A DNA stretch of 64,000 nt from Pseudomonas protegens (GTDB lineage Bacteria > Pseudomonadota > Gammaproteobacteria > Pseudomonadales > Pseudomonadaceae): NCBI RefSeq assembly GCF_013407925.2, contig NZ_CP060201.1:4015001-4079000 (forward strand), read 5' to 3'. Positions 1 to 64,000 of the stretch are shown here, piece after piece. Made by a program: the position numbers and the translations under genes. The notes under the pieces were generated by a model. It saw nothing but the letters and a program-made list of their open reading frames with translations, was not told where the DNA came from and did not search any database. Position 1 is the first letter of the stretch, and the number at the start of each line of letters is the position of its first letter.

Positions 1-461
<461 letters not shown>

Positions 462-615
462 TATAACACCCAAGCAATTTGCGAACTCGAAAGAGACCAG
501 ATTGCGGTGTGTGAAGACGAAACGAACCGAAAGTTTGCATGGCTCACAAAACACCAAAATCTATTACATACCCATTCGCTGGCACGTTGCACATGCAACG
601 GACTGGCTACCGAAT

Positions 616-734
616 TTCTTGACGACCATAGAGCGTTGGAACCACCTGATCCCATCCCGAACTCAGAAGTGAAACGATGCATCGCCGATGGTAGTGTGGG
701 GTTTCCCCATGTGAGAGTAGGTCATCGTCAAGAT
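616..734 (+). rRNA. rrf: 5S ribosomal RNA
   Basis: A 119-base 5S rRNA of the Pseudomonas type, starting TTCTTGACGACC and containing the conserved ACCACCTGATCCCATCCCGAACTCAG block. The terminal helix closes between CTTGACGA at the start and TCGTCAAG at the end. It follows 23S after a spacer of about 154 bases in which I see no tRNA. A second 5S copy or trailing tRNA is not present; the next element is the operon terminator. Confidence 0.96.
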
Positions 735-746
735 TAAATTCCGAAA

Positions 747-780
747 CCCCAATTGCGAAAGCAGTTGGGGTTTTTTTTTT
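747..780 (+). terminator. Rho-independent terminator of the rrn operon
   Basis: A ten-base stem (747-756 with 761-770, one G-T pair) closed by a GAAA tetraloop is followed by ten T residues. It sits 12 bases after 5S rRNA and ends the rRNA operon. The rest of 735-937 up to birA shows no gene. Confidence 0.95.
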
Positions 781-937
781 GCGCCACAGAAAAGCTGTGC
801 CGCTTGGTCGCCGACTCGCGTGCGGATAAGGTTGCCAGTGCTTCGATCCTTCTCTGAAGTCCTTTGTCTGCTGTGATTTCTATGCAATGGCTTTGGGCGT
901 GGCTATCATGCCAGCCTCATTGTAAGGCAGAGCTTGC

Positions 938-1897
938 ATGTCGACGTTGTTAGAGCTTCTTAAGGATGGGCAGTTTCACTCAGGGCAAGCCCTTGGGCGC
1001 GCGCTAGGTGTTACTCGTAGTGCTATATGGAAGCAACTGCAGCTTCTTGAGGCGGAGTTGGGACTCGATATTCATAAGGTGCGAGGTCGTGGTTACCGAT
1101 TGGCCTCCCCAATTACTTTGTTAAGTGCAGAGAAAATTAATCGTCTTTCTCCAGATGCTCCCTGGACGGTCCAGGTTTTTGATTTTCTAGACTCGACAAA
1201 CGCTGAGGCGCTGCGCTCCATCGAGCGTGGAAGCGTTGCTCCCTTCCTGGTTCTAGCTGAGCGACAAACGGCGGGGCGCGGCCGGCGCGGTCGTAAATGG
1301 GTCAGCCCTTTTGCCGAAAACATTTACTACAGCCTTGTGTTGCGAGTTGATGGCGGTATGCGGCAGTTGGAGGGGCTCAGTCTGGTTGTAGGTCTGGCTG
1401 TGATGCAGGCTCTTCGAGGCTGCGGTGTTCCAGGTGCGGGGTTGAAGTGGCCGAATGATGTTTTGGTCGGTCAAAAAAAGATTGCTGGAATACTTCTTGA
1501 GCTGGTGGGGGATCCTGCAGATGTATGTCACGTGGTCATTGGTGTTGGCATCAATGTGAACATGCAAGGTTCTGAAGAGGTCGATCAGGAGTGGACTTCA
1601 GTAAGGCTTGAGTCTGGCAAGGTCGTAGATCGCAACCAGCTTGCCGCTCGCCTGGGTGAGGTTCTGGCAACTTATCTGGAGCGTCATCGCTTGCATGGGT
1701 TTTCAGCTATCCAGCATGAGTGGGAGCAAAACCATCTATGGCAGGGACGCTCAGTATCTCTGATAGCGGGTGTAACTAGGGTCGACGGGGTTGTGCTGGG
1801 GATTGATCGTCAGGGAGGTCTGCTCCTTAAGGTAGGGGATGAGGAAAAGGTATATAGCGGTGGAGAGCTCAGTTTGAGGTTGCGCGACGACTCTTGA
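938..1897 (+). CDS. birA: Bifunctional biotin ligase / biotin operon repressor BirA
   Basis: A 319-residue protein that activates biotin as biotinyl-AMP, transfers it to the carboxyl-carrier subunit of acetyl-CoA carboxylase, and represses the bio operon when loaded with biotinyl-AMP. An N-terminal winged helix (about 1-60) is followed by the ligase domain with the GRGRRGRKW biotinyl-AMP loop at 113-121, KWPND at 170-174 and GVGINVN at 202-208, then an SH3-like C-terminal domain. The length matches E. coli BirA. The ATG follows an AAGGCAG ribosome site. Codon use is visibly less biased and more AT-rich than in the ribosomal genes downstream. Its last codons overlap what used to be the start of coaX (see scar). 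Confidence 0.95.
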   Translation: MSTLLELLKDGQFHSGQALGRALGVTRSAIWKQLQLLEAELGLDIHKVRGRGYRLASPITLLSAEKINRLSPDAPWTVQVFDFLDSTNAEALRSIERGSVAPFLVLAERQTAGRGRRGRKWVSPFAENIYYSLVLRVDGGMRQLEGLSLVVGLAVMQALRGCGVPGAGLKWPNDVLVGQKKIAGILLELVGDPADVCHVVIGVGINVNMQGSEEVDQEWTSVRLESGKVVDRNQLAARLGEVLATYLERHRLHGFSAIQHEWEQNHLWQGRSVSLIAGVTRVDGVVLGIDRQGGLLLKVGDEEKVYSGGELSLRLRDDS

Positions 1898-1946
1898 GCT
1901 CTGGCAAGCGCTAATTGGATTGGCTGTGGCACGTCCGCTGTCGTGA
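1887..1946 (+). pseudogene. coaX deletion scar (type III pantothenate kinase remnant)
   Basis: In Pseudomonas coaX normally starts inside the last codons of birA (CoaX begins MILEL, with its CTTGAG containing the birA TGA) and ends in a sequence like LVFVGLALACPIE. Here the frame that would read MILEL reads TTLEL (ACG ACT CTT GAG CTC, 1887-1901) and continues directly into WQALIGLAVARPLS-stop (1902-1946). The first five codons and about 14 last codons are thus joined in frame, with the start ATG changed to ACG by a change that is silent in birA. About 230 codons are missing. Family endings are from memory, so the assignment is an inference, but both edges fit. Confidence 0.65.
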
Positions 1947-1953
1947 GGTGTTT

Positions 1954-2400
1954 ATGCGTTGGTTGTTTCTGCTGTTATTGGTGCTCAATGTTTTCTACTA
2001 CGTCTGGCATCAGCAGGAGGCCCCGCTTCGGGCTAAAGAGGTGATGCCGCTCTCACTTTATCGAGGTTCTCAGCAGGATATTCGGCTGTTGAGCGAGTCT
2101 ACTGAGGCGGTCGAGCGACGCGATAAGGGCCGTGTGGTCGATACGGAGGCGGGCTGTCTATATTTGGGAGGCTTTGCGCGTCGTGAGCCGGCTCAGGTGC
2201 TTGAGCGGCGTCTCGGTGAGTTGGGTGTCGAGGTCAAATTGCAGGCTTTGAATGCTCCTGGGTCATCAGGTTTTTGGTTGCGCATATCTCCTGAAAGCAA
2301 GCATCTATTGGATGATCCTCAGTTGCTGAGCCTTGCTAAGGAATTCAATGAGTTAAAACATAAAATAATGCCTTGTGAGGGGGTTGCAACTGTCGAATAG
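1954..2400 (+). CDS. Small membrane-anchored SPOR-like protein
   Basis: A 148-residue protein starting MRWLFLLLLVLN with one N-terminal membrane segment (about 2-20), a charged linker, and a C-terminal part (about 75-145) with the CLYLGGF...A..LERRLGELG pattern of SPOR peptidoglycan-binding domains. An upstream GTG frame exists, but the ATG at 1954 has GAGG five bases upstream and gives a clean signal anchor. It occupies the place of the hypothetical gene that usually follows coaX in Pseudomonas. It probably sits in the inner membrane facing the periplasm; its role is unknown and the SPOR call is moderate. Confidence 0.75.
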   Translation: MRWLFLLLLVLNVFYYVWHQQEAPLRAKEVMPLSLYRGSQQDIRLLSESTEAVERRDKGRVVDTEAGCLYLGGFARREPAQVLERRLGELGVEVKLQALNAPGSSGFWLRISPESKHLLDDPQLLSLAKEFNELKHKIMPCEGVATVE

Positions 2401-2501
2401 GTTGCATAGAATGGCGCCCGCTCCGCAGTGAAGACTTCTTGAAGTTAAAGCTAAAGAGCGAGGTCAAGGCGGCTAACCTCAAGATTTAATTGAGAAAATG
2501 C

Positions 2502-2529
2502 TTGACAGAAGGGTGGCATAGTATAGAAT
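2502..2529 (+). promoter_or_regulatory. Sigma-70 promoter of the tRNA-tuf-secE-nusG operon
   Basis: TTGACA at 2502-2507 and TAGAAT at 2524-2529 are separated by 16 bases, 14 bases upstream of tRNA-Tyr. This is a near-consensus promoter placed where a stable-RNA operon promoter should be. Confidence 0.8.
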
Positions 2530-2542
2530 GCTGCCTCGCTTA

Positions 2543-2627
<85 letters not shown>

Positions 2628-2651
2628 GATTTAGCGAGAGCTGCAGGCTCC

Positions 2652-2725
<74 letters not shown>

Positions 2726-2751
2726 AGTTTGCGGATTTTGCAAAATGTTTT

Positions 2752-2827
2752 GCTCTTGTAGCTCAGTTGGTAGAGCACACCCTTGGTAAGGGTGAGGTCA
2801 GCGGTTCAAATCCGCTCAAGAGCTCCA
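2752..2827 (+). tRNA. tRNA-Thr (anticodon GGT)
   Basis: A 76-base cloverleaf with acceptor stem GCTCTTG/CAAGAGC, encoded CCA and anticodon GGT at 2785-2787. It precedes tuf by 84 bases, the classic tRNA-tuf arrangement. Confidence 0.97.
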
Positions 2828-2911
2828 TATAACAAGGCAGATATGAAAATATCTGCCTTTGTTTTAATGGCTTGTGTGAGTTGCTTAATTCTTCTCCTAG
2901 GGGTGATTTCG

Positions 2912-4105
2912 ATGGCTAAGGAAAAGTTCGAACGTAATAAGCCGCACGTTAACGTGGGTACTATCGGTCACGTTGACCACGGTAAAACCACTCTGACTGC
3001 TGCTCTGACTCGCGTTTGCTCCGAAGTTTTCGGTTCGGCTCGTGTTGACTTCGACAAGATCGACAGCGCCCCAGAAGAAAAGGCTCGTGGTATCACCATC
3101 AACACTGCGCACGTAGAGTACGATTCGCACATTCGTCACTACGCGCACGTTGACTGCCCAGGTCACGCCGACTACGTCAAAAACATGATCACTGGTGCTG
3201 CCCAGATGGACGGCGCGATCCTGGTTTGCTCGGCTGCCGATGGTCCGATGCCACAAACTCGTGAGCACATCCTGCTGTCCCGTCAGGTAGGCGTTCCGTA
3301 CATCGTTGTCTTCCTGAACAAGGCTGACATGGTTGACGATGCTGAGCTGCTGGAACTGGTTGAGATGGAAGTGCGCGATCTGCTGAGCACTTACGACTTC
3401 CCGGGTGACGACACTCCGATCATCATCGGTTCGGCTCTGATGGCTCTGAACGGCCAAGACGACAACGAAATGGGTACCACCGCTGTTAAGCGTCTGGTAG
3501 AAACTCTGGACACCTACATCCCAGAGCCAGAGCGTGCAATCGACAAGCCGTTCCTGATGCCAATCGAAGACGTGTTCTCGATCTCTGGTCGTGGCACCGT
3601 GGTAACTGGCCGTGTTGAGCGTGGCATCGTCCGCATCCAGGAAGAAGTTGAGATCGTCGGTCTGCGCGACACTCAGAAAACTACCTGCACCGGCGTTGAA
3701 ATGTTCCGCAAGCTGCTCGACGAAGGTCGTGCTGGCGAGAACTGCGGCGTTCTGCTGCGTGGTACCAAGCGTGACGACGTTGAGCGTGGCCAGGTTCTGG
3801 TTAAGCCAGGCACCGTTAAGCCTCACACCAAGTTCACCGCTGAAGTTTACGTTCTGAGCAAAGAAGAAGGCGGTCGTCATACTCCGTTCTTCAAAGGCTA
3901 CCGTCCACAGTTCTACTTCCGTACTACTGACGTGACTGGTAACTGCGAGCTGCCAGAAGGCGTTGAGATGGTAATGCCAGGTGACAACATCCAGATGACT
4001 GTCACTCTGATCAAAACCATCGCGATGGAAGATGGTCTGCGTTTCGCTATCCGTGAAGGCGGTCGTACCGTCGGCGCTGGCGTCGTAGCCAAAGTCATCG
4101 AATAA
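2912..4105 (+). CDS. tuf: Elongation factor Tu (copy 1)
   Basis: EF-Tu, 397 residues, the GTPase that brings aminoacyl-tRNA to the ribosome. The G domain carries GHVDHGKT (about 19-26), the switch II DCPGH and the NKAD guanine motif, followed by the two beta-barrel domains. The open frame begins further left inside tRNA-Thr; the true start is the ATG at 2912 (MAKEKFERN), matching the other copy. The protein is identical to the copy at 19509-20702. The DNA differs at about ten scattered silent sites plus a dense cluster in the first 50 bases. It lies between tRNA-Thr and tRNA-Trp, the tufB position. Confidence 0.98.
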
Positions 4106-4125
4106 ATTCTTGAAATATCTCCATC

Positions 4126-4159
4126 GGGCCGACATAATGGTCGGCCTGATTTTGTTTTT
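4126..4159 (+). terminator. Hairpin attenuator/processing element after tuf
   Basis: An eight-base stem (4126-4133 with 4140-4147) is followed by a T-rich tract (GATTTTGTTTTT) that runs right up to tRNA-Trp. It may partly terminate transcription after tuf or serve as a processing site; downstream genes still need read-through or their own promoter. Confidence 0.65.
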
Positions 4160-4235
4160 AGGTCAGTAGCTCAATTGGCAGAGCGACGGTCTCCAAAACC
4201 GTAGGTTGGGGGTTCGATTCCCTCCTGACCTGCCA
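4160..4235 (+). tRNA. tRNA-Trp (anticodon CCA)
   Basis: A 76-base cloverleaf with acceptor stem AGGTCAG/CTGACCT, encoded CCA end and anticodon CCA at 4193-4195, directly upstream of secE as in other gammaproteobacteria. Confidence 0.97.
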
Positions 4236-4280
4236 GATTCACTCAATGTGTCTGGCTTTCTTTTCACAGGATCTTCATAG

Positions 4281-4649
4281 ATGACTCCTAAAGCTGAAGC
4301 TCAAGGCTCTCGCTTCGATCTGCTCAAGTGGCTCGTCGTGGTCGCTTTGGTGATTGTTGGTGTTGTTGGCAATCAGTACTATTCTGCTTCGCCGATCCTG
4401 TACCGCGTCCTAGCGCTGCTTGCTATTGCTGCTGTTGCCGCCTTTGTTGGGTTGCAGACTGCAAAGGGCAAGTCGTTCTTCGTGCTGGTTAAGGAGGCGC
4501 GCACTGAGATTCGTAAAGTCGTATGGCCAACCCGTCAAGAGACCACGCAGACCACTCTGATTGTAGTGGCTGTGGTTTTGGTCATGGCGCTGCTGTTGTG
4601 GGGCTTAGACTCCCTGCTCGGTTGGCTTGTTTCCTTGATTGTTGGCTAA
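4281..4649 (+). CDS. secE: Preprotein translocase subunit SecE
   Basis: A 122-residue inner-membrane subunit of the SecYEG channel. Three membrane segments are visible (about 15-36, 42-60 and 91-121), and the conserved cytoplasmic helix EARTEIRKVVWPTRQE lies just before the last one. The three-segment form is the enterobacterial/Pseudomonas type. It is followed nine bases later by nusG, the usual pairing. ATG start after a CAGGA ribosome site. Confidence 0.96.
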   Translation: MTPKAEAQGSRFDLLKWLVVVALVIVGVVGNQYYSASPILYRVLALLAIAAVAAFVGLQTAKGKSFFVLVKEARTEIRKVVWPTRQETTQTTLIVVAVVLVMALLLWGLDSLLGWLVSLIVG

Positions 4650-4658
4650 GGGTGTCCC

Positions 4659-5192
4659 GTGGCTAAGCGTTGGTACGTTGTGCATGCTTACTCGGGTTAC
4701 GAGAAGCATGTAATGCGCTCGTTGATCGAGCGCGTGAAGCTGGCTGGCATGGAAGATGGCTTCGGCGAAATTCTGGTTCCCACTGAAGAAGTGGTTGAAA
4801 TGCGTAACGGCCAGAAGCGCAAAAGTGAGCGTAAATTCTTTCCAGGCTACGTGCTGGTTCAGATGGATATGAATGAGGGTACTTGGCACTTGGTCAAGGA
4901 TACTCCTCGTGTCATGGGCTTTATTGGTGGTACTGCTGATAAGCCGGCTCCTATTACTGATAAAGAAGCGGAAGCAATTCTGCGTCGCGTCGCTGATGGT
5001 AGTGATAAGCCCAAGCCTAAGACCTTGTTTGAGCCGGGTGAGGTGGTTCGTGTTACTGACGGTCCATTCGCTGACTTTAACGGCACGGTTGAAGAAGTTA
5101 ACTACGAAAAGAGCCGGATCCAGGTGGCAGTGCTCATTTTCGGTCGCTCTACTCCGGTAGAGCTAGAGTTCAGTCAGGTCGAGAAGGCATAA
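4659..5192 (+). CDS. nusG: Transcription termination/antitermination factor NusG
   Basis: A 177-residue protein that binds RNA polymerase, reduces pausing and links it to Rho or to ribosomal protein S10. The NGN domain ([13 protein letters not shown] at the start, to about 115) is followed by a KOW domain with the motif [21 protein letters not shown]. The start is GTG at 4659, giving (M)[10 protein letters not shown]. It forms an operon with secE. Confidence 0.97.
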
Positions 5193-5210
5193 CTGAACGA
5201 GAATCCCATA

Positions 5211-5238
5211 CCCCGCAGCCTTAGGCTGTGGGGTTTTG
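5211..5238 (+). terminator. Terminator after nusG
   Basis: A ten-base stem with TTA loop (5211-5220 with 5224-5233) followed by TTTTG. It separates the secE-nusG unit from the rplK operon, which must therefore have its own promoter in 5239-5300; I could not pick that promoter with confidence. Confidence 0.85.
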
Positions 5239-5310
5239 TCGTCACTGGGATAAACGCGCAAGTAACCGGGGAGCCTTTCTAGGCGTTTGAACCCGTAATT
5301 GGAGTGCCTC

Positions 5311-5742
5311 ATGGCTAAGAAGATTACTGCTTACATCAAGCTGCAAGTTAAGGCCGCTCAGGCCAACCCAAGCCCGCCCGTTGGTCCAGCTCTGGGTCAG
5401 CACGGCGTGAACATCATGGAATTCTGCAAGGCTTTCAACGCCCGTACTCAGGGTCTTGAGCCAGGTCTGCCGACTCCTGTGATCATCACTGTCTACAGTG
5501 ACCGCAGCTTCACTTTCGAAACTAAGAGCACCCCTGCTTCGGTTCTGCTGAAGAAAGCTGCTGGTCTGACCAGCGGTTCCGCTCGTCCGAACACCGTTAA
5601 GGTTGGCACTGTTACCCGTGCTCAGCTGGAAGAAATCGCGAAAACCAAAAACGCGGATCTGACTGCAGCTGATATGGATGCAGCCGTGCGTACTATCGCC
5701 GGTTCTGCTCGTAGCATGGGCCTTAACGTGGAGGGTGTGTAA
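5311..5742 (+). CDS. rplK: 50S ribosomal protein L11
   Basis: A 143-residue protein at the GTPase-associated centre, binding 23S helices 43/44 and needed for stringent-response sensing. The proline-rich [14 protein letters not shown] segment of the N-terminal domain and the RNA-binding C-terminal domain are intact. The start is ATG at 5311 (MAKKITAYI) after GGAG, not the upstream in-frame ATG at 5299. Its stop overlaps the rplA start by one base. Confidence 0.97.
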
Positions 5743-6437
5743 TGGCTAAGCTGACCAAGCGCCAAAAGGCTATCGCCGGCAAGATTGAAGCAGGCAAGGC
5801 CTACAACTTCGTAGAAGCCGCTGCTCTCCTGACCGAGCTGTCGACCGTTAAGTTCAGCGAGTCCGTAGACGTTGCTGTGAACCTGGGCGTAGACCCACGT
5901 AAATCTGACCAGGTTGTTCGTAGCGCTACTGTGCTGCCACACGGCACTGGCAAGACTGTACGTGTTGCTGTGTTTACCCAAGGTCCAGCTGCTGAAGCTG
6001 CCCTGGCTGCCGGCGCTGATCGTGTAGGTATGGACGATCTGGCTGCCGAAATGAAAGGCGGCGACCTGAACTATGACGTAGTTATTGCTTCTCCGGATGC
6101 AATGCGCGTTGTAGGTCAGTTGGGCCAGGTTCTGGGTCCTCGCGGCCTGATGCCTAACCCGAAGGTCGGTACCGTTACTCCAGACGTAGCTTCGGCAGTC
6201 AAGAACGCCAAGGCTGGTCAGGTTCGTTACCGCACCGACAAAAACGGCATCATCCACACTTCCGTTGGCAAGGTCGGCTTCGACGCCGTCAAGCTGAAGG
6301 AAAACGTTGAAGCCCTGATCGCTGACCTGAAGCGTATCAAGCCAGCTTCTTCGAAAGGCATCTACGTCAAGCGCGTTACCCTGAGCACCACTATGGGCCC
6401 AGGTCTGGTCATCGACCAAGGTTCGCTGGACGTATAA
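5742..6437 (+). CDS. rplA: 50S ribosomal protein L1
   Basis: A 231-residue protein of the mobile L1 stalk, which helps move deacylated tRNA out of the E site and in E. coli represses translation of the rplKA message. The signature [13 protein letters not shown] is visible near the middle (about 129-141). Translationally coupled to rplK through a TAATG overlap. Confidence 0.97.
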
Positions 6438-6635
6438 GACACAGGTTGGCGCAAGCGATTGCGCTAGCTGCAAGATTGGGGTCCCTGCCTGGCGGGGGCT
6501 ATCCAAGACCGTAGGCGACGCAAGTCTTAAACCTCAAGCCTACGCAGATGGTGCTCCCGGTTCCTTACCGAATCAGACACCAAAACGACATCCAGCCCAG
6601 GTTGGATGAAACGGTAACAAGCAGGAGTTAAACCC
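6438..6635 (+). promoter_or_regulatory. rplJ leader (L10 autoregulatory region)
   Basis: This 198-base gap holds the leader of rplJ. In gammaproteobacteria the L10-(L12)4 complex binds such a leader and blocks translation of rplJL. Short complementary segments occur here (for example GTAGGC near 6512 with GCCTAC near 6538), consistent with the folded leader. A promoter may also lie here. The role is inferred from position and family knowledge. Confidence 0.6.
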
Positions 6636-7136
6636 GTGGCAATTAAACTCGAAGACAAGAAGGCCATCGTCGCTGAAGTCAACGAGGCTGCCAAAGTCGC
6701 TCTGTCTGCTGTTGTGGCTGATGCCCGCGGTGTGACAGTAGGCGCAATGACCGGACTCCGTAAAGAGGCCCGCGAAGCTGGCGTTTACGTACGTGTTGTA
6801 CGTAACACCCTGCTCAAGCGCGCTGTTGAAGGCACTCAATATGACGTGCTCAACGACGCGTTCGTCGGCCCTACCCTGATTGCATTCTCCAAGGAACATC
6901 CGGGCGCTGCCGCTCGTATTTTCAAAGAGTTCGCAAAGGGTCAGGACAAGTTCGAGATCAAGGCAGCTGCGTTCGAGGGCAAGTACCTCGCAGCAAACGA
7001 GATCGACGTGTTGGCTTCGCTGCCAACTCGCGACGAAGCTATTGCGAAGCTGATGAGCGTGATTCAAGGCGCTACCAGCAAGCTGGCTCGTACTCTGGCG
7101 GCTATTCGCGACCAGAAAGAAGCTGCTGCTGCCTAA
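6636..7136 (+). CDS. rplJ: 50S ribosomal protein L10
   Basis: A 166-residue protein that anchors L7/L12 dimers to the ribosome. The N-terminal RNA-binding domain (about 1-130) includes [13 protein letters not shown], and the C-terminal helix that carries L7/L12 dimers ends in KEAAAA. The start is GTG at 6636 after GCAGGAG. First gene of the rplJL-rpoBC unit. Confidence 0.97.
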
Positions 7137-7216
7137 GGCACCGCAAGCTCTTTCAAAATCATATGTTTAATTTGATGGCTGCGTAGGCTGTCACCCCAAT
7201 ACAGGAATTTATAGTC

Positions 7217-7582
7217 ATGTCTCTGACTAACGAGCAAATCATCGAAGCAATCGGCCAGAAAACCGTTCTGGAAGTTGTTGAGCTGATCAAGGCAATGGAA
7301 GAAACCTTCGGCGTTACCGCTGCTGTTGCCGCTGCTGGCCCAGCTGCTGCTGCCGCTGTTGTTGAAGAGCAAACTGAATTCAACGTCATGCTGACCGAAG
7401 CTGGCGAGAAGAAAGTTAACGTGATCAAGGCTGTACGTGAACTGACCGGTCTGGGCCTGAAAGAGGCCAAGGCTGTAGTTGACGGCGCTCCTGCCATGGT
7501 TCTGGAAGCTGTTGCTAAAGAAGCAGCTGACAAAGCCAAAGCAGCTCTGGAAGAAGCAGGCGCTAAAGTCGAGCTCAAGTAA
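7217..7582 (+). CDS. rplL: 50S ribosomal protein L7/L12
   Basis: A 121-residue stalk protein that recruits translation GTPases. It shows the dimerising N-terminal helices (1-32), an Ala/Pro hinge (about 34-50) and the compact C-terminal domain containing [20 protein letters not shown]. It follows rplJ by 80 bases and is normally made in excess over the other ribosomal proteins. Confidence 0.97.
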
Positions 7583-7628
7583 GCATCGACTTTGTGTCTC
7601 CAGCCCAAGCGTTAAGCGAACGGCTGAT

Positions 7629-7657
7629 GGCTGGTGGCTTTTGCCACCGGCCTTTTT
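7629..7657 (+). terminator. rplL-rpoB attenuator
   Basis: A ten-base stem with TTTT loop (7629-7638 with 7643-7652) followed by five T residues lies in the 221-base gap between rplL and rpoB. In E. coli a partial terminator here lets only part of the transcripts reach rpoBC; the position and form suggest the same use. Confidence 0.85.
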
Positions 7658-7803
7658 CCGTTATTGGCGACCGACTGGGTTGGTGCCTTTAACGTGCTGT
7701 AACCCACCCTGTGCGGTGGCGCAAACCAAAGGGTTTGCACGATTTTCTGGCTGCTCCCGTCGGGAGAAGCCGAATAAGCAGGTGACCAAGCTGGGGAACG
7801 CTG

Positions 7804-10800
7804 ATGGCTTACTCATATACTGAGAAAAAACGTATCCGCAAGGACTTTAGCAAGTTGCCGGACGTCATGGATGTGCCGTACCTCCTGGCCATCCAGCTGG
7901 ATTCGTATCGTGAATTCTTGCAAGCGGGAGCGACTAAAGATCAGTTCCGCGACGTGGGCCTGCATGCGGCCTTCAAATCCGTTTTCCCGATCATCAGCTA
8001 CTCCGGCAATGCTGCGTTGGAGTATGTCGGTTATCGCCTGGGCGAACCGGCGTTTGATGTTAAAGAATGCGTGTTGCGTGGTGTGACTTACGCCGTACCT
8101 TTGCGGGTAAAAGTTCGTCTGATCATTTTCGACAAAGAATCGTCGAACAAAGCGATCAAGGACATCAAAGAGCAAGAAGTCTACATGGGTGAAATCCCCC
8201 TGATGACTGAGAACGGTACCTTCGTAATCAACGGTACCGAGCGTGTAATCGTTTCCCAGCTGCACCGTTCCCCTGGCGTATTCTTCGACCACGACCGTGG
8301 CAAGACGCACAGCTCCGGTAAGCTGCTGTACTCCGCGCGGATCATTCCGTACCGCGGTTCGTGGCTGGACTTCGAGTTCGACCCGAAAGACTGCGTGTTC
8401 GTCCGTATCGACCGTCGCCGCAAGCTGCCTGCGTCGGTTCTGCTGCGCGCGCTGGGTTACACCACTGAAGAAGTGCTGGACGCTTTCTACACCACCAACG
8501 TATTCCATGTGAAAGGCGAGAGCCTGAGCCTGGAGCTGGTGCCTCAGCGCCTGCGTGGTGAAATTGCCGTTCTGGACATCCAGGATGACAAGGGCAAGGT
8601 TATTGTCGAGCAGGGTCGTCGTATCACCGCTCGTCACATCAACCAGCTGGAAAAAGCCGGTATCAAAGAGCTGGATGTGCCTCTGGACTATGTCCTGGGT
8701 CGTACCACTGCCAAGGCTATCGTGCACCCGGCCACCGGCGAAATCCTGGCAGAGTGCAACACCGAGCTGAACACCGAGATCCTGGCAAAAATCGCCAAGG
8801 CTCAGGTTGTTCGCATCGAAACTCTGTACACCAACGACATCGACTGCGGTCCGTTCGTTTCCGACACTCTGAAGATCGACTCCACCAGCAACCAATTGGA
8901 AGCGCTGGTCGAGATCTATCGCATGATGCGTCCTGGCGAGCCACCAACCAAAGATGCCGCCGAGACTCTGTTCAACAACCTGTTCTTCAGCCCTGAACGC
9001 TATGACTTGTCCGCCGTTGGCCGGATGAAGTTCAACCGTCGTATCGGTCGTACCGAGATCGAAGGTTCGGGCGTCCTGTGCAAGGAAGACATCGTTGCCG
9101 TACTGAAGACTCTGGTCGACATCCGTAACGGTAAAGGCATCGTCGACGACATCGACCACCTGGGTAACCGTCGCGTTCGCTGCGTAGGCGAAATGGCCGA
9201 GAACCAGTTCCGCGTTGGCCTGGTGCGTGTAGAGCGTGCGGTCAAAGAGCGTCTGTCGATGGCCGAAAGCGAAGGCCTGATGCCGCAAGACCTGATCAAT
9301 GCCAAGCCAGTGGCCGCGGCAGTGAAAGAGTTCTTCGGTTCCAGCCAGCTGTCGCAGTTCATGGACCAGAACAACCCGCTCTCCGAGATCACCCACAAGC
9401 GTCGTGTCTCTGCACTCGGCCCAGGCGGTCTGACTCGTGAGCGCGCAGGCTTCGAAGTTCGTGACGTACACCCGACTCACTACGGTCGTGTATGCCCGAT
9501 CGAAACGCCGGAAGGTCCGAACATCGGTCTGATCAACTCCCTGGCGGCCTATGCGCGCACCAACCAGTACGGCTTCCTTGAGAGCCCGTACCGTGTGGTG
9601 AAAGACGCTCTGGTCACCGACGAGATCGTGTTCCTGTCCGCCATCGAAGAGGCCGATCACGTGATCGCCCAGGCTTCGGCGACCATGAACGACAAAGGTC
9701 AGTTGATCGATGAGCTGGTAGCTGTTCGTCACTTGAACGAATTCACCGTCAAGGCGCCGGAAGACGTCACTTTGATGGACGTTTCGCCGAAGCAGGTAGT
9801 TTCGGTTGCTGCGTCGCTGATTCCGTTCCTCGAGCACGACGACGCCAACCGTGCGTTGATGGGTTCCAACATGCAGCGCCAGGCTGTACCGACACTGCGT
9901 GCCGACAAGCCGCTGGTAGGTACCGGCATGGAGCGCAACGTTGCCCGTGACTCCGGTGTTTGCGTCGTGGCTCGTCGTGGCGGCGTGATCGACTCGGTCG
10001 ATGCCAGCCGTATCGTGGTTCGTGTTGCGGATGACGAAGTTGAGACCGGCGAAGCCGGTGTTGATATCTACAACCTGACCAAGTACACCCGCTCCAACCA
10101 GAACACCTGCATCAACCAGCGTCCGCTGGTGAGAAAGGGTGATCGGGTTCAGCGCAGCGACATCATGGCCGATGGTCCGTCCACCGACATGGGTGAGCTG
10201 GCACTGGGTCAGAACATGCGTATCGCGTTCATGGCGTGGAACGGCTTCAACTTCGAAGACTCCATCTGCCTGTCCGAGCGTGTGGTTCAGGAAGACCGCT
10301 TCACCACGATCCACATCCAGGAACTGACCTGTGTGGCTCGTGACACCAAGCTTGGCCCAGAGGAAATCACTGCAGACATCCCGAACGTGGGTGAGGCTGC
10401 ACTGAACAAGCTGGACGAAGCCGGTATCGTTTATGTAGGTGCTGAAGTTGGCGCAGGCGACATCCTGGTCGGTAAGGTCACTCCGAAAGGCGAGACTCAG
10501 CTGACTCCGGAAGAGAAACTGCTGCGCGCGATCTTCGGTGAAAAAGCCAGCGACGTTAAAGACACCTCCCTGCGTGTACCAACCGGTACCAAGGGTACTG
10601 TCATTGACGTACAGGTCTTCACTCGTGACGGCGTTGAGCGTGATGCTCGTGCACTGTCCATCGAGAAGAGCCAGCTCGACGAGATCCGCAAGGACCTGAA
10701 CGAAGAGTTCCGCATCGTTGAAGGCGCGACCTTCGAACGTCTGCGCTCCGCTCTGGTCGGCCATAAAGCCGAAGGCGGCGCCGGCCTGAAGAAAGGTCAG

Positions 10801-11877
10801 GAAATCACCGACGAAGTGCTCGACGGTCTTGAGCATGGCCAGTGGTTCAAGCTGCGCATGGCTGAAGATGCTCTGAACGAGCAGCTCGAGAAGGCTCAGG
10901 CCTACATTGTTGATCGCCGCCGTCTGCTGGACGACAAGTTCGAAGACAAGAAGCGCAAACTGCAGCAGGGCGATGACCTGGCTCCAGGCGTGCTGAAGAT
11001 CGTCAAGGTCTACCTGGCAATCCGTCGTCGCATCCAGCCGGGCGACAAGATGGCCGGTCGTCACGGTAACAAGGGTGTGGTCTCCGTGATCATGCCGGTT
11101 GAAGACATGCCGCACGATGCCAATGGCACCCCGGTCGACGTGGTCCTCAACCCGCTGGGCGTACCTTCGCGTATGAACGTTGGTCAGATTCTCGAAACTC
11201 ACCTGGGCCTCGCGGCCAAGGGGCTGGGCGAGAAGATCAACCGCATGGTTGAAGAGCAGCGTAAGGTGGCAGAGCTGCGCACCTTCCTGGATGAGATCTA
11301 CAACCAGATCGGTGGTCGTAACGAAGACCTGGACAGCTTCTCCGATCAGGAGATTCTGGATCTGGCGAACAACCTGCGCGGCGGTGTGCCAATGGCCACT
11401 CCGGTGTTCGACGGCGCCAAGGAAAGCGAAATCAAGGCCATGCTGAAACTGGCGGACCTGCCAGAGAGCGGCCAGATGCAGCTGACCGACGGCCGTACCG
11501 GCAACAAGTTCGAGCGTCCAGTTACCGTTGGCTACATGTACATGCTGAAACTGAACCACTTGGTAGACGACAAGATGCACGCTCGTTCTACCGGTTCGTA
11601 CAGCCTGGTTACCCAGCAGCCGCTGGGTGGTAAGGCGCAGTTCGGTGGTCAGCGTTTCGGGGAGATGGAGGTCTGGGCACTGGAAGCATACGGTGCTGCA
11701 TACACTCTGCAAGAAATGCTCACAGTGAAGTCGGACGATGTGAACGGTCGTACCAAGATGTACAAAAACATCGTGGACGGCGATCACCGTATGGAGCCGG
11801 GCATGCCCGAGTCCTTCAACGTGTTGATCAAAGAAATTCGTTCCCTCGGCATCGATATCGATCTGGAAACCGAATAA
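7804..11877 (+). CDS. rpoB: RNA polymerase beta subunit
   Basis: A 1357-residue catalytic-core subunit, the normal Pseudomonas length. The rifampicin pocket reads [14 protein letters not shown] (512-525) and [13 protein letters not shown], with Asp521, His531 and the following Ser in their wild-type, drug-sensitive state (E. coli 516, 526, 531). The DNA-binding and rpoC-contact motifs near the C-terminus ([21 protein letters not shown]) are intact. ATG start; rpoC follows after 64 bases. Confidence 0.98.
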
Positions 11878-11941
11878 CACGTGACGCGAATCGAGAGCGG
11901 GGCAGGATTGCCCGCTCTCTGCTCCGCCAGGAGGAAAGGCC

Positions 11942-16141
<4,200 letters not shown>

Positions 16142-16238
16142 GGTCTGCAATAGATTGAGATGGGGCCCCGGTTTTTCCGACTGAGAATCGAGACACTTTT
16201 TGTCGAGGTTCGCTGATCGGGGAGCCCGGGGCCTTGCC

Positions 16239-16267
16239 TTGACTGGGGACAGGATCCTCTTTAGACT
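16239..16267 (+). promoter_or_regulatory. Sigma-70 promoter of the str operon
   Basis: TTGACT at 16239-16244 and TAGACT at 16262-16267 are spaced by 17 bases, about 75 bases upstream of rpsL. The same gap contains a long-range inverted repeat (GGCCCCGG 16165-16172 with CCGGGGCC 16226-16233) that may belong to the end of the rpoC transcript. Confidence 0.7.
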
Positions 16268-16342
16268 CTTGTACCCCTAAATTTGGTGGAGCTCCTGCTC
16301 TGCCATTTTGTTTATGTCGAAAGACAACAGTGGAGCTAGTAG

Positions 16343-16714
16343 ATGGCAACTATCAACCAGCTGGTACGTCAGCCGCGTAAGCGTATCGTCGAGAAATCCG
16401 ACGTGCCTGCGCTGCAGAACTGCCCGCAACGTCGTGGCGTGTGCACTCGCGTGTACACCACTACGCCGAAAAAACCTAACTCGGCACTGCGTAAAGTATG
16501 CCGTGTGCGTCTGACCAACGGTTTCGAGGTTTCCTCGTACATCGGTGGTGAAGGCCACAACCTGCAAGAGCACAGCGTCGTTCTGATTCGCGGCGGTCGT
16601 GTAAAAGACTTGCCAGGTGTTCGTTATCACACCGTTCGCGGCTCCCTGGATACTTCCGGCGTTAAAGGTCGTAACCAAGGTCGTTCGAAGTACGGTACCA
16701 AGCGTCCGAAGTAA
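16343..16714 (+). CDS. rpsL: 30S ribosomal protein S12
   Basis: A 123-residue decoding-centre protein. The streptomycin-determining motifs [11 protein letters not shown] (41-51) and [13 protein letters not shown] are wild type, so no streptomycin resistance is indicated. First gene of the str operon. Confidence 0.98.
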
Positions 16715-16825
16715 TCGGTCGTTTTGCAGTTTTTAATTATATTGAGTCGATAAGAGTAAGGTCGGGCACGCGTCCATTGGATCAACTGTCCCGAGCTAAC
16801 CTGAAGACCGTTTGAGGGCTTATCA

Positions 16826-17296
16826 ATGCCAAGACGTCGCGTAGCAGCCAAACGTGAGATTCTGGACGATCCGAAATACGGAAGCCAGATCCTCGCCAAG
16901 TTCATGAACCACGTAATGGAGAGCGGCAAGAAAGCCGTTGCCGAGCGTATCGTTTATGGCGCGCTGGAAAAAGTTAAAGAGCGCAAGAACAGCGATCCCC
17001 TGGAAATCTTCGAGAAAGCTCTCGACGCCATCGCTCCGCTGGTCGAAGTGAAGTCGCGCCGTGTAGGCGGTGCTACTTACCAGGTTCCGGTCGAAGTTCG
17101 TCCGTCCCGTCGTAACGCTCTGGCAATGCGCTGGTTGGTAGACTTCGCCCGCAAGCGCGGCGAGAAGTCTATGGCTCTGCGTTTGGCTGGCGAACTGCTG
17201 GACGCTGCCGAAGGCAAAGGTGCTGCAGTTAAGAAGCGTGAAGACGTTCACCGTATGGCTGAAGCCAACAAGGCTTTCTCGCACTACCGCTTCTAA
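16826..17296 (+). CDS. rpsG: 30S ribosomal protein S7
   Basis: A 156-residue protein that nucleates assembly of the 30S head and, in E. coli, represses translation of its own operon. The start [19 protein letters not shown] and the [16 protein letters not shown] segment are typical. It lies between rpsL and fusA. Confidence 0.97.
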
Positions 17297-17326
17297 TCTC
17301 AGCATCATTCATTTTGCGAGGGCTTT

Positions 17327-19474
17327 ATGGCTCGTACTACAGCAATCAACCGCTACCGTAACATTGGTATCTGTGCCCACGTTGACGCGGGCAAGACTAC
17401 CACTACCGAGCGGATCCTGTTTTACACAGGTCTCAGCCACAAGATGGGTGAGGTGCATGACGGCGCTGCTACCACCGACTGGATGGTGCAGGAGCAGGAG
17501 CGTGGTATCACCATTACCTCCGCTGCTGTAACTACCTTCTGGAAAGGTTCGCGCGGCCAATACGATAACTATCGTGTCAACGTTATCGATACCCCGGGCC
17601 ACGTAGACTTCACCATTGAAGTAGAGCGCTCTCTGCGCGTACTCGACGGCGCGGTCGTTGTGTTCTGCGGTACTTCCGGTGTTGAGCCTCAGTCCGAAAC
17701 CGTATGGCGTCAAGCCAACAAGTACGGCGTTCCACGTGTTGTTTACGTGAACAAGATGGACCGTGCTGGTGCTAACTTCCTGCGCGTTGTCGGTCAGATC
17801 AAGAACCGCCTGGGGCATACCCCGGTTCCGGTTCAGCTGGCTATCGGCGCTGAAGATAACTTCGAAGGTCAGGTTGATCTGATCAAGATGAAGGCTATCT
17901 ACTGGAACGACGACGACAAGGGTACTACCTATCGCGAGGAAGAAATTCCTGCCGATATGCTGGACCTGGCTAACGAGTGGCGCTCCAACATGGTTGAAGC
18001 CGCTGCTGAAGCCAACGAAGAGCTGATGAACAAGTACCTTGAAGAAGGTGACCTGACTCCAGAAGAGATCAAGGCTGGTCTGCGTGCGCGCACCCTGGCT
18101 AGCGAAATCGTTCCGGCTGTCTGCGGTTCTTCGTTCAAGAACAAGGGTGTTCCCTTGGTTCTCGACGCTGTTATCGACTTCCTGCCTGCTCCTACCGAGA
18201 TCCCGGCGATCAAAGGTATCCATCCGGATCTCATCGAGAAGCCGAAGGATGAGCTGGTAGAGGCTGATTACGACGAGCGTCACGCTGACGATGCTGAACC
18301 GTTCTCGGCTCTGGCATTCAAGATTGCTACCGACCCGTTCGTTGGTACTCTGACTTTCGTGCGCGTTTACTCGGGCTTCCTGAGCTCGGGCGACTCCGTG
18401 ATCAACTCGGTCAAGGGCAAGAAAGAGCGCGTTGGTCGTATGGTGCAGATGCACGCCAACCAGCGTGAAGAGATCAAGGAAGTACGTGCAGGCGATATCG
18501 CTGCCCTGATCGGCATGAAAGACGTCACCACTGGTGATACTTTGTGCGATCTGGACAAGCAGATCATTCTTGAGCGTATGGATTTCCCTGAGCCTGTAAT
18601 TTCGGTAGCGGTAGAGCCGAAAACCAAGCAGGACCAGGAGAAGATGGGTATTGCACTGGGCAAACTGGCTCAGGAAGACCCGTCGTTCCGCGTCAAGACT
18701 GACGAAGAGACTGGTCAGACCATCATTTCCGGTATGGGCGAGCTGCACCTGGACATCCTCGTTGACCGCATGAAGCGCGAGTTCAACGTCGAAGCCAACA
18801 TCGGCAAGCCGCAGGTTTCGTACCGCGAGAAGATCACCAAGAGCAACGTTGAGATCGAAGGCAAATTCGTTCGTCAATCGGGTGGTCGCGGTCAGTTCGG
18901 TCACTGCTGGATCCGTTTCTCGGAGCCGGACGTCGACGCGAGCGGCAACATCACCGAAGGTCTGGTCTTCACCAACGAAGTTGTTGGTGGTGTGGTTCCT
19001 AAGGAATACATCCCGGCTATCCAGAAGGGTATCGAAGAGCAGATGAAGAACGGCGTCGTTGCCGGTTATCCGCTGATCGGCCTGAAGGCTACCGTGTTCG
19101 ATGGTTCCTACCACGACGTCGACTCCAACGAGATGGCGTTCAAGGTGGCAGCCTCCATGGCGACCAAGCAGCTGGCCCAGAAGGGTGGCGGTGTTGTGCT
19201 CGAGCCGATCATGAAGGTTGAAGTGGTAACCCCAGAGGACTACATGGGTGACGTGATGGGTGACCTGAACCGTCGTCGTGGTCTGATTCAGGGTATGGAT
19301 GACTCGGTGTCCGGCAAGGTTATCCGTGCCGAGGTACCACTGGGTGAAATGTTCGGTTATGCAACTGACGTTCGTTCCATGTCTCAGGGTCGCGCGAGCT
19401 ACTCCATGGAATTCTCCAAATACGCCGAAGCTCCGTCGAACATCGTCGAAGCTCTCGTTAAAAAACAAGGCTGA
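17327..19474 (+). CDS. fusA: Elongation factor G
   Basis: A 715-residue translocation GTPase. [15 protein letters not shown] (P loop), RGITITSAA (switch I), DTPGHVDF and NKMDR are all present, followed by domains II-V. The length and neighbours mark this as the str-operon copy (fusA1); Pseudomonas usually has a second paralogue elsewhere. Thirty bases separate it from rpsG. Confidence 0.98.
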
Positions 19475-19508
19475 TTCAGTCTCCCCTTTAGGCTAGGAGT
19501 TTATTGTC

Positions 19509-20702
19509 GTGGCTAAAGAAAAATTTGAACGTAACAAACCGCACGTCAACGTTGGCACTATCGGTCACGTTGACCACGGTAAAACCACTCTGACTGCTGC
19601 TCTGACTCGCGTTTGCTCCGAAGTTTTCGGTTCGGCTCGTGTTGACTTCGACAAGATCGACAGCGCCCCAGAAGAAAAGGCTCGTGGTATCACCATCAAC
19701 ACTGCGCACGTAGAGTACGATTCGCACATTCGTCACTACGCGCACGTTGACTGCCCAGGTCACGCCGACTACGTCAAAAACATGATCACTGGTGCTGCTC
19801 AGATGGACGGCGCGATCCTGGTTTGCTCGGCTGCCGATGGTCCGATGCCACAAACTCGTGAGCACATCCTGCTGTCCCGTCAGGTAGGCGTTCCGTACAT
19901 CGTTGTCTTCCTGAACAAGGCTGACATGGTTGACGACGCTGAGCTGCTGGAACTGGTTGAGATGGAAGTGCGCGATCTGCTGAGCACTTACGACTTCCCA
20001 GGTGACGACACTCCGATCATCATCGGTTCGGCTCTGATGGCTCTGAACGGCCAAGACGACAACGAAATGGGTACCACCGCTGTTAAGCGTCTGGTAGAAA
20101 CTCTGGACACCTACATCCCAGAGCCAGAGCGTGCAATCGACAAGCCGTTCCTGATGCCAATCGAAGACGTGTTCTCGATCTCCGGTCGTGGCACCGTGGT
20201 AACTGGCCGTGTTGAGCGTGGTATCGTCCGCATCCAGGAAGAAGTTGAGATCGTCGGTCTGCGCGACACTCAGAAAACTACCTGCACCGGCGTTGAAATG
20301 TTCCGCAAGCTGCTCGACGAAGGTCGTGCTGGTGAGAACTGCGGCGTTCTGCTGCGTGGTACCAAGCGTGACGACGTTGAGCGTGGCCAGGTTCTGGTTA
20401 AGCCAGGCACCGTTAAGCCTCACACCAAGTTCACCGCTGAAGTTTACGTTCTGAGCAAAGAAGAAGGCGGCCGTCATACTCCGTTCTTCAAAGGCTACCG
20501 TCCACAGTTCTACTTCCGTACTACTGACGTGACTGGTAACTGCGAGCTGCCAGAAGGCGTTGAAATGGTAATGCCAGGTGACAACATCCAGATGACTGTC
20601 ACTCTGATCAAAACCATCGCGATGGAAGATGGTCTGCGTTTCGCTATCCGTGAAGGCGGTCGTACCGTCGGCGCCGGCGTCGTAGCCAAAGTCATCGAGT
20701 AA
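19509..20702 (+). CDS. tuf: Elongation factor Tu (copy 2, str operon)
   Basis: A 397-residue EF-Tu identical in protein sequence to the first copy. Here the start codon is GTG, with TAGGAG upstream. Within the first 50 bases it differs silently from the other copy at about nine positions; after that the two genes are almost identical, a pattern expected if gene conversion keeps the bodies alike. It closes the str operon before a strong terminator (the tufA position). Confidence 0.98.
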
Positions 20703-20720
20703 TCGACGACTCATGAAGAA

Positions 20721-20744
20721 GCCCCCGCTTGCGGGGGCTTTTTT
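20721..20744 (+). terminator. Terminator of the str operon
   Basis: A perfect eight-base stem (20721-20728 with 20731-20738, TT loop) is followed by six T residues. It separates str from S10, which starts its own promoter seven bases later. Confidence 0.95.
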
Positions 20745-20750
20745 ATTGGG

Positions 20751-20779
20751 TTGACACTCTGTGGGGCCGTCTATAGAAT
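20751..20779 (+). promoter_or_regulatory. Sigma-70 promoter of the S10 operon
   Basis: TTGACA (20751-20756) and TAGAAT (20774-20779) with a 17-base spacer form a near-perfect promoter. The leader to rpsJ would be only about 55 bases, much shorter than the E. coli S10 leader used for L4 control. Confidence 0.88.
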
Positions 20780-20842
20780 TGCGCCTCCTTTTAACGGGCG
20801 TATTGCGCCCGGTGGGAATAGCAGCCTGGAGTCTGAAATCCA

Positions 20843-21154
20843 ATGCAAAATCAGCAAATCCGTATCAGGTTGAAGGCTTTCGACCATCGCCTGATCGACC
20901 AATCCACCCAGGAAATCGTGGAAACCGCGAAACGTACTGGTGCTCAAGTGCGTGGTCCAATTCCACTGCCTACCCGTAAAGAACGGTTCACCGTTCTGGT
21001 CTCCCCGCACGTCAACAAAGACGCGCGTGACCAGTACGAGATCCGTACTCATAAGCGTGTCCTGGACATCGTCCAGCCAACGGATAAAACCGTTGACGCA
21101 CTTATGAAGCTTGATCTTGCGGCAGGTGTGGAAGTGCAGATCAGCCTCGGCTAA
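20843..21154 (+). CDS. rpsJ: 30S ribosomal protein S10
   Basis: A 103-residue protein of the 30S head that also acts as NusE in transcription antitermination and contacts NusG. The family core [13 protein letters not shown] near the start is intact. First gene of the S10 operon. Confidence 0.97.
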
Positions 21155-21234
21155 GACTCGGTCTTAGTCGTGTAACGCTCTGAAATGGGCGGCCATAGCG
21201 GGTGAAAGCCCCGTACACTCATGAGGTTTACAAC

Positions 21235-21870
21235 ATGACTATTGGTGTAGTCGGTCGTAAATGCGGTATGACCCGTATTTTCACCGAAGAAGGTGTCTCC
21301 ATTCCGGTCACGGTCATTGAGATCGAGCCGAATCGCGTCACCCAGTTCAAAACTGAAGAAACCGATGGCTATCGTGCAGTGCAAGTCACTGTAGGTGAGC
21401 GTCGTGCTTCGCGCGTGACTGCTGCTCAAGCAGGTCACTTCGCTAAAGCGAACGTTGCTGCTGGTCGTGGCGTTTGGGAATTCCGTCTTGAAGAAGGCGA
21501 GTACCAAGCTGGCGATCTGATCAATGCAGAAATCTTCGCAGCTGGCCAACTGGTAGATGTTACCGGCCAGTCGAAAGGTAAAGGCTTCGCCGGTACCATC
21601 AAGCGTTGGAATTTCCGCGGTCAAGATAACACCCACGGTAACTCCGTTTCCCACCGCGTCCCGGGCTCTATTGGCCAGTGCCAGACTCCTGGTCGTGTAT
21701 TCAAGGGCAAAAAAATGTCCGGTCATATGGGCGCTGAGCGCGTGACCGTGCAGTCCCTGGAAGTAGTGCGCGTCGACGCTGAACGCAATCTGTTGTTGGT
21801 CAAGGGTGCTGTTCCTGGCGCTACTGGCGGCAACCTGGTTGTACGTCCGGCGGCCAAGGCTCGCGGTTAA
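21235..21870 (+). CDS. rplC: 50S ribosomal protein L3
   Basis: A 211-residue early-assembly protein near the peptidyl-transferase centre. The start at 21235 ([16 protein letters not shown]) is chosen over an upstream GTG frame because it follows ATGAGGTTT and matches the family N-terminus. The long loop with [13 protein letters not shown] is present, including the Gln that PrmB methylates. Confidence 0.96.
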
Positions 21871-21882
21871 GGGGAAGCTGAC

Positions 21883-22485
21883 ATGCAATTAAATGTAAAT
21901 GACGCTCAAGCGATCGAAGTTTCCGAACTGACATTTGGCGGCGAATTCAACGAGACGCTGGTTCACCAAGCAGTCGTGGCCTACATGGCCGGCGGCCGTC
22001 AAGGTAGCAAGCAGCAAAAGACCCGTTCCGACGTTTCCGGTGGCGGCAAGCGCCCATGGCGTCAGAAAGGTACTGGCCGTGCTCGTGCCGGTACTATCCG
22101 TAGCCCAATCTGGCGTGGCGGCGGTACCACTTTCGCAGCTCGTCCTCAGGATCACTCCCAGAAGCTGAACAAGAAGATGTATCGCGCAGCAATGCGTTCC
22201 ATCCTTGCTGAGTTGGTGCGTACTGATCGTCTGGTCGTGGTTCAGGATTTCGCTGTTGAAACTCCGAAAACCAAAGATCTGCTGGGCAAACTGAACAACA
22301 TGAGCCTGACCGACGTTCTGATCGTGTCGGACGCTGTTGATCAGAACCTGTACCTGGCTGCTCGTAACCTGCCTCACGTTGATGTACGTGACGTGCAAGG
22401 TTCCGATCCAGTTAGTCTGATCGCATACGACAAAGTGTTGATCACTGTGTCGGCCGTGAAGAAATTCGAGGAGCTGCTGGGATGA
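21883..22485 (+). CDS. rplD: 50S ribosomal protein L4
   Basis: A 200-residue protein whose extended loop (about 45-95, with [18 protein letters not shown]) lines the exit tunnel. In E. coli it also represses the S10 operon, but the short leader here may not support the same mechanism. It overlaps rplW by four bases (ATGA). Confidence 0.97.
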
Positions 22486-22781
22486 ACCAGGAACGCGTAT
22501 TTAAAGTTCTGCTTGGCCCGCACGTTTCCGAGAAGGCTACGGTTCTGGCAGACAAGAAAGGCCAGTTCGTTTTCAAGGTTGCTACTGATGCAACCAAGCT
22601 GGAAATCAAGAAGGCCGTCGAAAGCCTGTTCAGCGTGAAAGTGGAGCGCGTTACTACCCTGAACGTTCTGGGTAAGAGCAAGCGTACCGCTCGCGGTCTG
22701 GGCAAGCGTAATGACTGGAAGAAGGCAGTTATCTCCCTTCAGCCAGGCCAAGATCTCGATTTCAGCAGCAGTGCTGAGTAA
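22482..22781 (+). CDS. rplW: 50S ribosomal protein L23
   Basis: A 99-residue protein at the tunnel exit, the docking site for trigger factor and SRP. It starts [19 protein letters not shown] and overlaps the end of rplD, so the two are translationally coupled. Confidence 0.97.
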
Positions 22782-22795
22782 GGAAGGGGTGCATC

Positions 22796-23620
22796 ATGGC
22801 AATCGTTAAATGCAAACCGACTTCCCCTGGCCGCCGTTTTGTGGTCAAGGTGGTCAACCAGGAGCTGCATAAAGGCGCTCCTCACGCACCGCTGCTCGAG
22901 AAGAAGTCGAAGTCTGGTGGTCGTAACAACAATGGCCGTATTACCACTCGTCACGTTGGTGGTGGTCATAAGCAGCATTACCGTCTGGTCGACTTCCGTC
23001 GCAACGACAAAGATGGCATCGCTGCCACTGTCGAGCGTATCGAATACGATCCAAACCGTACTGCTCACATCGCCCTGCTGCTGTACGCAGATGGCGAGCG
23101 TCGCTACATCATCGCCCCCAAAGGCGTGAGCGCTGGTGACCAGCTGATCGCAGGTGCTCTGGCGCCGATCAAGCCGGGCAACGCTCTGCAGCTGCGCAAC
23201 ATTCCAGTTGGTAGCACCGTACACGGCATCGAACTGAAGCCAGGTAAAGGCGCGCAAATCGCTCGTTCGGCTGGTGCTTCGGCTCAGCTGGTCGCTCGTG
23301 AAGGTGTCTACGTGACCCTGCGTCTGCGTTCTGGTGAGATGCGTAAAGTGCTGGCTGAGTGCCGTGCGACCCTGGGCGAAGTCTCGAACTCCGAGCACAG
23401 CCTGCGTTCGCTGGGTAAAGCTGGTGCCAAACGCTGGCGTGGCGTTCGCCCAACCGTTCGTGGTGTTGCCATGAACCCGGTTGACCACCCACATGGTGGT
23501 GGTGAAGGTCGTACCTCTGGTGGTCGTCATCCGGTATCGCCATGGGGCTTCCCGACTAAGGGCGCGAAGACTCGTGGTAATAAGCGTACCGACAAAATGA
23601 TCGTCCGTCGTCGCAAGTAA
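22796..23620 (+). CDS. rplB: 50S ribosomal protein L2
   Basis: A 274-residue protein needed for subunit joining and peptidyl transfer. The C-terminal signature around [13 protein letters not shown], with the histidine implicated in activity, is intact. Confidence 0.97.
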
Positions 23621-23636
23621 ATAGAGGGATACGACA

Positions 23637-23912
23637 GTGCCACGTTCTCTGAAAAAAGGTCCTTTTATTGATCTTCACCTACTGAAGAAGATCGAAGTGG
23701 CGGCGGAAAAGAACGATCGCAAACCAGTTAAGACCTGGTCGCGCCGTTCCATGATCCTGCCACAAATGGTCGGTCTGACCATTGCAGTGCATAACGGTCG
23801 TCAACATGTTCCAGTTCTCGTGAACGAAGACATGGTCGGCCACAAACTGGGCGAGTTCGCCGGTACCCGTACATATCGCGGGCACGTGGCTGACAAGAAA
23901 GCCAAGCGTTAA
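23637..23912 (+). CDS. rpsS: 30S ribosomal protein S19
   Basis: A 91-residue head protein, starting (M)[14 protein letters not shown] from a GTG codon at 23637. The conserved tail [12 protein letters not shown] is present. Confidence 0.97.
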
Positions 23913-23925
23913 GGGGTAAGGAATG

Positions 23926-24258
23926 ATGGAAGTAGCCGCTAAGTTGTCGGGCGCTCGAATCTCCGCCCAGAAAGCCCGCTTGGTCGCCGACCAGATCCGC
24001 GGGAAGAAGGTGGGCGAAGCGCTCAACCTGTTGGCTTTCAGCAGTAAGAAAGCCGCCGAGATCATGAAGAAAGTGCTGGAGTCGGCCGTAGCCAACGCCG
24101 AGCATAACGAAGGCGCAGACGTTGATGACCTGAAGGTCTCCACCGTTTTCGTCAACGAAGGGCGTTCGCTGAAGCGCATCATGCCACGTGCCAAAGGCCG
24201 TGCTGATCGCATCGTCAAGCGGTCTTGCCATATCACTGTCAAGGTTGCTGACAAGTAA
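23926..24258 (+). CDS. rplV: 50S ribosomal protein L22
   Basis: A 110-residue protein whose hairpin reaches into the exit tunnel ([17 protein letters not shown] near the C-terminus). Two adjacent ATG codons exist at 23923 and 23926; the second gives the family start [11 protein letters not shown] and is slightly preferred. Confidence 0.95.
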
Positions 24259-24271
24259 CGGAGTCGAAGAG

Positions 24272-24958
24272 ATGGGTCAGAAAGTACATCCCATTGGCAT
24301 TCGCCTGGGAATCGTCAAGGAGCACACCTCCGTCTGGTACGCAGACGGTCGGACTTATGCGGACTATTTGCTCGCAGATCTGAATGTGCGTGAGTATCTC
24401 CAAGACAAACTAAAAAGCGCGTCCGTAAGCCGTATCGATATCCATCGTCCGGCTCAAACTGCACGCATCACCATCCACACCGCTCGTCCCGGCATCGTGA
24501 TCGGCAAGAAAGGTGAAGATGTTGAGAAGCTGCGTCAGGACCTGACCAAGCAAATGGGTGTGCCTGTGCACATCAATATCGAAGAGATCCGCAAGCCGGA
24601 GCTCGACGGTATGCTGGTTGCGCAGAGCGTAGCTCAGCAGCTGGAGCGCCGCGTAATGTTCCGTCGTGCTATGAAGCGCGCTGTACAGAACGCCATGCGC
24701 ATTGGTGCCAAAGGCATCAAAATCCAAGTGAGCGGTCGTCTCGGCGGTGCTGAAATCGCACGTACTGAATGGTATCGCGAAGGTCGTGTGCCACTGCACA
24801 CCCTGCGTGCCGATATCGACTATGCCACCTACGAAGCTCACACCACCTACGGTGTGATCGGTGTGAAGGTTTGGATCTTCAAAGGCGAAGTAATTGGTGG
24901 TCGCCAAGAAGAGCTGAAGCCGCAAGCACCTGCGCCTCGTAAAAAAGCTGCTAAGTAA
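24272..24958 (+). CDS. rpsC: 30S ribosomal protein S3
   Basis: A 228-residue protein at the mRNA entry site, with a KH domain containing [17 protein letters not shown]. The frame is open further left into rplV, but [13 protein letters not shown] at 24272 is the family start and follows ACGGAG. The basic C-terminal tail ends PAPRKKAAK. Confidence 0.96.
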
Positions 24959-24970
24959 GGGGTACGCCAA

Positions 24971-25384
24971 ATGTTGCAACCAAAGCGTACGAAGTTCCGC
25001 AAGCAAATGACCGGCCACAACCGTGGTTTGGCATTGCGCGGTAGCAAAGTCAGCTTCGGCGAGTTCGCGCTGAAGTCTGTTGCTCGTGGTCGTCTCACCG
25101 CTCGTCAGATCGAGTCAGCGCGTCGTGCTCTGACCCGTCACGTAAAACGTGGTGGCAAGATCTGGATCCGTGTATTCCCGGACAAGCCTATTTCCAAAAA
25201 GCCACTCGAAGTTCGGATGGGTAAAGGTAAGGGTAACGTCGAATACTGGGTTGCCCAGATTCAGCCAGGCAAAGTCCTGTATGAAATCGAGGGTGTTTCT
25301 GAAGAGCTGGCGCGTGAGGCTTTCGCCCTGGCTGCTGCAAAGCTGCCGCTCGCCACCTCCTTTGTTAAACGGACGGTGATGTGA
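24971..25384 (+). CDS. rplP: 50S ribosomal protein L16
   Basis: A 137-residue protein that organises the A-site tRNA region of the large subunit; [19 protein letters not shown] is the typical start. It overlaps rpmC by one base (TGATG). Confidence 0.97.
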
Positions 25385-25575
25385 TGAAAGCGAATGAACT
25401 TCGTGAAAAATCCGCACAGCAGCTGAACGAGCAACTGCTCGGCCTGCTGCGCGACCAGTTCAATCTGCGTATGCAGAAAGCAACTGGCCAGTTGGGGCAG
25501 TCTCATCTGCTCTCGCAAGTTAAGCGTGACATCGCTCGCGTGAAGACTGTGCTCAACCAGCAGGCAGGTAAGTAA
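25384..25575 (+). CDS. rpmC: 50S ribosomal protein L29
   Basis: A 63-residue helical protein near the tunnel exit. The start is ATG at 25384 ([10 protein letters not shown]); a GTG one codon upstream is less likely. Coupled to rplP. Confidence 0.96.
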
Positions 25576-25577
25576 TC

Positions 25578-25844
25578 ATGGCTGAAGCCGAAAAAACTGT
25601 CCGTACGCTGACTGGCCGTGTTGTCAGCGACAAGATGGACAAGACCATCACCGTTCTGATCGAGCGTCGCGTTAAGCACCCTATCTACGGTAAATACGTT
25701 AAGCGTTCGACTAAGCTGCACGCGCACGACGAAACCAATCAGTGCCACATCGGCGACAAAGTCACTATTCGTGAAACTCGTCCGATGGCCAAGACCAAGT
25801 CTTGGGCCCTGGTTGATGTTCTCGAACGCGCTGTGGAAGTCTAA
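25578..25844 (+). CDS. rpsQ: 30S ribosomal protein S17
   Basis: An 88-residue OB-fold protein that binds 16S rRNA early in assembly. The conserved segment [14 protein letters not shown] is present. It starts two bases after the rpmC stop. Confidence 0.97.
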
Positions 25845-25867
25845 GGGCTAGGGGTCGGAGAAATTAT

Positions 25868-26236
25868 ATGATTCAGACTCAATCCATGCTCGATGTGGCC
25901 GATAACAGCGGCGCTCGCCGCGTTATGTGCATCAAGGTGCTGGGTGGCTCCCATCGTCGTTACGCTGGTATCGGTGACATCATCAAAGTGACCGTCAAGG
26001 AAGCAATTCCTCGCGGTAAGGTGAAAAAAGGCCAAGTGATGACTGCTGTTGTAGTCCGCACTCGCCATGGTGTTCGTCGTGCTGACGGCTCCATCATCCG
26101 CTTTGATGGCAACGCTGCTGTTCTGTTGAACAACAAGCAAGAGCCGATCGGCACCCGTATCTTTGGGCCAGTGACCCGTGAACTTCGTACTGAGAAGTTC
26201 ATGAAGATCGTCTCGCTCGCCCCAGAAGTGCTGTAA
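25868..26236 (+). CDS. rplN: 50S ribosomal protein L14
   Basis: A 122-residue protein at the subunit interface, starting [17 protein letters not shown], the normal Pseudomonas form and length. It opens the spc group of genes; I see no separate promoter in the 23-base gap before it. Confidence 0.97.
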
Positions 26237-26247
26237 GGAGATCCGAC

Positions 26248-26562
26248 ATGCAAAAGATTCGTCGTGACGACGAGATCATCGTGATCGCCGGCAAAGACAA
26301 AGGTAAGCGCGGTAAGGTGCTTAAGGTTCTGGCTGATGACCGTCTGGTCGTCGGTGGCCTGAACCTGGTCAAGCGTCATACCAAGCCTAACCCGATGTCG
26401 GGCGTACAGGGCGGTATCGTCGAGAAAGAAGCGCCACTGCACGCTTCCAACGTCGCCATTTTCAACGGCGAAACCAACAAGGCTGACCGCGTTGGTTTCA
26501 AAGTAGAAGACGGCAAAAAAATTCGTGTCTTCAAGTCGACCCAAAAAGCGGTTGATGCTTGA
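26248..26562 (+). CDS. rplX: 50S ribosomal protein L24
   Basis: A 104-residue assembly-initiating protein with an N-terminal KOW motif ([18 protein letters not shown], about 6-23). Confidence 0.97.
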
Positions 26563-26582
26563 ACACTGCTAGGTAGAAGACC

Positions 26583-27122
26583 ATGGCACGACTAAAAGAG
26601 ATTTACCGGAAGGAAATCGCTCCGAAACTTAAGGAAGAACTTAAGCTTTCGAACGTGATGGAAGTTCCGCGCGTTACCAAAATCACCCTGAACATGGGTC
26701 TGGGCGAAGCGATCGGCGACAAAAAAGTCATCGAGCACGCTGTTGCTGACCTGGAAAAGATCACCGGCCAGAAAGTCGTTGTGACCTACGCTCGTAAATC
26801 CATCGCTGGCTTCAAAGTCCGCGAAGGATGGCCGATCGGCGTCAAAGTGACTCTGCGCCGTGAGCGTATGTACGAGTTCCTGGATCGTCTGCTGTCGATC
26901 TCCCTGCCTCGGGTTCGCGACTTCCGCGGCCTGAATGCCAAGTCCTTCGATGGTCGTGGCAACTACAGCATGGGCGTGAAAGAGCAGATCATTTTCCCGG
27001 AAATCGATTACGACAAGATCGATGCTCTCCGCGGTCTGGACATTACCCTGACCACCACTGCCAAGAACGATGACGAAGGCCGCGCTCTGCTGCGTGCTTT
27101 CAAATTCCCGTTCCGCAACTGA
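26583..27122 (+). CDS. rplE: 50S ribosomal protein L5
   Basis: A 179-residue 5S rRNA-binding protein of the central protuberance. The motif [11 protein letters not shown] near residue 32 and the [11 protein letters not shown] segment are typical. Confidence 0.97.
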
Positions 27123-27135
27123 TTGGAGTAGGAAA

Positions 27136-27441
27136 ATGGCCAAGAAGAGCATGAAGAACCGTGAGCTGAAGCGTCAGCTCACCGTTGCCAAGTACGCCAC
27201 CAAGCGTGCAGCGCTGAAAGCTATCATCGTGGATCTGAACGCAAGTCCAGAGGCTCGTTGGGAAGCTACCGTGGCTCTGCAGAAGCAGCCACGTGACGCG
27301 AGCGCTTCGCGCATGCGTAATCGCTGCCGCCTGACTGGTCGTCCGCACGGCGTTTACCGCAAGTTCGGCCTGGGCCGTAACAAGCTGCGTGAAGCCGCAA
27401 TGCGTGGTGACGTACCAGGTCTGGTCAAAGCCAGCTGGTAA
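27136..27441 (+). CDS. rpsN: 30S ribosomal protein S14
   Basis: A 101-residue S14 of the long, zinc-free type: it lacks the CxxC pairs of the short paralogue and ends in [24 protein letters not shown] plus a short tail. The start at 27136 ([10 protein letters not shown]) is used; the frame is open further left inside rplE. The next gene is an unusual 207 bases away. Confidence 0.96.
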
Positions 27442-27502
27442 TAGCTATCAAAGTCGCGGTGTTCGGTGTCGCAAGATCCCGATCACCGGTGGCCTTGAAC
27501 TT

Positions 27503-27530
27503 GAATCAAGCCCCTTTTGGGGCTTGATTC
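27503..27530 (+). terminator. Perfect 12-bp hairpin inside the spc operon
   Basis: A perfect 12-base stem (27503-27514 with 27519-27530) with a TTTT loop stands between rpsN and rpsH. It is followed by ATTTCTGG rather than a run of T, so it may be an attenuator, an RNA-processing site or a stability element rather than a full terminator. Confidence 0.6.
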
Positions 27531-27552
27531 ATTTCTGGGGTGTGTCTAGAAT
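27525..27552 (+). promoter_or_regulatory. Candidate internal promoter before rpsH
   Basis: TTGATT (27525-27530) and TAGAAT (27547-27552) with a 16-base spacer lie about 97 bases upstream of rpsH. The -35 is the right arm of the hairpin, so hairpin and promoter may work together to restart transcription of the distal spc genes. Confidence 0.45.
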
Positions 27553-27648
27553 GACCGGCTCGCCTGAGCCCGTGTTTTTTGCCCGGAATTTCTCGGCGAC
27601 AGTTGTAGCCGCAAGGCTAATTCTTTTTGTATCAGGAGCATCTAGCCC

Positions 27649-28041
27649 ATGAGTATGCAGGACCCGTTAGCGGACATGCTAACTCGAATCCGTAATGCCC
27701 AGATGGCTGAAAAGTCCGTCGTAAGCATGCCGTCTTCCACGCTGAAGGTGGCTGTAGCAAAAGTCCTGAAGGACGAAGGTTACATCGCGGGTTATCAGAT
27801 CAGCAGCGAAATCAAGCCTCTGCTGTCCATCGAGCTGAAATACTTCGAAGGCCGTCCGGTCATCGAGGAAGTGAAGCGCGTTAGCCGTCCAGGCCTGCGT
27901 CAGTACAAGTCCGTTGAAGAGTTGCCGAAAGTTCGTGGCGGCCTTGGCGTGTCTATCGTCTCCACCAACAAAGGTGTGATGACTGATCGTGCTGCGCGCG
28001 CTGCCGGTGTCGGCGGCGAAGTTCTTTGCACTGTGTTCTAA
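27649..28041 (+). CDS. rpsH: 30S ribosomal protein S8
   Basis: A 130-residue central-domain assembly protein that in E. coli represses the spc operon by binding its m[21 protein letters not shown] and the C-terminal [20 protein letters not shown] signature are intact. Confidence 0.97.
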
Positions 28042-28053
28042 GGGGGGATAAGC

Positions 28054-28587
28054 ATGTCTCGCGTCGCTAAGAACCCCGTTAAGCTGCCAGCTGGTGTCGA
28101 AGTTAAATTCGCCGGCCAACAGCTTTCGGTGAAGGGTGCCAAGGGCACTCTCGAACTGAACGTTCACTCGTCCGTTGAAATTGTTGAGGAAGCTGGTGAG
28201 CTGCGTTTTGCTGCTCGCAATGGCGACCAACAAACTCGTGCAATGGCCGGTACCACTCGTGCTCTGGTAAACAACATGGTCCAAGGCGTAAGCCAAGGCT
28301 TCGAGCGTAAGCTCCAGCTGGTCGGTGTTGGTTACAAGGCACAAGCAAAAGGCACAGTGCTGAACCTGGCCCTCGGCTTCTCGCATCCAGTGGATTACGA
28401 ACTGCCGGAAGGCATCACCGCTGAGACTCCTAGCCAGACCGATATCCTGATCCGGGGCATCGATAAGCAGCTGGTAGGTCAAGTGGCCGCTGAGATCCGC
28501 GACTTCCGTCCACCAGAGCCTTACAAAGGTAAAGGTGTGCGCTACGCGGACGAAGTCGTCCGTCGTAAAGAAGCCAAGAAGAAGTAG
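28054..28587 (+). CDS. rplF: 50S ribosomal protein L6
   Basis: A 177-residue protein near the sarcin-ricin loop, made of two similar domains. The C-terminal signature [13 protein letters not shown] is present. Confidence 0.97.
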
Positions 28588-28597
28588 GGCATAGCAA

Positions 28598-28948
28598 ATG
28601 ACCGACAAAAAAGTTACTCGACTGCGTCGCGCTCGCAAAGCACGCCTGAAAATGCACGAACTCGAAGTCGTGCGTCTCTGCGTGTTCCGCTCTTCGCAGC
28701 ACATCTACGCCCAGGTCATTTCGGCCGACGGCAACAAAGTCCTGGCAAGTGCCTCGACTTTGGATAAAGAACTGCGTGATGGCGCCACTGGCAACATCGA
28801 CGCGGCCACTAAGGTTGGCCAGCTGGTCGCTACGCGTGCAAAAGCCGCTGGCGTCTCGCAGGTGGCTTTCGACCGCTCTGGCTTCAAGTACCACGGCCGC
28901 GTCAAGGCGCTGGCTGATGCTGCTCGTGAAGCTGGGCTGGAGTTCTAA
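28598..28948 (+). CDS. rplR: 50S ribosomal protein L18
   Basis: A 116-residue 5S rRNA-binding protein with a basic N-terminus ([14 protein letters not shown]) and the tail [19 protein letters not shown]. Confidence 0.97.
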
Positions 28949-28951
28949 GTT

Positions 28952-29452
28952 ATGTCAAATAACGACCAAAAGCGCGACGAAGGCTACATCGAGAAGCTGG
29001 TTCAAGTTAACCGCGTAGCCAAAACCGTTAAAGGCGGCCGTATCTTCACTTTCACCGCGTTGACCGTGGTTGGTGATGGTAAAGGCCGTGTTGGCTTCGG
29101 CCGTGGCAAGTCGCGTGAAGTGCCTGCTGCGATCCAGAAGGCAATGGAAGCTGCTCGCCGCAACATGATCCAAGTTGATCTGAACGGCACCACTCTGCAA
29201 TACGCTATGAAGTCCGCCCACGGCGCTTCGAAGGTGTACATGCAGCCTGCTTCTGAAGGTACTGGTATCATCGCTGGCGGCGCTATGCGTGCCGTTCTCG
29301 AAGTGGCTGGTGTTCAGAACGTTCTGGCCAAGTGCTATGGCTCGACTAACCCAGTAAACGTGGTTCACGCCACTTTCAAGGGTTTGAAGGCTATGCAGTC
29401 CCCTGAATCCATTGCCGCCAAGCGTGGCAAAAGCGTCCAGGAGATCATCTGA
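28952..29452 (+). CDS. rpsE: 30S ribosomal protein S5
   Basis: A 166-residue protein at the mRNA entry with helicase and accuracy roles. The dsRNA-binding-like N-terminal domain ([28 protein letters not shown]) is followed by a S5-type C-terminal domain. The spectinomycin-relevant loop KTVKGGR looks wild type. Confidence 0.97.
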
Positions 29453-29454
29453 TC

Positions 29455-29631
29455 ATGGCTACCGTAAAAGTAACGCTGATCAAAAGCATGACCGGCCGTA
29501 TCCCTAACCACAAACTGTGCGTTAAGGGTCTGGGTCTGCGTCGCATCGGTCACACTGTAGAAGTCCAGGATACTCCCGAGAATCGCGGGATGATCAACAA
29601 GGCTTACTACATGCTGCGTGTCGAGGGTTAA
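29455..29631 (+). CDS. rpmD: 50S ribosomal protein L30
   Basis: A 58-residue protein read directly from the DNA between rpsE and rplO. It starts [20 protein letters not shown] and contains [13 protein letters not shown], the L30 signature. The ATG lies two bases after the rpsE stop, and rplO starts three bases after its own stop. Confidence 0.96.
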
Positions 29632-29634
29632 TCG

Positions 29635-30069
29635 ATGAAACTCAATGATCTGAGTCCAGCGCCGGGTTCCCGTCGCGAAAAGCATCGTCCGGGCCGTGGT
29701 ATCGGTAGTGGTTTGGGTAAGACTGGTGGCCGTGGTCACAAAGGTCAGACTTCCCGCTCCGGTGGCACCATTGCTCCAGGCTTTGAAGGCGGCCAACAGC
29801 CGCTGCATCGTCGCCTGCCGAAATTCGGTTTCGTTTCCCTGAAAGCCATGGACCGCGCAGAAGTGCGTCTGTCCGAACTGGCTAAAGTGGAAGGCGACAT
29901 CGTCACTGTGCAGTCCCTGAAAGATGCCAACGTGATTAACCAGAACGTTCAGCGTGTGAAAATCATGCTGTCCGGCGAAGTTACTCGCGCTGTGACCATC
30001 AAGGGTATCGCCGCCACCAAAGGTGCGCGTGCGGCTATCGAAGCAGCTGGCGGCAAGTTCGAGGAATAA
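29635..30069 (+). CDS. rplO: 50S ribosomal protein L15
   Basis: A 144-residue late-assembly protein with a Gly/Arg-rich N-terminal tail ([23 protein letters not shown]). Its stop is immediately followed by the secY start. Confidence 0.97.
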
Positions 30070-31398
30070 ATGGCTAAGCAAGGTGCTCTCTCTGCGCTCG
30101 GCAAAGGCGGTATGTCTGAACTCTGGGCTCGTCTGCGTTTTCTGTTCCTGGCGATTATCGTCTACCGAATAGGCGCACACATCCCGGTTCCAGGTATCAA
30201 CCCTGACCGACTCGCAGACCTGTTTCGACAGAATGAGGGGACCATTCTTAGCTTGTTCAACATGTTTTCCGGCGGCGCGCTGGAGCGGATGAGCATCTTT
30301 GCACTGGGGATCATGCCGTACATCTCGGCATCGATCATCATGCAGCTGATGACCGCCGTCAGCCCGCAGCTGGAACAGTTGAAGAAGGAAGGTGAAGCTG
30401 GCCGTCGCAAGATCAGCCAGTACACCCGCTACGGCACTGTCGTCCTAGCTCTGGTTCAGGCCATCGGCATGTCCGTTGGTCTGGCGGGGCAGGGCGTTGC
30501 GTTCACTGGTGACTTTGGCTTCCATTTCGTCGCGGTATCCACTTTTGTGGCTGGTGCGATGTTCATGATGTGGCTGGGTGAGCAGATTACTGAGCGTGGT
30601 GTTGGCAACGGTATCTCGATGTTGATTTTCGCAGGTATCGTCGCCGGTCTTCCGAGAGCGATCGGGCAGTCTTTCGAGTCTGCACGTCAGGGTGATATCA
30701 ATATTTTTGCCCTGGTTGCGATCGGTTTGCTGGCAGTAGCGATTATCGGTTTCGTGGTGTTCATTGAGCGTGGCCAGCGTCGTATTGCTGTTCACTACGC
30801 CAAGCGTCAGCAGGGCCGTAAGGTGTTTGCTGCGCAGACCAGCCACTTGCCGCTGAAAGTGAATATGGCCGGTGTTATTCCTGCTATCTTCGCGAGCAGC
30901 ATTTTGCTGTTTCCGGCTTCGTTGGGTGCCTGGTTCGGTCAGTCTGAAGGTATGGGCTGGTTGCAGGACATCTCGCAGTCGATCGCTCCTGGTCAGCCGT
31001 TGAATATTCTGCTGTTTAGTGCAGGGATTATTTTCTTCTGCTTCTTCTATACGGCGTTGATGTTCAATCCGAAAGACGTAGCGGAAAACCTGAAGAAGTC
31101 CGGTGCCTTTATTCCGGGCATCCGTCCAGGTGAGCAGTCGGCGCGCTACATTGATGGCGTTCTGACCCGCTTGACCATGTTCGGTGCTCTATATATGACG
31201 GCCGTGTGCCTGTTGCCCCAGTTCCTGGTGGTTGCTGCAAACGTTCCGTTCTACCTTGGCGGGACCTCGTTGCTGATCGTGGTCGTGGTTGTTATGGACT
31301 TTATGTCGCAAGTACAATCGCACCTCGTTTCCCACCAGTACGAATCCCTGATGAAGAAAGCCAACCTGAAGGGTTACGGCAGCGGCATGCTGCGCTAA
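30070..31398 (+). CDS. secY: Preprotein translocase subunit SecY
   Basis: A 442-residue channel subunit with ten membrane segments, the first around residues 17-35 ([21 protein letters not shown]). The cytoplasmic loop motifs [16 protein letters not shown] and [11 protein letters not shown] are intact. It abuts rplO with no gap and is co-transcribed with the ribosomal genes, as usual. Confidence 0.98.
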
Positions 31399-31422
31399 TC
31401 CATAAGGTTCGAGGAGTTGGTG

Positions 31423-31539
31423 ATGAAAGTTCGTGCATCGGTGAAAAAGCTGTGCCGTAACTGCAAGATTATTCGCCGCGAAGGTGTTGTTCGAGTAATT
31501 TGCAGCGCGGAACCGCGTCACAAACAGCGCCAAGGCTGA
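31423..31539 (+). CDS. rpmJ: 50S ribosomal protein L36
   Basis: A 38-residue protein, [19 protein letters not shown] onward, with the zinc ligands Cys11, Cys14, Cys27 and His32 of the zinc-binding (C+) form. Read directly from the DNA; GAGGAG precedes the ATG. Confidence 0.96.
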
Positions 31540-31557
31540 GTGTGATTGTGCTTCAAG

Positions 31558-31581
31558 CCCGGCAGCTAGTGCGCTGCCGGG
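31558..31581 (+). terminator. Hairpin between rpmJ and rpsM
   Basis: A nine-base stem (31558-31566 with 31573-31581) is followed by TTGATTATTTGTT. It is a weak or partial terminator separating the spc genes from the alpha genes. Confidence 0.6.
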
Positions 31582-31669
31582 TTGATTATTTGTTATTACA
31601 GCGATATTATCTCGCGCCCTATTTCTTGGCTTCCGGGGCGTAGGTAGCTGTCAATTGGAGTCCCACTGA

Positions 31670-32026
31670 ATGGCCCGTATTGCAGGCGTTAACATTCCAG
31701 ATAACAAGCATACTGTTATCTCGCTGACCTACATCTATGGTGTTGGTCGCACTACTGCACAGAAAATCTGTGCGGTGACTGGGGTCAACCCAGCTGCGAA
31801 GATCAAGGATCTGAGCGACGAGCAAATTGAACAGCTGCGTGGCGAAGTGGCGAAGTTCACCACTGAAGGTGACCTGCGTCGCGAAATCAACATGAAAATC
31901 AAACGCTTGATGGATCTGGGCTGCTACCGCGGTCTGCGCCATCGTCGTGGTCTTCCAGTGCGCGGTCAGCGTACCAAGACCAACGCGCGTACTCGCAAAG
32001 GTCCGCGTAAGCCGATCCGCAAGTAA
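31670..32026 (+). CDS. rpsM: 30S ribosomal protein S13
   Basis: A 118-residue head protein with intersubunit contacts. [21 protein letters not shown] and [24 protein letters not shown] are diagnostic. First gene of the alpha operon. Confidence 0.97.
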
Positions 32027-32056
32027 TCGCACCAGCGAATCGACAGGAATTTAGTC

Positions 32057-32446
32057 ATGGCAAAACCTGCTGCTCGTCCTCGTAAAAAGATTAAAAAGAC
32101 AGTGGTTGATGGCATCGCCCACATCCACGCGTCTTTCAACAACACCATCGTGACCATCACCGACCGTCAAGGTAACGCTCTTTCCTGGGCAACCTCCGGT
32201 GGTTCGGGTTTCCGCGGTTCTCGCAAGTCCACCCCGTTTGCTGCTCAAGTAGCCGCTGAACGTGCTGGTCAAGCTGCGCTGGAATATGGCCTGAAGAACC
32301 TCGACGTTAATGTCAAGGGCCCAGGTCCAGGTCGTGAATCCGCAGTCCGCGCTTTGAACGGCTGTGGCTACAAGATCGCCAGCATCACCGACGTGACGCC
32401 AATCCCGCACAACGGGTGCCGTCCGCCGAAGAAGCGCCGCGTGTAA
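32057..32446 (+). CDS. rpsK: 30S ribosomal protein S11
   Basis: A 129-residue platform protein. [19 protein letters not shown] and the C-terminal [13 protein letters not shown] are typical. Confidence 0.97.
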
Positions 32447-32464
32447 TCCAGGAGATTGTAAAGA

Positions 32465-33085
32465 ATGGCTCGTTACATTGGTCCAAAATGCAAACTGGCT
32501 CGTCGCGAAGGCACCGATCTCTTCCTGAAGAGCGGCGTGCGCGCTATCGAATCCAAGTGCAACATCGAAGCAGCTCCTGGCATCCACGGCCAGCGTCGTG
32601 GTCGTCAGTCCGACTACGGTACTCAGCTGCGTGAAAAGCAAAAAGTTCGTCGTATCTACGGCGTACTCGAGCGTCAATTCAGCGGCTACTACAAACAAGC
32701 AGCTGGCAAGAAGGGCGCAACCGGCGAAAACCTGTTGCAACTGCTCGAATGCCGTCTGGACAACGTTGTATACCGCATGGGCTTCGGTTCTACTCGTGCC
32801 GAGTCCCGTCAGCTGGTATCGCACAAGTCGATCAGCGTAAACGGTCAGACCGTTAACGTTCCGTCCTACCAGGTTCGTGCTGGTGACGTGGTCGCTGTCC
32901 GCGAGAAAGCAAAAAATCAACTTCGCATTGTCCAAGCTCTCGATCTGTGTGCTCAACGTGGCCGCGTAGAATGGGTAGAAGTAGACACTGAGAAGAAGTC
33001 GGGCGTTTTCAAGAACGTTCCAGCTCGCAGTGATCTGTCCGCCGACATCAACGAAAGCCTGATTGTCGAGCTCTACTCCAAGTAA
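32465..33085 (+). CDS. rpsD: 30S ribosomal protein S4
   Basis: A 206-residue assembly-initiating protein with an S4 RNA-binding domain (about 95-155, [24 protein letters not shown]). In E. coli it represses the alpha operon. Only Cys9 and Cys32 remain near the N-terminus, so the classic four-ligand zinc site is not complete. Confidence 0.97.
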
Positions 33086-33107
33086 GGGCTAGAAAATAGG
33101 TGCATCC

Positions 33108-34109
33108 ATGCAGATTTCGGTAAATGAGTTCCTGACACCCCGCCACATTGATGTGCAGGTTGTCAGTCCAACCCGCGCCAAGATCACTCTCGAGCCTCTC
33201 GAGCGTGGCTTTGGCCACACCCTGGGCAACGCGCTGCGCCGCATCCTGTTGTCCTCAATGCCCGGCTGTGCAGTAGTCGAGGCCGAGATTGACGGTGTGC
33301 TCCACGAGTACAGCGCCATCGAAGGTGTACAGGAAGACGTAATTGAAATCCTGTTGAACCTTAAAGGTCTGGCTATCAAGCTGCACGGCCGTGACGAAGT
33401 TACGCTGACCTTGTCGAAGAAGGGTTCGGGGGTGGTTACCGCTGCCGATATTCAGCTGGATCATGATGTCGAGATCGTTAACCCCGATCACGTAATCGCT
33501 AACCTGGCGTCTAACGGCGCCCTGAACATGAAGCTCGTAGTAGCTCGTGGTCGTGGTTATGAACCGGCCGACTCGCGTCAGAGCGATGAAGACGAAAGCC
33601 GCAGCATTGGTCGCTTGCAGCTCGACTCTTCGTTCAGCCCGGTTCGCCGCATCGCATACGTGGTGGAAAACGCCCGTGTCGAGCAGCGTACTAACCTGGA
33701 CAAGCTGGTTATTGATCTGGAAACCAACGGTACTCTGGATCCTGAAGAGGCTATCCGTCGTGCTGCAACCATCCTGCAACAGCAGTTGGCTGCGTTCGTC
33801 GACCTCAAAGGTGACAGTGAGCCAGTGGTAGTCGAGCAGGAAGACGAGATCGATCCGATCCTGCTTCGCCCGGTTGACGATCTGGAACTGACTGTACGTT
33901 CGGCTAACTGCCTTAAGGCGGAAAACATTTACTACATCGGCGACCTGATTCAGCGTACCGAAGTAGAACTGTTGAAGACTCCGAACCTGGGTAAGAAATC
34001 CTTGACCGAAATCAAGGACGTTCTGGCCTCCCGCGGTCTGTCCCTCGGCATGCGCCTCGACAACTGGCCGCCTGCAAGTCTTAAGAAGGACGACAAGGCG
34101 ACTGCCTGA
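33108..34109 (+). CDS. rpoA: RNA polymerase alpha subunit
   Basis: A 333-residue subunit. The dimerising N-terminal domain (about 1-235, with [22 protein letters not shown]) is joined by an acidic linker to the C-terminal domain (about 250-325), which binds UP elements and activators ([41 protein letters not shown]). It lies between rpsD and rplQ as usual. Confidence 0.98.
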
Positions 34110-34151
34110 TCGTCGTAATCACCGAACGTTGTGTTTGGTAAGGAATGAACC

Positions 34152-34538
34152 ATGCGTCATCGTAAAAGTGGGCGTCACCTGAGCCGCACCAGCTCGCACC
34201 GCAAGGCCATGTTCCAGAACATGGCGGTGTCGCTGTTCGAGCACGAGCTGATCAAAACTACACTGCCGAAAGCTAAAGAACTGCGCCGCGTTGCCGAGCC
34301 GCTGATCACTTTGGCCAAGACAGACAGCCTGGCTAACCGCCGTCTGGCTTTCGACCGTACTCGTTCGAAAGCTATCGTTGGTAAGCTCTTCAACGACCTG
34401 GGCAAGCGTTACGCTACCCGTGAGGGTGGCTACCTGCGCATCCTCAAGTGCGGTTTCCGCGCTGGCGACAACGCTCCTATGGCGTACGTTGAACTGGTTG
34501 ATCGTGCTGTCGGCGGTGAAGCTGTATCCGCTGAGTAA
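34152..34538 (+). CDS. rplQ: 50S ribosomal protein L17
   Basis: A 128-residue protein near the tunnel exit; [20 protein letters not shown] is the family start. Last gene of the alpha operon before a terminator. Confidence 0.97.
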
Positions 34539-34560
34539 GACGTCAGTCTGAAACAAGGAA

Positions 34561-34583
34561 CCGGGCCTAGTGCCCGGTTTTTT
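34561..34583 (+). terminator. Terminator of the alpha operon
   Basis: A six-base GC stem (34561-34566 with 34572-34577) is followed by a run of T and closes the whole ribosomal-protein region. Confidence 0.9.
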
Positions 34584-34714
34584 GTATCTGTATGTATTAG
34601 ATATTTCTATCGTTAGCTAATGTGTAATGCATTGGATCTTGTAACACTGCTGATCAATACTCTTCGTCAGCCGATTAGCCGGCAGTTTCACAGACTGACA
34701 GAGGAAGATTGTGC

Positions 34715-36163
34715 ATGAGCCAGACCAAAACTCTTACTACCGCTAGTGGCGCTCCTGTCGCTGATAACCAGAATTCCCGTTCCGCCGGCCCTCGTGGCCC
34801 GCTGCTTCTCGACGATTTTCACCTGATCGAAAAGCTCGCCCATTTCAATCGCGAGAATATCCCTGAGCGTCGCGTGCACGCCAAGGGCTCGGGTGCCTAC
34901 GGCACTTTCACGGTCTCTCGCGACATCACCCAATACACCAGTGCCAAGTTGTTTGAAGCGGTTGGCAAGAAAACTCCGACCTTCCTGCGTTTCTCCACAG
35001 TAGGCGGCGAACGCGGTTCGGCTGACACCGAGCGCGATCCCCGTGGCTTTGCCCTCAAGTTCTACACCGAAGAAGGCAACTGGGACATCGTGGGTAACAA
35101 CACCCCGGTCTTCTTCATTCGCGACCCGCTGAAGTTTCCCGATTTCATCCACACCCAGAAGCGCCTTCCTCAGAGCAACCTGAAAAGTGCTCAGATGATG
35201 TGGGATTTCTGGTCGCATTCGCCTGAGGCGCTGCACCAGGTAACCATTCTGTTTTCCGATCGGGGCATTCCAGACGGCTACCGTCATATGCACGGCTTTG
35301 GCAGTCACACCTACAGCCTGATCAACGCCAAGGGCGAGCGGCACTGGGTCAAGTGGCACTACAAGACCAAGCAGGGCATCAAGAACCTGGCACCGGCAGA
35401 GGCTGCACGTCTGGCGGGTAGCGACCCTGATTACGCTCAGCGCGACCTGTTCAACGCGATCGAGCGCGGCGACTTTCCGAAGTGGAGCGTGTGCATCCAG
35501 ATCATGACTGAGGCGCAAGCCGCGGCGCACTATGAGAACCCGTTCGATGTGACCAAGACCTGGTCGCAGAAGGAGTTCCCGTTGATCGAGGTTGGCGAGT
35601 TGGAGTTGAACCGCAATCCGCTGAACTACTTTGCCGAGGTCGAGCAGGCCACCTTTGGCCCAAGCAACATGGTGCCAGGTGTCGGGCTTTCGCCGGATCG
35701 CATGCTCCAGGGCCGGGTATTCGCTTACGCCGATGCGCACCGCTACCGCGTAGGCACCAACCATCAGCAGTTGCCGGTCAATGCTCCATTGAGCCCGGTG
35801 AACAGCTACCAGCGTGACGGTTCCATGGCTTTCGGAAGCAACGGCGGCGCTGCACCGAACTACGAGCCCAACAGCTACAGCGATGTACCGAAGCAGGCTC
35901 CACGCTACGCAGAGCCGCCCCTGGCGCTTAGCGGCGCCGCAGACCGCTACGATCATCGCGAAGACACCGACTATTACAGTCATGCGGGAGCTCTGTTCCG
36001 CCTGATGAATGATGAACAGAAGTCTCTGTTGATTAACAACATTGCCGGTGCCATGACTGGGGTGACGGCTGATGTGGTTGATCGTCAACTGCAACATTTC
36101 TACAAGGCGGACCCGGCTTACGGCGAAGGTATCGCCAAAGCTTTGGGCGTATCGCTCAAGTAA
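34715..36163 (+). CDS. katA: Monofunctional heme catalase KatA
   Basis: A 482-residue small-subunit catalase that breaks down hydrogen peroxide. The distal His55 ([15 protein letters not shown]), Asn128 ([16 protein letters not shown]) and the heme-ligating Tyr338 in [12 protein letters not shown] are all present; there is no signal peptide, so it is cytoplasmic. The start is ATG at 34715 (MSQTKTLTT) after GAGGAAGA, not the in-frame ATG two codons upstream. The gene lies between rplQ and ftnA as in P. aeruginosa. I looked for a clean OxyR site upstream and did not find one I trust. Confidence 0.96.
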
Positions 36164-36180
36164 GTCTAAATAAGAAGCAG

Positions 36181-36206
36181 AACCGCCCTCATTAGGGCGG
36201 TTTTTG
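36181..36206 (+). terminator. Terminator after katA
   Basis: A nine-base stem with CATT loop (36181-36189 with 36194-36202), the right arm running into TTT. It ends the katA transcript. Confidence 0.93.
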
Positions 36207-36318
36207 CGTTATTTCTACTGGTTTTCTCGGATATTCTTCACTTTTCTGGCTATTTCTAAGTGACCTGCAAGTCAGCTTGGTTCAAACTATCGGCTTTCAA
36301 GCAGGGAGATTTAGGGCG

Positions 36319-36783
36319 ATGCAAGGTCACCCGGACGTAATCGATTACCTCAACACGTTGCTGACGGGCGAACTGGCAGCACGCGACCAATATTTCATTC
36401 ATTCGCGGATGTACGAAGACTGGGGCTTCACCAAGCTCTACGAGCGTATCAACCACGAAATGGAAGAAGAGGCGCAACACGCCGATGCCCTGATACGCCG
36501 CATTCTGATGCTCGAAGGCACACCGCGCATGCGCCCCGATGATCTCGACACCGGGACCACCGTGCCAGAGATGCTGGCCAGCGACCTGCGTCTGGAATAC
36601 AAGGTTCGCGCTGCGCTGTGCAAAGGCATCGAGCTGTGCGAGCTGCACAAGGACTATGTCAGCCGCGACATTCTGCGTATCCAGTTGGCAGATACCGAAG
36701 AAGATCACACCTACTGGCTGGAGAAGCAGTTGGGCCTGATCAAGTCCATCGGGTTGGAAAACTACCTGCAATCGCAGTTCTGA
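36319..36783 (+). CDS. ftnA: Bacterial ferritin FtnA (bacterioferritin-like, probably heme-free)
   Basis: A 154-residue four-helix iron-storage protein. The ferroxidase residues Glu18, Glu51, His54, Glu93, Glu127 and His130 are present. The position of the heme-ligating Met52 of E. coli Bfr is Ala52 here, so the protein should not bind heme in the standard way. This fits the katA-adjacent ferritin FtnA (once called BfrA) of P. aeruginosa rather than the heme-containing BfrB. The start at 36319 ([11 protein letters not shown]) is chosen over an upstream frame. Iron storage next to catalase fits oxidative-stress defence. Confidence 0.9.
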
Positions 36784-36802
36784 CTGCAGAAGGCGGGGAT
36801 GC

Positions 36803-36830
36803 CGGTTCGCGAGCAAGCTCGCTGCTACGG
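36803..36830 (+). repeat. REP-type palindromic element
   Basis: The sequence TTCGCGAGCAAGCTCGCTGC with TAC following closely matches the P. fluorescens-group REP sequence (GTAGGAGCGAGCTTGCTCGCGAA read on the other strand). It has a GCGAGC-AA-GCTCGC hairpin. A single copy lies between two convergent genes, a usual place. Confidence 0.75.
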
Positions 36831-36854
36831 TAGATGCGTCAGATCCGAGATGTA

Positions 36855-36892
36855 AAAAAGCCCCTGGCACCGCGAGGTGACAGGGGCTTTTT
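36855..36892. terminator. Bidirectional terminator between ftnA and uvrA
   Basis: A twelve-base stem (AAAAAGCCCCTG with CAGGGGCTTTTT) with an imperfect loop has A's on the left and T's on the right, so it can end both the plus-strand ftnA and minus-strand uvrA transcripts. Confidence 0.9.
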
Positions 36893-36900
36893 CATGGGCC

Positions 36901-39735
<2,835 letters not shown>

Positions 39736-39913
39736 AAGTGGCCTCGATCGGCGGGCGTAAAGGCAGGAGTATAAAACCAAATACTGGATGGATGCACACT
39801 ATCGTGCGCGGCTTTTTCGGTTGCCGGTCAGGGCTGCGCGGCAAAGCGTCGCCATATACCCCCTCTACCGATCCGACTGGTAGAATCGCCGCCGGTTCAC
39901 ACGAGGTTTTTCC

Positions 39914-41308
39914 ATGCACGATCCCCACAGCGAACGCATGAGCGGCAGCGAGACCCGCGCAGCAAGCGGCCTGGCCCTGGTGTTCGCCTTCCGTATGCTT
40001 GGCATGTTTATGGTACTGCCGGTCCTGGCAACCTATGGAATGGATCTCGCAGGAGCGACCCCGGCCCTGATCGGCCTGGCCATTGGCGCCTATGGCCTGA
40101 CCCAGGCAGTTTTCCAGATTCCCTTCGGGATCATTTCCGACCGTATCGGTCGCCGCCCGGTTATTTACCTGGGGCTGATCGTGTTCGCCCTGGGCAGCCT
40201 GCTGGCGGCGAACGCCGACTCGATCTGGGGCGTGATCGCCGGCCGGATCCTGCAGGGCGCCGGGGCGATTTCCGCAGCCGTGATGGCGCTGCTCTCGGAC
40301 CTGACCCGGGAGCAGCATCGGACCAAGGCCATGGCCATGATCGGCATGACCATCGGCGTCTCCTTTGCCGTGGCCATGGTGGTCGGCCCGCTGCTGACCC
40401 GCAGCTTCGGCCTGTCCGGGCTGTTCCTGGCCACCGGTGGCATGGCCCTGGTGGGGATCCTGATCATCGCCTTCATGGTGCCGCGCGCCACCGGGCCCTT
40501 GCAGCACCGCGAATCCGGAGTGGCGCGCCAGGCGCTGCTTCCCACCCTCAAGCACCCGGATCTGCTGCGCCTGGACCTGGGGATCTTCGTGTTGCACGCG
40601 ATGCTGATGTCGAGCTTCGTTGCCTTGCCCCTGGCCCTGGTGGAAAAAGCCGGCCTGCCCAAAGACCAGCATTGGTGGGTGTACCTCACTGCACTGCTGA
40701 TCTCCTTCTTCGCCATGATCCCGTTCATCATCTACGGCGAGAAGAAACGCAAAATGAAACGAGTTCTGTTGGGCGCGGTCAGTACGCTGCTGCTCACCGA
40801 GCTATTCTTCTGGGAGTTCGGCGACAGTTTGCGGGCGCTGGTGATCGGCACCGTGGTGTTCTTCACCGCGTTCAACCTGCTGGAAGCGTCCTTGCCGTCG
40901 CTGATCAGCAAGGTGTCGCCGGCAGGCGGCAAGGGCACGGCGATGGGGGTCTACTCCACCAGCCAGTTCCTCGGTTCGGCACTGGGCGGCATCCTCGGTG
41001 GCTGGCTGTTCCAGCATGGCGGTTTGTCGGTTGTGTTCCTTGGAGGGGCAGGTCTGGCTGCACTCTGGCTGGCCTTTGCTGTTACCATGCGCGAGCCCCC
41101 GTATGTGACGAGCCTGCGCTTGCCGTTATCGCCCGAAGCGATCCGCGAAGCCGGCCTGGTCGAGCGCCTGAAGGCCGTTGTTGGGGTAACAGATGCCGTA
41201 GTGGTGGCCGAAGAAGCCGCCATTTACATCAAATTGGACACCGAATTATTGGATCGCACGACCCTCGAGCAGCTGGTCAACCCAGCGCCGTCGGCGCGCG
41301 AAGCCTAG
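39914..41308 (+). CDS. YajR-like MFS transporter with C-terminal YAM domain
   Basis: A 464-residue inner-membrane transporter with twelve expected membrane segments; the first is about 20-42 (FAFRMLGMFMVLPVLATYG). The motif A loop GIISDRIGRRP follows segment 2. After the last segment comes a soluble domain of about 65 residues (about 395-455, VVGVTDAVVVAEEAAIYIKLD) resembling the ferredoxin-like YAM domain of E. coli YajR. The substrate is unknown; the family is usually called drug-efflux-like. It sits between uvrA and ssb as in other Pseudomonas. ATG after GAGG. Confidence 0.88.
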   Translation: MHDPHSERMSGSETRAASGLALVFAFRMLGMFMVLPVLATYGMDLAGATPALIGLAIGAYGLTQAVFQIPFGIISDRIGRRPVIYLGLIVFALGSLLAANADSIWGVIAGRILQGAGAISAAVMALLSDLTREQHRTKAMAMIGMTIGVSFAVAMVVGPLLTRSFGLSGLFLATGGMALVGILIIAFMVPRATGPLQHRESGVARQALLPTLKHPDLLRLDLGIFVLHAMLMSSFVALPLALVEKAGLPKDQHWWVYLTALLISFFAMIPFIIYGEKKRKMKRVLLGAVSTLLLTELFFWEFGDSLRALVIGTVVFFTAFNLLEASLPSLISKVSPAGGKGTAMGVYSTSQFLGSALGGILGGWLFQHGGLSVVFLGGAGLAALWLAFAVTMREPPYVTSLRLPLSPEAIREAGLVERLKAVVGVTDAVVVAEEAAIYIKLDTELLDRTTLEQLVNPAPSAREA

Positions 41309-41317
41309 GAGAACGTT

Positions 41318-41827
41318 ATGGCCCGTGGGGTTAACAAAGTCATATTGGTCGGCACTTGCGGCCAGGATCCCGAAGTTCGCTACCTGCCCAACGGTAACGC
41401 CGTGACCAACCTGAGTCTGGCCACCAGCGAGCAGTGGACCGACAAGCAGACCGGTCAGAAGGTCGAGCGCACCGAATGGCACCGCGTGTCGATGTTCGGC
41501 AAGGTGGCCGAGATTGCCGGCGAATACCTGCGCAAAGGTTCGCAGGTCTACATCGAAGGCAAGCTGCAGACCCGCGAGTGGGAAAAAGACGGTATCAAGC
41601 GCTACACCACCGAGATCATCGTCGACATGCAGGGCACCATGCAGCTGCTGGGCGGCCGTCCACAGGGCGACCAGCAGGGCCAGGGCGGCATGTCTAACTC
41701 GGCACCACGTCCTCAGCAGTCCCGTCCTGCGCCGCAGCCACAGCGTGAGTCGCGTCCGGCACCACAGCAGGCCGCTCCGCAGCCGGCACCGGATTTCGAC
41801 AGCTTCGATGACGATATTCCGTTCTGA
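41318..41827 (+). CDS. ssb: Single-stranded DNA-binding protein
   Basis: A 169-residue SSB. The OB fold (about 1-112) starts [21 protein letters not shown], followed by a Gly/Gln/Pro-rich linker and the acidic tip DDDIPF that recruits partner proteins. It starts nine bases after the MFS gene and is classically paired with uvrA. Confidence 0.97.
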
Positions 41828-41860
41828 GCCGCGGCTTTTCAGCGTTCAGCATCGATGAGA

Positions 41861-41884
41861 AAGGGGCCCACAGGGCCCCTTTTT
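41861..41884. terminator. Terminator shared by ssb and the ebo-type operon
   Basis: A nine-base stem AAGGGGCCC/GGGCCCCTT with ACA loop is followed by TTT on the plus strand and by TTTCTC on the minus strand. It ends ssb and, from the other side, the 16-kb minus-strand operon. Confidence 0.85.
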
Positions 41885-41909
41885 CATGCCTGGTCGATCA
41901 GGCGCAGGC

Positions 41910-42962
41910 TCACAGCTGCACCCGGCGCAAGCGCCCGCTCAGGGCCACCACCTGCTGATCGGCAGTAGGAATCGGCCGACCGCTCAGGCCCATGCCTTCG
42001 CTCACCAGCACGGCATTGGCCACGCAGCACAGGTTCGAGGGCGTATCCAGGCCCTGGGCCAGTACCTGCACCGAGCGTTGCCCCAGATCGCAGCGCAGCA
42101 GGCGGCCGCTGAAGCGGGCGAAGCCGCCGTGCAGCACTTCGCCGGACCAGTCGGGCGGCAGGGGCTGCAACAGCCGGTCGCACAGTTCCAGCACCAGAAT
42201 CCGTCCTTGCGGATCCAGCGCCAGTCCGGTGGGCAGTTGCAGTCCGCGAATCAGCACCTCGATCCTGCCGCTGGCGGGCCAGACCCGAATCACCTGGCCG
42301 GCCTTGTCGGCGAAGTCGATGCCCTTGCGCGCCGGATCGCGATGCAGTTCACCGGAAAACAGGCTGATCAGTACCGCATCGGTCTGCGGTTCGTGGACCA
42401 GGGTCACGGGGACCGCTTCCTGGCCCTGATCCAGGTCGGGCAACTGGGCCAGCACTTGCTCGCCGTCCTCGGTGAACTCCACCAGCTGGTTGGTATCGGG
42501 CTTGACCGCCAACCAGCTTTGCCGCGAGGGGTGATAGCACAGTGAGTTGAGGTTGCCGCGGCTGTGAAACAGCGGCTCGGGCGGACGGTATTGCAGGTCC
42601 AGCAGCTTGGATCCGGCCACGTAGTCGGTCTGGCTGGCGAGGCAGAGCCCGCCGCCCAGGGCGATGTCCGACAGGCCCATGATTTCGTCGCGAAGCATGC
42701 GTGCCTGCATGTTCATCGAACGAAAACCCTGGGCCAGGACCTGCGGTGGCAGATAAGCGCCCGGCTGTTCCGGGTCCGGGCGCAGGCGACTGATGCGGCC
42801 ACTGAATGGCTGGTCCGGCAGGCCTGAGCCGGCTTCCGCCAGCAGCAGGCTGCCATCGACTTGCAGGCAGAGGCCGCGGGGGTTCAGCAAGCCTTCGGCG
42901 ACCACGTTGCTGGGGCGCAGGTTTTCCTGCGCCTGGCCGGGGATGAGCAATGCAATTGGCAT
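41910..42962 (-). CDS. ScyD/ScyE-type beta-propeller protein
   Basis: A 350-residue protein with repeated blades of the type NPRGLCLQVDGSLLLAEAG (about 30-50) and LPTGLALDPQGRILVLE (about 235-250), the pattern of NHL-like propellers. It resembles the ScyD/ScyE family named from the scytonemin cluster of cyanobacteria. The start at 42962 (MPIALLIPG) follows GAGGGAGA; no clear signal peptide is seen, unlike many family members. It is the last gene of the minus-strand operon, 32 bases after the second VioB-like gene. Its task is unknown; a scaffold or ligand-binding role is a guess. Confidence 0.75.
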   Translation of the reverse strand: MPIALLIPGQAQENLRPSNVVAEGLLNPRGLCLQVDGSLLLAEAGSGLPDQPFSGRISRLRPDPEQPGAYLPPQVLAQGFRSMNMQARMLRDEIMGLSDIALGGGLCLASQTDYVAGSKLLDLQYRPPEPLFHSRGNLNSLCYHPSRQSWLAVKPDTNQLVEFTEDGEQVLAQLPDLDQGQEAVPVTLVHEPQTDAVLISLFSGELHRDPARKGIDFADKAGQVIRVWPASGRIEVLIRGLQLPTGLALDPQGRILVLELCDRLLQPLPPDWSGEVLHGGFARFSGRLLRCDLGQRSVQVLAQGLDTPSNLCCVANAVLVSEGMGLSGRPIPTADQQVVALSGRLRRVQL

Positions 42963-42994
42963 GTGGATTCTCCCTCGCAATTAGAGCGACCCCA

Positions 42995-44854
42995 TCACTG
43001 CAGCGGCTGCCAGGGTTCATGGGTGAACCAGCATTTGAGCAGGGCTCTCTGGCTAGCGGACATCGAGCGCACCACGGGCATGTACAAGGTCGTGCCGAGG
43101 TATTCCCGGGAGGTGCGTGCCAGGATCATCTGGCGTGATCCCCAGACGGCGTCCTGCTGATTGAGTGCGATGTAGCGGGACATGGCGGGGAAGGCCAGGT
43201 AGTGAAAACGCAGCACGTTCTTGTACACCTGGTCCCAGGTGACGGTGCTGCCTGGCGCGATCCCGAAATCGGTGATGGCGTATTTGCGCAGGTTGATGAA
43301 AAAACCGTTGGATTTTCCGTGCTCGACTGCGCAGGTCGAGGTGACAAATCCAGCCTGTGCTGCCGAGCCGGGCTTGAGGCTGACCTTGAAGCTCACGCTG
43401 GATTGGCCGGCCTTGACTGTTTGTCTGGGCTCGAACTCCAGGAAGTCCCAGAACTGAGGATCTTTGTAAGGGGCATCCGGGCTGCCGTTTGAGGGGCCGG
43501 AGCTGATGGTGATCACGGTGTCTTCGGTGACGGGTTGTCCATGCTGGCTCAAGTTCAGGGTGATCTCGAGGCCCTCGGGGTAATCCTCCAGATACAAATT
43601 GCGTTGATCGGACGTCAGGCGATAGGTCTGTTCGATGGCGTTGATATTGATCGGTTTGGGCTCGGGGTCGGAGGGGTAGTAGCGCGTCTGCGGTGCCTTG
43701 ATGGCAATTGGCTCCTGATTGGCCAACTGGCGTTGTGTGGGCGTCAGCGGCAGGTCAAGGATGCCGCCATATACGTAGTAGTCCGACAGCGGAGTCTTGA
43801 GCGGATCCAGGGTCGTCAGTGTCGTCGAGCCAAGGTTGATCGAGACATCGCCGAAGTTCGCATTGGGGCCGATGGGCGAGGTGGTGTCGGTTCGAACGCT
43901 GCGAAACGCCTGCTTGGGAATGATATTGAGCATGTCGATGCTCAACAGATTGTTCTCGAGCACACTCGCGTAGCCTGCGCTACGTGACGATGGATTGATG
44001 AGCTGGCGCCCGCCGGTGACGATCAGTGGTTCCCCGGCAAAGGCCGGAGCCAGGGTGCCGACCACGCGGCCAATGCTTGGGTTGGAGGTGTACTGGTGGG
44101 CGGCGTAGTCGGCGTCCAGTTGCGCCGTGGTCATTTTCGGGCACATCTCGAACATGACGAAGCGCACGACGATGCCGGTCGCGCCGGGGGCCTCGATGAT
44201 CGAGCGCAGGAGCGGATTGTCCTTGTTGTAGCTGACGATCTGGTCGCGAGAGAAAGTGACCTGAAAACTGCCGCTGATACGGTTGGAACCCGGCGCATCC
44301 TGCTCCGGGTCGAGAATCCGGATGGCCACGTCATAACTGCTGCACACCGTATTGCCCTTGACCAGCAACTGCGGAGGCGTGCTGTTGCCGATCTGCAGGC
44401 CGCCGAGAAAAATCTGCGTGCTGATGGTGCCGGTGGGGTCCAGGTCGACCATCATCGGCCCGGTCACCGGTGGAGCGCCGGTGACCGGGTCCGCCGAGCC
44501 CAGCAGATAGAAAGGCTCGCCGACGAGGTCGCCCTGGGTGCTGATGTTGCCGGGCGTGCCCTGGGAGCTGATGGCAACGCTGTCCAGGGTGACGACATGC
44601 TGCCCGTAGTGGTTCCAGCCACCGGCGGTGTAGTAGGTGCCTGTCGGCGCATTGATCATTTCGGTCAGTTGCTCGTCGCTATAGACCTCGGCCTCGGGGT
44701 ACAGGGTCGAGGTGGTCAGGTCGAATAGAGAGAGTGTTGCTTCGCTGTCCGGATTTGTCGGATCGCTGGGAATGGTGGGCGAGTTGTTGGGCAGGCTGAC
44801 GTTGGTCTCGATCCCACCCCAGAAGTTCAGCCGCGGGCCGTTGAGAATACTCAT
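42995..44854 (-). CDS. VioB/RebD N-terminal-domain-like protein, copy 2
   Basis: A 619-residue protein beginning MSILNGPRLNFWGG, like the VioB start MSILDFPRIHFRG. Further matches in the same order as VioB (from memory) are GGWNHYG (78-84), VVRFVMFEM (229-237), VVGTLAP (264-270), GILDLPL (364-370), NLYLE (419-423) and a helical tail (541-612) with LAFPAM and MPVVRSMSASQRALL. In VioB/RebD this beta-rich region precedes a ferritin-like domain that couples two oxidised amino-acid imines; the protein here ends at that junction. No signal peptide is evident. It starts three bases after the second cytochrome-like gene. Function unknown; a pseudoenzyme, scaffold or new enzyme is possible. Confidence 0.75.
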   Translation of the reverse strand: MSILNGPRLNFWGGIETNVSLPNNSPTIPSDPTNPDSEATLSLFDLTTSTLYPEAEVYSDEQLTEMINAPTGTYYTAGGWNHYGQHVVTLDSVAISSQGTPGNISTQGDLVGEPFYLLGSADPVTGAPPVTGPMMVDLDPTGTISTQIFLGGLQIGNSTPPQLLVKGNTVCSSYDVAIRILDPEQDAPGSNRISGSFQVTFSRDQIVSYNKDNPLLRSIIEAPGATGIVVRFVMFEMCPKMTTAQLDADYAAHQYTSNPSIGRVVGTLAPAFAGEPLIVTGGRQLINPSSRSAGYASVLENNLLSIDMLNIIPKQAFRSVRTDTTSPIGPNANFGDVSINLGSTTLTTLDPLKTPLSDYYVYGGILDLPLTPTQRQLANQEPIAIKAPQTRYYPSDPEPKPININAIEQTYRLTSDQRNLYLEDYPEGLEITLNLSQHGQPVTEDTVITISSGPSNGSPDAPYKDPQFWDFLEFEPRQTVKAGQSSVSFKVSLKPGSAAQAGFVTSTCAVEHGKSNGFFINLRKYAITDFGIAPGSTVTWDQVYKNVLRFHYLAFPAMSRYIALNQQDAVWGSRQMILARTSREYLGTTLYMPVVRSMSASQRALLKCWFTHEPWQPLQ

Positions 44855-44857
44855 GAT

Positions 44858-46138
44858 TCACTCCTTGCCCTTGATGGATGGGCTGCTGGGGGATTGGGCG
44901 AACTTGAACAGGTAGGAAAAATCGGCCTTTTGCAGGCTGTTGATCGGCGTTGCCATGGAGTGGCAGTTGGTGCAGCTGCTGTTGGGCTGGATGTAGCTTT
45001 CCATGGTCACGTTGGCCGACAGTTCAGGGGTCGTCTGGCCCATGGGCGCGCCAGGGTTGGGCGTGGTACTCCATTGGGTGGTGATCAACTGGTAGTACTT
45101 GAATACGGATGCCTGAACCTGCGGCAGCGCCTGGTACTCGCTGTTGAGCTTGGTCGTGGCGTCGGTCAACGGGGTAAAACGGTCCAGTGGGTTGGGGGTG
45201 GTGAAACTCATCCCCGGCTTCGGCGTGCAGATCATGTGGCCATTGTGCAGGGTCCAGTTGCAGGGGCTCTGATTGACCTTATCGGCAGGCGCCTTGGCAT
45301 CGAAGTAGGAATACGCGATGCCTTTCTGCGGCTCATTGACCCACTGGTTTCCCTGCTTGACCTTGGGCGGCACATTGTCGACCTGCTCGAAGGTCGACCA
45401 GATCCACTGTGGAAACCCCTCGACCTTGTTGATGATGTGCAGCCCCACCAGGCCTAGCGTCGCTTGAGCCGTACCGTTGGCCACGCCTTGTGCATCGAAC
45501 GTGGTGATCTGGGCCTGCATGTGCAGGTAGCGGCTGGGGTCATCCTTGGCGGTGAGTATCCGCCAGCTGGATTTGATCTCGTTGGTCGCGTTGGGGAAGT
45601 TGATGTTGCTGGCCTTGGCCACGACATCGGCGTTGTAGAACTGGTTGTTGACGATGTAGTCGTAGGAGGCCTGGTTGGCGGCAATCTGGTAATAGGTCGG
45701 ATTGCCGTTCTGGTCGATCAGCCAACCGCCCACGGCCTGGTTGTCGTTGGCCGTTGCGGTGTTCTTGCGCCCGGCGATATTGATCAGCTTGAGGACCTTG
45801 GCCATAGGTGCCGAATTCCATGGACCGGGGTCCTGCCCTTGAGGCAGGAAGACCTCATTCACGCCCTTGTAGCTCTGCCACACGGTATCGCCAGGACTGC
45901 CCAGGGGTTTGCTGCAATCGGCGACTCCGCGTTGGCCGGTCTTGGCCGGCCAGTTCAGGTTGATGAACACCTGCCAGCTGTATTGATCGAAAGCCTGCTG
46001 CGATGCATTGGCGGCAGGTACCACGGCATTGGGTGGGCAAGAGGTCTGCTGCTGCGGCGCGCTGGGCTGCAGGGCGCAGGCTTGTTGGCTGCCCAGGCCA
46101 AGCAGCAGCAGGGTGGTGAAACGGCTCCAATGGTTCAT
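44858..46138 (-). CDS. Secreted cytochrome c-like protein, copy 2
   Basis: A 426-residue protein with a Sec signal (MNHWSRFTTLLLLGLGSQQACA, cleavage around 20-22; a lipoprotein site at Cys21 is imperfect) and one heme c motif CTNCH at 389-393. It is paralogous to the protein at 49601-50788: both share a W.VF..LN block, VW.S/TYK or FK, IK/LK.SW, LxGxHxINK followed by WxWxTFE, and the C-terminal CxxCHS. The start at 46138 follows AGGAG; the frame is open 73 codons further but that part is an unlikely Arg-rich sequence. It should be periplasmic. It is coupled to the VioB-like gene behind it. The large N-terminal part has no fold I can name. Confidence 0.8.
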   Translation of the reverse strand: MNHWSRFTTLLLLGLGSQQACALQPSAPQQQTSCPPNAVVPAANASQQAFDQYSWQVFINLNWPAKTGQRGVADCSKPLGSPGDTVWQSYKGVNEVFLPQGQDPGPWNSAPMAKVLKLINIAGRKNTATANDNQAVGGWLIDQNGNPTYYQIAANQASYDYIVNNQFYNADVVAKASNINFPNATNEIKSSWRILTAKDDPSRYLHMQAQITTFDAQGVANGTAQATLGLVGLHIINKVEGFPQWIWSTFEQVDNVPPKVKQGNQWVNEPQKGIAYSYFDAKAPADKVNQSPCNWTLHNGHMICTPKPGMSFTTPNPLDRFTPLTDATTKLNSEYQALPQVQASVFKYYQLITTQWSTTPNPGAPMGQTTPELSANVTMESYIQPNSSCTNCHSMATPINSLQKADFSYLFKFAQSPSSPSIKGKE

Positions 46139-46151
46139 GACGCGGCTCCTG

Positions 46152-47093
46152 TCACTGCGGGGTGGGCGAGAGTTGGTTCCACTGCGGCCGGGCACCGTTT
46201 TGCAACGAGGGCGGCGGGTTGAACAGCTGGCAGTCCGGTGGGTTGACCGGGCACATCTTCGCCACCTGGTCCCAGGTCTTGGCCGGGTCCGGCTTCTCGT
46301 TGCGCCAGTTGCGATAGTTCTGGCTGACGATCGGTGCGTTGGCGACGCTGACATCACCGGAGAAGTAGAACGACTGCGGATGCTGATAGGGCGCCAGGCC
46401 CGCCCCGTCGCTGGTGGCCTGCTTGTAGAAGGCGTAGCCGAACAGAATCGGGCTCGGCTTGACCGGAATCTCCAGGGCGTAGGCCTGCACGCTGGCGTCC
46501 AGATGCCGGCTGCGGGCGGCGCTGTAGGGCAGGTGCTTGATGAAGTCGCGGCGTGGCGGGTGGTTCATCGGCGAGAACATGCAGCAGGCCGGCATGTCCT
46601 TGGGCCGGTCCTCGGGGTAGGTGAGGAAGTAGGCCTTGTTGCCCAGGGAGACGAAGGAGCAGGTGTAGTTGTTGTTCTTGATCGGGAAGATCGGCAGGCA
46701 GTACTTCTCGTAGTGCTCCATCATCGCCCCGGAACCGTCGCCGTCGGCGGGCACGTAGTCATTGTCGTAGTAGCTGGTGCCCTGGGACACGGTGTAGTCG
46801 GCAGGCTTCAGGGTGCTGGGCGGGCTGCTGTAGGGCGGCGGGTTGTTCTTGTAGTGGGCGGTGACCCGGTACATGGTCCAGTCGCTGACCCAGGTCGCCG
46901 GGTAGAGCGGATCGGCCGGATCGCCCGGGTGACGCTTGGCGATGCAATTGTTGGTCTTGGCGTCGCAGCCCTTGTCGTTGTGCACGCCCATGTTGAAGTA
47001 GACGTTGTCGGGGTATTCCTGGGCCCAGGTTGCCTGGCTGGCGCACAGCAGGGTGGCGGCCAGCAGCAGGCGCTTGAGTGGATGGGTGTTCAT
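46152..47093 (-). CDS. Secreted Cys-rich protein of unknown function
   Basis: A 313-residue protein with a clear Sec signal peptide (MNTHPLKRLLLAATLLCASQATWAQ, cleavage after AWA-like TWA around 24). The mature part has several Cys, including a CC pair in the stretch MPACCMFSPMNHPPR, and many aromatic and Pro residues; no CxxCH motif is present. I do not recognise the family. It lies between the two cytochrome/VioB-like pairs, 13 bases before the second cytochrome gene, so it is part of the same operon and probably works in the periplasm with the two heme proteins. Confidence 0.75.
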   Translation of the reverse strand: MNTHPLKRLLLAATLLCASQATWAQEYPDNVYFNMGVHNDKGCDAKTNNCIAKRHPGDPADPLYPATWVSDWTMYRVTAHYKNNPPPYSSPPSTLKPADYTVSQGTSYYDNDYVPADGDGSGAMMEHYEKYCLPIFPIKNNNYTCSFVSLGNKAYFLTYPEDRPKDMPACCMFSPMNHPPRRDFIKHLPYSAARSRHLDASVQAYALEIPVKPSPILFGYAFYKQATSDGAGLAPYQHPQSFYFSGDVSVANAPIVSQNYRNWRNEKPDPAKTWDQVAKMCPVNPPDCQLFNPPPSLQNGARPQWNQLSPTPQ

Positions 47094-47159
47094 CTGACTC
47101 TCCTTTGCAAATCCGGGCGACTCGGGTCGCCCGGTGTTCCAGTGCCTGAGCGTTGCGGC

Positions 47160-49589
47160 TCAACCTGGCTGATAGTCGTTGAGGTCGAGCGGGGTCGGTG
47201 GGTAGCCGGTGCTCACCAGGTCCTTGGCCCAGATCTCCAGCACCTGGCGCCGGCTCTGGGGCAGGTCCCGGGTGATGGGCATGGCCAGGGTGCTGGCCTC
47301 CTGGTACTCCTTGCTGATCAGGGTGATGAACTGCTCGATCGCGCCCTCGATGCGTTGCAGGGAGTTGAGCGGCATGTACTTGTTCATGATCGGGTAGAGG
47401 TAATAGAAGGGCTGGAGGATCTGCGGAAAGATGAACTCCTTCCAGATCCGCACATTGGCGTCGTCGAACTGGTACACCCGGTTCCAGCAGTCGATGAAGT
47501 CCTTGAGCATCTGCGGCTCTTGCGGCAGCACCCGCAACGGCGAGAGGAAGTCGGTGAAGGCGTCGGTGTAGGAGAAGCTGAACGGAATGCCCGCCGGATC
47601 GTCCTGAATGAAAAAGCGCAGGGTGGGAAAGCCCGGCGCCACGGCCTGCACCGTCAATTGGGCAATGCCGTCGGCATTGGTCGTGATGCGGGTCAGGCTG
47701 TAGTTCACGGTGGCGCCCAGGCCGGCGTCATTGTCCAGTGTCCCGGTCATCGGTTGCGGGTTGTCGAATTTCAGGCAGGGCCTCAGATCGACAGCGGCCG
47801 GTGTTTTCAGGAACTCCTGATAGGTGATGGCGTTGCTGACCGGCTCATCGCACGCGCTGCTATCCCTGACCATCATGGCGCTCAGGCGCCTGCCGCTGCC
47901 CTCCCTGAGCAGGCTCGGATGCTGCGAGCCGTCGCTGAATTGGGGCATGCCCGGCTGGTTATTCGCTCGCGCATCGGGATAGTCGGTGATCAGCACGAAA
48001 TCCGCCGGATTGCTGAACGCCAGGTAGTAGTTGCTGGTGGTCAGCATGAAGGCGTTGTTGTACTCGGCGACCCACAAGGTGGTGCCGGCCGGTGCCGGTT
48101 GGCCGTTGTTCTGCACCATGATGTTCAGCGTCCGGCGGTCACCGACGTCGATGAAGCTGCCGCTCTCGATGACTTCTGCGGTCCACGTCTGCTGTTGGGC
48201 GGCGATGGTGTCGGTGCCCTTGAGCCGCAGCGCCAGGTTGCCTTTTTTCAGCAGGGCCTGGGCGCCGGCGTCCAGGGGCAGGTCCAACAGGCCAGAGCGC
48301 TTGTCGAAGGCCGATTGCTGATACTGGTCGAAGCCGATGCTGGTCAGGGGTTCGAAGTTGCTGCCCTGCTGCACCCCCAGCTCGTAGTCGCCGACATGGA
48401 ACTTGGCGGCGACCGGAATAGCGTTGTTGCGGCCATCCAGATCGGGAGCGGCCGGGCCGTCATGGACGGCCGGGTAGATCGGAAAGGTATTGCCCAGGTC
48501 CAGCGACAGCGTGCTGCCGTTGAGCTGGGCACTGAGCACGCCCAGGTTGACCCGCTGGTCTTTTTTGTGGATCACCGTATCGCCCGGAACCTTCTTGTAG
48601 AAGGGCACCGGATCCTTGGGCGCCAGGCGCTGGCCGCCCGGCGCGGTGGGGAACTCGTTGGCGAACCACAGGCCCAGGGTGCCAGCAGTGCGGCTGTAGG
48701 CCGGGTTGAAGAAGGTTTCGGTCGGGTTGTCCAGGCCCATTTGATAGAGCATCTGCAGCCTGGACATGTCCCAGGGCGCCTTGGAATGGCTGTTGACGTT
48801 CTTGAAGTCGTTGAACAGGCCGTTCTGGTCATAGACCGTCAGGTAAGTGGTGAACCTGATCATCAGGCCCTGGGCGTTCTGGCTGAGCATTTCATCCTGC
48901 AGGCTTTTCAGCAGCTTCGAGTCGCCGATGACCCATTCCAGCTGGTCCTTGGGAAAGCAGGTCTGCCAGGTGGCCGTGACGTAGACCAGGCCGCCAAAGG
49001 CGCCCCAGTTGAAGTCGAGAAAGCGGTTGAGCATGCGGTAGGTGTGTTTCAGGGTCAGGCCACAGGTGGCGTCGCCGAGCACCAGCTTGTCGAAGTACAG
49101 GGCGGTGAAGGTGTTCTGCCAGGGGCTGACATCGACAAAGCGTGCGGCGGTCGGACTCGGGTTGCCGAAGGAATTGCCCAGCAGTTGGTAGGACTTGTTG
49201 ATCAGCGGGTCGCTGTCGATGTAGCTGTCGACCTTGGATTCCCCGCCGATGATCACCGAGCGCAACTGCTGGTAGTTCACGGTGCCGCAGGCGTTGTCGC
49301 CGAACAGATCCCACTCGGCGGGAATCATCGGGTAGCTGTCGGGGTCGCCGTTGGTGGGGACCTGCAGCACGTAGTCCGGAACGTCCTTGTAGGCCAGCGG
49401 GGTGATGCCCCAGGGCATCAGGGTTTGCGGGGCATTCTTGTCATTGATCCCGTACTGGCTCAGGAAGCGCCAGTTCATCTTCATCTGCACCGCGTCGTAC
49501 AGCGGCAGCACATCGTTGTTGTTGAAGGTCGGCGGGTTCCAGAACATGAAACCGTTGAGGTAGATCCGGGGAAAGTTCAAGACGCTCAT
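47160..49589 (-). CDS. VioB/RebD N-terminal-domain-like protein, copy 1
   Basis: An 809-residue paralogue of the protein at 42995-44854. It starts MSVLNFPRIYLNGF and shows GTLGLW (303-308), LNGSTLSLDLG (356-366), GLLDLPL (433-439), and a helical tail (about 710-795) with YYLYPIMNKYMPL and MPITRDLPQSRRQVLEIW, which parallels VioB's YYELVYPFM and MPSTRELSMPKARLFLKYL. About 190 residues longer than copy 2, mainly in loops and an extra beta-rich part before the tail. It too stops before the place where VioB enters its ferritin-like catalytic domain. The start at 49589 follows AAGGAG; no signal peptide is evident. It follows the first cytochrome gene by 11 bases. Function unknown. Confidence 0.75.
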   Translation of the reverse strand: MSVLNFPRIYLNGFMFWNPPTFNNNDVLPLYDAVQMKMNWRFLSQYGINDKNAPQTLMPWGITPLAYKDVPDYVLQVPTNGDPDSYPMIPAEWDLFGDNACGTVNYQQLRSVIIGGESKVDSYIDSDPLINKSYQLLGNSFGNPSPTAARFVDVSPWQNTFTALYFDKLVLGDATCGLTLKHTYRMLNRFLDFNWGAFGGLVYVTATWQTCFPKDQLEWVIGDSKLLKSLQDEMLSQNAQGLMIRFTTYLTVYDQNGLFNDFKNVNSHSKAPWDMSRLQMLYQMGLDNPTETFFNPAYSRTAGTLGLWFANEFPTAPGGQRLAPKDPVPFYKKVPGDTVIHKKDQRVNLGVLSAQLNGSTLSLDLGNTFPIYPAVHDGPAAPDLDGRNNAIPVAAKFHVGDYELGVQQGSNFEPLTSIGFDQYQQSAFDKRSGLLDLPLDAGAQALLKKGNLALRLKGTDTIAAQQQTWTAEVIESGSFIDVGDRRTLNIMVQNNGQPAPAGTTLWVAEYNNAFMLTTSNYYLAFSNPADFVLITDYPDARANNQPGMPQFSDGSQHPSLLREGSGRRLSAMMVRDSSACDEPVSNAITYQEFLKTPAAVDLRPCLKFDNPQPMTGTLDNDAGLGATVNYSLTRITTNADGIAQLTVQAVAPGFPTLRFFIQDDPAGIPFSFSYTDAFTDFLSPLRVLPQEPQMLKDFIDCWNRVYQFDDANVRIWKEFIFPQILQPFYYLYPIMNKYMPLNSLQRIEGAIEQFITLISKEYQEASTLAMPITRDLPQSRRQVLEIWAKDLVSTGYPPTPLDLNDYQPG

Positions 49590-49600
49590 GGGGGCTCTCC

Positions 49601-50788
49601 TTAGCGTTTCCACTGGGCGCGTTTGAGCGACCAGACGTAGTCCAGTTTTTGATAACCGACGAAGTCTTTGTCCGGCAGCACGCTGGTGGGGTAGAGGATT
49701 CCGCCTGTGTGGTCGATGTTGAACGAGAAGAAGTTGTTCTTCTTCGTCGAATAGGCCGCGGTGCTATGGCAGGCCAGGCACGAAGAGCTGCCCTGAAAGG
49801 CCGATTCCAGCTGGGAGTTGGCCAGCAGCTTGGGTTCGGCACGGTGCTGGTCGTACTGCACACCGATCAGTTCGTACTGGGCCAGGTTCGAATACTGCTG
49901 CTGGAAGCTGCTGTTCACCGGCTTGGCGGCATCTGTGGGGCCGGTGATGTTGGTCATCGGCTTGGGTGGGGTGTCATTGGTGACGGTGTACTTGGGATTG
50001 TTGCGATTCTCGAAGGTGGTCCAGACCCAGTCCGGGGTCAGCTTGTTGATCACATGCATGCCGCTCAGGGCGGCGTAGCCCACCTGATACTGGCCGGTGC
50101 TGTCCACGTAGTAGGCCTGGGAGATGTAGTAGCCATCTTCGGCCAGCAGGGTCTTGAAGCCCGGGTCGGTGCCGATCCAGAACCACGACGTCTTCAGCTC
50201 CCAGGCGGTGGCCGGGAAATCCAGGTTGCTGGTCAGCTTGGCAAGGCCATCGCGGTTGTAGACCTTGTTGGCCACGATGTAGTTGAAGGTGTCCTTGCCC
50301 ATCATCAGGTGAAAACGCACCAGTTGTTCGTGCTTGGAAGGCGGGACCGGTGCGCCGCTGCGCATCTTCAAGGCCAGGCCATCGACCTGTTGCACGCCGT
50401 TCTGCGGGCTGCCGGCGGTGTCGTTGCCCAGGAACTGGAACAGCCCTTTAGGGTCCATGCCCTGCTTTTGCGCCAGCTCCGGCACCTCGCTCGGCAGATT
50501 CTCGCGCTCGGAGTAAGGCAGGGGCTCGGCCCCCTTCAACAGGTAGACCTGATCGGAAGGCTTGAAGGTCTCCCAGACCCGCAGGCCACCGTTGCTGGCG
50601 TCGGCCTGGTTGAGGCAGACGAACCAGTTCCAGGCCATGGTTTCCGGGCTCTGCTGGAAGGTGTTCAGGGTGCCGCTCTGATCACCGTTGAACGTGAGGA
50701 AGTTGCTGCAGTTGAAGGGGCTGGCGGTCTGGGCCTGAGCAAGGCCGCTCAACACACTCAGCACGACTATAGGGATGGTTCGCCGCAT
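49601..50788 (-). CDS. Secreted cytochrome c-like protein, copy 1
   Basis: A 395-residue protein with a Sec signal (MRRTIPIVVLSVLSGLAQA, cleavage about 19/20) and a single heme c motif CLACH at 337-341. Blocks shared with the paralogue at 44858-46138 include MAWNWFVCLN (51-60), VWETFK (71-76), LKTSWFW (198-204), LSGMHVINK with WVWTTFE (241-260) and YELIGVQY (305-312). It overlaps the end of eboF by 22 bases, which ties the novel half of the cluster to the ebo half. It is expected in the periplasm, where a c-type heme protein could carry electrons or perform an oxidation. Confidence 0.82.
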   Translation of the reverse strand: MRRTIPIVVLSVLSGLAQAQTASPFNCSNFLTFNGDQSGTLNTFQQSPETMAWNWFVCLNQADASNGGLRVWETFKPSDQVYLLKGAEPLPYSERENLPSEVPELAQKQGMDPKGLFQFLGNDTAGSPQNGVQQVDGLALKMRSGAPVPPSKHEQLVRFHLMMGKDTFNYIVANKVYNRDGLAKLTSNLDFPATAWELKTSWFWIGTDPGFKTLLAEDGYYISQAYYVDSTGQYQVGYAALSGMHVINKLTPDWVWTTFENRNNPKYTVTNDTPPKPMTNITGPTDAAKPVNSSFQQQYSNLAQYELIGVQYDQHRAEPKLLANSQLESAFQGSSSCLACHSTAAYSTKKNNFFSFNIDHTGGILYPTSVLPDKDFVGYQKLDYVWSLKRAQWKR

Positions 50789-52212
50789 GGAATCTCCTTG
50801 GCCTGAGCCGTATCGTCATTGGGGCGCCCTAGGAAATGCTCTAGGAGCAGGTGCTTTACCGCGGTGGCCGGCAGGTGCTCCGGCAGTGGTAAATCGCAGT
50901 CGGTGATCAGCAGGGGGCCGACCTCAGCGTTGCTCGGCAAGCGTCCGTGGCTGCCGCGGATCAGTGAGGTGTCCAGTGGAATCAGGTCCATGTAGTAGCG
51001 AAAGCCGAGCTTCTTCTGCAGCAGGCGGCGCGCTACCCGTAGTTTGGGAAAGCGGATCGCCGGGTCGATGAACAGCTCCAGCGGGTCGTAGCCCGGCTTG
51101 CGGTGGATGTCCACGGTGCGGGCGAAGTCCGGGGCCAGGCGATCGTCGAACCAGTAGTAGTAATCGAACCAGAAGCCCGCGGCGGCCACCGCCACCAGCT
51201 CGCCGCTGCGCGGGTGATCCAGTTGCCAGGCTCGTTGCTCGGCCTTGTCCAGCACCTGTTCGATGCCGGGCTGGCGCTGCAACAGCGCCTTGACCCGGGC
51301 GATGTCCTTGGGCTCGCGCACATAGACGTGGGCGATCTGATGGTCGGCCACGGCAAAGGCGGCGCTGGCGCCGGGGTCGAGCAACTCCCAGCTCAGGGAG
51401 CGGCGCACCTGCAGCAGGCCCTGCTCACGCAGCACGCGGTTGATGGAAACCGACTGCTGCACCGCCTCGATGCCGTATTCGGACACCAGCATCACTGCCG
51501 CGCCCTGCTGCCGGGCAAAATCCAGCAGGCGCCCGACTTCATGGTCGATGGCCCGCACTTCATCGCTGATGGACGGATGCTCGGGCCCCAGGCGCTGCAG
51601 GCTGTAGTCCAGGTGCGGCAGGTAGATCAGCTGCAGGTGCGGCCGGGTGATCTGGAACTCGGTGATGGCGCAGTCGACGATCCAGCGGCTGGAGGCAATC
51701 CCCGCCGCCGGGCCCCAGAAGCCCGGGAAGGGAAACTCGCCGATCTGCTGTTCAATGCGCTCGTGCAGCCCGGGCGGTGACGAATAGAGGCCGAAAATCT
51801 TGCGCCCGTCGGCCGGGTAATGCGGCCGTGGCGTGATGGCCGCGTCGACCTGGGCATGCATGTTGAACCACCAGAACAGCTGGCTGCAGCGCAGGTCGGG
51901 GATCTGCCGCCGCAGGCTCTGCCAGATCTTCTCGCCCTGAATCAGCCCATTGGGCTGCAGCCAGAAACGCACTTCGGCCTGATCGCGCCAGTACCAGCCG
52001 TTGCCGACGATGCCGTGTTCCGAGGGCGGCAATCCGGTGAGGATCGAGGCCTGCACCGTCGAGGTCACGGCCGGGAACACCGGTTGCAGTCTGGCCATCC
52101 GCGCCCGTTGCAGCAGGGCGTTGATGCGCGGGGTGGCCGGGCCCAGCAGGCTCGGCGTCAGGCCCACCACATTGATCAGCAGCAAGGGCTGGCGCAGGGT
52201 TTCAGAGGGCAT
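50767..52212 (-). CDS. eboF: EboF: alkaline phosphatase-superfamily (NPP-type) protein
   Basis: A 481-residue protein of the nucleotide pyrophosphatase/phosphodiesterase branch of the alkaline phosphatase superfamily. The N-terminal region LLLINVVGLTPSLLG, the likely nucleophile Thr in PAVTSTVQASILTGLPPSEHGIVGNG, and later LPHLDYSLQRLGPEHP and SEYGIE fit the fold; the usual first metal Asp after the opening strand is not obvious (Asn-Val here). It overlaps eboE by 11 bases. It completes the six-gene ebo set. Substrate unknown. Confidence 0.85.
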   Translation of the reverse strand: MPSETLRQPLLLINVVGLTPSLLGPATPRINALLQRARMARLQPVFPAVTSTVQASILTGLPPSEHGIVGNGWYWRDQAEVRFWLQPNGLIQGEKIWQSLRRQIPDLRCSQLFWWFNMHAQVDAAITPRPHYPADGRKIFGLYSSPPGLHERIEQQIGEFPFPGFWGPAAGIASSRWIVDCAITEFQITRPHLQLIYLPHLDYSLQRLGPEHPSISDEVRAIDHEVGRLLDFARQQGAAVMLVSEYGIEAVQQSVSINRVLREQGLLQVRRSLSWELLDPGASAAFAVADHQIAHVYVREPKDIARVKALLQRQPGIEQVLDKAEQRAWQLDHPRSGELVAVAAAGFWFDYYYWFDDRLAPDFARTVDIHRKPGYDPLELFIDPAIRFPKLRVARRLLQKKLGFRYYMDLIPLDTSLIRGSHGRLPSNAEVGPLLITDCDLPLPEHLPATAVKHLLLEHFLGRPNDDTAQAKEIPCGEPSL

Positions 52213-53440
52213 GGCTGGGGGCCTCCATGAGCGGTGCTTGCCCGTGCAGCAAGTGCCGTTGGCGCAGTTGTTCCTCGACCCATTGCAGTTCCGCGGCGAT
52301 GCCGTGCAGCAGGGCCTGTTCGGTGTCCGGGCGCAAGGCGCCGGGCAGCACGTTCCAGCTGTAGGTTTCGACCTCCAGCACCGGCTGGAACTGCGGGTGG
52401 GCGGCCAGAAAGTCGAAGGTGCGCATCAGTGCCTGCTGGCTGCCATGGAGCTCGGGCAGCAGGAACTGTTCGCTGAACAGGGGCACATGAAAGTGGATCC
52501 GCAGCTCGCGGCAGTGCCCCTGCTGCGGCTGCGCCGCTTGCAGCGCCTTGGGCAGGTCGGCCCAGGCCAGCAGTTGCCCCGCGCGGTCCCGGGCCTTGAC
52601 CTGATGCAGGTAGGTGCTCTCGACGAAGCGGCCCAGGGCCTGCAGCACCTGCTGGCGGCGTTGCGCGTCGGCCTCGGGCAAGTGGCAGATCAGCGCATTG
52701 GACAACTGGATCTTGCCCACCGGGATGCGTGCCTGCAGCAAGCGTTGCAGCGACTGATAGCAGTCTTCGAACACCACCGCCTGGTGGCAGACGTCGAAAC
52801 ACAGCGCCAGGTACTGATGGTGCGGGTCGCAGGTTTGCCAGCGTTGAAAGAAAGCGATGGCCTGGTCGGTGTTTTCCAGGACGCAGTCCGGCTCCATTTC
52901 CAGGCACAGGAGAATCTTCTTGCCGCTGCGTCGATGCAGGCTGGCCAGCTCGGCGGTCAACTGCAGCAGCTGAGCCTCGGCCTGTTGCTGCTGGGCGTCG
53001 TCCCAATGGGCGGCATAACCCAGGGGCACGCTGGAAATCACCCCCTGGGGACAGTCCAGGGGCAGGGCGGCAGCCAGCAGTTCTGCCAGTTGCAGGCTGT
53101 ACTCCAGGCGCTGCGGTTCGGCCCAGGTCGGCCGATAGACCTCGGCCTTGACCGCGCCCTGATGGAATTGGCCATAAGGAAAGCCGTTGAGGGAGGTCAG
53201 GCGCAGCCCGCAGTCGTGGAGCAAGCCGAGGAACGCCTCGCGCGCCGCCGGCTGTTGCAGTTCGCCGGCGGCCTGGGCGCTGATCCACAAGCCGCTGTCC
53301 TGCACCGCCAGCCCGCGCTGTCGGCGCACGCCCTGGAAGTGCTGCTGGATCGACGCCCCCAGGTCGGCCACGTTCCGGGCCGGGTGCACGTTGCTGCAGT
53401 AGCCGACCTGCGCGGCGCTCCAACCGGCCCGGGCGCTCAT
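52202..53440 (-). CDS. eboE: EboE: xylose-isomerase-like TIM-barrel protein
   Basis: A 412-residue protein of the sugar phosphate isomerase/epimerase (AP endonuclease 2) family. Candidate metal ligands are in CLEMEPD, CFDVCHQ, RIHFHVP and VLEVETY, spaced as in such barrels. The family N-terminus GYCSNVHPARN is clear. The ATG at 53440 overlaps the eboB stop (ATGA), so the frame further left is not used. Part of the ebo set; reaction unknown. Confidence 0.87.
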   Translation of the reverse strand: MSARAGWSAAQVGYCSNVHPARNVADLGASIQQHFQGVRRQRGLAVQDSGLWISAQAAGELQQPAAREAFLGLLHDCGLRLTSLNGFPYGQFHQGAVKAEVYRPTWAEPQRLEYSLQLAELLAAALPLDCPQGVISSVPLGYAAHWDDAQQQQAEAQLLQLTAELASLHRRSGKKILLCLEMEPDCVLENTDQAIAFFQRWQTCDPHHQYLALCFDVCHQAVVFEDCYQSLQRLLQARIPVGKIQLSNALICHLPEADAQRRQQVLQALGRFVESTYLHQVKARDRAGQLLAWADLPKALQAAQPQQGHCRELRIHFHVPLFSEQFLLPELHGSQQALMRTFDFLAAHPQFQPVLEVETYSWNVLPGALRPDTEQALLHGIAAELQWVEEQLRQRHLLHGQAPLMEAPSHAL

Positions 53441-54321
53441 TTGATCACCGGTTCCTGGCCGCGCAGGGCTGAGTTGTCCTGCCACTGGCGGCGCTGGTCG
53501 ATCGGCAGCGGGCTGCTCACCAGCTGTTTGTCCAGTTGCCCGCTCTGGGCGAAGAAATCCACCGGGTTGTGGAACAGCACCTGTTCCACCTGGGCCTCGC
53601 TGAAACCCGCGGCGAGCATGGCCTGGCCGGTCTTGGGCACCTTGAGCGGATCGCTGATGCCCCAGTCGGCGGCGCTGTTGACCACCATTTTCTCGGTGCC
53701 GTACTGCTGCAGCAGGGCCACCATGCGCTGCTCCGACATCTTGGTGTTGGGGTAGATCGAGTGCCCGCGCCAGCAGTCGCTGTCCAGCACCAGGGGCAGG
53801 GTCAGTTCATTGAGGTGATCGATGATCACCAGGTGCTCGGCGATGCCCACTTCGCGGATCACCGCCAGGGTGCGCTTGGTGCCGCCGATCTTGTCCCGGT
53901 GCGGGGTGTGCACCAGCACCGGCAGGTTGAACTGCTTGGCCAGTTCCAGTTGCGCGGCGAGAAAGCGGTCTTCCTCGGGGGTGATGTCGTCGTAGCCGAT
54001 CTCGCCGACGGCCACCACGCCGTCCTTGACCAGATAGCGCGGGAGAATCTCCAGCACCTCGTTGGCCACCGACAGGTCATTGGCTTCCTTGGGGTTCAGG
54101 CCGATGGTGCAGAAGTGGTGAATGCCGAACATGCTGGCGCGAAAGCGTTCCCAGCCCAGCAGGGTGTCGAAGTAATCAATGAAACTGCCGACGCTGGTGC
54201 GCGCCTGGCCTTGCCAGAAGGCCGGTTCGATCACTCCGGTGATGCCGGCGGCGGCCATGTTCTGATAGTCGTCGGTGGTGCGGCTGACCATATGAATGTG
54301 CGGGTCAAAGTACTTCGGCAT
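53437..54321 (-). CDS. eboB: EboB: TatD-like metal-dependent hydrolase
   Basis: A 294-residue amidohydrolase-type TIM barrel. The metal motif DPHIH is at 6-10, with GEIGYD, VLVHTPH and IIDHLNE supplying further likely ligands. The start at 54321 (MPKYFDPHIH) follows AGGGACT; the long upstream frame is not part of it. It lies 53 bases after eboA and is coupled to eboE. Substrate unknown. Confidence 0.88.
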   Translation of the reverse strand: MPKYFDPHIHMVSRTTDDYQNMAAAGITGVIEPAFWQGQARTSVGSFIDYFDTLLGWERFRASMFGIHHFCTIGLNPKEANDLSVANEVLEILPRYLVKDGVVAVGEIGYDDITPEEDRFLAAQLELAKQFNLPVLVHTPHRDKIGGTKRTLAVIREVGIAEHLVIIDHLNELTLPLVLDSDCWRGHSIYPNTKMSEQRMVALLQQYGTEKMVVNSAADWGISDPLKVPKTGQAMLAAGFSEAQVEQVLFHNPVDFFAQSGQLDKQLVSSPLPIDQRRQWQDNSALRGQEPVIK

Positions 54322-54374
54322 GGTGAGTCCCTGATGCAGTGGTGAAAAATCAGTGAGGGGCGGCCCGGGGGCGT

Positions 54375-55142
54375 TCAGGCGCCGGGCGGCAAGTGTTCGA
54401 GCCAGTGCGCAGGTAGACGGCGCTGCCGACACAGGCCGCGCAGGCGCTGGCACTGGGCCTGGCTCAGGAGTTCGAAGGCGATGGCGTGGGGCAGCGTGTC
54501 GCTGACGCTGCGCAACGCGGCCAATTGCTCTTCCATGTGTTCCAGGGCCAGCTGGTTGAGGTCGACGCTACGACGCTCGGCCAGGCCGACGATGCGCCCG
54601 GTGTCCAGGCCCATGCCCAGGGTCTTGAGCAGCAACTGGTGGAAGGCCCGGTCGGGGTAGTGGCGCGCGGGGAAGGGGTTGTCCAGGGCCAGGGCGGCGA
54701 ACACTTCGCGGTTGTTGGTGCGTCCGGCCTGCAGCGCCAGGTCGAGACTGCGGCCCTCGCTGTCCAGGTCATCCAGGACCTTGAGCAGCACGCTCTTCTC
54801 CTGGTCGTCACCCCAGAGAAACAGCTGGCGCAGCAGGGCCAACTGATCGCTGCCGGCCTGCTGTTCCAGCAACTGCGCCAGAAGCAGGGCCCGGGCCAGC
54901 TGAGTGCGGTCGTTGCCCGGGCCGGTGAGCGGCGCCGGCTGGCCAAGCCGCCGTTTGCACTGGCTGCTGAGCAGCACCAGGGTATTGGCCGAGGGCTGCC
55001 GGGCCAGTTGTTCCTGGGCCTCGTGCCACCAGTGCCGGCTCGGGTCGTCGAGCTGCTGTTCAAGTTGCCGGCGGCGTTCGGCAAAGGCTGCATGGCGCAG
55101 GGCGAGCGCAGGCGAGAGCGGGGAAATGACGTCCGTGGTCAT
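54375..55142 (-). CDS. eboA: EboA family protein
   Basis: A 255-residue, mostly helical, Leu-rich protein without recognisable catalytic motifs. Position and length fit EboA, the least understood member of the set. The ATG at 55142 overlaps the eboC stop (ATGA). The frame is open far upstream inside eboC, but that part is a shadow. Landmarks are LFLWGDDQEKSVLLKVLDDL and NREVFAALALDNPFPARHY. Confidence 0.8.
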   Translation of the reverse strand: MTTDVISPLSPALALRHAAFAERRRQLEQQLDDPSRHWWHEAQEQLARQPSANTLVLLSSQCKRRLGQPAPLTGPGNDRTQLARALLLAQLLEQQAGSDQLALLRQLFLWGDDQEKSVLLKVLDDLDSEGRSLDLALQAGRTNNREVFAALALDNPFPARHYPDRAFHQLLLKTLGMGLDTGRIVGLAERRSVDLNQLALEHMEEQLAALRSVSDTLPHAIAFELLSQAQCQRLRGLCRQRRLPAHWLEHLPPGA

Positions 55143-56023
55143 GTCGGCTTGATCCAGCGTTGAAGGTGGGGAAGCAGGAAGAACACCAGTACGCACAACA
55201 GGCTGCCCAGCGGCTGATTGGCCAGGGCCAGCACCAGGGCGTCGAACAGCGGCAGGGCCGCCAGGCCGGCGCCGATGAAGGCGCGGATCTGCCGCTGCCG
55301 TGGGTTGGCCAGGTGGCGCCGGTAGTGCCAGCCCAGCCAGCCCAGCCACAGCAGCAGGACCAACCAGAACACGCCGTTGTTGGCGTAGCAGGCCAGCACC
55401 AGCGGGCTGAGCATCAGTACCAGCGGCAGGCGGCTGAGCAACTGGTTGCGGTGCTCCAGCCGGGCCAGGTAGGTCAGGCCGGCGATGTAGGTGCCCAGCA
55501 AGGCGGCGCACAGCCACAGCGGTTGCGGTGGCAGCGCCAGGCAGGCGGCGGCAGTCAGGTACAGGGCCGAGCGACAGCCGCCCATCAGCCAGACGCTGTG
55601 GGGATAGTTCTTGTGCAGCAGGTTGTAGGCGAGGATGAACAGCAGCAGCAATCCGGCGCTGGCCAGCAGCCAATGGGGTTGGGCGATCAGGTGGCTCAGG
55701 CCCAGCACCGACAGAGCGGCCACCAGCAGCAGGGCGGCGGTGGCCAGGCTGACCTGGGTGCGACTGACCAGGCCGAGAACGATCGGTCGCGGGTTCTGAT
55801 GCCGCAGGTCCCAGTCGGCATCCAGCAGATCGTTGAGCAGCATGCCCGCCAGGTACAGCGCCGAGAGCGCCACCAGCAGCAGGGTCCAGACCAGCGGCGA
55901 AGGCGGCGCCTGGGTGGTGGCGCTGCTGGCCAGCAGGGCGGCGGCCAGGGCGTTGGTCCATACCGTCGGCAGGTTGGAGACTCGGCCCAGGGTCAGCCAG
56001 GTGGTCAATGCGGACTGGCTCAT
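55139..56023 (-). CDS. eboC: EboC: UbiA-type prenyltransferase-family membrane protein
   Basis: A 294-residue inner-membrane protein with about eight or nine membrane segments. The first aspartate-rich motif NDLLDADWD is at 64-72, the place where UbiA enzymes bind prenyl diphosphate through magnesium. The start GRVSNLPTVWTNALAA is typical. It overlaps eboD by four bases (ATGA) and eboA by four. It may attach an isoprenoid to an aromatic acceptor or make a lipid carrier; this is inference from the family. Confidence 0.88.
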   Translation of the reverse strand: MSQSALTTWLTLGRVSNLPTVWTNALAAALLASSATTQAPPSPLVWTLLLVALSALYLAGMLLNDLLDADWDLRHQNPRPIVLGLVSRTQVSLATAALLLVAALSVLGLSHLIAQPHWLLASAGLLLLFILAYNLLHKNYPHSVWLMGGCRSALYLTAAACLALPPQPLWLCAALLGTYIAGLTYLARLEHRNQLLSRLPLVLMLSPLVLACYANNGVFWLVLLLWLGWLGWHYRRHLANPRQRQIRAFIGAGLAALPLFDALVLALANQPLGSLLCVLVFFLLPHLQRWIKPT

Positions 56024-57903
56024 CGGGCGCAGTCCTTGCTCCAGGCGCAGTCCGGGCCGCCGACACTGGCCAGGCGCAACAGGACCTGTTCCATCAGTGG
56101 CATGTCGATGTGGTGCACATCGATGGACTGGCCGATGCGGTTGAGCATCGGGATCGACAGCTGGCCGCCCAGATGTTGGCGGAATTCTTCCAGGCCGATC
56201 AGCACCAGGGAGCGGCCCTGGGCGTCCTTCAAGCCCAGTTCCGGCGGACTCAGGTTGAAGCCGAGCTGCTCCAGCAGTTGCAGCAGGCGCTGGGTTTCAG
56301 CGTCGCTCAGCAGGCCGCTGGCATTGGCATAGAGCGCGTCCAGGGCCATGCCCACGGCCACTGCCTCGCCATGGCGCAGACGATGCCGGCTGAGGTTCTC
56401 CAGCTTGTGCGCGGCCCAGTGTCCGTAGTCCAGGGGCCGGCCATTGCCCCGCTCGAAGGGATCGCCGGCGCCGGTGATGTGCCCCAGGTGCAGTTCGGCG
56501 CAGCGGCGGATGGCGTAGCGGCTGGCGCTGTGTTCGAAGGTGGCCAGGGCCTGGGCTTGCTGCTCCATCCATTGGAAGAACGCGGCGTCCTTGATCAGCG
56601 CCACCTTCACCGCTTCGGCCAGCCCGGCGATCTGGTCCCGGGGCGACAGGGTGAGCAGCCACTGGAAGTCGTTGATCACCGCCGTGGCCGGATAGAAGGC
56701 CCCCAGCAGGTTTTTCTGGGCAAAGGCGTTGATGCCGTTCTTCACCCCGATGCCGGCATCGTTCTGCGCCAGCACCGTGGTCGGGATGCGGATCAGGCGC
56801 ATGCCGCGATGGAAGGTGGCGCAGGCGTAGCCCACGGCGTCCAGCAGCGCGCCGCCGCCCAGGGCCAGCACATAGCAGTGGCGGTCCAGACGGTGTTCGA
56901 GCATATGTGCGTACAACTGCTGCAAGACCTCGGGGGTCTTGCTCAGCTCACCTGCCGGCACCGGGATCGGCGCGGCCTGCAGGTGCAGGTCGGCGGCATG
57001 GGCGGTGAAGTAGGCGTCGATCTGCTGCGGCAGTTGCGGGGAGCACAGCAGCAGTTGTGCATCGACGAATGCCAGCACTGTGGTGCGCCCCGCCTGGGGC
57101 TTGGCCAGTTGCTGGTGCAGGCAGGGGTTGTCGGGCCGGAACACGTGATCGGTGAACAGCACCGGGTAGTGGTAGCTCACCTCGAAGCGGCCTTCCAGGG
57201 CCTGGGCCTGATCGCTCCGTGCTGGGGCCAGGCGTGGCTTGAGCAGGCTGCGGGCGCCGAGGAACACCCCCGGCAGGACCATGCTGGCGAGAATCGTCGC
57301 CAGCATGGCGTTCTGTTCCACCAGCAGGCTGCCGATGGCCGCGTAGGCCAGGGCCAGTCCGGCATTGGCCAGGGTGGTGACCAGCAGGAACTGGCGCAGT
57401 GGATAGCGCTGCATGCCGGCGGCCAGCACCGAGGTTTCCGCCAGGACCGGCACGCCACGCAGGCACACCAGCGACAGGGTGCTGAGGCGATAGGCCAGTT
57501 GTCCGGGTTGCCAGCTTCTCAGGCCCAGCCAGGTGGACAGCAGGCGAAAGTAGCCGGCCCCCAGCCAGTAGCCCAGGGCGGCCCCCAGGCACAGACCGAT
57601 GAAGATCACCAGGTAGCCGCCAATGGCGCCCAGGGCCGCCACGGCCAGCAGCGCGACCAGGCTCGAAGGCACCGGCAACAGCACATCCAGCGCCAGCAGG
57701 GTGATCAGCAGCAGGGCCAGGCTGGTGCGTTGCACGGGATCGGTCGGGAGCAAAGCGCCGAGGTGATTCAGCAGTTGCTGGATCTGCTGTTCGAACAGCA
57801 GGAAGCTGGCGACCACCAGGGTCGAAAACAGCAATAGGGAAAGCCAGTAGTTTTCCGCCGTACCCTTCAGTGAGAAAGCACGAGGCAATAAGCTGCGCTT
57901 CAT
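56020..57903 (-). CDS. eboD: EboD: fusion of a DedA/VTT-like membrane domain with a dehydroquinate synthase-like enzyme
   Basis: A 627-residue two-part protein. Residues about 20-225 contain several membrane segments with a DedA/SNARE-associated (VTT) look (VPSSLVALLAVAALGAIGGY, PVLAETSVLAAGMQRYP). Residues about 240-615 are 3-dehydroquinate synthase-like: GGG at 349-351 with Asp355, PTTVLAQNDAGIGVKNGIN, and likely metal ligands Glu430, His495 and His511, the two His spaced 16 residues apart as in the enzyme. It is probably a sugar-phosphate cyclase rather than the housekeeping AroB. The ATG at 57903 follows GAGGGA; this site also matches an RsmA/E motif. First gene of the operon. Confidence 0.87.
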   Translation of the reverse strand: MKRSLLPRAFSLKGTAENYWLSLLLFSTLVVASFLLFEQQIQQLLNHLGALLPTDPVQRTSLALLLITLLALDVLLPVPSSLVALLAVAALGAIGGYLVIFIGLCLGAALGYWLGAGYFRLLSTWLGLRSWQPGQLAYRLSTLSLVCLRGVPVLAETSVLAAGMQRYPLRQFLLVTTLANAGLALAYAAIGSLLVEQNAMLATILASMVLPGVFLGARSLLKPRLAPARSDQAQALEGRFEVSYHYPVLFTDHVFRPDNPCLHQQLAKPQAGRTTVLAFVDAQLLLCSPQLPQQIDAYFTAHAADLHLQAAPIPVPAGELSKTPEVLQQLYAHMLEHRLDRHCYVLALGGGALLDAVGYACATFHRGMRLIRIPTTVLAQNDAGIGVKNGINAFAQKNLLGAFYPATAVINDFQWLLTLSPRDQIAGLAEAVKVALIKDAAFFQWMEQQAQALATFEHSASRYAIRRCAELHLGHITGAGDPFERGNGRPLDYGHWAAHKLENLSRHRLRHGEAVAVGMALDALYANASGLLSDAETQRLLQLLEQLGFNLSPPELGLKDAQGRSLVLIGLEEFRQHLGGQLSIPMLNRIGQSIDVHHIDMPLMEQVLLRLASVGGPDCAWSKDCAR

Positions 57904-57907
57904 CAAG

Positions 57908-57939
57908 CGTCCCTCTTGATTGATATGACTAATTCCGTG
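57908..57939 (-). promoter_or_regulatory. Two candidate RsmA/RsmE binding motifs in the eboD leader
   Basis: Read on the minus strand, AGGGACG (57908-57914) fits ANGGANG and overlaps the eboD ribosome site, and CACGGAAT (57932-57939) fits CANGGANG at seven of eight positions. Binding of RsmA/E proteins there would block translation until released by Gac-controlled small RNAs. Confidence 0.5.
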
Positions 57940-58553
57940 TCAGTGTCAGCTGGGTCAGGCAGGGAGGGCGTCCGGTTATTCAACTCCTCGGCGGTTCTTA
58001 TTGATTTTCTGGCGGCTGAAGCGCACTTCAGTGGCGAGTAACTATCAACTTAGTCAAGGCCGCCGGATTTGCAAGCAGGCTAAATCAAGTGGCTTGCAAG
58101 GAAAATATATGGCGCGTTGGGAAAGTCTGGACTAGATGGGTAAACAGCCTGGAAAAGCTGCTGCTGCGAGGGTGGCTGGCGTGTCTTTGTGAGGTCTTTG
58201 CCCCAATGAATACGGGGTGCTACGGCGCCTGCATGTTCACGTTTGCTATACGGTTTATTTCTTTTGGCTATATGCAAACCAAGTAACTCACGGAAGTAAG
58301 TAGTGGGGCTTTTATGCAGTTGTTATGGGACGAAAGTACAAGATTAAAAGCCTGGGCCGTATTTGAAACAATGCTGTGGTTATTGGTTTCTAATTAGTCA
58401 GCTATTGAATAGTCAGCTTCTTAGTGATGTCGGTTATTGGGTTTGCCTGGGTTATTTGATTGGCGCAATAGCAACAACTAACACTTTAAAGGCTAAATAG
58501 AATCATTCGTAACTATTGCCGGCTGTCGCACCGGTCGCGCCATGCCGTAGGTG

Positions 58554-58580
58554 ATTGCGGTGGGGCGCGCCCACCGCAAT
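58554..58580 (-). terminator. 11-bp hairpin after the cysteine hydrolase gene
   Basis: A perfect 11-base stem (58554-58564 with 58570-58580) lies 25 bases beyond the stop of the minus-strand hydrolase. No T run follows, so it may be a 3' stabilising hairpin rather than a full terminator. Confidence 0.5.
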
Positions 58581-58605
58581 GCCGAAGGACCACTCAGGCC
58601 ATCCG

Positions 58606-59154
58606 TCAGGCCGCCAGAAACGCTTCGGTGGACAACACAGTGGCGTAGGCAAAGGCCAGGCCCGCCATCACCGCGCTCTGCACTTGCGCCGCGGCCACGC
58701 GCTGACCATTGAACTCCAGGTCGAGGGTGGCACAGGCATCGTGGATCACCTTCACCGGGTAGCCCAGGTCGGCTGCGGCGCGGGCGGTGCCTTCCACGCA
58801 CATGTGGCTCATGTTGCCGACGATCACCAGTTCTTCGATGCCCTGCTGCTCAAGGATCGAGTGCAGCTCGGTGTCGCGGAACGAGTTGACGAAGTGCTTG
58901 AGCACCACCGGCTCATCACCCTGGTTCAGCACCTTGGCGTGCAGGCGCGCGCCCTCCGAGCCCGGGGTGAAGAACGGCGCGCTGTCGGAGGTGAATTCAT
59001 GGCGGACATGCACCACCGGATCGGCGTTCCGGCGAAAGGCCTGGATCAGCCGGGCGGCGTTGTCCGCCGCCGCGTCGACGCCGACCAGTGGCCACTTGCC
59101 GCCGGCGAAGTAGTCGTTCTGGATATCGATTACGATGAGCGCCTGTTTGGCCAT
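58606..59154 (-). CDS. Isochorismatase-family cysteine hydrolase
   Basis: A 182-residue hydrolase with the family triad Asp10 (VIDIQNDYF), Lys86 (VVLKHFVNSF) and Cys119 (NMSHMCVEGTARAA). The start at 59154 (MAKQALIVID) is preferred over 16 further codons that lack similarity. It is cytoplasmic, with an amide- or carbamoyl-type substrate that cannot be named from sequence. It is divergent from a GlxA-type regulator, with 102 bases between starts, a pairing suggesting that the regulator controls it. Confidence 0.88.
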   Translation of the reverse strand: MAKQALIVIDIQNDYFAGGKWPLVGVDAAADNAARLIQAFRRNADPVVHVRHEFTSDSAPFFTPGSEGARLHAKVLNQGDEPVVLKHFVNSFRDTELHSILEQQGIEELVIVGNMSHMCVEGTARAAADLGYPVKVIHDACATLDLEFNGQRVAAAQVQSAVMAGLAFAYATVLSTEAFLAA

Positions 59155-59256
59155 GGGTGTTGCCTCCAAGTGTGTGTTTGCTGTGGGGCTCAGTATCGGC
59201 ACCCGCTGTCCCTTGGAGGATTGGCCGCAACGACATTAACAGGGGGAAAACTGACA

Positions 59257-60255
59257 GTGGGCATTCAAGGCACGGTCGTCGAGCTTGGCGTACTGCTGTA
59301 TCCCGGGGTGCAGATGGCGGCGGTGCATGGCCTGACCGACCTGTTCGAAGTGGCCAACCGGATCGCCGCTGAACAGCCACAGGCAGCGCTGCCGCGCTTG
59401 CGCGTGAGCCATTGGCAGGGGGATGACGAACAGGGCCTGGGGCGGGTCCATGACAGCCTGCCGGGGCCGGACACCGGCTTGCAGGCCGTGGTGATACCAC
59501 CGTCGCTGACGGGGTTTTCCGCCGCTCAGGCATCTGCTGCCGTGGTGACCTGGCTGCGCCGCCAGCATGCCGCCGGCGCCACCCTCGGCGGCGTGTGCGT
59601 GGGGTCGATCCTGCTGGCCGAAAGCGGTCTGCTCGATGGTCGGAGCGCCACCACCCACTGGACCTCGGCCCGGGCATTTGCCGCGCGTTATCCCCAGGTG
59701 CGCCTGGAGGCCGACCAGCCCATCGTCGATGACGGCGACCTGATCACCACCGCCGGCCTGATGGCCTGGGCCGAACTGGGGCTGCGTCTGGTGGACCGCA
59801 TGCTGGGGCCGAGCATTGCCAGCGCCACCGCACGCTTTCTGGTGATGGAGCACAGCGCCAGCGCCAGCCAGTGCGGCAGCAATTTCGCGCCGATCCTCAA
59901 CCATGGCGACAGCGCGATCCTCAAGTTGCAGCACTGGCTGCAGGCCAATGGCGCGGTGGATGTGTCGCTGCCGGTGATGGCGCAACAGGCGGGGCTGGAA
60001 GAGCGCACCCTGTTGCGGCGGTTCCGCGCGGCCACCGGCCTCAAACCGACTCAGTACTGCCAGCACCTGCGGGTGGGCAAGGCCCGGGAGCTGCTCGAAT
60101 TCACCAGGGGCACCATCGATCACATCGCCTGGACCGTGGGTTATCAGGACCCGGCGACCTTTCGCAGCCTGTTCAGGAAAATCACCGGTCTGGCGCCCAG
60201 CGAATACCGCAGTCGCTTTGGCGCGGCGCCCGGAGCCACCAGCCGCAGCCAGTAG
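59257..60255 (+). CDS. GlxA-type AraC-family transcriptional regulator
   Basis: A 332-residue regulator. The N-terminal DJ-1/PfpI-like sensor domain (about 8-195) has GGVCVGSILLAESGLLDGRSATTHW around the nucleophile-elbow Cys, and the C-terminal AraC double helix-turn-helix (about 225-325) has VMAQQAGLEERTLLRRFRAATG and IDHIAWTVGYQDPATFRSLFRKITGLAPSEYR. The GTG at 59257 follows AGGGGGAAA and is preferred to the very long upstream frame, which runs antisense through the hydrolase gene. It probably senses a small molecule and controls the divergent hydrolase. Confidence 0.88.
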   Translation: MGIQGTVVELGVLLYPGVQMAAVHGLTDLFEVANRIAAEQPQAALPRLRVSHWQGDDEQGLGRVHDSLPGPDTGLQAVVIPPSLTGFSAAQASAAVVTWLRRQHAAGATLGGVCVGSILLAESGLLDGRSATTHWTSARAFAARYPQVRLEADQPIVDDGDLITTAGLMAWAELGLRLVDRMLGPSIASATARFLVMEHSASASQCGSNFAPILNHGDSAILKLQHWLQANGAVDVSLPVMAQQAGLEERTLLRRFRAATGLKPTQYCQHLRVGKARELLEFTRGTIDHIAWTVGYQDPATFRSLFRKITGLAPSEYRSRFGAAPGATSRSQ

Positions 60256-60336
60256 GCGCCGGCTGGCTGGCGCATGGGGCGTGGATCCTGCACCGGGCTC
60301 AGGAGTCCATCCGCCTTCCATGAGCCGCCGCAAGAC

Positions 60337-63300
60337 TCAGCGCTGTACCAGCTTGTTGCGCAAGGCCTGGGCCTCATCGGGCGCCAGCTCCATCCACAGC
60401 TGCTGGGTGCCGGCGATGTCGGCGGCGGCGGGCAGTCCGTCGCGATACACCAGGCGATTGCCGCTGAGGGCCGGAACCTTGGGCCCGGGCAGCAGTGTGC
60501 CCGCCAGGTTCAGCGGATCGACCCCGCACACGGCGACCAGGCTGCCGTCGTGGGGACGCCGGCGGACCTCCCGCAGCAAGGGGATGGCCTCCGGCAAGGC
60601 GAACTGCTCGCCGGCCAGGCCGCTGACAAAACGTCCGCCGCGGATTTCCCCGCGGGCTTCCAGGCGATGCAAGGTGCGCAGCAGTTCGCGCCAGCTGGGC
60701 AGCCAGTCCGCCTCGCGCTCCAGCAGACGCCAGAACACGACGCCGTAACGCCGCAACAAGGTCATGGCCACCTGCTCCAGGGTAGTTGCCGGATCTGCAG
60801 GCGCGGCGCGGCGCAGCAGGGCCCAGCGTCCGGCATCGTCCATGCCGCCGACGAAGGCGCCACGGCCGCGTCGGCTGCTGCGGTTCTGGCGTTTGCTCGC
60901 CGGGGTGATCAGGGCGCGCAACCCGGCGAAGCTGTCGGCGTTGATCAGCCCGGCCCCCACCAGCTCCTGCAGCACGCTTTCCAGCTCGCTGCGCAGCAGG
61001 TGGGCTTCGTGCAGCAATTCATCGAAAAACAGTGCGCCCTGCTGGCTCAGCACGTTGTGAACCTTCTGTGCCTTGGGCGAGAGTGAGTGAGGCTCGACCG
61101 GACCGCTCAAGCTGCTCCAGAGGGCCACCCGCGCACGCGGCAGCAGCACGATCGGTGTGCTGCGCAAGGCACCGCTGGCGGCCTTGCCGGTGCTGTTGAT
61201 CCGGCTCCAGGCCAGCTTGCCGCTGCGGCACAGTTCATCCAGCCAACTGGCGGAGTAATCCTTGATCCGTGCTGGCAGCAGGTCGCTGTCCCAGGCCGAA
61301 GCCGCCGCCGGGTAGCCTTCGAGCTGGCCGACCACTGCGCCGAGCATGGCGCTGCCCCGGCCCTGGGTGGCGGGTGATAGGTGCTGCCAGTCGAACAGGA
61401 AACGCATGAAGTCCTGCAGCGCCACCGGTTCGATTTCCCGGCGCAGGCGCTTGACCGTGTAGCGATGAATCCGCGCCAGCAGGTGGCGTTCGCACCATTG
61501 CTCTTGATCGCCTCCGGGGCTGAAGCGCCCGCGCAGTACATAGCCTTCGCTCTCCAGCTGGATCAGCGCCTGGTGGATGCTGGCCGCAGGCAGGCCGAGG
61601 GGCGCGGCGATCTGCACCAGGGTCAGGGGCGCGAAGCCGCTGAGGCGGGCGCGAATCAGCTCCACCAGGGCCGGCTGTTCTTCCCAGATCGTGTCGAAAC
61701 CGGGCAGCGGTTGCAGCGCGGGTTGCAAGGCGGCCTGAGGGTACAGCGCCTGCAGGCAACTGATGCGCTCCAGAGCCAGCCACAAGCCGCCATCGGGGCC
61801 GGCCTGCAAGCGGCAGGCGCGGCCTTGGCTGGCGAGGGTTTGCAGCCAGTCCGGCCAATGGCGATTAGCCTGGGCTTCGGCTTCGCTGATACAGGCCAGG
61901 CTCATCAGCGCTTCATGCATTTCATCGGCGCCGGCCGGGGCCGGCCAGGCTTCGGCGGCCACTGCGGCAATCGCTTCGGCATCCAGGGCGCCGAGGTCAT
62001 CGGTGGCTTGCGGATCGCTCCAGCGCCGGGCCAGTACCGCCTGGGTGCGGCGCTCTTCCAGGGGCGCGTCATCGAGAAAGGTGTAGGGCTTGGCGCTGAG
62101 AATTTCCGCCGCCAGGGGCGAGGGCGCCGGCAAATCGCGGCTGAGCAGGCGTACCTGGCCCTGTTCCATGCGCCGCAGCAGGTGCAGCCAGCCTTGGCTG
62201 TCCATGGCCTGGTGCAGGCAGTCATCGAGGGTCTGCTGCACCAGGGGGTGATCGGGAATCTCGCGCTCGCCGGCGAGGTTTTCCAGGCAGGCGATCTGAT
62301 CGGGGAACACGCTGGCGATCAGGTCTTCGCTTTTCATCCGCTGGATCTGCGGCGCCACTTTGCGTCCACCGCTGTAGCGCGGCAGGGCCAGGGCCACCCC
62401 GGCGTTCCAGCGCCAGCGCACGCCGAACAGCGGCGCGTCGAGCAAGGCCTGGATCAGGAGGTGTTCGGCGCTGTGGCTGTGCAGGTAACGCCAGACGTCG
62501 TCCAGGGCGAAGCTGTGGCTGGTGGACAGCGACAGGACGATGGCGTCTTCGCTGGCGGCGGCCTGCAGTTCGAAATTGAAGGTGCGGCAGAAGCGTTTGC
62601 GCAGGGCCAGGCCCCAGGCGCGGTTGATGCGGCTGCCGAAGGGGCTGTGGATCACCAGTTGAGTGCCGCCGGACTCGTCGAAAAAGCGCTCCATGATCAG
62701 CGTGTCCTGGGACGGCAGGGCGCCCAGGGCCAGGCGCGCCGGCGCCAGGTAATCCACCAGTTGCTCGGCGCTGACGCGGTTCAGCCCCAGCTCCTTTTGC
62801 AGCCAGTCGATGGCCGGTTGCAACTGGCCCGGAGTCGCGCCGAGCAGGGTGTCGAGTTGCGCCAACAGGCGGGCCACGGCGCTGGACAGCTCGGCGCTGC
62901 GGCCCGGGGCCTCGCCCAGCCAGAAGGGGATGTTCGGCGGCTGGCCCTGGGCATCCTCGACCCGCACCTTGCCGCTTTCGACCCGCAGGATGCGATAGGA
63001 GGTGTTGCCCAGCTGGAACACGTCGCCGGCAATGCTCTCCACGGCGAAGTCTTCGTTGACGCTGCCGATGTTCAGGCCCTGGGGTTCGAGCAGCACGCTG
63101 TAGTCCGCGTTGTCGGGAATGGTCCCGCCGCTGGTGAGCGCGGTCAGCCTGGCCCCGCGACGGCCGCGCAGGGTGCGGGTCAGGGCGTCGCGATGCAGAT
63201 AGGCGCTGCGCAGGCCCTGACGACCGTTGAAACCTTCGGCCAGCATCTGCAGCAGGGCCTGATAGTGGGCCTGATCCAGATCGGCATAGGGCGTGGCCCG

Positions 63301-64000
63301 GCGCAGCAGGCTCAGCAGGGCGGCTTCCGACCACTCCTGGCAGCTGACCTCGGCAACGATCTGCTGGGCCAGCACATCCAGTGGTGCATGGGGGATCAGC
63401 AGGCTGTCCAGTTCGCCGCGGCGCACGCAGTCCAGCAGGGCGGCGCATTCGATCAGGTCGTCCCGGCTCAGGGCGAACAGCCGGCCTTTGGGCGTGCCGC
63501 CCACCTGATGGCCAGAGCGCCCGACCCGCTGCAGGAAGGCCGAGATCGAACGGGGTGAACCGATCTGGCACACCAGGTCGACATCGCCGATATCGATGCC
63601 CAGTTCCAGGGACGCCGTGGCGATCAGCACTTGCAGCTCGCCGGCCTTGAGTCGTTGCTCGGCGTCCAGGCGCTGTTCCTTGGCTAGGCTGCCGTGATGC
63701 GCGGCCACCGCCGGCTTGCCCAGGCGTTCGCTCAGGTGCCGGGCCAGGCGTTCGGCCAGGCGCCGGGTGTTGACGAATATCAGCGTGGTGCGGTGCTCGC
63801 GGACCAGTTCGGCGAGGCGCTCGTACACCAGCTCCCAGACATCATTGGCCATGACCGCCGACAGCGGCACGGGCGGCACTTCGATGTCCAGGTCCCGGGG
63901 CCGGGCATGGCCGATGTCGACGATTTCGCAGGGCCGCTCATGGCCCACCAGGAACCGCGACACGGCCTCGATGGGTTTCTGCGTGGCGGACAGGCCGATG
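60337..64000 (-). CDS. lhr: Lhr-type DEAD/DEAH-box helicase (partial, 5' end outside window)
   Basis: The last 1220 or so residues of a large superfamily 2 helicase; the frame is open to the window edge, so the Walker A part is missing. At the edge it reads GLSATQKPIEAVSRFL (motif III), then IFVNTRRLAERLARHL, TASLELGIDIGDVDLV (motif V) and QRVGRSGHQ (motif VI), followed by the long winged-helix and Lhr C-terminal regions (for example FGSRINRAWGLALRKRFC). Lhr proteins act in DNA repair in several bacteria. It ends 81 bases from the GlxA-type gene in a convergent arrangement. Confidence 0.92.
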   Translation of the reverse strand, partial: IGLSATQKPIEAVSRFLVGHERPCEIVDIGHARPRDLDIEVPPVPLSAVMANDVWELVYERLAELVREHRTTLIFVNTRRLAERLARHLSERLGKPAVAAHHGSLAKEQRLDAEQRLKAGELQVLIATASLELGIDIGDVDLVCQIGSPRSISAFLQRVGRSGHQVGGTPKGRLFALSRDDLIECAALLDCVRRGELDSLLIPHAPLDVLAQQIVAEVSCQEWSEAALLSLLRRATPYADLDQAHYQALLQMLAEGFNGRQGLRSAYLHRDALTRTLRGRRGARLTALTSGGTIPDNADYSVLLEPQGLNIGSVNEDFAVESIAGDVFQLGNTSYRILRVESGKVRVEDAQGQPPNIPFWLGEAPGRSAELSSAVARLLAQLDTLLGATPGQLQPAIDWLQKELGLNRVSAEQLVDYLAPARLALGALPSQDTLIMERFFDESGGTQLVIHSPFGSRINRAWGLALRKRFCRTFNFELQAAASEDAIVLSLSTSHSFALDDVWRYLHSHSAEHLLIQALLDAPLFGVRWRWNAGVALALPRYSGGRKVAPQIQRMKSEDLIASVFPDQIACLENLAGEREIPDHPLVQQTLDDCLHQAMDSQGWLHLLRRMEQGQVRLLSRDLPAPSPLAAEILSAKPYTFLDDAPLEERRTQAVLARRWSDPQATDDLGALDAEAIAAVAAEAWPAPAGADEMHEALMSLACISEAEAQANRHWPDWLQTLASQGRACRLQAGPDGGLWLALERISCLQALYPQAALQPALQPLPGFDTIWEEQPALVELIRARLSGFAPLTLVQIAAPLGLPAASIHQALIQLESEGYVLRGRFSPGGDQEQWCERHLLARIHRYTVKRLRREIEPVALQDFMRFLFDWQHLSPATQGRGSAMLGAVVGQLEGYPAAASAWDSDLLPARIKDYSASWLDELCRSGKLAWSRINSTGKAASGALRSTPIVLLPRARVALWSSLSGPVEPHSLSPKAQKVHNVLSQQGALFFDELLHEAHLLRSELESVLQELVGAGLINADSFAGLRALITPASKRQNRSSRRGRGAFVGGMDDAGRWALLRRAAPADPATTLEQVAMTLLRRYGVVFWRLLEREADWLPSWRELLRTLHRLEARGEIRGGRFVSGLAGEQFALPEAIPLLREVRRRPHDGSLVAVCGVDPLNLAGTLLPGPKVPALSGNRLVYRDGLPAAADIAGTQQLWMELAPDEAQALRNKLVQR

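Follow-up and report, generated by a model that had tools for sequence, protein, structure and literature searches.

The contiguous minus-strand genes of the window (the whole stretch of 64,000 nucleotides that was analysed) make up, by gene calls and family profiles, a complete EDB-type ebo operon with homologs of EboA, EboB, EboC, EboD, EboE and EboF. The operon holds two homologous pairs of a mono-heme cytochrome gene and a gene encoding a VioB-like protein, which are present or absent as blocks among related genomes and, in the case of the second pair, exchanged as a block between close species. That this unit is kept and swapped as a whole suggests that an oxidation step not yet described takes part in the making of an exported small molecule. 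In the reading we favour, to which we give slightly less than an even chance, each pair would be an oxidative module of an EDB-type pathway for the synthesis and export of an indolic metabolite derived from tryptophan, with the VioB-like protein in the cytosol and the cytochrome acting as a periplasmic P460-type oxidase.

Organization of the operon

All coordinates below are window positions of minus-strand genes. The ebo genes comprise an EboD homolog (56020 to 57906), a 3-dehydroquinate-synthase-like protein (PF01761, PF24621) to whose N-terminus a VTT/DedA-type membrane domain (PF09335) is fused; an EboC-like UbiA prenyltransferase (55139 to 56023; NF035940, 76.7 bits, below the cut-off of 250); an EboA-domain protein (54375 to 55142; NF035938, 131 bits, above the cut-off of 50); an EboB-like TatD-family protein (53437 to 54324), named by family and place from matches below the curated cut-offs; and EboE (52202 to 53485), with 417.7 bits to the equivalog NF035939 against a cut-off of 250. 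DedA proteins include undecaprenyl-phosphate flippases. The EboF-like phosphodiesterase/phosphatase-superfamily protein (50767 to 52212; PhnA 50.3 and PafA 18.6 bits, both below cut-off) takes its name from its operon position, and related loci have an EboF-like gene at the same place.

The first pair consists of cyt1 (49601 to 50788), an exported mono-heme cytochrome with the heme motif C337xxC340H341 and a Lys-x-x-Trp in FPATAWELKTSW, and VioB-like protein 1 (VLP1; 47160 to 49589), which resembles the N-terminal half of VioB and has neither a ferritin-like domain nor a signal-like N-terminus. The second consists of cyt2 (44858 to 46138), a mono-heme cytochrome with a likely signal peptide and a predicted P460/c'-beta-like core, and VLP2 (42995 to 44854), also like the N-terminal half of VioB, with a predicted beta-rich part, an Ig-like domain at residues 409-525 and a helical C-terminus. 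Between the pairs lies orph (46152 to 47093), encoding an exported protein of no known family. The gaps in the order cyt1, VLP1, orph, cyt2 and VLP2 are 11, 66, 13 and 3 bp, and the original prediction was right in the places it gave these five genes and in setting a VLP gene directly after each cytochrome gene. Its claim of kinship between the pairs was likewise confirmed by the profile comparison it had proposed: cyt1 and cyt2 match at 80 bits in BLASTP (E = 8e-21) and at 99.75% in profile-profile comparison (E = 2.3e-27), and VLP1 and VLP2 at 48 bits (E = 8e-10) and 99.0% (E = 3.6e-18).

The orph product, described from the window as an orphan, is not without kin: it has eight invariant cysteines in 12 aligned rows and a signal-like N-terminus in 11 of the 12, travels with pair 2, is kept beside it in Shewanella too, and adjoins a VLP in G565. 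Next to VLP2 is a gene (41910 to 42980) for a ScyE-like NHL/strictosidine-synthase-like protein (NF033206, 60.4 bits, below the cut-off of 80).

Conservation and exchange of the pairs

VLP1 and EboE were found in the same 25 of 199 genomes of the genus, and pair 1 was complete in all 25 genomes with VLP1, although these genomes are related and do not amount to 25 independent events. Pair 2 was complete in 19/19 genomes of the genus with a strong cyt2 match. Beyond the genus, pairs were found in Shewanella, Nitrospirillum, Verrucomicrobiota, Bacteroidota and Gemmatimonadota, in some cases with no ebo genes in the stretch seen, so that the conserved pairing proposed from the window extends to other phyla. 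Class- and phylum-wide draws were sparse (8/369 for cyt2, 4/369 for VLP2 and 3/398 for the VLP profile A6), and the same profile gave 3/244 in an order-wide draw. Between two close species, cyt2 and VLP2 differ as a single allele block (42700 to 46050, the ends being approximate at 200-base steps), the crossovers lying a short way inside cyt2 and in the early part of scyE. Since VLP1 and EboE share the same genomes and cyt2 and VLP2 swap together, the pair is a real unit.

Two further elements of the original prediction fared worse. It had taken the unit to be duplicated, and a tandem origin in this operon is not supported by the trees, both of which place pair 1 on a long branch confined to Pseudomonadaceae and pair 2 in the widespread form, and which carry a warning of long branches. 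It had also suggested two non-redundant steps or a hetero-complex, and a complex needing both pairs is rejected because pair 1 stands without pair 2 in 6 of the 25 genomes; the ebo cluster of a Marinobacterium MAG (L085) likewise holds one pair only in the locus stretch covered. A single complex of the two pairs is therefore not required.

The genes of a pair, whose regular separation the original prediction had taken to speak against a unit, stay together within the genus, but members of the wider cytochrome family occur apart from VLPs, often with a GMC dehydrogenase, and a few VLPs (L068, L069 and L074) have no recognised cytochrome. Wider neighbourhoods were compared in 80 named loci, which are the 80 best among 500 confirmed relatives and over half of them Pseudomonas-type; L116, whose genes are fragmented, was counted by hand. 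In 19 of these 80 loci the cytochrome is directly followed by a GMC oxidoreductase, an FAD-SLDH-like small subunit or both, and a third class of 16 has no recognised partner, some of these loci ending soon after the cytochrome.

The VioB-like proteins and their cytochrome partners

VLP1 and VLP2 score 17.8 and 17.9 bits against TIGR04492 (VioB), far below its equivalog cut-off of 1250. The matched profile positions are 1-162 and 1-159 for the two proteins of the window and 485-591 for L068, with which a protein search returned three relatives, L068 itself included. Of the 52 VLPs in the author-selected alignment A8, 41 have a match to TIGR04492 with E<=0.01, in the N-terminal half of VioB only. 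The VioB/RebD-N-like label given to these proteins therefore stands for that half, but the rest of VioB is not covered and the proteins end before the ferritin-like domain (PF12902), for which there is no Pfam match in VLP1, VLP2 or elsewhere in the window's genome; in L069, a full-length relative, it follows the VLP-like half at 593-807. Conserved metal or cofactor ligands were not seen among the aligned VLP sequences. VioB, RebD and StaD are heme-containing imine dimer synthases, and VioA and RebO are members of the flavin amine oxidase superfamily; with neither ferritin-like domain nor conserved ligands, a VLP acting as a working VioB was ruled out. The predicted model of VLP2 (pLDDT 90) matches only Ig-like, adhesin and similar folds, and its first 400 residues, barely tested by whole-model searches, gave no clear fold match.

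Signal peptides were judged by our own plain hydropathy cut-off of 1.9 rather than by SignalP. By this cut-off, 65 of the 68 cytochromes in the author-selected alignment A9 have a signal-like N-terminus, in keeping with the secretion originally claimed, but the three below it include the window's cyt2 (1.71), although its start looks signal-like by eye. A signal-like N-terminus was found in 0/52 VLPs, and VioB and its relatives are cytosolic proteins. Both points count against a single cytochrome-VLP complex outside the cytoplasm, in which the VLP would be exported with its cytochrome by an unusual route. Such a complex would suit the close gene spacing (in other loci, the broken L116 excluded, the cytochrome-to-VLP gap lies between -38 and 65 bp), the exchange of cyt2 and VLP2 as a block, and the GMC-type units, whose partner also has no clear signal; we nevertheless consider it unlikely.

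The cytochromes' CxxCH sits near the C-terminus and is invariant in 68/68 members of A9, as are K189, W192, H234, C389, C392 and H393 (cyt2 numbering). The best structural matches of the predicted fold are to cytochrome P460/c'-beta, and sequence profiles give no confirmation: PF16694 (cytochrome P460) matches none of the 68 at E<=0.01, and no Pfam family covers more than one member (four families, one member each, in weak matches at E<=0.01). PDB sequence searches with A2, A4 and A9 returned no match at E<=10. A P460 protein was found in 1 of 12 genomes searched. The spacing of K189-x-x-W192 equals that of P460 K78-x-x-W81, K78 being the position of the heme-crosslinking lysine, and on the predicted model K189 would be placed to crosslink the heme likewise; H234, matched by eye from spacing, apparently replaces the P460 distal carboxylate. 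The 1077 background ORFs are six-frame ORFs, many of them not genes. Maturation of c-type cytochromes is poor in aerobic E. coli.

The predicted fold is kin to NO-binding c'-beta and hydroxylamine-oxidising P460 cytochromes (passages of PMC11928373), as would be expected if these proteins bound or detoxified NO, hydroxylamine or peroxide and protected the cell without a biosynthetic role. The linkage to VLP and ebo genes in the genus and the exchange with VLP2 fit a pathway-specific role better, and detoxification appears improbable.

A more serious contender, though still doubtful, is that the cytochrome serves as electron acceptor for its neighbour, with the VLP replacing a flavin GMC dehydrogenase and its small subunit as the oxidising enzyme. 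This would account for the 19 loci with GMC-type neighbours, and a class-level match, L066, adjoins a LodA/LodB-like amino-acid oxidase pair. However, the VLPs conserve no cofactor ligand, and a cofactor fold is absent from the matches of the VLP2 model, in which the first 400 residues are barely tested; GMC proteins whose start is clear have a few residues ahead of the Rossmann motif, and five GMC-type small subunits pass the hydropathy cut-off (1.95-2.05), yet have an acidic start that does not look like a signal. With no clear signal on VLPs or GMC proteins, it is left unexplained how electrons would pass directly to a cytochrome that is exported. According to the passages of PMC11928373 cited here, proteins of the P460/c'-beta fold are moreover ligand-binding or catalytic.

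A proposed oxidative module and its relation to known systems

Under the favoured oxidative-module reading, with the P460-like fold, the lysine position and both compartments as predicted and with substrate, reaction and order of steps as we infer them, the operon would make and export a tryptophan-derived indolic metabolite: the cytosolic VLP, through its VioB N-terminal half, would bind or hold a reactive indole-pyruvate or imine-type intermediate, the Ebo proteins would carry it over the inner membrane, and the cytochrome of the pair would oxidise it in the periplasm, being a large mono-heme protein of P460 type whose heme is open on the distal side and has a lysine set to crosslink it. Pair 1 would be the core module, and orph with pair 2 an optional second module for further modification of the product.

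A bolder and less probable proposal is an undescribed two-gene oxidation system in which an exported, oversized P460-type enzyme with Lys-crosslinked heme and distal His receives its organic substrate from a dedicated VioB-half partner. If so, the system would be common to several phyla, a nematode-repellent pathway would use it twice, and it would hold, to our knowledge, the first P460-type heme to serve natural-product biosynthesis instead of nitrogen metabolism. Should the cytochromes be P460-type, the heme chemistry of nitrogen metabolism would have an unrecognised large branch with VLP and GMC dehydrogenase partners, the family accounting for 2107 of the 8000 database proteins that were scored (E<=1e-3). 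The pair, linked to ebo in Pseudomonas and exchanged between species as a block, marks the genes most likely to shape the product, and bears on the cargo of ebo clusters and on the final steps towards the EDB repellent.

The original prediction knew of no described system built this way, which fails for the operon, a published EDB/ebo type, and stands for the pair, found nowhere in the literature searched; there, most subscription papers being out of reach and the result correspondingly weak, ebo or EDB genes were never linked with these cytochromes or VioB-like genes. The EDB cluster of Pseudomonas fluorescens NZI7 is linked to nematode repulsion (Burlinson 2013; Zhou, Vergis and Mahmud 2022; after passages of PMC6282210, PMC5736907 and PMC9655573) and to tryptophan-derived indoles (passages of PMC9655573). 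Like the window, it combines in a Pseudomonas a full ebo cluster with further genes, some with signal peptides (passages of PMC6282210), but the cited passages assign no role to cytochromes or VioB-like genes. The scytonemin operon of Nostoc punctiforme shares ebo genes and a ScyE-family gene, with export preceding the final oxidation (PMC6282210), whereas the words "cytochrome" and "VioB" are absent from the main text of that source, and the Nostoc ScyE has a signal peptide, which by hydropathy is not seen in window-type ScyE-like proteins (0/36 ORFs of up to 420 aa).

At the level of single proteins, the VLPs resemble VioB, RebD and StaD in the N-terminal half and differ in lacking the ferritin-like domain. 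The cytochromes have in P460/c'-beta proteins the best structural matches of their predicted fold, with a CxxCH near the C-terminus and a K-x-x-W whose Lys would stand at the crosslink position, but are about 2.5 times longer, lack a PF16694 match, are paired with VLP or GMC genes and apparently carry a distal His. Three-subunit FAD-GMC dehydrogenases of the FAD-SLDH type are akin in gene order, as in one branch of this cytochrome family the next gene is for a small subunit, a GMC protein or both, whereas in the window a VLP takes that position with no flavoprotein partner.

Two cytochrome–VLP pairs in a twelve-gene operon

The genome carrying the window is a single contig of 6.8 Mb. On the minus strand, from 57906 to 41910, twelve genes run in the same direction, neighbours being separated or overlapping by no more than 66 bases, in the order EboD, EboC, EboA, EboB, EboE, EboF, cyt1, VLP1, orph, cyt2, VLP2 and a ScyE-like protein. 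The original prediction of a putatively exported cytochrome followed by a VioB-like protein (VLP), twice in one operon, is confirmed, and its coordinates are correct: cyt1 (50788-49601) with VLP1 (49589-47160), and cyt2 (46138-44858) with VLP2 (44854-42995). Among the named loci in our trees, cyt1 and VLP1 have P. protegens counterparts as their nearest relatives. Both kinds of protein are more unusual than the description "cytochrome + VioB-like" conveys; cyt1, VLP1, orph, cyt2 and VLP2 have no Pfam match at E ≤ 1, and both VLPs match approximately positions 1-160 of VioB at E 5e-4. The proteins cyt1 and cyt2 are homologous (BLASTP 8e-21; profile-profile 2.3e-27), as are VLP1 and VLP2 (8e-10; 3.6e-18).

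EboD (56020-57906) carries a fused N-terminal VTT/DedA-type membrane domain (41.9 bits against a cut-off of 33.9), and at two loci, L068 and L121 (a Gemmatimonadota MAG), an unfused VTT-domain gene adjoins the VLP gene. Undecaprenyl-phosphate flippases are among the DedA proteins, and a role of Ebo with a lipid carrier would agree with this. The exported, Cys-rich orph (46152-47093), located between the pairs, is strongly conserved, with a mean column identity of 85% over 12 rows.

Pairing and block exchange within Pseudomonas

VLP1 is present in 25/199 genus genomes, which are mutually related, such that counts are not independent events, and EboE scores above cut-off in the identical set of 25. 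The six ebo genes, cyt1, VLP1 and scyE keep the same order in all 24 relatives fetched; orph-cyt2-VLP2 is a single block at the same site in 17 of these, and the whole block is missing there in seven. The VLP2 profile finds nothing beyond cross-matches to the end of VLP1 in six of the seven, and the seventh (G169) carries orph-cyt2-VLP2 elsewhere, behind a second eboC at a contig end apart from the main operon (L055, 7-5183). The cyt2 profile has matches in 58 of the 199 genomes; the 19 matches of at least 779 bits fall in exactly the 19 genomes with VLP2, and the next score is 195.5, i.e., matches from there down represent another branch of the cytochrome family. In the genus, the cytochrome-VLP pair is one unit, a stronger pairing than was visible from the window, and the suggested hetero-complex of both pairs is unlikely.

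The most direct evidence for matched partners is the exchange of cyt2+VLP2 as one block. Operon proteins of the nearest relative fetched (G061, L031) are 90-99% identical to those of the window, except cyt2 (69%) and VLP2 (57%), and against P. piscis (L105) cyt2 and VLP2 each reach 92%, with cyt1 at 80%, VLP1 at 73% and orph at 82%. DNA identity, in 200-base steps, crosses over within the start of cyt2 (~46000) and early in scyE (~42700). By the same DNA identities, orph sides with the remainder of the operon; it co-travels with pair 2, yet lies outside the swapped block.

Pairs and other partners beyond the genus

Named genomes were scanned with a broad cytochrome profile (A7). Of 500 confirmed relatives, the best 80 were kept; at 45 of these loci the cytochrome precedes a VLP gene (44 by script, L116 by hand), a GMC oxidoreductase and/or FAD-SLDH-like small subunit follows a cytochrome of the same family at 19 (between L122 and L152), and neither follows at 16. 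Pairs occur in Azomonas (L082), in Nitrospirillum with an additional VLP lacking a recognised cytochrome (L078), in a Marinobacterium MAG with ebo and scyE but no orph (one pair, L085), and at three Shewanella loci (L075-L077) with ebo, scyE, orph and two pairs each, the second on the opposite strand with VLP ahead of cytochrome. No ebo set was found in the stretch seen around the pairs of G1120 (L072), a Verrucomicrobiales MAG (L117), Wenyingzhuangia (L119) and the Gemmatimonadota MAG. In L119, a flavin amine oxidase gene (8342-9403; PF01593, the superfamily of VioA/RebO) lies 500 bases upstream of the Wenyingzhuangia pair. L087, titled Pantoea sp. Cy-639, holds a full Pseudomonas-type operon, and its organism name is probably wrong.

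Two 27-row trees, one of cytochromes and one of VLPs, unite pairs of the pair-2 type from Pseudomonadaceae, Shewanella (forward pair), Nitrospirillum, Marinobacterium and G1120 in a supported clade (96/99 and 100/99, respectively); pair 1 is a long Pseudomonadaceae-only branch in both, the deeper order being unsafe.

Separate VLPs and cytochromes outside the genus count against strict pairing. Shewanella L113 and L115 have EboD, EboA and orph-cyt2 but no recognised VLP, and L074 has orph-VLP without a recognised cytochrome, the cytochromes of that genome (G565) being on other contigs. The contigs bearing the VLP-like genes L068 and L069, 3.9 and 6.5 kb long, have no recognised cytochrome. Both the cyt2 and the VLP2 profile matched in just one of 369 class genomes, that of the window, and the remaining cyt2-profile matches that were fetched had no recognised VLP next to them.

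At the GMC-type loci, FAD-SLDH (PF12318) scores above cut-off in two of five small subunits scanned. Where a GMC protein has a clear start, this lies ~6 to 10 residues ahead of the Rossmann motif, and the small subunits have an acidic start, although five nonetheless pass the hydropathy cut-off; from these N-termini, the partner here seems to lack a signal peptide too. A signal-less partner beside an exported cytochrome is at best partly explained. In L066 (286-5130), a distant family cytochrome (43 bits) adjoins a LodA/LodB-like pair, an amino-acid oxidase of the kind with a protein-derived cofactor.

A possible role in the ebo context

The operon context is already known as EDB/ebo, EDB being the ebo-type operon of Pseudomonas fluorescens NZI7. 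In such an operon, the VLP may be the cytosolic protein that handles a reactive indole intermediate; Ebo would export this compound, and the cytochrome, predicted to be P460-like, could oxidise it in the periplasm. None of 36 ScyE-like proteins has a signal-like N-terminus, leaving the periplasmic oxidation step free for the cytochromes. Against this mechanism stand insignificant profile scores, pairs without ebo, VLPs and cytochromes apart outside the genus, and the GMC-type branch, which fits a role of the cytochrome as electron acceptor. Aerobic E. coli matures c-type cytochromes poorly, and if it left these ones without heme, the indoles observed with EDB in that host may not be the finished products. 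According to PMC6282210, EDB of NZI7 contains a full ebo cluster, and insertions in its eboA, eboD or eboE homologs render the strain edible to C. elegans; PMC9655573, on Zhou 2022, describes EDB in E. coli as converting tryptophan to indoles, with a moderate worm-repelling effect for two of them.
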